Shown piece by piece: positions 1 through 64,000 of a DNA stretch of 64,000 bases. This DNA comes from Tetradesmus obliquus (lineage: Eukaryota > Chlorophyta > Chlorophyceae > Sphaeropleales > Scenedesmaceae), in assembly GCA_030272155.1 (NCBI GenBank), contig CP126201.1, forward strand, positions 2,888,501-2,952,500, written 5' to 3'. Made by a program: the position numbers and the translations under genes. The notes below the pieces were generated by a model that did not search any database, was not told where the DNA came from, and was given only the letters and a program-made list of their open reading frames with translations. Position 1 is the stretch's first letter; every line of letters starts with the position of its first letter.

Positions 1-371
1 AGGTGCAAGTTGCTTGCTGGGCTGTGTGATGCATCAAGACATGGAGCAGCTGCAAGATTGCACCTACACCATGTGCTGCCACAGGTACCTGCTGCTGGCA
101 GCCATGATCATTGCCTCTTGCAAGGCAGGCAGCAGTGAAGACCTCTATGCATGCTCACTTGCCACTTCCACACAGCAGGTGAGTGATCCGCAGGAATGCA
201 AATCAACTGCAGCTGCTGCTCCCCTCCCTTGCCAGGGGCACTGGCGCTGCTGTGAACACTTCGATTGTCAGACCACTCAATCCAGTCACTGTAACTGTCA
301 GGCCACTGAACCCAGGTTTCAGCCGCAGAGCCCCGCCTGCACCTGATGCAGCCACTCCGCCTCCACTTTAG

Positions 372-1451
372 TCAATGTCTCCAGCGCCATGCTGCTGCTG
401 CTGCTGCTCTCACAGGGCTGCAGCACATGCAAAATGCTGCTGATCCTGCCGCTGAACACTCCTGCGTCTTGCGCTGCAGCTGCAGGGGCTGGGCAAGGTC
501 ACGCGCAGCATTATGATAGAAACGGCCAAACACGAAGTCGCCTTCAAAGCGCTCCACGCGAAATAGCCAAACCAGGTGGGTGCTGTTGCTGCTCTTGTTG
601 CTGCTGAGGCTGCTCTTGCTGCTGCACTTGTTGCTGCTGCTGCTGCTGCCGCCAGAGGCACCTGCATCCTCAGCAGCAGCAGCAGCTGCTGCTGCTGCTG
701 ATGCCACCTTGAAGCTGGCTGGGTCGCACATGTTCTTCTTGCTGGCTGCAACCTCCATAAACACGTGGTCGCCCAGCTGCACCCACTCACCCTCACCCTC
801 ATCCTCATCAAGCCACATCCCAGGCCGGCCATCAGATGATGTAGGGGGAGGCTTGTGCAGCCTGGGCTGCTTGCTGCTGCCTTCCTCTGCTGCTGCTGCT
901 GCTGCTGCCATGGCAGTGCCATGCTTGCGCTTCTTGCCTGTGCTGGTAGGCGCTGCTGCTGCTGCTGCCTCTGCTGCTGCTGTGGGGATGGCAGCAATGA
1001 TGCCACGCGCCGGCACGGCAAGCACCCTGATGCTGCTTGTGAGCGTCTGCAGGACAGCCGCAGGCACTGCAGCACCATCGCATGCTGCGGCATACAGCTG
1101 CTTGAGTCCCTGCTTGATGGCTGCTGCCACAGCTGGGTCTGCTCCAACCCTCAGCAGAGGGACCACTGCAGCTGCTGCATCAGCATGCGCTGCATCTGCC
1201 TCACTGCTCAATGCCATTGAAAGGTCTGACACTGCGTCCAGCACTGCAGTGATCATACTGCTGCTGCTGCTGCTGCTGCTCCTGCTGCTGCTGGCAACAG
1301 GATGGGCTGCCCCTGCTGGCTCCAGCAGCACTGGCGCTGGCGCTGCTGGCTGCTGCGGCTGCTGCAGTGCAGTGATTGCAACTGCAGCTGCGCTTGCAGC
1401 AGCACGCTGCTGTGGCCTTGCGCCATCCAGCTGCAGGGCGCCTGCAAACAT
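372..1451 (-). CDS. Family A protein, copy 1 (unassigned; C-terminus frameshifted)
   Basis: I do not recognise this family; four copies lie in this window. The frame is open to 1607, but that start lies inside gene B. The ATG at 1449-1451, 52 bp from the divergent start of gene B, is more likely. The protein has an Ala/Ser/Gln-rich N-terminus, a helical stretch (VVPLLRVGADPAVAAAIKQG), a basic NLS-like motif (GKKRKHG), then the best conserved part: SDGRPGMWLDEDEGEGEW, LGDHVFMEVAASKKN and HLVWLFRVERFEGDFVFGRF. The last block could be a BAH- or Tudor-like barrel, but that is only an impression. Compared with copy 3, one G is missing near 458, so the C-terminus changes from ELFSGRISSILHVLQ to a low-complexity tail ending at 372. 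Copies 1 and 2 share this lesion. Confidence 0.6.
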   Translation of the reverse strand: MFAGALQLDGARPQQRAAASAAAVAITALQQPQQPAAPAPVLLEPAGAAHPVASSSRSSSSSSSSMITAVLDAVSDLSMALSSEADAAHADAAAAVVPLLRVGADPAVAAAIKQGLKQLYAAACDGAAVPAAVLQTLTSSIRVLAVPARGIIAAIPTAAAEAAAAAAPTSTGKKRKHGTAMAAAAAAAEEGSSKQPRLHKPPPTSSDGRPGMWLDEDEGEGEWVQLGDHVFMEVAASKKNMCDPASFKVASAAAAAAAAAEDAGASGGSSSSSNKCSSKSSLSSNKSSNSTHLVWLFRVERFEGDFVFGRFYHNAARDLAQPLQLQRKTQECSAAGSAAFCMCCSPVRAAAAAAWRWRH

Positions 1452-1503
1452 GCAAGGGTGGCAGAAACAGGCATTTATATGTGGGTGCATTACATAACAA
1501 AGC
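1452..1503. promoter_or_regulatory. Divergent intergenic promoter between genes A and B
   Basis: Only 52 bp separate the likely ATG of family A (1451, minus) from the ATG of the resolvase gene (1504, plus). An AT-rich core, CATTTATATG, lies near 1473-1482. The same spacer occurs at 7303-7354 in unit 2. A shared bidirectional promoter is inferred from position; the sequence shows only the spacing and the TATA-like core. Confidence 0.4.
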
Positions 1504-2168
1504 ATGCTACGCAGCACCCCCAAGCCTCCTAAAAAGTGTTGTCTGTCCATAGACCCTGGCACGCAGAATGCTGGCGTGTGCGCTTTTGACAGCACCACCC
1601 AAACCATAGTCTATTGGACCCGACACAAACTGCTTGATGTACATGAGCAGGTGATCCGAAGCACAGATCAGGTGAAGCGCTATCTGGACTCAATCACAAA
1701 CAATGTAACAGCTGCACTGAAATCTGATGAATTTTGGGTGTTAGTTGAAGACCAACCCTGGGACTCCGATAGTAAGAAATGCATTGTGTTCAACTTGCAA
1801 CTGCAGCAGGCCATTGCTATGTACCACCTGTGCCAGGGCAAAACAGTGCGGGTGCTAAGTGCCAGCGAGCGCTACAAGTTCCTCGGGATCAAAAACTGGC
1901 AGCAGATGACTCGGCACTTCCGCAAAGTGAGTACAGCAAACGCTGTGCGCCAGCTGTTGGAGGCAGGCGATGGCAATGCGTTTGCAGGCGGAACCATGAC
2001 TTCAGGATGTGACAGGCAGCACGAGAGTCACAGCACGACATGGCAGACGCCTTGGGCCAGCTGCTGTGCTATTTTTTACAGAAACAGAGACGCAGTAAAG
2101 GATGGCAGGGTGGTGGAAGCAGAGCTCACCAACAAGCTGGTTGTCCCTGTGTCAGCAACAAGCAGTGC

Positions 2169-2200
<32 letters not shown>

Positions 2201-2568
2201 CAGCAGCCCTGAGACACAACCGTGGCGGCGGCAGCGGCAGCGGCGGCGCAGGGCCTTCCCAGAAGAAGGCGAAGCATGACAGCGCAGCCCGGCACATCCA
2301 AGCCAGGGCGCTGCTGCAAAAGACACTCACGCAGCTGCAGGCAGAACACCCAGAGCTGCTGCCACGCGCGCAAGGCTCAGCGCAGCAGCAGAGCAGCAAC
2401 GCAGAGAAGCTGTACAAAGTGTATCAGACCCACAGAAACAGCAAAACCCTGCAGGAATTCTTAAAGTACCTCAGCAACTACAACCAGAAAGGAACCAACC
2501 TGCAAAATGTAAAAAATTTCAATGCCAGGTTGTCTCACCTATTGCAGCCGCCGCGCGCTCCTCCGTGA
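1504..2568 (+). CDS. RuvC/poxvirus A22-like Holliday junction resolvase, copy 1
   Basis: The RNase H-fold resolvase signature is visible. Strand 1 with the first catalytic Asp is LSIDPGTQNAGVCAF (residues 13-27), the catalytic Glu is in VLVEDQPWDSDSKK, and VRVLSASERYKFLGI follows. The third catalytic motif, HDMADALGQLLCYFLQ, lies in another frame at 2034-2081. Removing 1927-2033 (GTGAGT...CACAG, 107 bp, phase 0) joins FRK directly to HDMADALGQ and gives a 222-aa protein ending at 2279 with a basic tail, a size close to viral A22-type enzymes. That splice deletes VSTANAVRQLLEAG, which itself resembles the helix preceding this motif in the family. A small frameshift near 2013-2033 is therefore the alternative. 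The unspliced 354-aa frame carries a Gln run and a Lys/Gln-rich tail. Such enzymes cleave four-way DNA junctions; in eukaryotes they are known from mitochondria and large DNA viruses. Confidence 0.6.
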
Positions 2569-5268
2569 AGGTGCTGTACAGGGCAGGGTAGGCGAAGCTG
2601 GCAGCGTCGCCACCAAACTTGCGGCCCAGCCTGTGGCTTGGCTGCTCCCAAAGCAGCAGGCTCTCACCAGGCGAGACATAGACATCACAAGGCTGCTTTG
2701 CCCAGTTGCCACTAAGTTGTCTGCCATCAGCAACAACAAACTCAGCAGCTACGCGCACTTGCACGCGCTGCTGCTGGCCGGCTTGCAGCAGCAGGCCTTC
2801 CTGGGTCATGAGCTGAGCCACAGTGTAGCGACTGTAGGTGGTGTTGCGGATGCTGCAGCTGCCACCCAGCGGCTTGGACAGCTGGCACCACAGCTTGCTG
2901 TTGGGGACCAGCAGAAGCAAGCCAGCACCACGCAGCAGCGTGATGGCGCCTGGCAATGTTGCTGCTGCTGCTGCTGCTGCTAGTGGCTCTACTGCTGACC
3001 CGGCTGACCCGCCTAGTCCCGCTGGCTCTGCTGCTGCGTGCACAAAGCACAAAGCTGGCCAGCATCACGTTTAGGACTATTGTCCAAACTGGCCAACTGC
3101 CGCTCGCACGCTGGTCTATGGCTGCACCGGCCACGGCCACCACAGCCTTGAAGATAAATTGGACAGTAGATGACAGCCTTGACGGCAGAGTGGCTGCATG
3201 CCATCAGTGCACCTTGAGGTGGCCAAATTGCACGACACCTTCTGCATGACAGAATGACACGCAATAAGAACACGTCCCTGTATGAACTTATGGGTCGCTT
3301 TCAACGAACAGCAAACAAAAGCGCACCAATGCATATGCTATGCATGCTATTGCCAGTTGATCACCAGTGCACAAACGCACCACATATTCATCGTGCACCC
3401 TTTTAGTTTTCCCTCCACAGAGATGCCGAAGGAATGATTATTATTATTTATTACAGGGATGCCGAGACATGGCATTGATGCTGTGGTTTTCGACTGATAG
3501 CATGAATATGCAGCTGCTATCCCCTAGGACATAACACACCCTCACCTTGCTGTAAAGCCGCAATCTGCTTTGACTGCTCGTCAATCTGCTGCTTCATCTG
3601 CTCCAGCTTCTCGTCAATGATCTCCTCCATGCTGACCATGCGGGAGTTGAAGGTGTTCCTGCCCAGTGCCTGGTTAGCAGCTGCAACCAGCGTGCGGCAC
3701 CACATATGCGTGTCAGCAGCACACCACCATGCAAAGCATGCCTGCTCGCTTGTTGCTATGTGTGCCAGCAACTGCATGCGCTAACGCACTTAGTAGCGGC
3801 ACTGAGCACTGGCCAACAAGGGCCAAGGCAACAAGCAGCATGCAATAACCACAACATACTGAAAAACCTCGACTCCCATCCCTGTGTCGCCCCAAACAAC
3901 ACAGAACTACACAAGATATACTCCTACCAGTCCCGCTTATGTAATTGCTGTTGATGGCTTAGCACATCAGCAACAGTTGGCAATGAATGACAGGATGTTG
4001 CTGCAAAGCCTGGGGCGTGCTGAGCTGCTGATATGAATCTGGACATTAAAGGACAGCACAAGGTGGAGCTGCTGGCCACGACGTCTTGTTATTGCACTGC
4101 AAAGGCCGCGGCAACAGGCAATGCACAAGGCGATAATCATTGCAGCAGCAGGTGAAGCATGCGTGCACATCGCACTAATGCAGCACACATAATATGCAAC
4201 ACTGCAGCTGTGTGGGGTTTCACAGCTGCTTTGCATGCATCAGCAGACAATGTAGCTTCGGCAGGCTTGCCACAAGCACCATCGCAAGCATATCAATAAC
4301 TCACCTGCTGTTGCTGCTGCTGCTGTGGGATGAGACAGAAGACAGGTGGGAGCCGTGAAGAGCACATGCAAGGACATGCAAACAGGGCGCTATTCAGCGA
4401 AGGGTCAAACAAAGAGGCTTGCAATATGAAAGCACAGGGGCATGCAGCACACAGGAGCACGCAGGATGGTGTTGCAGGGCTGCCTGTTGCGTTAGAAGTG
4501 TTCAAGCATGCCCCATGACACGGCTTTACAAGCACATTGTGAAATACGCCCTAGCAGAGCGCTGCTTGGTGGGCATGCGCAGCATGTGATAACCCAGCTT
4601 GTGCAATCAATAGATTGATAGACTAATCATGCTGCTGTGGCAGCTCAAGCTGCAGAAACCCCTTCCATGGGTCCAGCCAATATTCTTGCAGAAGGGTTTG
4701 CAGCAACTGCTGGCATGCACCACAGGCGGCGGCTGCATGCTAACATACCACCAATGCATGCAACTCCAGCGCACACCTGGTGCTGTTGTGGTGAAGCAGG
4801 GGCCGCCAAGGAATGGCAGATGATGGCGCATGCACGGGAGCAAGCAGGCCAGAGCAGGGCAGCGCAGGTCAACATCAGTGGCGTATGCAATCAGCATTAT
4901 GCATGCAGCATTCAGGAGTGCAGGATGGTAATGTGGCATTTGGGAGTGCAGAGGTGGGTGATACGGGCTTGCAGCACAAGACAATGCATGAATCGCCTGC
5001 TGCTGGTGTGGGATGATGGATTCAAGGGTGCTTGACAAGCGAACCTATGCATTCACCCACCTGTTGCCTGCTGCACAAGCTGCATGACCGCAGCCCGCCT
5101 CACATCCACCTCCCTCTCCATCAGGGTGGCACATGTCAGCACATTCAGATTGCCGACTGCAAGGATAGCGGCAGCTTGGATGTCCGGGCTCTGGCCAGCC
5201 AGCAACTGGCCCAAGCTGGCGAGCAGCTGTTCCTTCTTCAGCTGCTGCTGCTCTGCTACTGAAGCCAT
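2519..5268 (-). CDS. Gene C: coiled-coil protein, four exons, copy 1
   Basis: Unrecognised. Model: complement(2519..3033, 3546..3680, 4305..4322, 5061..5268), 876 nt, 291 aa. All three introns are phase 1 with GTGGGT, GTGAGT and GTGAGG donors. Exon 3 (counting from the 5' end) is 135 nt. Exon 2 is an 18-nt CAG-repeat microexon and is the least certain part. Visible order: MASVAEQQQLKKEQLLASLG start, a helical stretch with DIQAAAILAVGNLNVL, an Ala-rich linker, a clear coiled coil (SMEEIIDEKLEQMKQQIDEQ, then SKQIAAL), and a C-terminal region of about 145 residues with SIRNTTYSRYTVAQLM and AKQPCDVYVSPGESLLLWEQ. The 3' end overlaps the unspliced gene B frame by 50 bp in convergent orientation. 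Confidence 0.6.
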
Positions 5269-6234
5269 TGCGCCTTCTGCAGCACGAACAGGCCCATGCA
5301 TGAAGATTAGAAAGGCCTCTCGCCCCATTTCAATGCGTTTCGCTGCGTTGGGTAACACCACAAGGGACAATTGGCCCCTCCGTCGCGATGTGGCCATGTG
5401 GCATGAGAACACAAGATTGCAGTGCATGCAATGTTGTTGAAGAATACAGCGCCTGTTAAGCAAGAGCACCCGACGCACCTCGTTGCAGAACCAGCAGCCG
5501 TGCACGGACGTTTAAACACTCCAAATACGTCCTCCAGAAGCCGAACGCGCTGTCCTTGCGGGAACGTGAACGCCAGGCTTGATTTGACGCGAAACAAGTC
5601 TGGTTCCCTTTTGTGGAGGGGTTTTTTCCTTTCCTTACTTGTGCATCGAACGGACAGAAACATTTTGATAAGATGGTCACCTCCAGAGAGCCTTCTACAA
5701 TCAGACGAGATAACAAGCGAGGTTCTACGCCAAAGCTGCAATATCATAGCGCAAATAGGCTGTCGTAGGTATACATATACATAAGTAATCTTTATACACA
5801 GACATGCATGCAACCAGATGCAAACCAAAAAGCAGCAGCAGCTGCAGCTGCTGGAGCTATGCACTCACACAGAACTCGTTTGCCAACCTCTGCTGATGCA
5901 TCAAATAACTACCATGTTACAGACGTCAGCTGCAAGTTCCCCCTTGCAGCCCACATGGGACATGCATGCATTAAGGCCTACAGCAGCAGCAGCAGCAGTG
6001 AAGACCTCTATGCATGCTCACTTGCCACTTCCACACAGCAGGTGAGTGATCCGCAGGAATGCAAATCAACTGCAGCTGCTGCTCCCCTCCCTTGCCAGGG
6101 GCACTGGCGCTGCTGTGAACACTTCGATTGTCAGACCACTCAATCCAGTCACTGTAACTGTCAGGCCACTGAACCCAGGTTTCAGCCGCAGAGCCCCGCC
6201 TGCACCTGATGCAGCCACTCCGCCTCCACTTTAG

Positions 6235-7302
6235 TCAATGTCTCCAGCGCCATGCTGCTGCTGCTGCTGCTCTCACAGGGCTGCAGCACATGCAAAATGC
6301 TGCTGATCCTGCCGCTGAACACTCCTGCGTCTTGCGCTGCAGCTGCAGGGGCTGGGCAAGGTCACGCGCAGCATTATGATAGAAACGGCCAAACACGAAG
6401 TCGCCTTCAAAGCGCTCCACGCGAAATAGCCAAACCAGGTGGGTGCTGTTGCTGCTCTTGTTGCTGCTGAGGCTGCTCTTGCTGCTGCACTTGTTGCTGC
6501 TGCTGCTGCTGCCGCCAGAGGCACCTGCATCCTCAGCTGCTGCTGCTGCTGATGCCACCTTGAAGCTGGCTGGGTCGCACATGTTCTTCTTGCTGGCTGC
6601 AACCTCCATAAACACGTGGTCGCCCAGCTGCACCCACTCACCCTCACCCTCATCCTCATCAAGCCACATCCCAGGCCGGCCATCAGATGATGTAGGGGGA
6701 GGCTTGTGCAGCCTGGGCTGCTTGCTGCTGCCTTCCTCTGCTGCTGCTGCTGCTGCTGCCATGGCAGTGCCATGCTTGCGCTTCTTGCCTGTGCTGGTAG
6801 GCGCTGCTGCTGCTGCTGCCTCTGCTGCTGCTGTGGGGATGGCAGCAATGATGCCACGCGCCGGCACGGCAAGCACCCTGATGCTGCTTGTGAGCGTCTG
6901 CAGGACAGCCGCAGGCACTGCAGCACCATCGCATGCTGCGGCATACAGCTGCTTGAGTCCCTGCTTGATGGCTGCTGCCACAGCTGGGTCTGCTCCAACC
7001 CTCAGCAGAGGGACCACTGCAGCTGCTGCATCAGCATGCGCTGCATCTGCCTCACTGCTCAATGCCATTGAAAGGTCTGACACTGCGTCCAGCACTGCAG
7101 TGATCATACTGCTGCTGCTGCTGCTGCTGCTCCTGCTGCTGCTGGCAACAGGATGGGCTGCCCCTGCTGGCTCCAGCAGCACTGGCGCTGGCGCTGCTGG
7201 CTGCTGCGGCTGCTGCAGTGCAGTGATTGCAACTGCAGCTGCGCTTGCAGCAGCACGCTGCTGTGGCCTTGCGCCATCCAGCTGCAGGGCGCCTGCAAAC
7301 AT
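6235..7302 (-). CDS. Family A protein, copy 2 (unit 2)
   Basis: Same as copy 1 except for four fewer codons in the Ala tract before EDAGASGG, caused by the 12-bp CTG-tract difference. It has the same NLS-like GKKRKHG, the same SDGRPGMW and LGDHVFMEV blocks, and the same missing base relative to copy 3. The C-terminal frameshift therefore predates the tandem duplication. Start chosen at 7302 by analogy with 1451. Confidence 0.6.
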   Translation of the reverse strand: MFAGALQLDGARPQQRAAASAAAVAITALQQPQQPAAPAPVLLEPAGAAHPVASSSRSSSSSSSSMITAVLDAVSDLSMALSSEADAAHADAAAAVVPLLRVGADPAVAAAIKQGLKQLYAAACDGAAVPAAVLQTLTSSIRVLAVPARGIIAAIPTAAAEAAAAAAPTSTGKKRKHGTAMAAAAAAAEEGSSKQPRLHKPPPTSSDGRPGMWLDEDEGEGEWVQLGDHVFMEVAASKKNMCDPASFKVASAAAAAEDAGASGGSSSSSNKCSSKSSLSSNKSSNSTHLVWLFRVERFEGDFVFGRFYHNAARDLAQPLQLQRKTQECSAAGSAAFCMCCSPVRAAAAAAWRWRH

Positions 7303-7354
7303 GCAAGGGTGGCAGAAACAGGCATTTATATGTGGGTGCATTACATAACAAAGC

Positions 7355-8019
7355 ATGCTACGCAGCACCCCCAAGCCTCCTAAAAAGTGTTGTCTGTCCA
7401 TAGACCCTGGCACGCAGAATGCTGGCGTGTGCGCTTTTGACAGCACCACCCAAACCATAGTCTATTGGACCCGACACAAACTGCTTGATGTACATGAGCA
7501 GGTGATCCGAAGCACAGATCAGGTGAAGCGCTATCTGGACTCAATCACAAACAATGTAACAGCTGCACTGAAATCTGATGAATTTTGGGTGTTAGTTGAA
7601 GACCAACCCTGGGACTCCGATAGTAAGAAATGCATTGTGTTCAACTTGCAACTGCAGCAGGCCATTGCTATGTACCACCTGTGCCAGGGCAAAACAGTGC
7701 GGGTGCTAAGTGCCAGCGAGCGCTACAAGTTCCTCGGGATCAAAAACTGGCAGCAGATGACTCGGCACTTCCGCAAAGTGAGTACAGCAAACGCTGTGCG
7801 CCAGCTGTTGGAGGCAGGCGATGGCAATGCGTTTGCAGGCGGAACCATGACTTCAGGATGTGACAGGCAGCACGAGAGTCACAGCACGACATGGCAGACG
7901 CCTTGGGCCAGCTGCTGTGCTATTTTTTACAGAAACAGAGACGCAGTAAAGGATGGCAGGGTGGTGGAAGCAGAGCTCACCAACAAGCTGGTTGTCCCTG
8001 TGTCAGCAACAAGCAGTGC

Positions 8020-8051
<32 letters not shown>

Positions 8052-8419
8052 CAGCAGCCCTGAGACACAACCGTGGCGGCGGCAGCGGCAGCGGCGGCGC
8101 AGGGCCTTCCCAGAAGAAGGCGAAGCATGACAGCGCAGCCCGGCACATCCAAGCCAGGGCGCTGCTGCAAAAGACACTCACGCAGCTGCAGGCAGAACAC
8201 CCAGAGCTGCTGCCACGCGCGCAAGGCTCAGCGCAGCAGCAGAGCAGCAACGCAGAGAAGCTGTACAAAGTGTATCAGACCCACAGAAACAGCAAAACCC
8301 TGCAGGAATTCTTAAAGTACCTCAGCAACTACAACCAGAAAGGAACCAACCTGCAAAATGTAAAAAATTTCAATGCCAGGTTGTCTCACCTATTGCAGCC
8401 GCCGCGCGCTCCTCCGTGA
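7355..8419 (+). CDS. RuvC/poxvirus A22-like resolvase, copy 2
   Basis: Identical in translation to the gene at 1504-2568. The out-of-frame third catalytic motif sits at 7885-7932 and the candidate 107-bp intron at 7778-7884. Because both copies carry the same frame arrangement, it is not an isolated read error in one copy, although a collapsed or duplicated assembly would copy an error too. Confidence 0.6.
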
Positions 8420-11119
8420 AGGTGCTGTACAGGGCAGGGTAGGCGAAGCTGGCAGCGTCGCCACCAAACTTGCGGCCCAGCCTGTGGCTTGGCTGCTCCC
8501 AAAGCAGCAGGCTCTCACCAGGCGAGACATAGACATCACAAGGCTGCTTTGCCCAGTTGCCACTAAGTTGTCTGCCATCAGCAACAACAAACTCAGCAGC
8601 TACGCGCACTTGCACGCGCTGCTGCTGGCCGGCTTGCAGCAGCAGGCCTTCCTGGGTCATGAGCTGAGCCACAGTGTAGCGACTGTAGGTGGTGTTGCGG
8701 ATGCTGCAGCTGCCACCCAGCGGCTTGGACAGCTGGCACCACAGCTTGCTGTTGGGGACCAGCAGAAGCAAGCCAGCACCACGCAGCAGCGTGATGGCGC
8801 CTGGCAATGTTGCTGCTGCTGCTGCTGCTGCTAGTGGCTCTACTGCTGACCCGGCTGACCCGCCTAGTCCCGCTGGCTCTGCTGCTGCGTGCACAAAGCA
8901 CAAAGCTGGCCAGCATCACGTTTAGGACTATTGTCCAAACTGGCCAACTGCCGCTCGCACGCTGGTCTATGGCTGCACCGGCCACGGCCACCACAGCCTT
9001 GAAGATAAATTGGACAGTAGATGACAGCCTTGACGGCAGAGTGGCTGCATGCCATCAGTGCACCTTGAGGTGGCCAAATTGCACGACACCTTCTGCATGA
9101 CAGAATGACACGCAATAAGAACACGTCCCTGTATGAACTTATGGGTCGCTTTCAACGAACAGCAAACAAAAGCGCACCAATGCATATGCTATGCATGCTA
9201 TTGCCAGTTGATCACCAGTGCACAAACGCACCACATATTCATCGTGCACCCTTTTAGTTTTCCCTCCACAGAGATGCCGAAGGAATGATTATTATTATTT
9301 ATTACAGGGATGCCGAGACATGGCATTGATGCTGTGGTTTTCGACTGATAGCATGAATATGCAGCTGCTATCCCCTAGGACATAACACACCCTCACCTTG
9401 CTGTAAAGCCGCAATCTGCTTTGACTGCTCGTCAATCTGCTGCTTCATCTGCTCCAGCTTCTCGTCAATGATCTCCTCCATGCTGACCATGCGGGAGTTG
9501 AAGGTGTTCCTGCCCAGTGCCTGGTTAGCAGCTGCAACCAGCGTGCGGCACCACATATGCGTGTCAGCAGCACACAACCATGCAAAGCATGCCTGCTCGC
9601 TTGTTGCTATGTGTGCCAGCAACTGCATGCGCTAACGCACTTAGTAGCGGCACTGAGCACTGGCCAACAAGGGCCAAGGCAACAAGCAGCATGCAATAAC
9701 CACAACATACTGAAAAACCTCGACTCCCATCCCTGTGTCGCCCCAAACAACACAGAACTACACAAGATATACTCCTACCAGTCCCGCTTATGTAATTGCT
9801 GTTGATGGCTTAGCACATCAGCAACAGTTGGCAATGAATGACAGGATGTTGCTGCAAAGCCTGGGGCGTGCTGAGCTGCTGATATGAATCTGGACATTAA
9901 AGGACAGCACAAGGTGGAGCTGCTGGCCACGACGTCTTGTTATTGCACTGCAAAGGCCGCGGCAACAGGCAATGCACAAGGCGATAATCATTGCAGCAGC
10001 AGGTGAAGCATGCGTGCACATCGCACTAATGCAGCACACATAATATGCAACACTGCAGCTGTGTGGGGTTTCACAGCTGCTTTGCATGCATCAGCAGACA
10101 ATGTAGCTTCGGCAGGCTTGCCACAAGCACCATCGCAAGCATATCAATAACTCACCTGCTGTTGCTGCTGCTGCTGTGGGATGAGACAGAAGACAGGTGG
10201 GAGCCGTGAAGAGCACATGCAAGGACATGCAAACAGGGCGCTATTCAGCGAAGGGTCAAACAAAGAGGCTTGCAATATGAAAGCACAGGGGCATGCAGCA
10301 CACAGGAGCACGCAGGATGGTGTTGCAGGGCTGCCTGTTGCGTTAGAAGTGTTCAAGCATGCCCCATGACACGGCTTTACAAGCACATTGTGAAATACGC
10401 CCTAGCAGAGCGCTGCTTGGTGGGCATGCGCAGCATGTGATAACCCAGCTTGTGCAATCAATAGATTGATAGACTAATCATGCTGCTGTGGCAGCTCAAG
10501 CTGCAGAAACCCCTTCCATGGGTCCAGCCAATATTCTTGCAGAAGGGTTTGCAGCAACTGCTGGCATGCACCACAGGCGGCGGCTGCATGCTAACATACC
10601 ACCAATGCATGCAACTCCAGCGCACACCTGGTGCTGTTGTGGTGAAGCAGGGGCCGCCAAGGAATGGCAGATGATGGCGCATGCACGGGAGCAAGCAGGC
10701 CAGAGCAGGGCAGCGCAGGTCAACATCAGTGGCGTATGCAATCAGCATTATGCATGCAGCATTCAGGAGTGCAGGATGGTAATGTGGCATTTGGGAGTGC
10801 AGAGGTGGGTGATACGGGCTTGCAGCACAAGACAATGCATGAATCGCCTGCTGCTGGTGTGGGATGATGGATTCAAGGGTGCTTGACAAGCGAACCTATG
10901 CATTCACCCACCTGTTGCCTGCTGCACAAGCTGCATGACCGCAGCCCGCCTCACATCCACCTCCCTCTCCATCAGGGTGGCACATGTCAGCACATTCAGA
11001 TTGCCGACTGCAAGGATAGCGGCAGCTTGGATGTCCGGGCTCTGGCCAGCCAGCAACTGGCCCAAGCTGGCGAGCAGCTGTTCCTTCTTCAGCTGCTGCT
11101 GCTCTGCTACTGAAGCCAT
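8370..11119 (-). CDS. Gene C: coiled-coil protein, copy 2
   Basis: Copy of the 291-aa four-exon gene in unit 1, shifted by 5851: complement(8370..8884, 9397..9531, 10156..10173, 10912..11119). All exons are unchanged. The C-to-A difference at 9576 lies just upstream of exon 3, in the intron, so the predicted proteins are the same. Confidence 0.6.
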
Positions 11120-11831
11120 TGCGCCTTCTGCAGCACGAACAGGCCCATGCATGAAGATTAGAAAGGCCTCTCGCCCCATTTCAATGCGTTTCGCTGCGTT
11201 GGGTAACACCACAAGGGACAATTGGCCCCTCCGTCGCGATGTGGCCATGTGGCATGAGAACACAAGATTGCAGTGCATGCAATGTTGTTGAAGAATACAG
11301 CGCCTGTTAAGCAAGAGCACCCGACGCACCTCGTTGCAGAACCAGCAGCCGTGCACGGACGTTTAAACACTCCAAATACGTCCTCCAGAAGCCGAACGCG
11401 CTGTCCTTGCGGGAACGTGAACGCCAGGCTTGATTTGACGCGAAACAAGTCTGGTTCCCTTTTGTGGAGGGGTTTTTTCCTTTCCTTACTTGTGCATCGA
11501 ACGGACAGAAACATTTTGATAAGATGGTCACCTCCAGAGAGCCTTCTACAATCAGACGAGATAACAAGCGAGGTTCTACGTCAAAGCTGCAATATCATAG
11601 CGCAAATAGGCTGTCGTAGGTATACATATACATAAGTAATCTTTATACACAGACATGCATGCAACCAGATGCAAACCAAAAAGCAGCAGCAGCTGCAGCT
11701 GCTGGAGCTATGCACTCACACAGAACTCGTTTGCCAACCTCTGCTGATGCATCAAATAACTACCATGTTACAGACGTCAGCTGCAAGTTCCCCCTTGCAG
11801 CCCACATGGGACATGCATGCATTAAGGCCTA

Positions 11832-11839
11832 CAGCAGCA

Positions 11840-11897
<58 letters not shown>
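11832..11897. repeat. CAG/AGC microsatellite at the right end of unit 2
   Basis: About 60 bp of (CAG)n interrupted by AGA. This is where unit 2 stops matching unit 1; the equivalent shorter run in unit 1 (5983-5998) is the duplication joint. Downstream to about 12110 the sequence stays GCA-rich and encodes only low-complexity Ala/Gln frames. Confidence 0.85.
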
Positions 11898-11898
<1 letters not shown>

Positions 11899-12113
11899 TG
11901 CTGGAGGTGGTGGCAGCAGCTGCAGTGGTGGCATCAGCAGCACCTGCTGCAGTGGCACCACCAGCAGCAGCAGATGTCACAGCAGAAGCGCCTGCTGTAC
12001 AGGCAGCAGCGCCACAGGTTGCTGCACCTAATGAGGAGTCAGCATCAGGCAAGCGGCAGCTGTCACCAGCACTAGCAGCGGCAGCGTCAGATGCCAAGCG
12101 GCAGCATGTTTGA

Positions 12114-13743
12114 ATAGTTCTGTCTTGCAGCTGCACGCCAGTGTGACTGTTGTACCGCATCAAGTACTGCAGCTGTGCGGCACGGATGCTGGCTGCAGTT
12201 GCATTGTAGTAAAACGTACGCACTTCAACATGATGAAGCACAGCGTTGTCATCTCTTAACATCAAGCCGTGCTGCATGTCTGTAGGGGTGGGCGCTGCTG
12301 AATGCATGGAGTTGTTGTTTGTTCAGCAATGTGCTGTCAGTTGCTACGTCATGCAGATGTTCAAGGGTCTGCGTTCGGGCTTGATGCTTACATACTTGCG
12401 GCTGTGGTGACTTAGAAGGCTGGCGCTGTGCATGTTTGTCATGGTGCCAATGCCTGCAGGAAAGCTGCATCATTTTCATCAACACGCTTGATGGCTGTTG
12501 CATTACCCCACACAGCAGTGTTGTGATGGCCGATACGTTGCAGTCTATGCGAGCTCCCTCAAGACCTGGTGCATTGCATTGCACTGCCTATCATTATAGT
12601 ACACTAGTGTTGTTTGAGTCAAAGAGTTGTGAGCTTTAGGTTTGCTTATGGTGATCAGCTGCACCTGTGCAGTGACGCTAGCTGCATCTAGCTATGCACT
12701 TCAAGTGCCATGCTGTTGGCCAAGTGTGCATGCCAAGGAGCCGGCACCGACATGCATGTTGTTGGTTGAGTCGCAGTTGAGTTGCAACACAGTGTTGTGA
12801 TGGCCTATGTGTTGCGTGTGAGCTCTTACAATGTCTGGTGTGTGGCGCTGAGAGTGCTCAGGCTCGGCTTGGTGTCAACAGCTGGCAGGTCATGCTTTGG
12901 TGAGCCGCGGAGTTCTAGTGGGTGCAGTACTTCTTTCAGGCGCCCAGCTGCTTGCAAGCACTCATGGTGGTGGCGAGGTGAGCTGAGCTGCCCACACGCG
13001 GTGTGCCTTCAAGGCCATGGCTGAGGCTGAGCAGCTGCGGCCAGTTGCTGGCTGGCAGGCTTACAGCTGAGTGGCAGGTCAGGTGACTCATTGTGTCACA
13101 CATGTTGTTGTCGTCGAGATGCTGGTAACACCGCCGTGTGCTCACTGATGCTTGTGGCCAACCCCGCCTGCCGAAGGTGAACAGCCATGGTGTCACCCTG
13201 CAGCAGGTCGCTGCGCAACTAGCCAGCGTAAGGGCGTTCGGACGCTCCAAGCTCGTATATGCTGAATTTTAATGCTTTTGAGGCGCTGCTTCCTGCATTT
13301 GTGTGCCGGCGCCTGTCTTTGGCACATGAAACTGGTTTCTTCTCAGCTGGGCTGCACCTGCACCAGAGCGCCCGCCATGTGCTGCAATGCTTACATACGA
13401 GTGTTGTATGAATATTGCTAGCCATGTTAGAGCGATAGGTGGTTTGTCATGTAACTGCTTACTTTACGCACCACTCGCTGCCCAGCTGAGCCGAAGCCCA
13501 GCGCCCCCCAAGCACGTTCATGTCCGTCCACAGTTGCGTACTCAACATTTCGGCTCTTCAGCACAGCAGCACTCACAACTGATGCTGTCCAACCTTTGTC
13601 CCCTCAGTGCTCCTGAAGCCCCCATCATGCCTATGCTTTGCTGGGCTCTTAGACATTGTTGCCACACCATGCTATGCAAGTCGACACGACAGTCCTCCCG
13701 TGTAGCAGGATTGCACTGACATTCAAACAGTGTGCTAGTCACT

Positions 13744-13778
<35 letters not shown>

Positions 13779-15665
13779 GCAGCTGCTTCAGCGTGAATTG
13801 CTGTGCCAGCAGCTGCACGGGGGTCCGAGGTGAGAGGTCCACGCGCTCCTTGCCAAGGCAGCTGCATGCATTTGGGAGACACGCAGCAGGCAGGCAACTG
13901 TTGTGATTGCTGCATGCCAGTGCACGGCATTCCAAGGGTGACTCGAGCTTCGATTGCCCCGAGGTCAGCCATGATGCTGCAGCAGCTTGCTGCTGGGTGT
14001 GAAGCTCTGCAATTGCAACCGCTGCCTCGCAAGCATCACAACACTCGCACACGCGATGCATGCGACAGATGCATTGCAAGCCTTCTGGGTCTCAGTCATG
14101 TCCAGGCTGTTTTTGCTGTTGCTGCCTGTTACTGCTGCTGCTGCTGCTCCGCCACCCCTGAGGCTACTGCATGGAAGCAGCTAGCAACAGTCATGGAACA
14201 GCCAGGTTTGGCACGCTGTGCACTGCATTGCTTAAATAAGAAACAGAAAGGAATGCTTTTATACTGCACCCACCGGCAAGATGCATGACACCAGCTACAA
14301 CCATGGCAGCAGTAGCAAGCACAGACAAGCTCAACATGCAGTGTTGCGACTGTGCCTGCAGCGTACACAGACCTTTGCTCGCCATAGACGTTTGCATATT
14401 GTCAAGAGTCACTGTCGCCTGGCGCAAAACAGAGCATGTGCTTATGCTGCTGGCCTGTGTCAACCCATGCGTCTGTTGCTCACCATCAGACCCATCTCCC
14501 CCAGAATCAATATCTCAGAATGTACAAAATGATTCTTGATTCCCTGGGTTTGGAGCTGGTGCATGTGCTGCTGGGGGCGGGTGCTAAGGGGGCTAGGCTG
14601 GTCTGTGCCACAGCAGAAACCAGTTTCCTCAGCAGCGGGGTGTCATCCGCTTGTGTGGTCATGACAGAGCCTGCAGGTGAGTGCTGATGATCAACATATG
14701 CGTCATGGGGCGAACCTGTGCGTCTGCTGCTCATCACCCCTATGGAGCCACCAGACCCACCTCCCCCAGAATCAATATCTCTGAATGTAAAAATGATGAT
14801 TCTTGATTCCTTGGGTTTGGACCTGGTGCATGTGCTGCTGGGCGCGGGTGTTGGTGTTTGGCATGATGCCGCACCCAAGCAATTGAAGGAGGGCATGTCG
14901 AGTGTGGCCGGCAGTGCACCATGGGGCAAGCTCCGTCCCATGATGCTCCACTAGAGCAGAGATAGAGTGGTGTGCCGCACTGCTGCTGCAGGGGTGTGTG
15001 CTTGTAGTGGTGTGCCTTGCGTGGTCACAACTGTAGCCAAGTAGGACAAAAAGTGTCAGAGGGCCTGATGAGCAGTTGCATCGAACCAGGAATGCTTAAG
15101 ACCAATGTGGGCAGCGTCCTGTGCCACTTGGCTGGGGACAGGATGCCTCATCCCGAGGCCACCACATCTTGTCGTTTCGGACGCATTGAAATGCTTACGG
15201 ATATCATCGAATCTTTTTCTGGTGTCTTAGGGTGCCCTGGAGCGCCTTAGCAGCTCTGCAGGCGTAGGGTTGGAAACTGGTTTCCTAGCACTTTGCGCTC
15301 ACATGTAACAGATATCGCTGTAACACCGTTTGTTGCATATTTTATGTCGATTGATCAGGCACAAAGCGCCGTGCAGTCGGCTTCCGACCCTTTGGGCCTC
15401 TGCTGCACGTCCGTAGCTAAGCTGTCTCACGCGTGAGGGGTCTTTGAAACGGCCCGATATCAGCAATCACCGCAGCTCCACAAACTTCAAACCGTTCCAA
15501 CGTTGCTGCCTTCATCGACGCCCGCATGTGAAGCACTCTTCGGCCAAGGGTGAAAAAGCTCGACCTTTGCTGCACCATACCACTTGCCACAAACCAACAG
15601 CTGCGTGCAGCATAACATATGCCCCAGCCCAGCAGCAACCACTGCAGCATGAGTCATGCACATGC
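12114..15665. other. Spacer with no defensible gene
   Basis: About 3.5 kb without a long frame that has natural-looking composition. It holds a (CAG)n run at 13744-13772, a (CTG) run near 14130-14150, and one diverged direct repeat (14470/14720). No splice-consistent exon chain or known motif was found on either strand. Confidence 0.5.
14470..14857. repeat. Diverged direct repeat, about 125 bp, two copies
   Basis: Copies at about 14470-14590 and 14720-14857 share CCCCCAGAATCAATATCTC, a TTCTTGATTCC block and GGTGCATGTGCTGCTGGG, with substitutions and small indels. On the minus strand both encode a similar peptide (APSSTCT.SKP.ESRII) inside a frame at 14507-14941. I do not think that frame is a gene. 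Confidence 0.75.
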
Positions 15666-16747
15666 AGGTGCAAGTTGCTTGCTGGGCTGTGTGATGCATC
15701 AAGACATGGAGCAGCTGCAAGATTGCACCGACACCATGTGCTGCCACAGGTACCTGCTGCTGGCAGCCATGATCATTGCCTCTTGCAAGGCAGGCAGCAG
15801 TGAAGACCTCTATGCATGCTCACTTGCCACTTCCACACAGCAGGTGAGTGATCCGCAGGAATGCAAATCAACTGCAGCTGCTGCTCCCCTCCCTTGCCAG
15901 GGGCACTGGCGCTGCTGTGAACACTTCGATTGTCAGACCACTCAATCCAGTTACTGTAACTGTCAGGCCACTGAACCCAGGTATCAGCCGCAGAGCCCCG
16001 CCTGCACCTGATGCAGCCACTCCGCCTCCACTTTAGACAATGTCTCCAGCGCCATGCTGCTGCTGCTGCTGCTCTCACAGGGCTGCAGCACATGCAGAAT
16101 GCTGCTGATCCTGCCGCTGAACAGCTCCTGCGTCTTGCGCTGCAGCTGCAGGGGCTGGGCAAGGTCACGCGCAGCATTATGATAGAAACGGCCAAACACG
16201 AAGTCGCCTTCAAAGCGCTCCACGCGAAATAGCCAAACCAGGTGGGTGCTGTTGCTGCTCTTGTTGCTGCTGAGGCTGCTCTTGCTGCTGCGCTTGTTGC
16301 TGCTGCTGCTGCTGCCGCCAGAGGCACCTGCATCCTCAGCAGCAGCAGCTGCTGCTGCTGCTGCTGCTGATGCCACCTTGAAGCTGGCTGGGTCGCACAT
16401 GTTCTTCTTGCTGGCTGCAACCTCCATAAACACGTGGTCGCCCAGCTGCACCCACTCACCCTCACCCTCATCCTCATCAAGCCACATCCCAGGCGGGCCA
16501 TCAGATGATGTAGGGGGAGGCTTGTGCAGCCTGGGCTGCTTGCTGCTGCCTTCCTCTGCTGCTGCTGCTGCTGCTGCCATGGCAGTGCCATGCTTGCGCT
16601 TCTTGCCTGTGCTGGTAGGCGCTGCTGCTGCTGCTGCCCCTGCTGCTGCTGCTGCTGCTGTGGGGATGGCAGCAATGATGCCACGCGCCGGCACGGCAAG
16701 CACCCTGATGCTGCTTGTGAGCGTCTGCAGGACAGCCGCAGGCACTG
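15666..16747. repeat. Partial third copy of the unit's left end
   Basis: Matches window positions 1 to about 1067 with more divergence than units 1 and 2 show to each other: several substitutions, CTG-tract length changes and a one-base difference near 16124. Similarity stops abruptly at 16747, in the middle of the family-A coding region (right after the sequence encoding VPAAVLQ, read on the minus strand), where unrelated coding sequence begins. It contains only the 3' part of family A and none of genes B or C. Confidence 0.93.
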
Positions 16748-18308
16748 TTTCTGCCTGGCGCGAGCCCAGATACAAGTGCTGCGCCGTGGCCAGCAGAGCG
16801 AGTGCAGCCTGGTGCGCGCGGAACGCTGCACTTGTTGTGGCAAACTGCCCACCACTGGTCAAGCTGCTGGGGTGGAACCACATCGGGTGGCCGCTCTGCT
16901 TCAGGGCAAGCATTTGAGAACTGCAGGCAGAGCATGGTGCACAACGCGGCACAGTAAGCAGCAAGTACAGCCATGAGCCAGGTAGCTGCATTCAACTGCT
17001 GCTGATGCATGGCTACTGCAGGCCAGCTGGCAGCAGAGCAATTCACCAACATGGCACATGCAGCATTAGCTAAGTCGTTGCAGTCTAGGTGCTGGAGGGG
17101 ATGTTGCTCACTCAATCTGGGCCAGCGCTGACAGCAGTTCTGCCTGTAGGTACAGGACCTTCCCCACTGCAAAGTTGAAAGTTACTGGCATAGCCTTGAA
17201 CTGTGGCTTTGAAGTGCCTGCGACTGCTGCTGCTGCTTTCTTGCTGCTGCCAGGAGGCCGCCCACCCTGCAACAGCACCAACACACATGCAGACGTGCGG
17301 TGATGACATAGCCGTTCCATGTTATCACTGTCTGTGGTGGCTTGCTCATCTGAAAGCAAAAGCCTGAGGTATTCATCAAGGTACAGCACATGCACTCTGC
17401 ATGCACTGCAAGCTCATTGCATGCTCAGTAGGTTTTGTGCAGTGGAGGAGTTTCTGTAGGCTGTCCTGGTATGCACACAAGAGAGGGGCCACTGCTGAAA
17501 TTCACCTTCTTACCCCACCATGCATCAGGCGGGTGATGGTCCTAGAGTTGGCAGGGAAAGACAGGTCAACCTGCAAAGTATCATGAAAGTTAGAGATTGT
17601 GCAATGGCCACGGCTGCTGAGCAATTCTCGCACCACCCTATCAGCTCGTACCTGCAGCTGCTGTACCCTGCCATCAACATCCTTAAACTCAATGTGGCGC
17701 TTGCAGCTGACCTGCTCTTCTGATGGCAGGGCAAGAGTACGGCCCAGCCACAGTGCCAGCCTCAGCTCCTGCACAAACTGTGGTGTGCGTTAGCAGCAGC
17801 ACACCGTGATCAAAAGCTGTGTCCCAGCAGCAGGACCTACCTCGTCCTTCACACTGCTGGGGTGCAGCTCCAGCGACATGCCCGCAGCCAAGCTTGCACA
17901 AACCATAGACTCCCATTGCTGCAGGTCACCGTTCACAATCAAATCAAAGGCATCCACTCCAGCGTGTTGAGCCCTTTGCTGCAGGCACCGCAAAGCAGCA
18001 CGCTGGGCTGCACTGCTGATGCTGATGCTGATGCTGCTGCCAGGCAACCGCTGCAGTGGCTGCAGGCGCCTGACTAGAAGCCCTGCCATAGGAAACACTC
18101 TTGCAGACACTTTGCTGTGCGCAGCAGCCACATCCTGCGGGTCTGCAGCTGAGGTGATACTGCTGCTGAAGGCTGCACACATAAAAAGCACAGACAGGCG
18201 CGTTCAGCACGTCTGTAGCCAAACGAGGCAGGCTATAACTGGCAAATGTATGATAACTATTCGCAAATCACCTTGAACACCAGGGCGCTTCTGCACAGCA
18301 AGCAGCAT
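15984..18308 (-). CDS. Gene D: chimeric protein ending in a family-A C-terminal half
   Basis: Model: complement(15984..16920, 17112..17266, 17514..17777, 17841..18172, 18272..18308), 1725 nt, 574 aa. Phases close at every junction (donors GTGATT, GTAGGT, GTAAGA, GTGAGC). The start MLLAVQKRPGVQ is a 12-codon first exon. Exons 2-4 encode an unrecognised region including GVDAFDLIVNGDLQQWESMV, QELRLALWLGRTLALP, a SCKRHIEFKDVDGRVQQLQV stretch and PQFKAMPVTFNFAVGK. The last exon starts with ALKQSGHPMWFHPSS and switches at 16747 into family A (VPAAVLQTLTSS onward), including GKKRKHG, LGDHVFMEV and HLVWLFRVERFEG. Here the family-A C-terminus is unshifted (ELFSGRISSILHVLQPCE, then ETLSKVEAEWLHQVQ). 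It looks like a functional fusion made when the partial unit copy landed downstream of, or inside, this gene. Confidence 0.6.
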
Positions 18309-18914
18309 CGTGTGCTGCTCCTGCTGGCTTCTGCTTCTGCTCCTGCTGGCTGCTTGTGGCTCCCCTAGCTGCTTTCGGTTATTAAAAGTTGTTTATGCCC
18401 TTAAAGAGCTTCTATTATAGCTGTATTGCCAGTTGCGTCGCTGCTGTCACACGACAACACAGGCTGCGTCTGATGTCTTCGGTCTACGGCAGTCGCAGTT
18501 CGATCGCCTCTCCAAATGTCGTTACATTGATTGTGAAAGCACTTCAAGCGTTCCGTATGGAAAAGGGTAACTCCAGACTGTACAATCACGTTAAGCCCTA
18601 GCACTGGTAAGGCGGGGCAGCAATGGTACAGTCACCTACAACTCAATGCGAAAGCTGCTCAAACTCATGCATTAGATGCTAGCTCAATGCAGTAGATGCT
18701 ATCAGGGGCTAGCTGTGCAACATATGCACATTTAGTGCAATGGAGGCAGACAGTCATGCACTAGAGGCAATGCAATAGAGGCACACAGGGATGCAATAGA
18801 GGCACTCAGTGTGGGCCAGAGTGCTGAACCCTGATGCTGAACCCGCCTTGCCGTCCCAGCCAGAGAGTTACAAGCACAACGCGCCACTACCACCCCTGCT
18901 ACTATTGCAGCTGC
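18309..18914. other. Spacer between gene D and the nuclease-kinase gene
   Basis: About 600 bp. Positions 18655-18810 contain short degenerate repeats of a TGCA(T/A)TAGA(T/G)GC-like motif (GCATTAGATGC, GCAGTAGATGC, GCACTAGAGGC, GCAATAGAGGC). No gene is visible. Confidence 0.5.
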
Positions 18915-21900
18915 TCAACTGCTGCTATTCAGCAAGCAATCCAGCCGGTCCAGGTCCTGATCACAAGCCTGCTCATCAGCTGCACAACACGTCTCAAGGT
19001 CGCACACAACAACTTTGCCATCAATCAGTAGGAAGTTGCTGGCACGCACATCACCGTGTGCAAACCCAGCTTTGTGAAGACCCTTCAGGCATGCTTTAGC
19101 AGCAGTGCCATGCTGCTTCAGCAGCTGCGTGCTCAAGGGCTCGCCCAAGCTCAGTGCCAGCACAGGCACGCCGCTGTGTGGCAGCCGACCCAGCGCCAGC
19201 AGCTTGGGCATGCATACTCCCCACTTTGCCTGAAGCATCACATAGGCTGAAGCCTCTGCCACAAACGCCGACATGGCGTGGTGGTCCTTGACATTGAATG
19301 TCTTGAGTGCGGCAGGCGATCCATCTACCAAGCCCTGCAATGCAGTGTGAAATAGACAGCATAAGCCTTGATGGCCGGGCCACACAAACTGGAACAGGCA
19401 AAGTGGCCCAGCTAGGCACGTCCCATCCCATCTCAGATGCTCCTGAAGCAATGTCAGGCACACACATCCCAACGTTGCAACTGCTTGCTGCCACTTCCTG
19501 ATATGCTTGTATGCATGCTTGGGCCGATGGCGTTGATGCTATGGCTTAATGGGTAACATGATGATGATCATGTATGCATGCTTGGTGGTCCCCGCCCCCT
19601 CGGCGCCATGCCCTACCCCTGAACTGCCTGTGTATTTACCTTGAAGACACGGCGATTGCTGCTGCTGCTCAAACACATGCTGCTGCAGTCTGTGCAGCTG
19701 GATAGAACTGGCAGAGCTTCAACTGCCACTGCAGCTGAACTCCAGCTGGCAACACCTTCTGCCCAAGCCACTGCATCAAACTGGCCAGCACCATCATCGC
19801 TGCTACTGTTGTGGCTGCTGCTGCTACTGCTGTAGATTGGCAACAGCAAGCTGCTGGTGTCACTGTGGAGCTCCTCAGCAGCGTCACCCTCACCACCTGC
19901 CTGAAAGGGCTGCCATGCGACGCTGGTGCGGGGTGGCTGGCTGCGTGAAGGTGCTGGTCGCCACCCACCAAAGTGGGTGCCCAGCTGCACCTGCCTGCTG
20001 CCCAGCTGCACCTCGTATCCAGATCGGGGCGTGACAGGAACACCGGCCCTTGGCAGCTGCTGCTTGGCGTCATTGTGCCACAGCTGGTGCGCTCGGTGCA
20101 AAACATACAGGAACGCACCCAAAGGGGGCACATCTGTGCTGTCCCAGGGCCACTGCGACACCTGCAGTGTCTTGTTTCGCACATCATCAAGGCGGCGGCT
20201 GAACAGGAAGGTGGTGTGCCAGTTGCTGACCAGCAGCAGTGGGGCCTCATCCATGACCGCATCTCCATAAGCCTGCAGCAGGTGTTGTGATGCAGTACCA
20301 TGCGGCGCATACCATGTGAGCAGCAAGGAAAGGCGACACCCAGCCTAGCGGTAAGCCGCCATACACCAACATCTGTGCATATCGCTCCCTGCGTCCTCTC
20401 CCCCTCCCTCCCACCTCCTTCATGCCCTCGTTCACCACTGAGGGAAAGTGAAAGGCCACATACCAGCGGGCCCCAGCGCTCACCTGCTGGATGACCTTGG
20501 CCACAGATGGCCCCAGGTTCTCATCAGCCAGTGCAGCCTGCAGGGACATGTTGCCATCCAGCTTCAGCTGCCAGCTGCCTTTGACTTCAAACACACCAAG
20601 GACCAGCCTCGAGGCATCCGCATACACAGATGTGCCACACTTGCGCACCAGCATATCAGTGAATGAGGCTGACCGGCCGCTGCCACCATCAATATATTCT
20701 GTGCCTGTAGGTCAGAGTGAGCAGGTCAGGGGATAAGTGTTGGTTGCATGCGTGAGTCGCTCTTCAAAAAGTGACTCACAGCAAGGATATAAGCAGGAAC
20801 ACGTGCATGAGCAGCCGTCGCTCCAGCAGTGGCACACGACCGGACAGCATGGTACACAGCATCATGGCAAACAACTGCCTCTGGTGGCCATGCAAACCCA
20901 CCCACCAATGCCCAGGTCAGCTGCCACCTCGCTCACGCCCTCCACGGCACGAATCAGACAAGCTCGCACATAGCTCTCGTCTGCAGCACCATTTAACATG
21001 ACCTCTGGCTCGCCTTGGGTCGCAGTCGCCCGGTAGACCTGGGTGCGAGGCAGGCGGACATGGGAGGCGGGAGGGAAGTGTCAAGGGCATGGGCATACCG
21101 CACAAACATGTGATGTCTTGTACCACACGAGCACACATGCGCACGCATGCACGCAAGCACACCTTTGTGCGTGCACACACATACACACACCACTTGGTAA
21201 GGCTGTGCTCTCAGCGCACACCCATGAAGAACACTGTTACAAACACTGTTACAAACACAACTTTGAGGCTTGCAGCATCACCAGGACCAACCTCTGCTTT
21301 GATGTGTGTTATTGATGCAACTTTCACAAGCAAATTGCTTTACTTGCAGCCAGCCAATCAAGCCAGGAGCCAACCATCCCAACCACAACATGTGCCTTTC
21401 TGCAATCACCAGTTTGTTGTACTTCTTGGGGCCTTCAGGCAGCCTGTGCACAAACTCATTCACTTTGTTGACAAAGCCAGGCATCTCCTCTATGCCGTCA
21501 AACGTGCGGGCGTGGCGTGGTTGTGTCATGGATGAGGATGCGCGGTCTGAGGTGCGGCGCGGCATGCGAGGCAGCGGCTGCATGATGTACTCCTTTGCTG
21601 AGAGGAGCCCTGCCAAAGACAGCGATGATAAGCACGCAGCACAGCACATTCCACACCGCAGCATGCATCATCAACACGGACACAAGCAGGCATCGTGTGC
21701 ATTGAACGGGTTGCATGCATGCAGCAAAGCACTTGCTACAGCACCATCGGAAAAAAACATAGCAACACCAGGTTGTCCACCAGGGGCCATGCAGGGTGCT
21801 GCTGCACACCCTTGAGTGAGCACCAAAGTTGAGCAACCGTGGCTGGCATGTTGCATGTGGTGATGCATGCAGCACTTGTAATGGCTAAGACTGCTTCTGC

Positions 21901-22592
21901 TTGGTTTCACAGCTGCTTCAAATGCAGCAGCAATCCTCTTCCACAGGCAAGCATGCCTGTTGTGAGCAAGGTGTGCAACCCCAGGATTGCTCGCATCTCC
22001 AAGATCCAACCACCTGCTGAGCTGTTGCCAAATTCTATGGTTCTGGTGGCAAACAATAGACATTTTCACCCACGCTGCACGCAGCGCATAATGACAGCCT
22101 GTGTACAGCCTGATGGATACCATGATTGAGTCAGCGCATCTGCAGCTAGTTTCAGTGGCGCATTTGAAAGCTTGTCTAATGCTACAGCTTCCCAGTCATC
22201 CGACTGATTTAGAACAGTGGAAACGCCTTGTCGGTCAGCATGCATTGGCTTCAAGAGCGCCTAGCATAATCAGCAAGGCTCCGTGTTACTGCGTACCGAC
22301 ATGCAGAGCTGCCAGCAACAACACTGCCTGCACCAACCAAACTGGGGTTCATGCTGCAGTACACAGGGTCTCCCTGAGATTCTCATGACTCACCAGACTG
22401 GCTGCTCAGCCTGTTCTCTTTGGCTTGCAACTCTCTGATGACCCCCAGCAACTCTAGCTCCAGCGCCTGCAGCTGCTGCCACTCCTCAAGGTTGTTGGAT
22501 GCTTTCGCATCGTGAATGCCAGCTCTGACCTCCTCTAACCGAGCCTTATGGCCTGCCAGCTCAGCTTGAATGCTTTCCAGCTCCTGCTGCAT
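18915..22592 (-). CDS. PD-(D/E)XK nuclease-like + protein kinase-like fusion
   Basis: Model: complement(18915..19334, 19640..20272, 20484..20704, 20906..21038, 21410..21609, 22394..22592), about 601 aa. Exon 2 might instead end at 21344; phases close either way. Order: a coiled-coil N-terminus (MQQELESIQAELAGHKARLE), a linker with EYIMQPLPRMPRR and MPGFVNKVNEFVHRLPEG, then GEPEVMLNGAADESYV. A restriction-endonuclease-like core follows, ADASRLVLGVFEVKGSWQLK, with the Asp and the ExK catalytic pair, and then EAPLLLVSNWHTTFLFSRRL. The kinase-like part has ALKTF (Lys), FVAEASAY (helix-C Glu), HGDVRASNFLL (HxD and Asn) and VCDLE in place of DFG. Nuclease-kinase pairings of this sort are known among Crinkler-type effectors and transposon-linked families. 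Secretion is not evident. The DLE variant leaves kinase activity open. Confidence 0.65.
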
Positions 22593-22838
22593 GGTGGACA
22601 CCCCTGCCAACTCGGCTCCGGCTGTATGGCCGAAGCGCGGCGCATTAACATCAATGAATGGATGTTGGAACGTGTTATTGTGTTGATACTCCGTGGAATT
22701 AAGGAGCAATGGTGGAAGCCTCGTCGCACCTCCTGAACTCCTTGGACTGAAGCTGCGGATGCGCAAGCGCAGCACTGAGTGTTTCCCAATCACTTTTCTA
22801 CAAGAACTTTGCTGAGGCGTGAATACATGCAATCTAAT

Positions 22839-22930
22839 GATGGACAGCTGCTGTCGATATATGCTAGCAACGAGGCAACGCTCGATGGATAGCTGCTGTC
22901 GATGTGCCAGCAACGAGGCAACGCTTAGCA
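22839..22930. repeat. Two-copy tandem repeat, about 44 bp
   Basis: GATGGACAGCTGCTGTCGAT followed by a GCTAGCAACGAGGCAACGCT-like half, then repeated as GATGGATAGCTGCTGTCGAT with GCCAGCAACGAGGCAACGCT. It lies in the spacer upstream of the nuclease-kinase gene; no function assigned. Confidence 0.75.
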
Positions 22931-23112
22931 GAGAGCGATTCAACCACACAGTACACACCAGCTGCCAAGTCTGTTGTTCGGTGTCGTCATACATTGTAAC
23001 ACTCGTAGGGTTCGGCTGCTGTTTGCTATCGTAGGCCCTTCACTCAGCGTGTAGGTAGCGGGCAGCGCTGCAACTCAGTGGCGATGACCATGTTGTCTCT
23101 GCTGCTGCCACA

Positions 23113-24305
23113 TCACAGCAGGAGCAGCAGCAGCAGCAAGAAGCTGAGCAGATGCAGCAAGCAGCCACTGCAGCAGCAGCAGAAGCAGATGTGCTGCAGC
23201 AGCAGCCAACTGGAGGGGAAGAGCAGCTGCAACGCGGCACAATCGTTGCTGCACAGCTTGCTGCCAGCATGCGTGTCTGCTATGTCCCTTGATAAGCTCT
23301 GCAAGGAGGCGCGCACTGTGGAAATTGTGAAGCAGCGCAAGGACGTGAAGCAAAAGGAGGCAGGAAAACTGGGCGATGACACAAAGAGGAAGCGGGGCAG
23401 CAAAGCAGCTTCCAGGGGCAGCACTTCAGAATAAATGCAGCGCCTGAGAAGTGTGTATGCCTTGTTGTGATCTGCTGGGGCACGTGACAGCCCAGCAGCC
23501 CGTCCATGCACGCAGTTGTCCTCCACGCGCTCCACACGAAACATCCAAACCAAATGCTGCATGTTACTGTTGCTGCTGTTGCTGCCGCTGCTGCCAGAGG
23601 CGCCACCTGCATCCTGTGCAGCAACCGCAACAGCTGCCACTTTGAAGCTTGCTTTGTCACGCACGTTTTTTGCTCTGCACTCCACCTCCATGAAGACATG
23701 GTCGCCCAGCTGGACCCAGTACTCATTGTCATCAAGCCAGATGCCAGGCCGGCCATCAGATGATGCAGGTGGGGGCTTCTGCACCTTTTGCTTTTTGTTG
23801 CTGCCTTGCTCTGTTGCTGCTGCTGCTACCATGGCGCTGCCATAACTTCGCTTTCTTGCTGTGTTAGGTGCTGCTGCTGCTGCCGCCATGGCGCTGCCAT
23901 AACTGCGCTTTCTGGCGGTGCTAGGTGCTGCTGCTGCTGCCGCCATGGCGCTGCCATAACTGCGCTTTCTGGCGGTGCTAGGTGCTGCTGCTGCTGCCGC
24001 CATGGCGCTGCCATAACTGCGCTTTCTGGCGGTGCTAGGTGCTGCTGCTGCTGCCGCCATGGCGCTGCCATAACTGCGCTTTCTGGCTGTGCTAGGTGCT
24101 GCTGCTGCTATAGGGATGACAGCAGTGGTGCCACATGCTGGCACAACAAGCGCCCTGAGGCTGCTTGTAACTGTCTGCAGGACATCTGCAGGCACTGAAG
24201 CACCCTCGCATGCTGCCGCATACAGCAGCTTGAGCCCCTGCTTGATGGCTGCTGCCACAGCTGGCTCTGCCAGCCTCAGCAAGGGGACCACGGCAGCTGT
24301 TGCAG
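23113..24305 (-). pseudogene. Family A, copy 4 (5'-truncated, internal NLS repeat)
   Basis: Homologous to copies 1-3 from AVVPLLRLAEPAVAAAIKQG onward: LLYAAACEGASVPADVLQTV, SDGRPGIWLDDNEYWVQLGD, HVFMEV and HLVWMFRVERVEDN. It is more diverged than the others. The single GKKRKHG block is replaced by five tandem copies of a 19-residue unit (STARKRSYGSAMAAAAAAP). After VERVEDN the reading continues into sequence without similarity to the other copies. At the 5' side, similarity stops near 24305, where a remnant of an unrelated gene begins. No independent start codon with support was found, so I treat it as a truncated copy; transcription from an upstream exon is possible. Confidence 0.6.
23816..24100. 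repeat. 57-bp coding minisatellite, five units
   Basis: Five head-to-tail 57-bp units within family A copy 4. Units 2-5 are almost identical. Unit 1 has several substitutions and the last carries a T in CTGGCTGTG. On the minus strand each encodes an ARKRSYG basic motif followed by an Ala run. The other three family members have only one such unit. Confidence 0.9.
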
Positions 24306-24309
24306 CGGC

Positions 24310-24880
24310 ATGCGCGCCATCACGTCCACCCGCTGGCCATCATCCAACAGCTTGGGGTCGCAGTCAATCTGGCGCAGGATGGTGGCAATGCCATCCCTGT
24401 AGTCGGCAGCACCATAGCTCACGCCATCCTTGGAAGGCAGTGCGACCCCAACGCACAAAGATCAGGGAGCGCTCAATGCCCCACCTGTCAATGCCAGCCT
24501 TGATGACGCGCACAGCCACAGGCAGGTTGCTGACCTGGTTCAAAGACCAGGGGTCCACAGAGGGATCCACCTGGCGCACCAGGTCAATGGACAGATTGAA
24601 CAGAGAAACATTGGCAGCATCACCATCGCGATCCTTGGTGGCGTCCCTGTCATCAGAAGACATGGTGGTGGTCTCCTGCATGGCCATGGCCACCATCAGG
24701 GCAGTCAGGTGGGGCGGCACGCCAGCATTCTTGCAGACCATGACCAGGCGCTGCTTGTTGTAGCGAAGGATGAAGCCGTACTTGTTGATGGCGTAGGGCA
24801 GGGAGGCAGGGCTGTTGGGCAGGCACTCACTCCAATAGCGGTCATCTTGACTGGACCAGAGAGTTTATCTGGCTGCATGG
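24310..24880 (-). pseudogene. Frameshifted remnant of a lysozyme-like/unknown eukaryotic family
   Basis: The minus strand reads ECLPNSPASLPYAINKYGF, VCKNAGVPPHLTALMVAMAM, QETTTMSSDDRDATKDRDGD, ANVSLFNLSIDLVRQV and IDRWGIERSLIFVRWGRTAF. One base out of frame near 24432 it continues DGVSYGAADYRDGIATILRQ and IDCDPKLLDDGQRVDV. The layout (a Met-rich helix with a Gln-Glu pair, an Asp-rich loop and NVSLFN) recalls a family seen in fungi and algae that I would place near lysozyme-like folds, with low certainty. The single-base frame change and the abrupt ends (5' near 24880; 3' meeting family A copy 4 near 24305) mark it as a fragment. Confidence 0.55.
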
Positions 24881-25920
24881 AACTTGAGGCCAGCCAGAGG
24901 AGCCAGAGGAGCAACCCAGCAACATCAGCCAACATGCCAGCCACTTCTGCGGGGGCGTCGTCTACGTACCCAGGACCATGAAGAACAAGCGGGCAGCAAT
25001 CGCATGCATGGCCAACAAGCAAGAAGCCCGCAGCTTCCCAGCACACCCGGAGTGCGCCATCAGGCAGATGGACAAACTGAAGAAGAGAGACAGGCAGGGG
25101 ATACTGGGGTTCATAGAGCTCAGCGAAGCGGGCCTACTGTGCCCAGAGGATTCCGACGTGTGCGCCTTCTGGGAAATCAGGAAAAAGAACACGTGATCAC
25201 GCATGACTGAGCGAATCTCAACGGGCTCGCCATTACTGCGCTAGTGCAGCAATGCTGTCAGTGCCGAAGAAAGATGCCTCAGGGTGTCAGTGTGCCTCTG
25301 CCAGTGACCCATCATGCCAACACTGCTCAATGCAGTGTGGCCTGGCCGGCTGTGGGTTCAGCTCCTATGACAGTGCATATTAGCCAGTAGGCCAAGCGCT
25401 TGGCTGCAGTCAGCTGAGGCGCTGCGCAGGCCAGGCCGCTGCACTGCAGCTCATTGCATAACTGAATCTTTCATCAACCTCATCCTTCATCATGTTACCC
25501 ATTGCATAGTTGACTCTATTGAGCCCTTGCAAGGGCCTTTCCATTGTTCATCATGCTCTGAAGGCGTGCCCCTCCTGGCCAGCATGCCAACTATAAAGGT
25601 GACTGCTGCCCAACTTAGACAAGCAACCTAGACAGCTAGCCTAGGTCACGGTGAGGAGTGCACACACAACTGTACTGTTACACCCTCAGTTGACGTACGA
25701 TCATGTCAACGCATGCAGTAGCAGATGGCCACTGGGACATGCAGTGCGCCACGTCAACTGTACGCTGCACTATCACAAGTGTTACAACGGAGCGCTTCCA
25801 GTATGGCCATGGCACTTTACAACAGTAGAGTGACATACACACGAAATACGTCTAGCCGCGTGATACCTGTTGTACTGCACTGGGGCCATGTCACCCCGCC
25901 ATGGGCCGCAGGGCAGAGCT
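24881..25920. other. Spacer, no supported gene
   Basis: Contains a 72-codon plus-strand frame at 24978-25196 with a basic composition and no recognisable motif or splice context. The rest is ordinary GCATGC-containing spacer up to the 3' end of the KDZ transposase gene. Confidence 0.4.
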
Positions 25921-28900
25921 TCACCCGCTCAGCCCCTCAAACCTAGTCACTGTTGCTTCATACCAATCATGGTGCTTTGCGGCGCTGCGCTGCAGCAGCA
26001 CTGCCACAGCACCGTGCACAGCTGCCTCCTCCAGCACGTGTTTCACTGCAGCAGTGCAGCCAGCGATGGCATTACACCATGGGCCATCTCGCATGCACCC
26101 TGCCATGCTCGCATGCAGCTCATCCGCTGCCTCTTGCCGCGAGCGGCTTGCTTCCAGGCAGACGTTCTTCACGTACAGGAAGTACTGCTGCGTGCGCTCT
26201 CGCTCAAAGCGCTGCAGCACCAGCTCCTCGATGGTGCGGGCCATCTGCAATGGCAGAATCAAACCATACAAGCAGAAATGTGGCAGCACATGAGCGCTTG
26301 TAAACCAGCACAAGAGTGCACAAAAGCTATCGCAAAATAATCTGATGCATGCTTGCGCTTCTGGCACGCAGCGACTTTAGCGCTTGACACTAGGCACCTG
26401 GCTAAGCAGCAAATCGGCTACGCTCCTGCCATTTGCATGCCTTCTGCTCTTACCTCTGCGCAAACGTCGCTGAAGCGCTCTGCCAGAACTGCTGCAACTG
26501 CGCCAGACCTGCTCCCCCCCCCCCGCCACGGGTACTCGCCCTTGAACAGCTTGGTCACCTCAGCCTCTGTCCAAACTGCAGGCAGCAGCTGCACTGCATC
26601 ACTGCCGGGCGCGTCCACCACCTGCCAAGTGTGCAGCATCGCCACCAGCTGCCGCACACGCTTGCGCCTGCTCTGCGCCTGTTTGCGCTGCGAGCGGGTT
26701 ATGCTGCTTGCTGCGCCCTGCTGCTGTCGCTCGTATGCCAACACAGCAAGCGCAGACACATTCTTCTCCACGTGTGCCTGCAAGCTCTTCAGCTGCTCAT
26801 CCCGCAGAGCAGCCAGGCCCTGCTTGTACTCAGCGCTGCCAGGCTGCAGTGGCGCCCTGATGTCCAGCTTGGTCATCAGTGCACCCAGCTTCTCCGCAAG
26901 CTTCTGTAGGCGTGAGGCGTCCTGCCCGCGCGCGTGCAGCGAGCGCCCCTCCCTGCCAGGCAGGGCCACAGCCAGAATTGTGGCGTGCTGCTGCATCTGC
27001 AGCAGCCCCCTGCGCTGCTGGTCCACACGCACGTAGTCGACCTGCAGAACACAGCACACGACCAGGCGCAAAGCACGGAAACAAGCAGATGGTGTGAGCT
27101 TCAAGTAATTGCAACCCCAAAAAGCCTTGTATGGATTGCGCAACCACAAACACCGACCAGTAACAGCCGATGCTGCTGCAACCCCCCCCCCCCCCCCAAA
27201 CAGTGCGGCAGCCGCTGTCACAGCGTGCTCAGATGCATGAACACAGGCTGCAGTGGCAGGACTGTGCTGGACACTGCGCTGCACCACTAAGCTCACCAGC
27301 AGCTTCAGCCGAGCGGCTGCAGCATCAAGGGCGACAGGAGCTGCAACATCAGCAGGTCCGCATGCATCCACTGCAGCAGACATCAGCTGCATCTCAGTCA
27401 GGCCCTGCCGCCCCGCTGCGGCCACCAGGTCTGTGTAGCGGCTGCGGCACTCCTCTGCACGGCGGCAAACAACATAAAGTTGCGCTGCAGCGCACACAGA
27501 CATAGGCACAGATAGCAACTACTTGGACATCTACTGTCTGCATTCAGCAATCGCAGGTGGTGCTGGACGCACACATGTCGGACAAACAGCTCAGCCCCCA
27601 GGTGCAACACAACACCCGCATCTTGGCGATGTTATTTGGAAGCCTTGCTGCCACTGACCCAGCTTGCGCACAAGGCTCCTGTGCTGCTCCACCATGAACG
27701 GCACAAACTCTGCAAGCCGTGCAGCTGCAACGAAGCGCAAGAAGTCGTCGATGCAGTCCAAGTAGTTGGGCTTAGCCATGTACCTCGTGACGGAAGTGAG
27801 AGGCTTCAGCTGAGCCCACAGCTGCTCGCAGGTCTCGCCAACCCTGCGGCCAGCACCTGCGCAAGCAGCAAGTTGGCGCGCAGAGCCACCGTCAGTCATG
27901 ATGCCTCAAGCTACGCTTACACTCGAGGTTTGAATACACGGCCAACAAGCGCTGTCATCTGCAAATTGCACAGCAGTGCTGCGCACCGTGCAGCCATGCA
28001 GACTGTGCGTGTGTTGTTTTTGTCATTGCCAAACTGTACGCTAGCCACCTGCTGTAACTGCACCAAGATGTGCACGCAAGAACCCTGCGCAAACACAACA
28101 TACCTGGTAGGTACAAGCCGGAGTTGCGCAGACAGCACGTCGCTCCGTGCCCCTTGGCATGCCACCACGGCAAGCGGACGTGAGCTGGCTCAGCCGCTGG
28201 TTGTGGCTTCAGCAGCTGACAGTGGCGGTAGTAGCTGCAGCCGGTGTCCAGGTACATTATGTGCACGTGTGCGTCCACCAGCAGCTCCTCCAGCGCCAAG
28301 TCATAGTAAGGAAGCGCTCCGGTGCCGGCATTGCCAGGAACATGCCCAGCAGCGGGAAACCATGGCTGCACACGCCGCCAGCCAAGCCGCACTTGTGGTT
28401 GATGCCACTGTGCAGCGACGTCTCCCTTGCACAGCTCAGCTGCGGATGGCACTTGCCCGCCACCTCAATGCTGACCTCATCAGCGCCAAGCTCGGCAAGC
28501 TTGGTCTGCTTCACGTGCAGCTGGCTGTTGCCCTTCATGTCCCACAGCCTGGTGTGTGCCCTGCCTAAGAAGCGGCCCAGCACTGCAAAAGCCTCGCTGT
28601 AGCCGCCACTCCTGCCGGCGGAGGCGTACCGATTGGACTTGACATTGGCATCAAAATACACAGCTATGATGGCCGGCTTGCTACTGATGCTGAAGATGGA
28701 CAGGATGTCGCGCGCATCAGCTAGCAGTGTGAACAGCAGAAGGCGAGCAACACGGCTGGGTGTTAGTCACTGAGGCCTGCTCCAAGGATGTTGCCAGGGA
28801 GTTTGCATGGTGCATGTAAGCAATCTAGTCACATTCAAACAAAGTGGGACGTGTTGCATGCGCTGAGCCAAGTACACAACGTGCAGCGTGCAGAACGCCC

Positions 28901-30379
28901 ATGCCAGCATGTACACAATGCATCATGCGGCAATGTCGCAAGTGCTACACCAACAGCTGCAACATCAACACAGGGACAGGCAGCCACAGCATGCATGAGC
29001 CCAGCTGCCAGCTCACCTGCTAGCAGGCCCCTCTCCAGTGCGCTGCGCTGTAGCGTACCCGCAGCAGCAGCACCTGCGCCACACAACAGCATACATACAT
29101 GGACTGCAGCACAAGAGACATGGCAGCAGAAGCGCAGCTGACCTGCAATGGCTGCAGCTGTGTGGCATGCGCTGCTGGCTAAGAGGTGATACATGCCAAC
29201 CCAATAGGCAGATTCGCTTAGCCGCTCTCACCTGGGTCAAACAGATGCTCTGCAGAGTGGCGAGGTGGCGCCACCGCTGCTGCTGCCTCTGCGGCACCTG
29301 CACATGAGCAAGATCGCGTCAAACGCTGGCTGCCGGTCACAGTGCTGCAATATGGCTGAAGCGCTTGTGGAACACATCATACCTGCCGAGTCAGGCGTGC
29401 CAGCGCATGCTGGGCATAGCCCCGCAGGGCCAAAAAAGCTCAGCTCGGCGCCGACCAGCGCGTGGGGGTCATGAGCATACTCTGCTGCACGGCTGTACTC
29501 CAGCCACGCCGCCTGTATATCTCTGCAAGCAAGCACCATCCTGTCAAGGCGGCAGCCCACACAGCGCACAGCATCGCTAGCGTGCGAGCGCTGCATTAGC
29601 AATGCTCACTGTTGGTCAATGGTTGGAACTGCGCCTCGGCCAGCTGGGCATGCTGCTGACGCTGCTGCTGCTGCGGCGGCACCATCTATGACCACAGCAA
29701 CAGCAATGCAGGCACCTGTAAATGTGCCGCTGCTGAGGCCACCCGGAAGCACCAGGTGCCTGTAGAACTCCAGGAGCTGCTTGTCAAACCAGGTGTTGGG
29801 CACAACAGGACTGCTCCCCCAGCAGCCAGCTGCGGCAGGGCTGAGCTCCCAGGTGGTGCCACATGCCTCGCACGTGACAGTTGGCACTGACAGCCAGAAG
29901 CTGGCGCCCAGCATGTGGCAGGCAACTGACCTGCTGCTGCCAACTGTTATGCAGGTGTCACCGTCGTGCACTCTGATCACACCGCTGCCGCAGCACCAGT
30001 GACGTGAGAGCGCTTCCACCATGCGCTCGTTCATCAGCTGCACGAGACTCTTCCGCTGCTTCAGCTGGTCCTCAGACTGCTGGCATGCCTCGTACTGCTG
30101 CAGGCTGTTGATATTGGCAGGCCTGCGTGCATCCCAATTGAGCCGCTGCTGCTGCACACGCCGCTGGTGCTCACTGTCGCCATGACATACGTCCAGTTCT
30201 GCCCAGGTGTCTTCGTTCAACTCCACACCATCGTCACTAGTATGTACCCGCTGCCTAGGCCTGCCTCTGAAAGCGTTTGGTGGCAGTTGGTTGGTCCTCT
30301 TATTGCTGTCCCTGTGCTGCTTTAGGTTTGCTGCGACAAAGTTGTGCCTCTGCTGCGACTCAGTCACAGACAAAGACAT
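25921..30379 (-). CDS. KDZ (Kyakuja-Dileera-Zisupton) transposase
   Basis: Several exons closed by phase: 29716..30379, 29383..29520, 29232..29297, 29017..29073, 28104..28720, then an exon from 27856. Later exons cover about 26450-27470 and 25921-26250. N-terminal CxC-type zinc region: TVTCEACGTTWELSPAAAGC, NTWFDKQLLEFYRHLVLPGG, later LCPACAG. RNase H core: AIIAVYFDANVKSNRY (Asp 1), TKLAELGADEVSIEV, VCSHGFPLLGMFLAMPAPER, HIMYLDTGCSYYRH (Asp 2), VRLPWWHAKGHGATC, then AGRRVGETCEQLWAQLKPLT (Glu) and SVTRYMAKPNYLDCIDDFLR. This is the family's motif order. The 28104-28720 exon is one base short: PAPERF and PYYDLALEELLVDAH are in different frames near 28310. It is therefore either inactivated or carries a sequence error. 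No convincing terminal inverted repeats were found. Confidence 0.8.
27180..27199. repeat. Poly-C run (about 18 C)
   Basis: A long homopolymer inside the KDZ gene span, probably intronic; a second run of about 13 C is at 26513-26526. On the transcribed minus strand these are G-runs. The 26513 run sits where coding was expected (after GEYPWRGGG), so the frame there is unreliable. Confidence 0.8.
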
Positions 30380-31400
30380 TCTTTTGCATCATAAGTACAT
30401 CGATCGACAGGAGAACGTGCTGCGAGAGGATGGATGAGGATGCAAGCTCAGGCGCCAAGCACTGCTGCGAACAAGCCACTCGTTCAAGACTTATCGGCAA
30501 ACCTCTTGTCCATGTCAAGTTACTGCCAGCACCAGTCTTTAACTGCAGATGCAGTAGCACCAGAGAGCACCGGTTGTTACAACCGCTACAAGGGTGTCAC
30601 TAACGTGAGCTAACAGAATGAATCCCAGATAACCCATATGACGCTTGTATCTAAGCATAAACACACATATTCAACCTGTTGCTTAATGCCACAGTGACGC
30701 TGTGCCACCCTGCACATACTTTTTGGCACTGCAGCTGCCACAGCTGGCTGGCACTGGTGCCATGGCTGGCCATAGGGCCCCAGGTAAGCACCACCTGCAG
30801 CGGTGCTTTTCAAACAAAGGATGCTGCTTTATATATGTAATTAAGCTTTGGCAAGCGCTTCCATGGTAGGCTGGTAGGTCATACCAGCTTTGGTTAGGAG
30901 TTCCTACGCCATGTTGGTAGCCCTTATCAGGTGACTTAGCTGCACGGTTTGGCCCCATGCCGACGTACCCAATTGCCTACAAGGCCTGCTTCACCCGCAA
31001 ACCAAACATAGTGGGTCTCTCTGCTCATGTTGCGATGTATCGGCAGTGATGCGCTGCAATACTTTGAGCGTGGCATGCCCCTGCACTTGTCTCAGCTTGA
31101 GTTGAGCCAGGCCTGGCTGAGCTAGAGTCTTTTAAAGATTCGAACATCTGCACTCACTTCCAGCGGTGGCACCTACAATCATAACAGTCGTACGTATCAG
31201 GCTGTTTACAGAAGTTGGTGCACGCAGTCAGCAATAGTCGTCTCAGCAGCATCACAGCCATGCCCTGTCACAGGCACAGTGTACCTAGACTACCTAGCTG
31301 CTGGTTAACTTGGCAAACCACCCACAAGCTGAAGGCCTTTGAATTACACACTCACAAACGCTGCATAACCCCCTACCAGAAGCCCCACCCTTCTCCTGCG
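30380..31400. other. Spacer upstream of the KDZ gene
   Basis: Contains a small palindrome, CGGTTGTTACAACCG, near 30572-30586. No gene was found. It could hold the left end of the KDZ element, but I could not match an inverted copy in 25200-25920. Confidence 0.4.
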
Positions 31401-31410
31401 GCTGCGGCTA

Positions 31411-31601
31411 ATCACCTCCACCCTGCTGCAGCCACCGCATGACCTCAGGGTGTGCCTGTGCCGCTGCCTCGCACTCTGCGCTGTGCCACACCAAAAGCTC
31501 GAGCATTCTCAATACAGTGCTCAATCACCTGCACCCTGCTGCAGCCACCGCATAACCTCGGGGTGTGCCTGTCCCGCTGCCTCGCACTCTGCCCTGTCCC
31601 A
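31411..31601. repeat. Direct duplication of the ankyrin gene's last coding segment
   Basis: 31411-31481 and 31528-31601 are near-identical (CACCCTGCTGCAGCCACCGC and the following bases). On the minus strand both encode AECEAA(A/G)QAHPEVMRWLQQG. The outer copy lies beyond the stop codon at 31521 and may be a spare 3' exon: CAGGTGATTG at the end of the inner copy could serve as a donor. Confidence 0.75.
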
Positions 31602-33630
31602 GGGGCAACCCCGCCCTCTCAGCCACTGCAGCGCAGCAAGCTGCCCCTTGGCAGCAGCAGCCAGCGTAGTCCACTGAGACCAGGGGCAAGGGGGCTCCTG
31701 CTGCCGCAGGAACTCCAGCACATGGACGTGGCCAGCAGCAGCTGCTGATTCGCAGGTCCACTCGTTCCAAGGGCAGGGCTGTGGCGTGCCTGAGGCCAGC
31801 CACTGGATGATCTGCATGTTCATGACACACAGAACAGCAGCAGCAGTGGTGGCGATTGTGTACACATACAGGGCATAGACCTGGCTGTGATGATTGTGGT
31901 GTATGCTTCGGCTGCCTTGCAGAAGCAATCACCTGCTAGGCATGTTTCCGGCCACGAGTCACAATGCAACAATCAAGCTTCTCAGCTGCTCTTGAACAGA
32001 ACGAGCAGAGGTAACACAGGGCGTCCTCCCCCACAACAGGTGTAAAATGCATCCTAGGACTGTCAACAACACACAAGCAGCGCCCTGCAGCGCCTCACCT
32101 GCATCTGGCCTGCCGCTGCTGCTGCCTCAAACGTGAGCCTGTTCCATTCAGCGCCATGCGCCCGCAGCCACTTCAGCGTCTCCAGCTGCCCAGCCCCTGC
32201 AAACATATCATTCAGAAGCACGCGGCACATGGCATCAGCAACAACCATAGGGTGCCAATCGAGCGACACTCGGCGCCTCCAGCTGCCCAGTTCATGCAGA
32301 CACCATCAGCAGCAGGCACGAACATGGCACCAACAGTAACCCTTCAGGTGCCAAACAGCTGATTGTGTGACGCGGACCCTCTTGTGGGGCGTTGATGCAG
32401 CATGCTGGCTCGCACACAGCAGCTTTGGCATCGGCAATCGTGCGATTGAGGTGTTTTGACTTGTGTTGATGTTGCACTACTTGCAACAAGCACGTCCATC
32501 CCTATCCAAAACCTGCTCATCAAAGCCATAGCCACAGCGAAAGCAATGAGCCAGCCTGCACTGCTGCGTGCCGCCCCAAACAACCAAGCAGCCTCTAAAG
32601 AAAATGACGCGCAGCTGGCCCTGGCCTGACCTGCTGCTGCCGCGCATGTGAGGCCATTCCAGGGGCATGGTGGGCTCTGGCTGCGTAGCCAAGCTAGCGC
32701 TGCGATGTTGCCGGCCTCAGCAGCAGCAAAGCACGCCCACTCGTCAAAAGGGCACGCAGGCTGCTGCGCACGGCACCACTGCAGCACCTGCAACGAGCAA
32801 CGGCCAGGTCGTGGGTTACACGTGGCAACTTTTGTGGCAACACACATCAGGACACGCTGTCCAACAGCTGCGTAGCGGGCGCATTCAGCAACTGAATCCA
32901 GGGAAGGCAGTGTGTAACACAAACAGCACTGAAGAAGCTGCTGACAGCGATGAACAACACAATGCACACCACAGTGGCATGTAGCGTGCCTGCTTGGCAG
33001 CACTGCTGTGGGTGGCACTGATTTTATCCCTACCTCTATGTACCCTCCAGCTGCTGCAGCTTCACACGTAGAGGCATTCCAGGGGCAGGGCGCTGGCTGC
33101 AGGGAGCGCAGCCAGCGCAGGGTGTCTAGCTGCCCTGCAGACGCTGCTGCTTTGCATGTGGTTTCATCAAATGCGCATGGCGGGTCCAGGGATGCCAGCA
33201 GCTGCAGGATGTGGGTGCGACCGCCTGCTGCTGCTGCCCAGGACACGCTGGGGCCGATGCTTGCGCCCTGCTGTACTAGCCATTCAACTCCAGGCAAGTC
33301 ACCTGACAAAGTGGAGAAGAGCAGCAGCAGCAGGAGGGGCTGAGTCTTGACAAAGCCGCACGTGCCGCAAGCATCGTTAACGTGTTTCTGCTTACCTAAG
33401 CCGGCCCTGGCTGTTACTAGCTGCTTGCGCTCAAAACCGCTCCTCAGGCTGGAGTGAAACTCCCGGAGCACCCACAAAGGCAGGTCAGCATAGTTGGCAT
33501 GAATGCAGCAATGCTTGCTGAAAACTTCGCGACAAGCTTTGTTCACCAATCGAGCTATGAAAGCCTCCTGCGGAAGCAGCTGCAGGATCGACAGCACCAC
33601 CGACAGTGGCAAGCAGTTCGCCTCCTCCAT
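31521..33630 (-). CDS. F-box-like protein with ankyrin-type repeats
   Basis: Model: complement(31521..31811, 32099..32196, 32631..32787, 33034..33302, 33396..33630), 1050 nt, 349 aa, all phases closed. The N-terminus MEEANCLPLSVVLSILQLLP resembles an F-box (LPLSVVLSILQLL, then NKACREVF). It is followed by about seven repeats of roughly 30 residues of the form hhhLxWLRxxxxPCPWxxxTCxAAAxxGxh, for example LDTLRWLRSLQPAPCPWNAS, VLQWCRAQQPACPFDEWACF and LAALQWLRGRGCPWDRAECE. This Cys-Pro-Trp ankyrin variant is abundant in giant viruses and many algae. F-box plus ankyrin proteins usually recruit targets to SCF ubiquitin ligases. The GTCAGG donor at 32630 is atypical. Confidence 0.75.
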
Positions 33631-33784
33631 TAATGGACTGTTATACCTTCCTTCCTGTTTAAGACCACAAAATGACGCAGAAAGCGGAGGTACTGCCGAA
33701 CCAATTGTACTCGCACAGCCCAAGGCCGGTAGGGTTTACCTCTGGCCATGACATTCAGGGGCCCGGGCCCATAAGTGGCCCTTG

Positions 33785-34756
33785 CTACAGCTGCTGCAGC
33801 CATTTCAAGAAGCCTTGCAGCAGCTGCGGCTGCGTTTCCAGCAGCTTGAGTGCAAAAGATCTACCATTCACGCCACACGCCTCATAACGCTCCCTGCTGC
33901 CCAGCAGCTCAGCCACTGCTGCAGCCCACGCGTCTACCACTGCTGCTGGCTGCTGCGGGAACAGCCGCTGCTGCCAGATGGGTGCAACGTCACCACAGCT
34001 ATATGCAGCAGCTGGCGCACCGAGCTGCTGGCTATGCATCTGCTGCTGCTGCAGCAGCGGCAGCATCATCGGCTGCACCTGCACAACATTGGAAGCTGCC
34101 CCCAGAGCTGCCTCACTCAATCCGCCTTGATCACTCACTATCACAGGCACACCCCTCAGCATCGCCTCAACTACCACCATGCCAAACGCTTCTCGCCATA
34201 CACTTGGCGCTAGCACTACCAGCACATGCCGCAGCAGCTGTCCCACCTCTGCGACTGGCGGCACTAGCCGCAAGTTCGGCAGGCCTGCTGCTGCTGCTGC
34301 CTGCAGCAGCGCTGGATCAGCACACACTCCTAGGAAGTTGACGCCCGGCATGCGCGCTGCCAGCGCTAGAAACAGCCAACCGCCTTTCTCAGGTGTCACC
34401 TTGAGGCAGCCAACTACCGGCTTGCGCTGCTGCTGCTGCTGCTGCTGCTGCTCAGCGCTGCTGCTTGCATTGCCAGTGTCCAGCCCGTGGTATGGTAGCT
34501 GCTTCACATGCACCGCTCCACAGTCTTCCAAGGGACCCCTGCCAAATGCATTCCAGGCCGCACAATGCACTACATGTATGCGCTGCGGCTGCAGGCCCAA
34601 ACCTGCTGCATGCAGCATCACGTAGCGTGCGACAAAGTTGGATACACACGCAACGCCTGCCACTGCTGCCCAAGCAGCTAGCAGGCCAGGGCGCCGTGCA
34701 GCAGTACCCTGGTCACCAAAGGGCAAGAAGTGGATGTTTTGCACTAGCAGCAGCAC

Positions 34757-34802
<46 letters not shown>

Positions 34803-34905
34803 CTGTGTGTTGGTGCATTCAGGTGGTGCACTGCTGCCTCAAACAGACTCGCGCAGCCTGGTGCTAGAGGATCCTGCGAGCCATCTGCATCTACAATCAC
34901 CCAGC

Positions 34906-34939
<34 letters not shown>

Positions 34940-35603
34940 TTGGTGTCCTTGCGCATTGCTGCTGCTGCTGCTGCTGCTGTTGCTCTTTGCCAAGCTCGTT
35001 GCCTCATCTATCATCCGCTGCATGACCAGCGGCAACAAAGGCACGGCTGTTACAGCATTGGCGCTGCTGCCTGCTGCTGCTGTTCCAAAGCTTGCAAAAG
35101 CGCTGCTGAGCTGATCTGCCACGCTCTGCTCTGCATCAGTCAAGGCCACGTGGTGTGTTATGCCGCCTTGCTGCCACAGCGCCACACCTTCCACTGCCTG
35201 GCTGTAGGCCAGCTGGGGCATGCTGCCGCTTTGCATTGCTGCAAACAGCAGCTGGGCTTTGTCAGCACAGTAGAGCACGTGCACATCGTGCCCTGCCTCT
35301 GCCTGCATGGCGAAAGTTGCAGGAGAGCGGCACCCAGAGACGCCTTATTTTCAATCATGTGGACACTGGTTATGTTCTAGCGTGTATTTTGAGCATTCAT
35401 GCGTGCTACTTGAAGATTGACCAGATCAGGCTGCATCACGCATCCCACCGCATGTTCACTGCCGCAGCTGTGCAACATGTAGGCTGATGCCCTAGTGCAA
35501 CGCTTACCAGGGTCTCGGCGATGCATCTGAAGATATGCGTGCCTCCAGAGTAACGTACATGCTCGCTGAAGTCAGCTTGTGGCCTGAGCAGCAGCACACG
35601 CAT
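33785..35603 (-). CDS. GT4-family glycosyltransferase
   Basis: Model: complement(33785..35302, 35508..35603), 537 aa, phase-0 intron with a GTAAG donor. Exon 1 encodes MRVLLLRPQADFSEHVRYSG with GGTHIF, the nucleotide-sugar glycosyltransferase N-terminal strand and Gly loop. Exon 2 continues AEAGHDVHVLYCAD. The C-terminal Rossmann half has VGCLKVTPEKGGWLFLALAA, LPNLRLVPPVAEVGQLL and the ExxxxxxxE motif in WREAFGMVVVEAMLRGVPV followed by IVSDQGGLSE, typical of GT-B retaining enzymes. Ser, Gln and Ala homopolymer inserts from CAG repeats interrupt the N-terminal domain. There is no signal peptide, so a cytosolic or plastid role cannot be decided. Acceptor and donor sugar are unknown. Confidence 0.85.
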
Positions 35604-36005
35604 CGTGCTGCACTGAAATATTGGAGTGGCGGGAGAGGTTGACTGACTTGATCAGCTCAGCTGCAGCAGAAATAGCTGACACTTCAGTTGAATATTACAC
35701 TTTGGGTGCTTGTGTGGGGATCTGACCGCCATGTTCAGCACATTACACGGCCGTGCGGGCCCCCTGCAACCGCAAGTTACTGTGCCCGAGCCCTAAACAC
35801 TGTCATGCCCTGCGGGGTCCTGCTGGACAGTGGACTAAAGACCAGAACCTGGAATTCTGAAGATCGTAGGGCTGCTTGCGTGTCTTTGCTCACGAAGCCT
35901 GCTCAACAACACGCACTGTTCAAACATCCCGATTGACAGCTCACTCGCGTGCAGGTGTTTTGTTGAGTTTCGGTGCGATTGTAGCAAAGTAGAAACATTA
36001 CGAAT
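35604..36005. promoter_or_regulatory. Divergent intergenic region between GT4 and the 2353-aa gene
   Basis: 402 bp between two head-to-head start codons. No clear TATA box. The sequence loses the CAG-run character of the flanking exons. It probably contains both promoters. Confidence 0.4.
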
Positions 36006-39000
36006 ATGGCTGAACCTGCCGTGGACAAGATAAGGAACATCCTCAACAGGTTGCAGCAGGTGAGCAGCATCAGCATGCTTGCGTGTAAGGTGTAGTATGC
36101 TTGCATGCTTTTGTTGGCTGCTTGTTCCGTTTTATTACTGGCTTTAATCCCACCTGCAAGCCGGGCCAACAAAATCGCACGGGCTATAGGCGACTGAGCA
36201 CTGTTCGCATCACTCTTCCACCTACTGCCCCACAGGGTCCTGTGCCTAACAATGAACTCACCCAGTTGCTGCAAGATGCAACCAGTACATGTGACAAGGC
36301 AGAACAAGAATACTTATACACTGTGAGTGGTGGCATTGGCGGGCGTGCAAGGTGATGGTCCTCTTCAGCTTGCAACGTGCACTGTACCCTGCGCCAGCTG
36401 CTGGTGAAGATGCCAGAGCAGTTTACAGCCCTGCAAACACTGTGTCTTCATCCTCGTGACTGAAAATCAAGTGTTTTTTGTTTTTGCAGGTTATATCCAC
36501 GCTTTACCCAGATGTACAGCTTCCGATTGTATGCAGCGGGGGCAGCACAGGCAGCAGCAAGAAGCAGGCACAAAAACAGCCTAGGGGCCGGCCGCTGGCA
36601 GATGCAACAAACAAGCAGCAGCAGACAGCAGAGACTGGTCCTGCAGGAAATAGCGGTTTCAAATCGCAGCAGCTGCTGCCGCAACAGGAACCACACAACT
36701 TTGGTCAGCCTCCTGCAAGCATGGATGCGGACTCTGATGCAGATGCAGCTGAGACTGCAGCAGCAGCTGCTGCTGCAGCCGCAGTCACTGCTAATGTTGG
36801 TGGCCTTTCCATCACCGCTACAACCGACCAGCTTGCAGCGCTGGTCACTGCCGCCACCACAGCAGCTACCAAAGCAGTTGCTCGCACTATCCTGCACCAT
36901 GCGCGCGTCACACATGCTCTGCACGCAGAGCAGCAAGCACCTACATGCAGCAGCTGGTGGTTGAAGCATCAAGGCAGCAGCAACGAGGCTGCAGGCGCCA
37001 CGCCGCAGCAGCAGCAGGGCCAGCTGCAGCAGCCAATGCCGCAGCGCGTTGCTTGGACAGATGTGCAGCAGGCTGGCCAAGCACTGCAGCCGGTGCAGCA
37101 GCTGCTGAAATACGCAGCAGATGAGCAGCAGCAGCAGGCAAGCGCCCGGCAGGTGCAGCACGCCAGCAGCAGTATGGCAACCACAAGCCAGCAGCAGCCT
37201 GGCGGGGATGGTGAGTCAGCTGGGCGTGTGGTGGTGTACCCCAGGATATGGGTGCGTGCTGGCGAGCCCGAGCAGCAGCAGCAGCAGCAGGAGGATGAGG
37301 ACGCAGCACAGCAGCAACAGCAGGGAGCGCATGAGGCCAATACAGGCAGCATCCGGTTGAGGCCATCCAGGGGACGAAAGTTGGTAGGAGGCACTCCTCC
37401 TCCTGCTGCTGCTGCTGCTGCTGCCTCAGCTGCTGCAAGTGCTGCTGGTGCCCATGATAAGGCAGTGGCGACTGTGGCAGCAGCTGAACTGCAGGAGCCA
37501 CCACCAGCGCAGCCGCATGCTGTGCCTGCACCAGCGGCATCACCTGCCTCCCGCCCCGCTGCAGATGAGGCATCTGCGGCGCCAACAGTGGCAGCAGCTG
37601 CCAAAGCACAGCAACAGCAGCAGCAGCAGCAGCAGGAAGAGATGCTGCCAGCAGGGCCGCCAGCTGCTGCAGCCGCTGATCCAGGTATGCTGCGCCACAA
37701 GCAACTGCAGCAGGCGCTGCCGAGGTTTGAACAAACCAATGCCGCGCTGTCACCTGTGAAGCGCCGACAGGGGCAGCCGCAGCAGCAACGCACACCCCTA
37801 AAGAAGCAGCAGCAAGCACAGCAGCAGCAGCAGCTTATCCAGCAAACACATGAGCCGCAATCAGCACCACAGCAGCAGCCGCAGACAGAGGAACACCAGG
37901 GCCCAACTCTGCCAGCGCAGCAGCAGCAGCAGCAGCAGCAAAACATGGAGTCCGAGGCTCAGGAAACACAGCGGCAGCAGCAGCAGCAGCAGTCAGCGCC
38001 GCCTGTTGTGCCTAGCCCAGTGCAGCTGCCTCCTGAGCTGCACACAGCAGTGGAGAAGACCCTGCAGGAGCTGCAGCAGCCGCCAAAGCCATACCCAGCG
38101 GCAGTGACAGCAGTGGCTAGCTGGCAGCAGCACGCCCCAGATGAAACAGCCAGGTACGCTGTGCACAACTGTGTGCATGCAGCACTGCTGGTGTCTGTCC
38201 TTCGGGCTATTACAGATTGGGGCACACTGCCTGAACCCCTTTGTGTAATCTGCTTGGGTGTCACGATGCACAACTCATATGCATGCATGGACTAGGTAGA
38301 CTACCAAGTCAAGCCTAGATGCAAGACTCATTGCTGCAAACTGCTTGCTGCACTCGCAGGGCTGCACAGCGGCTGCTGGGCGGGCAGTTTGACTACCGCC
38401 TGGCTGCACAGCAGCTGGACGCCGCAGCACAAGCAGTGCGCAGCCTCAGCACTGCAGCTGCACAGGCCAAGGCAGGGGCCATCCCCGCCATCCAGCCCAT
38501 CAGCAGCAGCAGCAGCAGCAGCAATCTCAAGCCGTCTGTGCCGCAGTTGCCTGCATACCTAACTGCGGCAGGCGGCGATGCAGCGGCTGCTGCTGCTGTG
38601 GCCGTTCCTGTCATAGCTGGTGCTGCCGCTAGCGCTGCTGCTGCAGCAGATGCTTCGGTTGCTGCTGCTGCTGCCGGCTGGCCTGGTGTGCTGGCTGACG
38701 TGCTGTCGCCGCTGGCACGCTTCTATGACCAAGAAGACGGCTGGCAGGACCTGGGGGCTTTCAGCCAGGTGGGTAAAAATGCATTTATTATTGTGGTGGT
38801 TTGTTGTCCATGTGTTGTGTTACCTAAGAACCTGCAGGCTGCATGCGTGCACCAGGGAAGCGTGGGGCCCGACAACGTGTATGCGCTGACTGGTGCTCAC
38901 GCTTCTTTGGGGTGTTGTCGCACTTGAGCCGGGTCAAGGGCGTTGACCAGGCATGTCAGGCAGGTGGCTGCTTGGTGCCTTGGTGGCAGCCCAAGTGGAG

Positions 39001-40230
39001 TATGCTTGCGCTACGCTTGCATACCTTTCATCCGATTACTGCACAATTGCTTCACATGTCTGCTGGTAGGGTCTTGTTACCAAACCATTGCTTGCTGCAC
39101 TCTGTGATTGGCGCTGCTCACAGGCTGTTGAGAGGGAGGTGGGATGGCGCCTTGCTGCAGCAGCAGATGCCGCTAAGCAGGACAGCAGGACGGGCAGCAA
39201 GCACGTCTCCTTTGCACGGACTCCCAAGCGAGTAGCAGGGCATGTCGAAGCTGCCGCAAGCACTGCAGGCGCATCTGAAACAAGGCAAAGTGCAGCAACG
39301 CCTACCAAAGCAGCACCTGCAGGAGCGCACAGGGCATCGTCAGATGCATCACCAGTGCGGCTGCCAGCGCTGCCTGCAGCAGCAGCAGCAGCAGCAAGCG
39401 CCATCAACTCAGCTCCACCTGTGCAGGCTGCAGCCCAGCAACCTGCAGCAGCAGCAGCAGCAGGTGCCAAAGCAGGAACACATGTGCCTGCTAGCACCTC
39501 TGCTTCAGATCCAACCAAGCCGCGCGCAACGATTGTAGCGTTTGGCCGCAGGATCGACAAGCCCTTAGCTGCCCCCAGCATCAGCAGCAAGCAGCTGCAA
39601 GCATTTAACAGCAGGCCAGGCGGCTCGAGCAAGCGCAGCGGCATCAGCAGCGCTGCGCAGCGCCTGCAGCCAGTGCAGCAGCTGCCGTGTTTTGTGGACC
39701 CGAGGGCTGGATCAGCAGCAGCCAGCAGCGGCAGGAGGGGCGCTGCTGCAGCTGCAGAGGCCGCTGCTCGAAGGGCTCGAGCCACTGCAACTGCCCTGCA
39801 GCGGCTATCGCAACGGCGTGCTGCTGCTGCTGGCTCTGCAGCAGGGCGTCCTGGCAGCGGCAGGACGACCGAAGCAGCAGCAGCAGCACGTCAGTATCAT
39901 GCTGGTGATCCGCTCTCTGAGTTCTGGCACGATGATCATGATGGCGCAGCTGGCGATAGTGCAGTAGCAGGTCTGCTGCAGAGCCTGGGCGGCTCTGCTG
40001 CTGCTGCTGCTGCTGCTGGGGAGGCAACATCTGATGGGCTGGATGAGGTGCTGGATGTGCTGCTCGATGCACTGCTGGAAGCACAGCAGGAAGAGGAGCA
40101 AGAGCAGCAGCAGCAGCAGCAGCAGGATGGCCAGGAGCAGCTGCTGGCCGAGCCACTGCAGCAGCAGCAGGAGGTTGAAGCAGCTTACAGCCAAGAGGAG
40201 CAGCGTCAACGGGGTGCGGGTGCTGTATCT

Positions 40231-40262
<32 letters not shown>

Positions 40263-40757
40263 CAGTGCCTGGGCTGGGCCTGTACTGCCAGCCGGCCGGC
40301 AGTTCAAGGCTGTGTTTGACTTGTCAGAGCCTTTTGTGCCGCTGGCACCACAGGCTGGAGCAGCAGCAGCAGGTATAGCTGGGCAGCAGCCAGGATATGG
40401 TGTCCATGTTGGTGCAGCTCCTGCACAAGCAGAGCCTGCAGCGACAGCGGCTCCAGCAGCTGCAGCAGCAGCAGTGCAGGCAGCAGCACATGTGGCGTCA
40501 CCTGCAGCAGCTGCAGCACGTGTGGATTCAACTTCAGAAGCAGGTGCAGCAGCAGCAGCAGCAGCAGCAGGCGCAGAGGGTCCCCTCATGGACCTTCTGA
40601 TTGATGCAGTGATAGCTGAGCTGCTGCAGATGCACAGCACAGCAGCAGCAGCAGCAGATGGCAGCAGCAGCGGCAGTGCAGCCAGCAGCCAGCTGGCAGC
40701 ATTGCTGGGCAGCAGCGGTACACACAGCGATGCAGCAGGTGTGGAGGGCAGCGAACT

Positions 40758-40789
<32 letters not shown>

Positions 40790-41198
40790 TAAGAGAGCTT
40801 GTAGCAGAGGAGGTGGCTGCAGCACTTGGCAAGGTGATGGCCGATGAGGATGCTGCGCCAGCAGCAGCTGCGCATATTGCAGCTACAGCAGCAGCAGCAG
40901 CAGGCCTGGCGGGTGCTGCCAGCACTAGCTCCGGCACTGCTACTGCAGCAGCAGCAGCAGCTGATGCAGCTCAGGGCAGCAGTAGCAGCAGCATCAGTGC
41001 CAGCAGAGCTGCTGCAGTGCTAGCTGATGATGAGGCGCTGCTGCATGCTCTGACAGAGGCCTTGGCAGGCACATGTGGCAGGCTGAAGCTCGGCCAGCTG
41101 GGCCCTGCTGCTGCTGCTGCTGCTGCCAGCAAAGGCGGCCGGGCTGCTGCTACTGCGAAGCACCGGGGCTTCGGGCATTTGCCTGGCCTGGAAAGGCG

Positions 41199-41231
<33 letters not shown>

Positions 41232-41768
41232 GGAGGCATTTGAGGTACCCGCCAGCAAAGCAAGGCCACAGCCCGAGCAGCAGCAGCAGCAGCAGCATCA
41301 GGGTCAGGTGGACAGCCAGGAGGCTGCAGCAAGCCAGATGGAAGGTCAGGCGCTGGTCACTTTGGGCGGCAGTGATGGTATGATGCACATGGCTGAAGGC
41401 GCTGCACAGCATCAACAGCAGCAGCAGCAGCAGGGGGTTGGCGGACAGCCATTGGTGCTGAGTGGTGCCGGCTCCAGCAGCCAGCAGCAGCAGCAGACGT
41501 ATGTGCTGCTGCCAGTGTCGATGTGGCAGCACATGCAGCACGTGGAGCAGCTCCAGCAGCAGCAGCAGCAGCAACATGGTCATGCGCTGCAGCAGACGGC
41601 AGCAGCAGCTGCAGACAGCAGAGCAGGTTGGGCTAGTGCTGGCAGCATGCCTGCATCTCCAACGCCCAATTACGGCCTGGCTGCTTTTGCTGCTGGCGCC
41701 CCAGTTGCTGCTGCTGCTGATAGTCCTGCAGCAGCAACTTTTGGTGCTCCTGTGTTGGGCTCCCAGCC

Positions 41769-41800
<32 letters not shown>

Positions 41801-44080
41801 GGCTACAGCCTCTGCGTGCTGACGTAGGCACATACGCTGCTGCCGCATCTACTGCTGCATTTTTCTATGAGGAGGCATCAGCTGAGTCGCAACAGCCCAG
41901 GTATGAGTCAGCACGTGATTGCCCAACATGTACTGCAACATTTTAAAATGTACCTGCAGGCTGCATGCTGCTGCGTCTTGGTGATTGATGTTGTTTGACG
42001 TTGTTGCAGACCTGCAGGCCTTTGTTGAAACAGCACTTGCTCAAGCATATGCTGCTGCTTACGTGTTGATGGTTCCCAGTGCAAGCGCCCCTGACCCAAC
42101 CCAACCCAGCGCACCTGCGACGCAGTCTTTCTTCCTGTTGATCTTTCATGCTTGCCTCATCTATGCCTGCAAGCGTACAGCTGCCCCTGCATCTGCGGAT
42201 CTGCCATTGACATTTTCCTCCACATGTTCTCCACATTGTATCCTTGATGTTGCTGCCCTGCCTTGCAGGCGGTCCCTGCCTGGCTCCGACTGCTTCAGGG
42301 ACTCACTGGACACCACCAGCAGCAGCAGCAGCAGCTGCGTGCAGCCAGCAGGGACACAACAGACCCTGCAAGCAGCTGCAGCAGGTACTGCCGAGGGCCA
42401 GCAGCAGCAGCAGGGTTGGGCGGTTGGCGCTGCTTCTGCTGCCAGTGCTGGAGTGAGAGCTCCTTGGCTGCAGAAGCAGCAGGAAGCCACTGGCGCTGGA
42501 GCAGTACAGCAAGCTGCTGCTGCTGAGCAGCTGAGTGCAGGGTCATCAGCAGCTGAACTTGACTACCCAGCTGACTTCGAGGATGACGTGGCACATGAGC
42601 AGCAGCAGCATCTCGACGAGCCAGGTCAGCAACACATGCCTCACACTTCGTCACAGGAGCTGCCTTCGAACTGCAGCAGCACTGCCACTGGCAGCAGCAG
42701 CAGCAGCAGCAGCGCGCTTGAGGTTCTATCAGACGAGCTGCAGGCGTATGCAGAGCTGCCAGGGCAGCAGCAAGCATCAACAGCAGCCTGTGCTGCCTTA
42801 GCTGCCACCACCATTGCCACACAGCAGCCTGATGGAATGAACGCTGAGAGGAGTGCAAGCAGCAGCAGTGGTCAACACGAGTTGTCGCAAAGTACGACTG
42901 CTGCTGCTGCAGCAGCTGCAGCTGCTCCTGTAGATGCAGGAGACAGCGAGGGCAGAGACCAGGTAGACAAGCACGACCCTGCAGCTGACATACACAGCAG
43001 CGCTCACAGAAGCAGCAGCGCTGTCAGCAGTGCAGCCAGCAGCAGCGGCAGCAGCAGCAGCCGAAAACAAAAGGGCCCTCAGCTGCCTGCTAGGCGCAAA
43101 TCATCTGCCAGTAGCTCTGCTGTTGCATCACCACAGGTCAAACTATGGCGGCCGCCGTCAACCCGAGCAGCAGCAGCAGCGCAGGATACTGCAGGCCATG
43201 GTCAGGAGAACAGGTCAGCAGCGCCGCTAGCTGCTGCAACCACGCGAAGCTCTCCTAGGCTGCTGCGCGTGAATGCGCACGGTGCTGTTGTGGCAACTCC
43301 TGCTGCTGGATCTAGTCCTCACCAACAGCAGCAGCAGCTGCTGCTGTCGCCTGGCTTCAACAGTGTGCTGGGGTTAGATGCATCAACAGCAACGCTGAGC
43401 AGCATCAGCAGCAGCAACAGCAGTGGCAGCGGCTTCAGTTCTGACTTGCGTAGTAGCTTCTCAGGCAGTACCTTGGACAGCAGCATGAGCAGCAGCATGA
43501 GCAGTATCGGCAGTGTGCTGGAAGGTTTTAGGGCTTATCTGGCGGGTGGTGCGGCTGGTGCTGCTGCGGCGCGGCAGCAAGCTGACGTGCTGCGACAGCA
43601 CCTGGCAGCCAGCGCGTCCAACAAGCAGCAGCAGCAGCAGCAGCAGGGTGAGGCGGCAGGGGCGACGGCGGCTCGAGTTCAAGCTGCAGTACTGCGCAGC
43701 AGGGATGGGGGTGCTGGCACTGGTTTGCAGGCTGGGGATGCTGAAGAGGCGAGCAGCAGGAGGCGGCGCAAGCTGCAGCAGCTGGCGCAGCAGCAGCAGC
43801 GGCACCAGCAGCAGCAGCAGCCACATGCGGCGGCTGCAGCGCAGGGCATCAACAGTGGCATTGCAGGTATTGACGCTCCACATGGGCAGCAGCAGCAGCT
43901 GAGCAGCAGCATGGGCACCAATGTGACAATGCTCACATCGTGCAGCTCGCTTGGCAGTGATGACGGCAGCAGCAGCAGCATGCCTGTATCAGCAGTGACT
44001 GATGTGCGCAGGGAGCATGCTGCGCAGCGCATTGCGGTGCACAGCAGGGCGGCGGCCGACCCAGGCCCAGCAGCGGCACT

Positions 44081-44111
<31 letters not shown>

Positions 44112-44339
44112 CCTGTTGGGGTCTGCAGTGCTACCCTTGTTAGGTTTGGCCCAGCAGCTGCTTCGGTAGCACAAGCAGGCAGCAGCGTTGCTCCACTTAT
44201 TGATGCTGCTCGCCGGGGCATGCTGCTGCATGAAGGTGCAGTTGATTTTGATGAGGCGCAGCTGCTGTCACCAGGCAGCAGCAGGGCAAGCATGAGCGAG
44301 TCGCTGCAGAGTGTGTCCAGTAGCTTTGCTAGCAACTGA
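36006..44339 (+). CDS. Very large Q/A/S-rich protein, six exons (2353 aa)
   Basis: Model: join(36006..36059, 36236..36322, 36490..38153, 38360..38768, 39124..41900, 42269..44339), 7062 nt, all phases closed. The ordered N-terminus is MAEPAVDKIRNILNRLQQ, then GPVPNNELTQLLQDATSTCD and KAEQEYLYTVISTLYPDVQL. Short conserved-looking helices recur: HTAVEKTLQELQQPP, AAQRLLGGQFDYRLAAQQLD, WPGVLADVLSPLARFYDQED, VEREVGWRLAAA, KHVSFARTPKRV, LDEVLDVLLDALLEAQ, PLMDLLIDAVIAELLQM and LRELVAEEVAAALGKVM. Between them run long Gln, Ala and Ser tracts. The repeated DxLxDxLLxE-type helices and the tract-separated layout would fit a ciliary/centrosomal scaffold such as a TALPID3-like protein, but I cannot confirm that. 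No catalytic motif, signal peptide or membrane segment is visible. Confidence 0.75.
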
Positions 44340-45156
44340 CTCACAGGTGACATGGTTTGGCACAGCCCTTGCTGCTTGTCGAGGCAGCCGAAATGTAGTA
44401 TGCCAGCATGGCTTGACTTTGAACTGGAGTGTTTGTGGGTGCGTGGTTGGCAACGTAAGGCAAGCGTGAGGGTTGCTGACCACCTGCCTGTAGAGCTTGC
44501 TGATGACCACAGAGCCACAGTTTCAACAGCTTGCATGGTTGTTGTGCAGTTTGCATTGATACAGCACAAGGTTGCTCCAGGCCTGTTTGTGACTCTTCAA
44601 GAGTGCAGTGCTGATGGCCATTGAGCCACAGCGGGCTTTCGTCGATATAGCCCGAATAGAGAGCCGCGAGGTCCTGGCACCGGCACGGCATTCTTGGGAA
44701 GTGCAGTGAGCAGAATGGTGTGCTCTCGCTTTGACCGCCCGGCGACAACAGCGAGAGCACACCAGTCTGCACACTGCACTTCCCAAGAACGCCAATCACC
44801 GGCCATCAAATACACACCACTGGGGACCCAAATGCTGGCTAGTAAATAAATGATCGGGTTTATTGTTGTCAGGTATCGATGAAGAGCTGGGCGTGGCTTC
44901 CATTACTATACGTCCGTATTGATCGGCATTGCTCGCCGGTCCTGTCCAGTTTCCATGTAATCACCGATCACCGTCGCGTCCGCTGTGCTGTTTCATTGAT
45001 TCACAACTGAATGCGATAGGTGTGTTTCTTGTGACGAACGTGCTGAGCAACGCACGTTCAGCTGCATCGGTGAAACTTCACACCATCGCGAGTCTGCCCA
45101 GCACGTACAACTGAAGCGTTTACATTTGCGTTTTATAGCTTGGGTTGTTCCTATCA
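44340..45156. other. Intergenic region with foldback
   Basis: Region between the stop of the 2353-aa gene and the ATG of the Cys-rich protein. It contains the hairpin at 44691-44789. AT content rises near 44840-44870 and 45110-45150, the latter probably the promoter side of the downstream gene. Confidence 0.5.
44691..44789. ncRNA. Near-perfect 40-bp hairpin (miRNA-precursor-like foldback)
   Basis: Arms 44691-44730 and 44750-44789 are reverse complements at 38 of 40 positions, separated by a 19-nt loop (44731-44749). The outer block is TTCTTGGGAAGTGCAGTG and the inner block GTGTGCTCTCGCT, with two mismatches between them. It lies about 350 bp past the stop codon at 44339, so it may be in that gene's 3' UTR or be a separate transcript. 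The length and near-perfect pairing fit green-algal miRNA or siRNA precursors. A small inverted-repeat element is the alternative. Confidence 0.6.
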
Positions 45157-46556
45157 ATGCGGGGCCGCGTGGTGGCCGGTGCAGCAGCAGCTGTAGTAGT
45201 GGTGCTGCTGCTGCTGCCTGCCCCCATCAGCGCCAATCGCTCTTCTTACGGGCGTGAATTGCTGCAGTCGGGCGTCAGCTGTCCAGCTCAAATCCCAGCG
45301 TGCACACCTCGGCGATGCACCACACGTATCATGAACAGCCAGGAGGCGTATGTCTGCCTGCGCTGCATGACAGGTGTGGTACAGCATGTCTGTGCGTTCC
45401 TGTGCCACAACAGCTGATGCTCCTCTCTGCATTCACCAGGAAAGGACGCAGGTTTGGCATATGCTTGCAGATTTGTGTCCGGCAACTGCTTGCAGCTGTC
45501 TGTTTGTAGCACAGAGAGCACGTACTCAAAAGGACCTGCTTTTGCTGCCACTTGTGCCTTGTGTGCAACAGGCTACAGGCCTGTGAAAGGCAGCGATGGC
45601 AAGTCAGTAGTGCAGTGTGGTGAGTTGCATAGCTAGCTGCAGCACTTGCCATGTCAGAACAGCTTGGCAGCAGTCAGCCAGCAGTGCAAGCAGGCCCACT
45701 TTGTTGCGTCAAACTACATGCAGCAGCATCTGCAGCGTGACAGAGTGGGGCAGCAGCGAGCTCTCTACTGTATCACAAAACCATGCGTGTTGTGCTAAGG
45801 CCAAGAACACCAGCAGCAGCAACAGCAGCAGCAAACCACAGCGATGCTCGACCCGCATGTCACTGCTGCTGCGACTTGCACTACAAGTTCCTGCAAGCGT
45901 CAACAACAGCACTGCGCTGCCAAACAACAAACCAAAACAAATAACATCTTCCTGTATGTTTTTATGTCTGCAGTGTGTCCCCCCGGAACCTACCAGGTAC
46001 TATCTGGCAGCAACAGGTCATGCCAGAAGTGCCCTAAAGGCAGCTACTGCCCAGGAGGTACAATTAAGCCGGGCGGCACAGCAGCAGCGGCAGCAGTTGC
46101 GGAGCTTGCACTCGGCGGCATTGCTGCGCCCTGCGCCCCTGATGGTGTCGGCTTGACCACTAAGGCCGAGGGCGCTACAAAGTATTCCGACTGCAGTGAG
46201 TAGCTGTGGCCAGCTGGTGGTGCTGCATCCTCATGCATTCATGCAGAGGCTAGGTTGCCGCAGCAGCAGCAGCAGCAGCAGCAGCAGTTTTGCGAGCAGC
46301 AAACAGCAGACACCATCAGTCCCTATGCAATGTCAAGGTGCATGCTGTCTCTGCAGTCTGCTCTCACGTCACACAGCTGTGGCGCTGCTGTCGACGCTGC
46401 CAAGCACTGCAGCACAACCTCCGATGAACAGGACCTAGTCGACCGCAGCAGCAACAGCAGCAAGGAAAGTGTGGCTAACTGGCATATGATATCATCGTTC
46501 TCACCTCCCCTCTGACACATAGGAATTGCACGGCCGCCGCCGCCGCCGCCGCCGCC

Positions 46557-46587
<31 letters not shown>

Positions 46588-47614
46588 GAACAGTGCATCT
46601 GACGCGCAAGTGTTCATTGCTTTTCACCTCTCCTCCCCTGCTGCCTGCAGTCGCGCAGGGCGGCTACGTGCTGCCTCCTGCACCAGGCCTGCCGGCAGTG
46701 GGCTGCGAGGGCAATACATATGCCCCACCAGCCAACAGGCTGCAAGGCTGCCTGCCCTGCCAGTCTGGCCTGGCTAAGCCGCCTTCTTATCGGCAGCCGC
46801 AGAGTGATAGGAACGAGGTGTGCCAGGTGCCGCCTGGTCGCTTCTGGGAGCTCAATGTTGTGAGGGAGTGCCCACAGGTGCGTGTGCAGCAGCAGCAGCA
46901 GCAGCAGCAGTGATAGTGTGTTGTGAGGGAGTTCCCGCAGGTGCATGTGCAGCCGCAGTATCCAGCACTGCACCGGCACTGACACTGGCATGGCAGGGGT
47001 GTGGCAGTGTGCAGCAGCAGCAGCAGCAGCGTAGTGGGGCTTGCAGTTTCTGAATAGCAGCAATTTGCCGCTGTTGCGAGTGTAGCAGTACCGCAGACAG
47101 CAACAGACAGAGGCAGCCAGGCATTGTGCTGTTGTAGTGGGGCAACAAATCGGCAGCAGTGCACCAAGCAAGAGGACGCGTTGGGGCATCCTGTGCTGGC
47201 AGGGCAAGGCAACCGGACGAGTGCAATCAAAGACATCTGGTGCACATGTTGCGACATTCAAAACGCTGCAGTAGTGTGGTTGGTGTACAGCAGTGGCACA
47301 CGCGATGTATCCTGCAAGCAGCACACAACACACGCATCACTTCAGTATATACTAACGTGGCTTTTCCCTGGCATCACTGTGTGCTGTGTGTGTGCAGGGC
47401 CTGTATCGGGAGCAGTATGTGAAGGTCACTGATCGCGCTGCCATCGCCTGCCTGTCATGCCCAGTTGGCTGGCAGACAAAGGCCAAAGGAGCCGAATCCA
47501 AGTCGCAGTGCACCAGTGAGTGGTTTACAGTCTCAGCTGCATTTTGTGGCAGATGCTGTTTGAGGAAGCATGGAGATATATCAACGGATTGGATGCCGTT
47601 CCGTGCTGAGTAAC

Positions 47615-47653
<39 letters not shown>

Positions 47654-50600
47654 GTGCAGATTTGCTGGCCGGCTTCATGTTGGAAGGTGCAACACTAGGA
47701 GACCCAATGGCAACTCTGCCTATGGATGCTGAGATTGTGGATGCACAAATCTGCCCGATTGGGTACTACAGCATTGGAGGCAGCATGTTCTCCTGCAGGA
47801 GGTGAGCTCATCTGAGTCCGTGTTGTCATATAACAGAATAACATGTGTCATGTGATGGCCATGACGGCGGCTGCGTGAACGTGCCTGTACTGCAGCTGCA
47901 CAGAACAGCCATAATGCATGCAAGCAATTCGCCTTAGTGCTTCACTAAGTCAACCTGTGCATGACTGTACATTCAACCTTCTGTGCCTTTCCCTGCTGCT
48001 CTCTGCCCATCAGGTGCCCCTTTGACACCACCACCAAAACCACCGGCGCCACCTCGCTCGACGAATGCCTCGTCCCGCCAGGTTACTACGTGCAACTCGA
48101 CGCCCAAGACCCCAACAACGGAACCCTCGTGAAATGTCCGATGAACGTTAGCAACGTCGGCTACTTTCGCCCCGGCTGGGTCTCGTTCGGCGAGGCAAAG
48201 GGCATGGACGGCACGGAAGCTTGCAAGCCATGCGGCAGCGGGATTCTGAGCGAGTACAGAGACGACGATGAAATTGGCAATGGAGCGATTGTTAGGGCAA
48301 AGGACCCATACCCTGGGAGGGTGCCTGCATCAAGTGCCTCCTGCTGTGAGTTTGCTGCTGAGTCAGAAGGGATTTTAGAGTGACGGGGTGACACGTCAGC
48401 AGGGGTTTCAGAGTGGCAGAGTGACACATCAGCAGGGGTGTTAGAGTGACGGGATGACATGTCAGCAGGGGCGTTGGAGTGATGGGGTGACACGTCAGCA
48501 GGGGGTTGTTGAAGTGACACGGTGACACGTCAGCAGGTTGTTAGAGTGACGGAGTGACACATCACCCAGGGCAGGTGCAGTGAGGTTCAACACATACATG
48601 GCATGCATGCAGTTCCCGCACAGCTGTGCCGCTCCTAACATTGCCCAGAAACACCAGCCATGCTGCTGCTCATGCCAGACATTATAGGCGACATTGTCGC
48701 GTGTGCCTCCACTGCTTATTCTGATCACCTGCTGCTGTTGTTGCTTGCAGACATCATGCCTGGCTGGGGCATGACGTTTGACCCTGTTGACTTCACCAAA
48801 TTCAGAGGGTATGAGTGCCCTGCCAACACATACGGTGAGCTGTGGGGGGGGGGGGGGGGTATGGTGACGTAGGTGTTGGCGTTGGTGTTGGTGCCAGACA
48901 ACAAAAATGTTGGCCAGAAGTAGTATTGGCGAGTATTGGCGGGGCTATGAGTGCCCTGCCAACACATATGGTGAGCAGGCGCCACAGCAGCAGTCACCGG
49001 ACCACGCATCAGTTTACACACCCAACAAGCCTCAGCATGCACAGCATGGAGCTAGCGCCTGTTTTCCGCGGATTGCCATGCCACACAGGAATCATGGTTG
49101 AGCACAGCAGGCGGATCTCTCTCTCCAGTTTTTTCTTCATCACTGTTTGCATACTACGTGCTGTTAAACGCCTGCGACTCACAGGATCGCTTCTGCTCTT
49201 TTGCATGCGTCACTGACCCGATGCAGGTGTCACTGACGTCGCGTACGGCCTCATGAACTCCCCCTGCAAGGCCTGCACCAAAAATCTGCAGTCTGTGATT
49301 GGGTCTAGCAGCTTTGAGGAGTGCAAAAACCCGGCAGGGTTTGGCTATACCTCGGAGGGTGCCAACCAGTGCCCTGACGGCTTCTACACTGCAGAGCACT
49401 CCATGGAGCCCTGCACACAATGTGAGGCCCAGTGCTGCTTGTTATTTTGTGTTATAACACATATCAACAGAATGTATGCAATCTGCATGCCTGCTGAGCT
49501 GGCACAATTGAAATTGTCCAGCTAGTCTTGATCCTGGGTTGCAACAGCAGCAGCGGCAGTGTGTTCACTGTCGCTCGCTACATGCACTGCTGCTTTGAGG
49601 CGGACGTAACACAGAGCATCTGGCAAGCAGGCATGCTGCAAAGCACCCTTGCAACCAACGCATGCACACAGCACAAGGAGTACTGTCCCTCACTGCAGTT
49701 GTCATCACCACTGCTGTCGCTGTTGCTGCTGCTGCTGCTGCTGCTGCAGGCCCTCCCGGCCGCATCACTGACTATGTGGCAGGCAACGGCATATACCAGG
49801 CATCCATCCACGACTGCAAGATTCCTGCAGGCCTAGGTGCCTTCTCAGCAGCAGCTGACACCCCATGGGATCCCGCAAACCCTAGTGCTGAGATGGGCGC
49901 CCAAAAGTGCCCGGTAGGGTTCTTTTCGACCGGCGATACTGCGCCAGGTATCCCCACTCGCAACCCTGTGTGCCAGAAGTGCCCTACTGGACAGAGCACC
50001 TCTGCTGAGGGGGCAGCTACATGCGATGGTGGGTGCGCATCGGTTTGTGCTGTGCTGTGCTGTGCTGTGCTGTGCTGTGATGTGATGTGATGTGATGTGC
50101 TGTTGGGGACAACATGCATGTTGGGTCGCAGTGTGTCGCCTACTGCTGCAGCACCCAGAACCCACGCACCAACAGCAGGCGCGTGCTGTTCATCAGCTTG
50201 CACGCAGCCGCAAGCTCTGGTGCTCGATCAACATTGCTGTGGGAGGGGCTACAAACACATGGGTATAACCTCACTTCTGGACCTGCCGCTGCCACCTGCC
50301 ATCCATTCATCATTCCTTTTCACTGCAGTGTGTGCTGCCGGCTACGGCATCCCTTCCTGCAAGCCAGACTCCCAAAACCCAGCAGACTGCGCACTCTGCG
50401 ACTTCGGAACCTTCCAATCCGGCGGCGCCCTGCGCTGCACCGCCTGCCCGCAAACGCCCTTCAACCACCCCACCGGCGACAAGTACATCAGCTACGGGGT
50501 AACCTTCAGCAGGGGTTTATCCAGCTCTGAAACCTGCGTGCCGCGCTACGCGCAACTGCCGAGTCCGGCCGGCGCTCGTCTGGCTATCAATGCGTCAATT

Positions 50601-53600
50601 TTCACAGTGACGAGCCCGAAGCCGTTAGCGGCGTGCATTGAGAGCTGCCCGGATAATTCATGCTGCATTGCACAGTGGGAGGTCGAGGGTGAGACCTGCA
50701 AGCAGGCAGTGCTGCAGCCAGTTGGTCCTGAAGCTACTGTTGCAAGGCTGTACTACAAACTGCCTCCAAGCTCCCTCATTGCAGCTGCAACCTTCAATCC
50801 AAACAGCACCAAGGTGTGGGGCAAGACGCAGCCGGCAGGCGTCTATGCGCGCTGCCTTATGGACGCTCCCTGGGTAGCCGCTGCAGAGCTTGGCCTTGTT
50901 GGAACCTCGACAAACCCTGCACTGGTTGAAGAGACAGATATGGCCAAGACTGTTGAGTGGGGCGAGTGCGACACAGAGACAGCTTGCAGACTCAAATGCG
51001 AGGCAAATGCAGCATGCTGGGGCTTCATATTTGTGCCTGGCAAGGGCTGGGCTACCCGAGGTGGAGAGGATCAGTTGGGCGTGCGGTCCTTTGTGGTCAG
51101 TCCAGACTTTGCAAAGGTGGTGCCAAACGCATGCAGCAGCAGCAGCGGAGGCAGCACAGGCGGCAGTACAGGCGGCAGTACAGGCGGCGGCAGCACCCCA
51201 ATTGACCCGCCAACACAGGAGGCCTCTGCAGTGCCGCTGCCAACGCCTGGCGGCAGCACAGGTGGCAGTACCGGCGGCAGCACAGGCGGCGGCAGCACTC
51301 CTATTGACCCACCAATAGAGGAGGCCCCTGCAGTGCCGCCTCTGGCTGTGTGCCCCGCTGGGTGAGCTGCAGCAGACCTACGCCATCATGGCTTTCACTT
51401 TCGTAATCATATGTTCATCAGTGATAATCATCATCTTAGTAACATTGACAATGATACTTCAATAATGATGTTGACTTGAATTGCGATCCCATCCTGCAAT
51501 ACCGTCGTGTGACTTCCTGCAGCCCGCAATGCTTGCAACTCATCTTGTGGCATCCTTTGATGTTCTGCATTTTAAACCCTGCAAATCCCGTCATGTGACA
51601 TCCTGTGCTGCTCTGCTGCTTGTGTCACTTTGCTGCCGCTGCAACGCACGCTCCAATGTTTTTTGCAGCATGGGAGACTTCTTCGACTGCAAAATGCCTT
51701 GCCTCCCAAACACCTTCAACCCTGGCACCTTGCAATACTGCAAGACATGCGATCAAGGCTATGAGTCCCCTCCCAAAGCTTCAGCATGCACCAAGATCCA
51801 GCCCACAAAGTGCCGCGCAGGGTTCAGCGGCCTGCCGGACTGCCAAACCCCATGCGAGGCAGGGACTTTCCAGGACGGCAGCAGCGGAGTTTGCAAGAAC
51901 TGCATGGCTGGCTTCACATCCTTGGCGGGAGCTGCGGCGTGCAACATCACCGTTGTTGCAACCAGTGAGTGGCATAGCATCCATTCAGACTTTAGTGAAT
52001 TTCAGTCACGTGCTGCTGGTACTGCAAGGTGGACTTGACAGCGCTGTCCCTGCAGCAATGTGCCTGCAGCTTGCAAACCTGGCAGGGGGAAGGGCACCCT
52101 GCACTTGCAACGCTGCACAGCGCATGCATGCATCCTGACGTGCCCCTGTGCGTGTCTGCTGCCGCTGCTGCACTGCCCTGCTGCAGCCTGTAAGCCTGGC
52201 AAGGGCAATGCACCTCAGTGCAACCAGTGCTGCAGGTCACTTGGCAGATACAACGATGGCACCTTGGGCACATGCGAAAAGTGCCCTCCTGGCCAGAAGC
52301 CAAACAAGAAAGCAACTGGCTGCGTTGAAGAAATCAAGGGTGAGAGCATTCGTCGCAGTGCACTGCACTAAGAGCCGAAACTATGCTACATTAATGTGCT
52401 GTAGATACATCTGCTGATAGCAGGGCGTCAGATGGTGCACATCTGGAGATTGCTGTCACGGTGCTTGATGATCAGAGGGCCGGCAGCAGCAGGGTACTTC
52501 GAGATGTAGACTAACGGATTGGCAATTGGAGTATAGTGCCTGTCCACAGCAAGCTGCAGCTACACAGAGTGGCACGACACTTGGTGCGGCAGGCACTTCC
52601 ATTGAAGTGCATCTGGCCGTAATTTGCATGTGTGCTCCCCCTGCAGTCAGCCTCCATCTACACAGCACTTCACCAACTGCTTCTGACATACGGCTGCCCT
52701 CATTGCTCCTGCTGCTGCTGCTGCCGCCGCTGCTACTGCTGCAGCCTGCCCTCCCGGCAGGGCCCTTGACCTCTCATCTGGCGAGTGCAGCGTCAAGTGC
52801 GGCAAGAACAAGTATCAGGACGGAAAGTCAACGTCGTGCTTTGACTGCCCCAGCGACCAAATCTCGGAGCCGAAGGACGACGAAGGCGCAGAGTCGTGCT
52901 TCTACGACAAGTGCCCGGCTGGCTACGGGAATGCGGACAAGGGGTGCCGCGAGCCGTGCGATGACAAGTCGTACAATGATGGAAGCTTCAAAGAGTGCCG
53001 GAAGTGTCCCGATGATGGAATGATCAGCAAGGATGGCAAGCGCTGCATGTTTGAGAAGTGCCCGGCTGGTGAGACATGTGTATGAGGGGATGGCCTGCTG
53101 CCTTAACTGCCGCTGCTGCTGAGGGATAACAAATGAATTGACAGACAGGCAGGCTTGCAGGCAGGCATGCATGCAGGCACACAGCTTGTGTGTTGGGTGC
53201 ATCCCAGCAGTGCCTTACCCTGAGAAACAGTGCTGCAGAAGGCGTTGAAACCAGCGCCCCGCCTAACCTGCTGCTGTGCCTCGCCCCTGCTCTGCACACC
53301 AACCGTCATAACAACTGTCATAACAACAATGGCGCATCTTATCACCCTGCAGGTAAGGCTGGTGACACCTGCGAGATCTCCTGCTCTGGCAAGGGTTTCC
53401 AAGACGGCAGCGGCAACACATGCAACCCCTGCAAAGACGGCAAGTCCTCTCCAGATGGCAAGAGCTGCAAGTACCTCACCTGCCCTGCTGGCTTTGAGGG
53501 AGAGGATTGCAAGGACACCTGTGGCGATGACACCTTCAATGATGGCGCAAGCTACGGCAATAGGTGAGGCTGTGGTGTGGTATAAGTAGTTGCAGGTCAC

Positions 53601-54866
53601 ACATCACAAGCACACTGCAACACAATGCATGCTTGCATGGCTAGAAGGGCGTAATGCCAGTGGGGCTTGCCGTGGGAGCGTAGGCAGCCGCTAGCACGCA
53701 ATGCACCAGCTTCGCAATCCCAAACACCCTCTCAACATTGCACTGTCTGCCACCTGTCTTGCCGCTGCCTATGCGCGCCGCACCTTTCAGGTGTGTGTCC
53801 TGCAAGGACAAGGAATCCCCGAACCTGGATCGCTCCGGCTGCGAGCCTGACAACAGCGAGTCTGATTGCATTGCCCGCCCAGCAGACAGCCGCTCCCTCA
53901 GCTTCGACTGCCCAGCCGGCTGGCACAAGCTGCTTGCAGGAATCACGTTAGATGACACACCCGGATGTGTTACAACGCAACCTGCAGACTCGGGCGCCAG
54001 CTGCAAGGAAGTGTGGGCAAAGCTTGTCGATCAATCTGTGGTGATCGGGGCGATCCCAAATTTGGCGGAATCCAAGTCAAACGGGAAGCTGGTGTGCAAG
54101 TGTGCGGGAGATAAAGAGGGCTATGTGCTGAAGAGGCAGCTGGATGGATCATTTGCATGTTTGGCGGAGGCTGCTTTCTTGCCAAATGAAGGCAAGGACA
54201 CAGACAGCCCTCCACTGGCGTCAGGGGTTAGAGGAATTTGGTACGATGTGAAGCCTCCTAAGAGCTGCAAGGGCGCGCAACAGTGGTGAGTGGGCTTGGC
54301 CATGTTTGTTGCAACAGTGGTGAGTGGGCTTGGCCATGTTTGTTGCTTGTTGTGCAACAGTGGTGAGTGGGCTTGGCCATGTTTGTTGCTTGTTGTGCAA
54401 CAGTGGTGAGTGGGCTTGGCCATGTTTGTTGCTTGTTGTGCAACAGTGGTGAGTGGGCTTGGCCATGTTTGTTGCTTGTTGTGCAACAGTGGTGAGTGGG
54501 CTTGGCCATGTTTGTTGCTTGTTGTGCAACAGTGGTGAGTGGGCTTGGCCATGTTTGTTGCTTGTTGTGCAGCCTTACGTGTGCCGTTCGCATACCATAG
54601 AGATCATGTTCGTTGGGTCTAATGTGCTGCTGCAGCAGCAGGCATTGTGATTGCTAGGCATGCTGTGTTATGTTACGCAGTGTCATGCAATGTTATGTTG
54701 TGCAGCCGTCCTGAAAAGTTACAGCAGCCTCGTGCAGCCTTGTTTGCTGTGTCTCAGCAGCAGACTGAGGCGTATGCAGCCACAGGGAGCAAGCAGCAAT
54801 GCGGTTCTGCAGCTGGAGCATTGCCTGCGCCACCACTTCCACAGCACGCCTCAGAAACTCATGCTA

Positions 54867-54901
<35 letters not shown>

Positions 54902-56047
54902 GTCTGTTGCATTTGTGTAGTTGGGATATGTGCTTCTTCTGTGATGGCAGGCCCAGGTACCATAAGGAGGTGAGACACATGGCACTGCCAGGCTGGCTTC
55001 ATCCACTGCTGTGAATGACTGAACATTCACCATCAGCACTTGCTGCTTGTCGACAGAATTGCAGCTGAGCTGCATGTGCTTTCCTAGGATCAGCATAGCG
55101 CCGTTGCAAACCGCATGCATGCGTCTGTGTCAGGGCTAGTGGGGACCAGCACACAGACACACACGCAGTACATCCAGACACCAGTACAGCACACAACATT
55201 ACAGCAAGGTGCACTGCACTCAACTGCGGCTGGCGCCCCTGCCTGCTCCACCACAGCACTTGCCGACTCACCTGTACACCTTACCAACCTATCCACTGAA
55301 AAGGCTTTGGCAGATGCAGATCGCGACACCACACTTCTAACACATCCAACACGCGCGTGTCCCTGCTGCTGCAGTTTCTGGCTGCCCAGAGAACCTCGGA
55401 CCGCAGCGTGCGCTTCCAGAAGAGCGGAGACTGCCCCAACTCGAGCACCTGCAAGCTCGAAAAGGAGTACGAGGAGGACGGCTCATCCATGCCTCTTTAC
55501 GAAGCATGCGGCAAGTGGCCGGCAAAGGACATCGGCCGGTTTGGCGAGAAGCTGGCCAAACTGCGGGAGCTGTTTGATAGCTTAGATGACAAAAACAGCT
55601 TCTCCACTACCAAAAGTGGCGTGCGCATCTGGCCGTACCGGCCCCGCAAGACAGGCAGCAGCCAGAACCTCAACATGTACGGCCTGCAGTCGCAGTCCTC
55701 CGCCAAGTGCAGCGCTTGCTTTGACAAGGACAGGGCACAGCTGCTGGCAGATGTGCTGGTGAAGTACGGGTAAGCGGGACAGCGGGCTTCCTGCAAAGGC
55801 GCGGCTGCCGCTGCCGCCGCTGCTGCAGCTGCAGCAGCTGTTGCTGCTGCTGCTGCTGCTTGCTTCCCATATGATCCGTCAATATCAACACGGCTGCACA
55901 TGCACCACATTTCAAGCAGCTTGTGACATTCGGTGTTTGTTGAAGACAGGCACTGCTATTTTCAGACACCAGCAGTCCGTACTGCTGCGTGTTATGTTTG
56001 GCAGGCTCGCAGCCAAATGCACACTGGTGGGATCTAGCTGCAGCTGA
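45157..56047 (+). CDS. Secreted Cys-rich protein, ephrin-receptor-like modules (1654 aa, 19 exons)
   Basis: Exons: 45157-45373, 45440-45619, 45974-46195, 46651-46877, 47398-47515, 47660-47801, 48014-48345, 48751-48834, 49227-49421, 49750-50028, 50329-51361, 51669-51964, 52187-52339, 52745-53068, 53353-53563, 53791-54285, 54951-54969, 55375-55769, 56005-56047. All phases close (4965 nt). The signal peptide is MRGRVVAGAAAAVVVVLLLL with PAPISA. Then come many CxxCxxG modules: VCPPGTYQVLSGSNRSCQKC, CPVGWQTKAKGAESKSQC, CQKCPTGQSTSAEGAATC, CPPGRALDLSSGECSVKCGK and FEKCPAG, like GCC2/GCC3 or ephrin-receptor Cys-rich repeats. Exon 11 is a larger domain with a PAN/apple-like part (CDTETACRLKCEANAACWGF) and a duplicated GGSTGGSTGGSTGGGSTP linker. 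No transmembrane segment is seen near the C-terminus, so an extracellular-matrix or cell-wall role is likely. Confidence 0.8.
46857..46955. repeat. Duplicated exon-end/donor segment, exon 4 of the Cys-rich gene
   Basis: GTTGTGAGGGAGTGCCCACA with the donor GGTGCGTGTGCAG at 46857-46889 recurs at 46920-46953 as GTTGTGAGGGAGTTCCCGCA with GGTGCATGTGCAG, separated by a CAG run. The second copy keeps a GT at the equivalent position. Confidence 0.8.
48375..48565. repeat. Minisatellite, about 37 bp x 5, in intron 7
   Basis: Units of the form TTAGAGTGACGGGGTGACAC plus GTCAGCAGGGG, five imperfect copies starting about 30 bp after the exon 7 donor. Each contains TGACAC(G/A)TCA or a one-base variant. Confidence 0.85.
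48809..48975. repeat. Duplicated exon 8 end with donor, separated by a 16-18-G run
   Basis: The exon end encoding GYECPANTYG plus donor GTGAGC occurs at 48809-48840 and again at 48942-48975 (TATGAGTGCCCTGCCAACAC). Between them lies a long G homopolymer (48842-48859) and a GTTGGC/GTTGGT tract. Confidence 0.85.
50053..50102. repeat. Pentanucleotide repeat (TGTGC)n/(TGATG)n
   Basis: Intron 10 starts with GTGGGTGCGC and soon runs into TGTGC repeated about seven times, changing to GTGAT repeated about four times. Confidence 0.9.
54279..54571. repeat. 43-bp minisatellite carrying seven copies of a splice donor
   Basis: Seven copies of CAACAGTGGTGAGTGGGCTT followed by GGCCATGTTTGTTGCTTGTT. Starts are at about 54279, 54312, 54355, 54398, 54441, 54484 and 54527. 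Spacing is 43 bp except the first step (33 bp). The first copy overlaps the real end of exon 16 (CAA CAG TG|GTGAGT); the other six lie in the intron. Confidence 0.95.
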
Positions 56048-57205
56048 GCTCCCTCAAGCACTGAGGTGTGACTGCTGCATCTCTACCTGACACACACAGT
56101 GATGTGTTTTGCATAGCAGCGTTATTGCTTGCATGGCAGCGTTATAATGCACGCTGATGCAGCAACACACTGCCGTTGCCGCTAGCACACTTCTACTTTG
56201 CACACCTGTGTTGTGCTGCGGCGCGCGTCTCATGGACCCTATGCATCACAACATGTGCGGCAGCTTGTGCTCCACGCACTTGTGCAGCATACTGCCTGGG
56301 GCTGGTGACGCGGCAGTTGACTGCTGCCCCACCCATCAAGGCATGCAGGACCTAGATCGCTGTCTCTTTTGAGAGCGGTCAACGGCGGCCGCAGAGTACT
56401 CCTGCAATGCCGATACTATGGGAGGGTGACAGAGTGTTATGTTTAGCATAACATATACTACCGGGTGGCATTCCTTTCGGTTTCGGCTTGACATTTGTTA
56501 TGGTACAATGTTGAAAGTGTTGTGGAGGGCTGAGGTGGAGGGCTGAGTCATAGTGGGTGATGAGGAGAGCCGCATCAGCTGTGTTGATGTAGCTGTTGCA
56601 GCTGTACTGCCGAAGACGAGTCTGTGAGGAGAGGCTGCAGCGATGTGCTGACGCCTCTGTCACTTGTGCATGAGACTGCCTTTCAGGAATTTCATTCACG
56701 CGGATAGCAGATGCTGCGGTCCTGCATTGATTGGGCCGGCGCTAATGCCGTCGCTACCACTGGTGTTGTCAATCATATCCTCCTTATGCATATGCAGCAG
56801 CTGTGATGTCTGTACTGGTGCCTGTGCATATTCAAGCCACACACATACATTTTCATGCCGCACATACATACAATATCAACCCACACACATACATACGCAC
56901 ACCACACACATACATGCAAGCACAGGGTGTGCATGCCGCCTTGCTTGCCGCATTACTCCTGCACGGGCTCATTGCATTGGCCTAGCATTGAGGCATTGCC
57001 AGAAGTTTGAAAGGCTCATCTTCCGCATTCGAACGCACACGCCTGCACGGTGGGGTGGATCATATTACACACTACTCTACAGTCGGGTGTTTGATGCACA
57101 CATGTGTGCATTGTATGTGTTTTTAAAGGCTGCTGGTCATTGCACAGCAGTGCATCTTTGGTGTCATCATCGCGCAGCCGCCCCAGTGCAGCACAGTGAA
57201 GGCTT

Positions 57206-57237
<32 letters not shown>

Positions 57238-58200
57238 TGCCTGGCAGTTGATTTTCGGCCTCTTTGAGCACGCTGGCATATGGCAGCGCTTAGCGGCGTC
57301 TGGGTTTCTACACTACACTGAACATTTTGGGCGGTGGCATGATGCACAGCTGGCGCATGTTTCATACAGTGCGCATATTACTATATTTGTGCTTGCAGGA
57401 ACACACTGTCAGGCTCCTGCAGGACGCATACGTGATGCATAGTGATGCAGTATCATGTTGCGGCAGCGCCGTGTGCAGCACAGTTGCACACTGCCAAAAG
57501 AGGATCATGGTTTGTATTCTGATCTTGCCAGAACACAGCGTATTGAATCATTTGTATTGCTCATCATGAGTATCATGATGATGTGAGCTGTCTGATGTGC
57601 TGAACAGCGGATAAGTGGCTGGCAGCGCCAGTTTCACCTGGTGGTGTGATGCAGCGGGTTGGGACTCTGGTTTGATGCAAAGGAGCAGCGGTTGCATGGC
57701 ATAAGCGGTGGCATGTGTCACACAGAATATATTTCGAAGAAGGATTGTCTGTTGCCATTGTGCCCATGCTGCTGACAGCTGCACCATATGTGCTGGGAAG
57801 GGGCCTGTGCCTGCTGTACTGCATGTGCACATGTTGCGTTTTGGCGGCTTGGCAACAGCATTCAACACAAATGGGCTTTTGATTGATACTATTGCAATGG
57901 ACATCTGCTGCTGGGCTGTGCACGTGCCCACCTTGTCAACACGCGGATGGCTGGCCAGCTGTTCTGTCTGGTGTGCATGAATGGTTCCAGTGCAGCAGGC
58001 CCTGCTGACGTTGTGCTGCTTGGCTTGTGATTGTGGTGCACCTGGAATGCAGTAAAAAGCTTTTTTTGATAACATATGTCGAAAGCTTCTACGTGCGAAA
58101 CACCGGACGACCATGGACGGCTCTGGCACGTCCTAGAAGAACCCTGCCAGCCACTCGTTTCAGGGATTACGGAGCACTCACGCCCACTGAACATACCGTT
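56048..58200. other. Spacer between the Cys-rich gene and HSP20
   Basis: Includes CACACATACATA-type simple repeats at 56838-56915 and a CTG run at 57210-57238. No frame with natural composition or splice-consistent chain was found on either strand. Confidence 0.5.
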
Positions 58201-58215
58201 TCCGGCCCTATATAA
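58081..58215 (+). promoter_or_regulatory. HSP20 promoter: TATA box and imperfect heat-shock elements
   Basis: TATATAA at 58209-58215, about 130 bp before the ATG. Upstream are GAAAGCTTC (58081) and TCCTAGAAGAA (58131), both near-matches to inverted GAA/TTC heat-shock element units, but neither has perfect spacing. Heat induction is inferred from these and from the gene family. Confidence 0.45.
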
Positions 58216-58342
58216 CCTCCAGCGCATGCTGAGCCAAGCATCTCTGCAGTCGTAGTTTGATCTCAGCTGCTATCTGTCGAACGCATCCAACCACACCAGC
58301 ACTAGTTTCTGTTGATTTCGACGCTACATCATCTCTTCACAA

Positions 58343-59608
58343 ATGGCATTCGTATCAGTCCGTGCCGCGCCCGGCCTTCGTGCCGCAGCCCCCACCAAGT
58401 CCAGCAGGAGCAGCAGGCCTGCTGCTGGCGTGCCCAGCATCACCGCCCGCTGCAGGCCCTTCTTCAGCCAGCCTCCCCGCGCCTTCTACCGCAACGCTGC
58501 CGCCTGGGATGCTAATGATGCTGATGCCATGCGGGTGAGTGCTGCTGGATGGGTTATGCCACTACACCCACCTAGTTCTGGAGGTGGTGCTGTGTGCACA
58601 TGCGTATGCATGGATGCAGCAAGCACCACACACGCCATTAGGCGGCGAACTGATGTGTGTATGTCATGCCAGTAATTTTTATGCATATGTATTGCAGCAA
58701 CATCCGGCGCAGCCTGTGCTCGTGTCCTGTACAATGGCAGTGCATACACGTGCTGCTTGTGGCTGGCTGGCATTTTGCATGCATGCATGCATGCATGCAT
58801 GTGAGCTTACCATGCTCTCTGAAAGTGGGTGCACCTTTGAGCCTTGCAGTGACTGCTGGTATGAATGCAGTTGCATGTGCAGGCAACTCTTGCACGCAGA
58901 GCAGCAGTTCGTAATCCTACTTCTGTGTCCTGCAAGCCTGGTGAAAAAACTGCTTTTGGTTCAATCAAACTAAAAACTTTCTGTTCGATAGAACAAAAGC
59001 GCTTCGCCAAAAAAAATCTTTTCCTTGTTTGATTATAAACACTTTTTGCGGATGTAGCTCAATGGTAGAGTTGTAGTCTTCTATGCTTGTGCCTGCTGCC
59101 CTGCTGCTTGCAGGACTGGATGAAGGACATGGCCAAGCAGTGGAAGGAGACTGGCTCAGTGTCTGGCCGCGTCTACTGGCCAGGCGGTGGTGTTGAGTTT
59201 GGCCCAAAGGGGTGCAAGCCTGCCAGCAGCAGCAGCCAGCAGCAGCAGCAGCAGCAGGGCAAGTCCGGCACTCCTCAGCTGCCCATTGATGTTGCAGATG
59301 CACCCGAGGGCTTCTATACACTGTACGCTGATGTGCCAGGCCTGGCCAAGGCTGATCTCAGCATTAAGCTGTCAAAGGAGCGTGTGCTGACCATCAGTGG
59401 GGAGCGCAAGTCGCCTCTTGCTGACGCACCCCTGCAGCAGCAGGAGCGTGTGCTGGGCTCCTTTGAGCGGCGCTGGCAGCTGCCTGAGGATGCGGAGAGT
59501 GAGGGCATCAGCGCCAAGGTTGCTGATGGTGTGCTGACCATCACAGTGCCCAAGAAGCAGCCGCAGCCTGAGCCGCAGGATGAGCAGCAGGACATCTTCA
59601 TTGCTTAG
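58343..59608 (+). CDS. Small heat-shock protein (HSP20), probably organelle-targeted
   Basis: join(58343..58534, 59114..59608), 687 nt, 228 aa, phase-0 intron (GTGAGT...TTGCAG). Exon 1 encodes a transit-peptide-like N-terminus, basic and rich in Ser/Ala/Pro (MAFVSVRAAPGLRAAAPTKS), with almost no acidic residues for 50 codons. Exon 2 has DWMKDMAKQW, a Gln run, and the alpha-crystallin domain: YTLYADVPGLAKADLSIKLS, RVLTISGERKS, SFERRWQLPEDAESEGISA and KVADGVLTITVPKK. The last block contains the GVLTITVPK signature. It acts as an ATP-independent chaperone. Plastid targeting is more likely than mitochondrial, but this is not certain. The tail ends in EPQDEQQDIFIA. Confidence 0.9.
58774..58804. 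repeat. (GCAT)n microsatellite
   Basis: About seven GCAT units in the HSP20 intron. This is the longest run of the GCATGC palindrome that is dispersed through the whole window. Confidence 0.9.
58943..59083. other. AT-rich organelle-like insertion with a tRNA 5' half, in the HSP20 intron
   Basis: An abrupt AT-rich segment in a GC-richer intron, with AAAAGCGCTTCGCC and runs of A and T. It ends in a tRNA-like 5' half at 59048-59083: acceptor strand GCGGATG, D-arm GCTCAATGGTAGAGT, then GTAGTCTTCTA. The 3' half and the T-arm are absent; the sequence passes directly into ordinary intron with (CTG) and the acceptor. Identity could be Gly(UCC) or Arg(UCU), because the break is in the anticodon loop. 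Confidence 0.6.
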
Positions 59609-60748
59609 ATGGTATGTCGTGTGCAGGCTCAACTCTAGTTCACAACGATGTTTGTATCACTGCTGTTGTAACGGAAGGGCCGTGCCCTACCAGGGCTTCT
59701 TCTGCAGCTCTTCATGTCTGCTTTGAGGTGATTTGATTGTTGCTCATGAGGTGATGTGATTGTTTGTGAAGTGGAGCAAGCCTTCCTATAACTTTGTACA
59801 TCATCATGCACTTCATCCTGTTGCAGTTTTTACATATTCATTCCCCTCTGAAAGATGAGGTTTTGCAGCATGCACATGCATGTGCTACACTTTTGTTCAT
59901 GTTGGTCACCAGCTGGTGATCAACACACAAACTACACAGCACCTGCAGATATTGTTGCTAATTGTCACAAAGCAGGGCTGTGGCGAGTGGGGGGATGTTG
60001 TACCACTAATTGTGACTTGTTAAGGTATGGCAGGGACATATAGTTGACCGTATCCATGTAACATACAGTGGTGAAGGGTGTTGACTGAATGGAATGTGCA
60101 GCATTATTTAGTGGTAGTATGGAACTGGTCAGCATAGCAAGGTCACTCACACCTACATAAATCGTGAGCAGGTTGGTCATTCTTCCTGTTTTTAATATAA
60201 GCCATTCTTCTAAGTCAACCTTGCTTGAATCATAGCTTGTGGACGATGCAACAGCTGCCAGCTGTACCATTAGCCTGCCATCCGGGATGAATGCATAGCT
60301 ACGCATTATCACGCAATGCTGGGCCAGAAGTCTTCTGCCAGAAGAACCCCGCCCAAGTCTCCTGCATGTATGTGTGGCACTGCAATGGCACATGCTGACG
60401 CTGTGGAATGAGAACAGAAAAATGACGGAAGCGTTGGCTTGTTACGTCTTGTCACGTTCATCGTTTGTGACAAAACATTTGCCAGCATCACTGGGGTTGG
60501 CCACAGGAGGCTGGCAAGCCTTGCCTTTGACAGTGATGATTTTCAGGGCAGACATGCGCAGCCCAAGCAAGCCTCATGTAGTCACTAGATGCCTTGGCAA
60601 GCAGGCCTAGAGGTTTTGAACTGGTGGTGGCAGCACCATCAGCACTGTGGCCTACAGGCCTGCAACGCGCGACCTAAGGGTACCAGCAACCACTGCAAGC
60701 TTCATCAGGAGGCTCAGTGTACAGCATGGAGTGTGTTTGTTACCAGGA
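59609..60748. other. HSP20 3' region and spacer
   Basis: A TGTAA motif (the usual green-algal polyadenylation signal) occurs at about 59666, within TGTTGTAACGG and roughly 60 bp after the stop. The remainder has no visible gene. A (TAG)n run of about seven units is at 60748-60769. Confidence 0.4.
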
Positions 60749-60769
60749 CTAGTAGTAGTAGTAGTAGTA

Positions 60770-63700
60770 ACCCGATCCCCACCGCGCAACCCTGGACCAA
60801 AGAAGTGACCTAGCTGACACATTCACTCTGATACATATCCACCAGCAGCACTCAACAGGTACAAAACACAACCAAGGGCGCAGAAGCAGCGCAGCAGGCA
60901 TGCCTGCTGCGCTGCCGAGCCCACCCCCTGGTGGATGAATTGGCAAGCGCACCAGCACGCGTTCAACGCACAATGACAATCGCACACACGGCAAAACTGG
61001 CAAGGCAGCCGCGCAGTGCAACAGAACAGCCCGCTTGCGCGCGCAGAATCTCTCACACCAGCGGCTGCAGAATCTCTCCTTTCCATTCCACGCCTGCGCC
61101 TGCTGCCCGAACAACAAAGGCGCCAGGCGTCCCACACCAGTTCTCACCACCCTAAATCGTTCTGGCACCAAAGAGCAGCGCTGGCGATGCGTACACAGCT
61201 GCAGGGCAAGAAACACCTGCTGTACGGTTCCACACCAAGCAAAGGCAGCCCACCTGCAGCCAGGTGGGCCCCAACTGCCGCAACACCCCATCCTCTGGAA
61301 GCTCTGGGAAGCTCAGGACTGCAGTCAGCTACAAGTAACGCTTCACACTTGCGAATAGCACATGCTAGAGTGAAGATCCAAAAAGGGAAGGACACAGCGG
61401 GCAGAGCGGATGGAAAGGACGCGCGGGATGGCACTGTATGACAACTATATGACACGTTATTGCACATCTGCTCAACACACAGCCAGGCGCGCCCGAGAGC
61501 GGCGCCCGTTCCTTGTGACAGGCGCTGTGGCGTTTTGCGGCCACCTGGGTCCAACAACATCTGCACGCTCATGCAGCATGAATGTCGAATCAAGTACACG
61601 AATAGTCACTCTCTCACACACGCCACAGGCTGCAGGGCCATGCTGGCAAGAGGCCCCTGCTGTTGTTCCACGCCTCAAACTGCTGCGCAAACCCATATCA
61701 GCGGCAGGACACTGTGCCCGCCCCACCCGCCCCAGACAGCCAAACCTGTGCCCGCCCTGACATGCCCAACCTCACACCTCCATCGTATAATCTATTCCAT
61801 CGTACAGCTCAAACACAGCTCGACACCGGACATCACAATGTATGTTGACAGCGGCAGCGCCGCCCATCGGCTGCTGGCATCCTGAACCCCCGCACGCATA
61901 CGATGCATGCACAAGCAAGTACTCCTTATACCCCTTTCCATCAGCAGCCGAGCACAAACCAAGCACTGCTACGGTGCCGACAGGGGCCTCCCAAAGTAAC
62001 CAACACACCCCCTGCTGCCACACCAACCCTGACCATAGCACAGGGGCGCTGCCCGCTTCCTTCGAGCAGCGCATGCCCTGCAAGCTTATGCAGATACATG
62101 CCACCATCCTGGCGAAGAGCAAGTCAAACAGCCGTGCTGTGAGTGTACAAAGACACATAAAGGTGCACACAACTGCCACTTGTGATCAACACAACGCCTC
62201 GGGAGATGATCCAGTGTACTCCCTGTCAGCACAACAGCGGAAATGTGTGCGGAAGACGGCCACAAGCCGCCAATCACGCATGCGGCAGCACGGCCTGCGC
62301 GCATCAGAATGAAGGGATATGATCCGGTGTACTCCCTGTCAGCAGGAGGCCGGAAACACCTGTGCGTAAAACGGCCAAAAGCCGCCAATCACGCCAGCGG
62401 CAGCATGCCTGCGCGCATCAAGAGGAAAGAAAACACCTGGCAATGCATGTACAGCTGGCAACAATCATCAGCGAGAGCAAACCCGGCCTCGCAGTGCGCA
62501 CCGCAGATCGCAATCAGCCTCGCGGCAGCGCAACCATTGCCTCGAAATCCAAACCTATGCAACACCTAATACTCCGCGCCTCTAGTGCAAAAAGTGGTCG
62601 CTACACAAGACTCCCAGGACTCAAAACACAGCCGGCAGGGCTGCTGCAACGAACAGCCTCATTTGAGCCTTTGCAGGGCCTCACTTCAACTGGACACGAC
62701 GCGAATGCATACATGCATCTGTGGCAAGCGACAACAGGGGCGAGCCAAAGTGGCGCGCCCAGGTCTCCATGTGCTGAGGTAAGTGTGTCTGCTCTGCTCT
62801 GTTTCCACCAAGGACACTCGCCTCGCGCTTGCTGGCTCTCTTGTGCCTCGTGATCCGCCAAATGCATGCAGGGGCGAGCAGTATGTACACAACCCGCCAG
62901 AAGTCCAGGCAGGCGCACACCACAGGGCCACCCCGCACATATGAGATACTGACTCTTCACACGACTGCTGTATCTCTGTCAACCAAAAGCAGTACTAGTA
63001 TGCTGTATGTGATGCAGCACGCCTCACCAACTCACTGCCGCTGCTGAGCTGCGCTGCTTGCAGGAGCAGCACGACTGGCTCAGGCAGAGCTTTCAGGCCA
63101 CACCACTCGCGCCTCTATTCAACCCGGCTGCTGTCAAAGAACAGACTCAGGACTCCGCCACTAGCCTCGGCAGGCCACTCACACCTGCAACTGCCTCGCA
63201 CGCCACGCCACACCGCACCAATTCTCTTCAAGCCTCGGCACCAGCGCCCGACAAGGCAGCAGCTGAACAAAAAGAAGACAGGCAAATGCGCTACAGTACC
63301 TACAGCAGAGGCACATCAGGACAGCCCTCCGAAGCATAGACCCTCCACAACCAGCACAAGCTGCTGCCCACTTTGGGTTCCTCACCCTCCCTGTGTCTCT
63401 GGCTGCTCCTGCCACACCCCTCACATCTTCAGACAGACAGTAGCAGCCCAACCTCCTCCAAAACCACACACGCTACCAGATGGCTTCCCTGTTGCTCCAC
63501 TCAGTTGCACCACACTCACAGAGTGCCAACAAGCTGCTGCTCAACCCCTCGCAGGGCAACCACCACGCAGCAACGGAAAAAGGGTGCCAGGAAACTCATG
63601 CAGCTGCTCATACTTACAACACCGCGTATACAAGTGTTTGTTCCGCGTCCAGTCAGTAAACCACATGCAGCACAGTGGGCCTGACAGACCTCACACGACA

Positions 63701-64000
63701 TGCTGCAGCAGTGCAGCACAGCACAGATCATCAAAGCAGCAGCCGCGCCCGGCCACAGGCCGGGCAGCTCACGCTGCCGCTATACAGTCGACAAGTGCAT
63801 GGCAGCGAGCTACGACCCACCTCACAAACTATTAGGACAAACCAGCAAACCAGCAAGCCACAAACAGGGCACTTTTGGCGTGCAGCTTAGCTTTGCAGCG
63901 GCCTGCAGACTGCGGCGGCCGCACAGCGGCACACGCAGCAACCAGCCTGCAGGGTTCGCACGCCACTCACGCCAGCCGGCCTTGGGCGTTCATCAGTTGC
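60770..64000. other. A/C-rich region without a resolved gene
   Basis: The plus strand here is rich in A and C (many CACAC, AACAC and CAAAC), the reverse of the T/G-rich introns of plus-strand genes at 45-56 kb. I therefore infer noncoding parts of a minus-strand gene whose coding part lies beyond the right edge. A tandem repeat is at 62206-62421. A possible plus-strand exon at 63061-63339 (TTGCAG then EQHDWLRQSFQATPLAPLFN) is low-complexity and unproven. Confidence 0.35.
62206..62421. repeat. Two-copy tandem repeat, about 111 bp
   Basis: 62206-62311 and 62318-62421 share GATCC(A/G)GTGTACTCCCTGTC, a CGGAAA.(A/C)..TGTG block, AAGCCGCCAATCACGC and GCCTGCGCGCATCA, with about 10-15 percent difference. 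Confidence 0.8.

Follow-up and report, generated by a model that had tools for sequence, protein, structure and literature searches.

The 64,000-nucleotide stretch of the Tetradesmus obliquus genome analysed here (the window; C11:2888501-2952500) carries near its left end a doubled and damaged copy of a multi-gene cassette, which we read, with a probability of roughly 0.5, as a likely mobile cassette built around a predicted RuvC-type nuclease (protein B), accompanied by protein A, which likely binds chromatin, and by two further proteins (C and D). Judged by sequence comparison, the cassette belongs to a dispersed family without a family name that has so far been encountered only in T. obliquus and in unassigned metagenome and database records. 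No description of this cassette came up among the listings in our paper-library searches, which does not prove its absence from the literature. The resolvase superfamily itself is already known, and it is the multicopy arrangement and the chromatin-reader-like partner in at least one paralogue that appear to be new.

To follow the family beyond the window, the whole genome (104,662,953 bases in 17 contigs) was searched in six frames with protein B. This gave 28 matches, which we merged into 21 places on 9 of the 17 contigs (C1, C4, C6, C7, C8, C10, C11, C13, and C15). In the flanks examined, A-like coding sequence was found beside B at 18 of the 21 places and was absent at three short fragments on C10. 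C converges on B at 18 places as well (it is missing at two C4 places and at the C1 fragment), and at 17 of them the B and C matches run into each other at their 3' ends. The exception is C7:1220670, where the B match stops early. D was found at 15 of the 21 places, 0 to 2.5 kb past the matched part of C and on the same strand as C; it is missing from both window units, one C4 place, C1, and C7:1220670. D lies in the opposite orientation at C10:130780, is present without C at C4:39145, and is counted on a weak match (25.5 bits) at C7:1274646. Gene order and orientation are conserved, with A and B diverging and with C and D converging on B. Because A, C, and D recurrently adjoin B across the 21 places, we conclude that a conserved cassette exists. 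The linkage of A, B, and C that the initial annotation had proposed from the window is thus borne out elsewhere in the genome, where the three were found together in 15 of the 21 places. Most copies are broken, and a stop-free frame over most of B that includes its motif was seen only at C6:4911630 and C7:2089701. Pieces of C, D, or the adjoining tail repeat also occur without B. On C10 (4041855-4062037), fragments of C and D are mirrored, without B, in an arrangement that resembles an inverted duplication.

The same annotation had suggested a mobile module not yet named. The dispersal and the lack of a family name hold, but with A, B, and C all damaged, the window units could not function as a three-gene module. 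We nonetheless favor mobility for the family, given its dispersal, its decay, and the near-identical cassette copies that occupy distant places in the genome, as is usual for cut-and-paste DNA transposons. The main rival is a host gene family with a nuclear DNA-repair or chromatin function, multiplied by tandem and segmental duplication and with copies that repeatedly decay, and we consider it possible. It is the main rival because, in the two young pairs inspected at their edges (C15/C6 and C8/C8), no inverted termini or target duplications were seen by eye, and no common end was found among the cassette copies, which stop at different points as segmental duplications would. The true ends may, however, lie elsewhere than in these pairs: the C15/C6 pair ends on the right simply where the C15 copy breaks off, as the tail continues in 7 of the 8 other copies examined (in the eighth, on C11, the match was partial), and the left edge of the C8/C8 pair falls inside the tail repeat. 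A host family would also be in keeping with the close spacing of at least two B places on each of C4, C6, C7, C8, C10, and C11, with the array structure, with duplications that carry neighboring tail repeats along, and with the constraint on B between lineages. It fits less well with 21 places on 9 contigs, many of them dead copies, with the coexistence of several ancient lineages, and with near-identical copies that lie far apart. Pfam scans of the A, B, C, and D sequences revealed no transposase domain.

With regard to selection, the dN/dS comparisons indicate that B evolved under constraint, with past purifying selection between lineages. The ratios among near-identical B copies range from 0.67 to 3.8 and rest on few changes, and most pairs that involve the most distant lineages are saturated. 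Three A pairs gave values of 0.34-0.54, and the C remnant of the window gave 0.26-0.36 against four close copies and 0.46-0.61 against three distant ones.

Within the window (Table 1), the tandem duplication reported in the initial annotation is present in the assembled sequence as a direct repeat of two nearly identical 5.86-kb units. Their alignment has 5848 identical columns out of 5869, with 2 mismatches and 19 gap columns; a single CAG-repeat difference accounts for 12 of the gap columns, and the other 7 sit at the CAG edge. The joint between the units falls within CAG repeats, as had been noted, and the outer edges of the doubling carry a short CAG stretch on the left (about 126-135) and a long one on the right (about 11832-11895). 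A partial extra copy was also correctly recognized nearby (15794-16747), and a fourth A-like ORF follows farther downstream (copy 4).

The proposed unit length of 5.85 kb agrees with this repeat, but it describes a shortened form of the cassette. Against a copy on C8, about 4.9 kb is missing from the window units at 3038/3040, and D and most of C are gone with it. In addition, the sequence directly left of the window (L044) repeats window positions 10064-15665 at 97% and the spacer portion 11850-15665 at 99%, which places the array spacing on C11 at about 15.7 kb. Similar pairs exist elsewhere, with two C8 copies 13.9 kb apart and two C7 copies 15.46 kb apart, the latter being 99.8% identical over the 3.8 kb compared. 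The simplest order of events that we infer would begin with a C11 array of about 15.7-kb spacing, in which one unit likely lost 4.9 kb internally; point damage would then have accumulated in the window lineage, and the 5.86-kb doubling would have come last, likely when the CAG run at the tail end and the short CAG stretch at the A-side start underwent unequal exchange. An assembly artefact, in which a single unit exists and was doubled by error, is improbable: the 99.97% identity of the units outside the repeat difference would be compatible with it, but two point differences and the 12-bp repeat difference separate them, and a further array in the genome, that of the C7 copies, behaves alike.

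Table 1. Features of the cassette copies in the window (positions are counted from the first base of the window).
Feature	Position	Strand	Basis and remarks
Unit 1 of tandem duplication	about 130..5991		Differs from unit 2 by 2 mismatches and a 12-bp CAG-repeat gap
Gene A, conserved coding part, unit 1	372..1454	-	GKKRKHG resembles an NLS by eye; end misframed; listed ORF 372-1607
Gene B, RuvC-type resolvase (predicted), unit 1	1504..2568	+	ORF; misframed at about 1985-2075, the catalytic HDxAD region
Gene C remnant (C-terminal 177 aa), unit 1	2519..3052	-	ORF; tail-to-tail overlap with B
Deletion joint, unit 1	3038..3040		About 4.9 kb absent relative to the C8 counterpart (rest of C, D)
Tail repeat with coiled-coil-like pieces (minus strand)	3040..5991		Parts recur on other contigs, also without B
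Duplication joint, CAG repeats	5980..5998		Alignment of units
Unit 2 of tandem duplication	5993..11849		Alignment with unit 1
Gene A, unit 2	6235..7305	-	Damage as in unit 1
Gene B, unit 2	7355..8419	+	ORF; translation and damage identical to unit 1
Gene C remnant, unit 2	8370..8903	-	ORF
Deletion joint, unit 2	8889..8891		Counterpart of unit 1 deletion joint
Spacer of larger array	11850..15793		First 3816 bases recur at 99% directly left of window
Copy 3, partial A fused to partial D; lacks B and C	15794..18475		Sequence comparison
Chimeric open frame, D joined to end of A	15984..16991	-	ORF; product of deletion in copy 3
Copy 4, lone A-like ORF with 57-bp tandem repeat	23113..24291	-	ORF and repeat detection

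The A and B frames originally listed are present in both units. In the window B, one-base length changes on both sides leave about 30 codons misframed while the frame stays open, and it is through this wrong reading frame that the HDxAD motif is lost in both units. The motif is retained in three B relatives (L015, L027, and P0004). The B family has a predicted RNase H-like RuvC fold. In an alignment of 31 rows, D188 and D191 are invariant and E84 is conserved in over 90%, and the first Asp lies in the consensus CLSIDxGxxN, which is invisible in rows without the N-terminus. The RuvC-like profile phrog_159 matches 23 of the 31 members at E <= 0.1 (best 2.1e-07). Comparison of predicted structures ended in a tie among TEFM, chloroplast MOC1, phage RuvC, and the fowlpox resolvase; TEFM, the top VIA row for B, is a non-nuclease that shares the RuvC-like fold. 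For comparison of B with organellar resolvases (MOC1, Cce1/Ydc2), the host genome was searched with the Pfam domains of RuvC and Ydc2, which gave no match to PF02075 (controls match in 8 of 14) and none to PF09159, for which the control genomes are silent too. At the N-terminus of B, residue 12 opens the first strand, and the rows that reach this region have a common MLR start, which leaves little room for a presequence, barring an upstream exon. With about 11 residues ahead of the fold, B would be nuclear rather than organellar.

Of the initial description of B as a RuvC/A22-like resolvase, the first half is upheld by the predicted RuvC fold and the phrog_159 match. The A22 assignment is not supported, as Pox_A22 (PF04848) reaches 12.3 bits against a cut-off of 22, with 3 of the 31 B members matching at E <= 0.5 (best E 0.16). 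The label "virus-type" likewise lacks support: Pox_A22 stays below its cut-off, the structures tie, and no B relatives were found in IMG/VR viral contigs by two profile scans, which reach only relatives with shared conserved peptides. Prokaryotic contigs yielded no relative either. An origin from a large DNA virus or virophage-like element that became endogenous and of which the resolvase module survives appears very improbable: the viral structure library gave 45 matches at E <= 0.001, which include RuvC-like proteins of algal and giant viruses (Pandoravirus, Feldmannia, and Pyramimonas orientalis virus), and the gene layout is compact and overlapping, but neither viral scan returned a relative, one A carries a PHD finger, and the genome has no match to the NCLDV capsid (PF04451) or DNA_pol_B_2 (PF03175), looked for as markers of a giant virus or Polinton-like element, the last being a weak point given that the control genomes are silent too.

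The NLS reported for A corresponds to a lysine-rich NLS-like patch recognized by eye. The last codons of A are misframed in units 1 and 2 and in frame in copy 3. A 52-bp promoter shared by A and B had also been proposed; the two genes do diverge, but the promoter is doubtful in view of what lies ahead of A. By eye, the conserved coding part of A starts just past a pyrimidine-rich stretch that ends in CAG and may represent a splice acceptor, which it resembles in sequence. The A paralogue at C7:2089701 (L026:2194-3207, plus strand) contains a PHD finger, with 30.3 bits against a Pfam cut-off of 24; none was detected in the 4 other A sequences scanned (1 positive of 5), the A of the window among them. 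A BAH-like look of other A proteins, noted by eye, was not supported by profile searches. In copy 4, positions 23815-24109 hold 5.2 copies of the 57-bp unit, which encode a basic NLS-like peptide (TARKRSYGSAM...).

Open frames for C span 398-527 aa in the majority of the other near copies, several of which contain internal stops. C had been described as a convergent coiled-coil protein, and its ORF does meet B tail to tail, but the coiled-coil-like pieces belong to the separate repeated tail. This tail looks like a repeat family of its own, since it occurs on C17, a contig without a B match. Between C6 (L045/L054) and C17 (L055, C17:2978000-2987999), the tail repeat with its coiled-coil ORFs is 91-98% identical. 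In the structural model of C, a beta domain at the C-terminus is predicted with confidence and matches barrels only weakly. Among the 7993 candidates that share most words and were scored, 21 were homologues of C; for D, 22 homologues were found among 7992 candidates scored, three of them with T. obliquus or Sobl393 names. A Pfam scan of D gave no domain above cut-off. Elsewhere in the window, an ORF at 18915-19472 (minus strand) has weak, sub-threshold kinase-like matches (Kdo, Pkinase), and a 43-bp tandem repeat occupies 54310-54571 (6.1 copies, 100% matches).

An intact B would cut branched four-way DNA with the help of metal ions, as its predicted fold and retained acidic residues suggest. 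A, with a PHD finger in one paralogue, would tether the nuclease to chromatin. On the mobile reading that we favor, self-copying or movement of the cassette would proceed via branched recombination intermediates that B resolves. The cassette is unlikely to found a class of its own among nuclear mobile elements of eukaryotes, with a stand-alone, chromatin-tethered RuvC-type recombinase that moves by junction resolution without terminal repeats or target duplications. In eukaryotes, RuvC-type resolvases have otherwise been described chiefly from organelles and viruses. A nuclear-looking, multicopy, selected family with constant neighbors points to a nuclear use of junction cutting that is as yet undescribed, by either a selfish element or a chromatin-linked repair system. 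T. obliquus is culturable, and PMC12571836 lists two assemblies of 17 contigs, the second being GCA_030272055.1, so that strain comparison could show whether the cassette is mobile.

When compared with known systems, the cassette resembles eukaryotic DNA transposons and large cargo-carrying elements in its dispersal, near-identical distant copies, old lineages, dead copies, and local arrays, but differs from DNA transposons in that inspection of the two pairs revealed neither terminal inverted repeats nor target duplications. The bacterial IS110/IS621 elements, with their RuvC-like (DEDD) recombinases, are another near system. With the RuvC, MOC1, and poxvirus resolvase superfamily, B shares the predicted RNase H-like fold with its D, E, and DxAD acidic residues. 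It differs from these resolvases in that it gives no match above a Pfam cut-off, has an extra C-terminal helical region (model residues 247-323), is multicopy, and is linked to A, C, and D.
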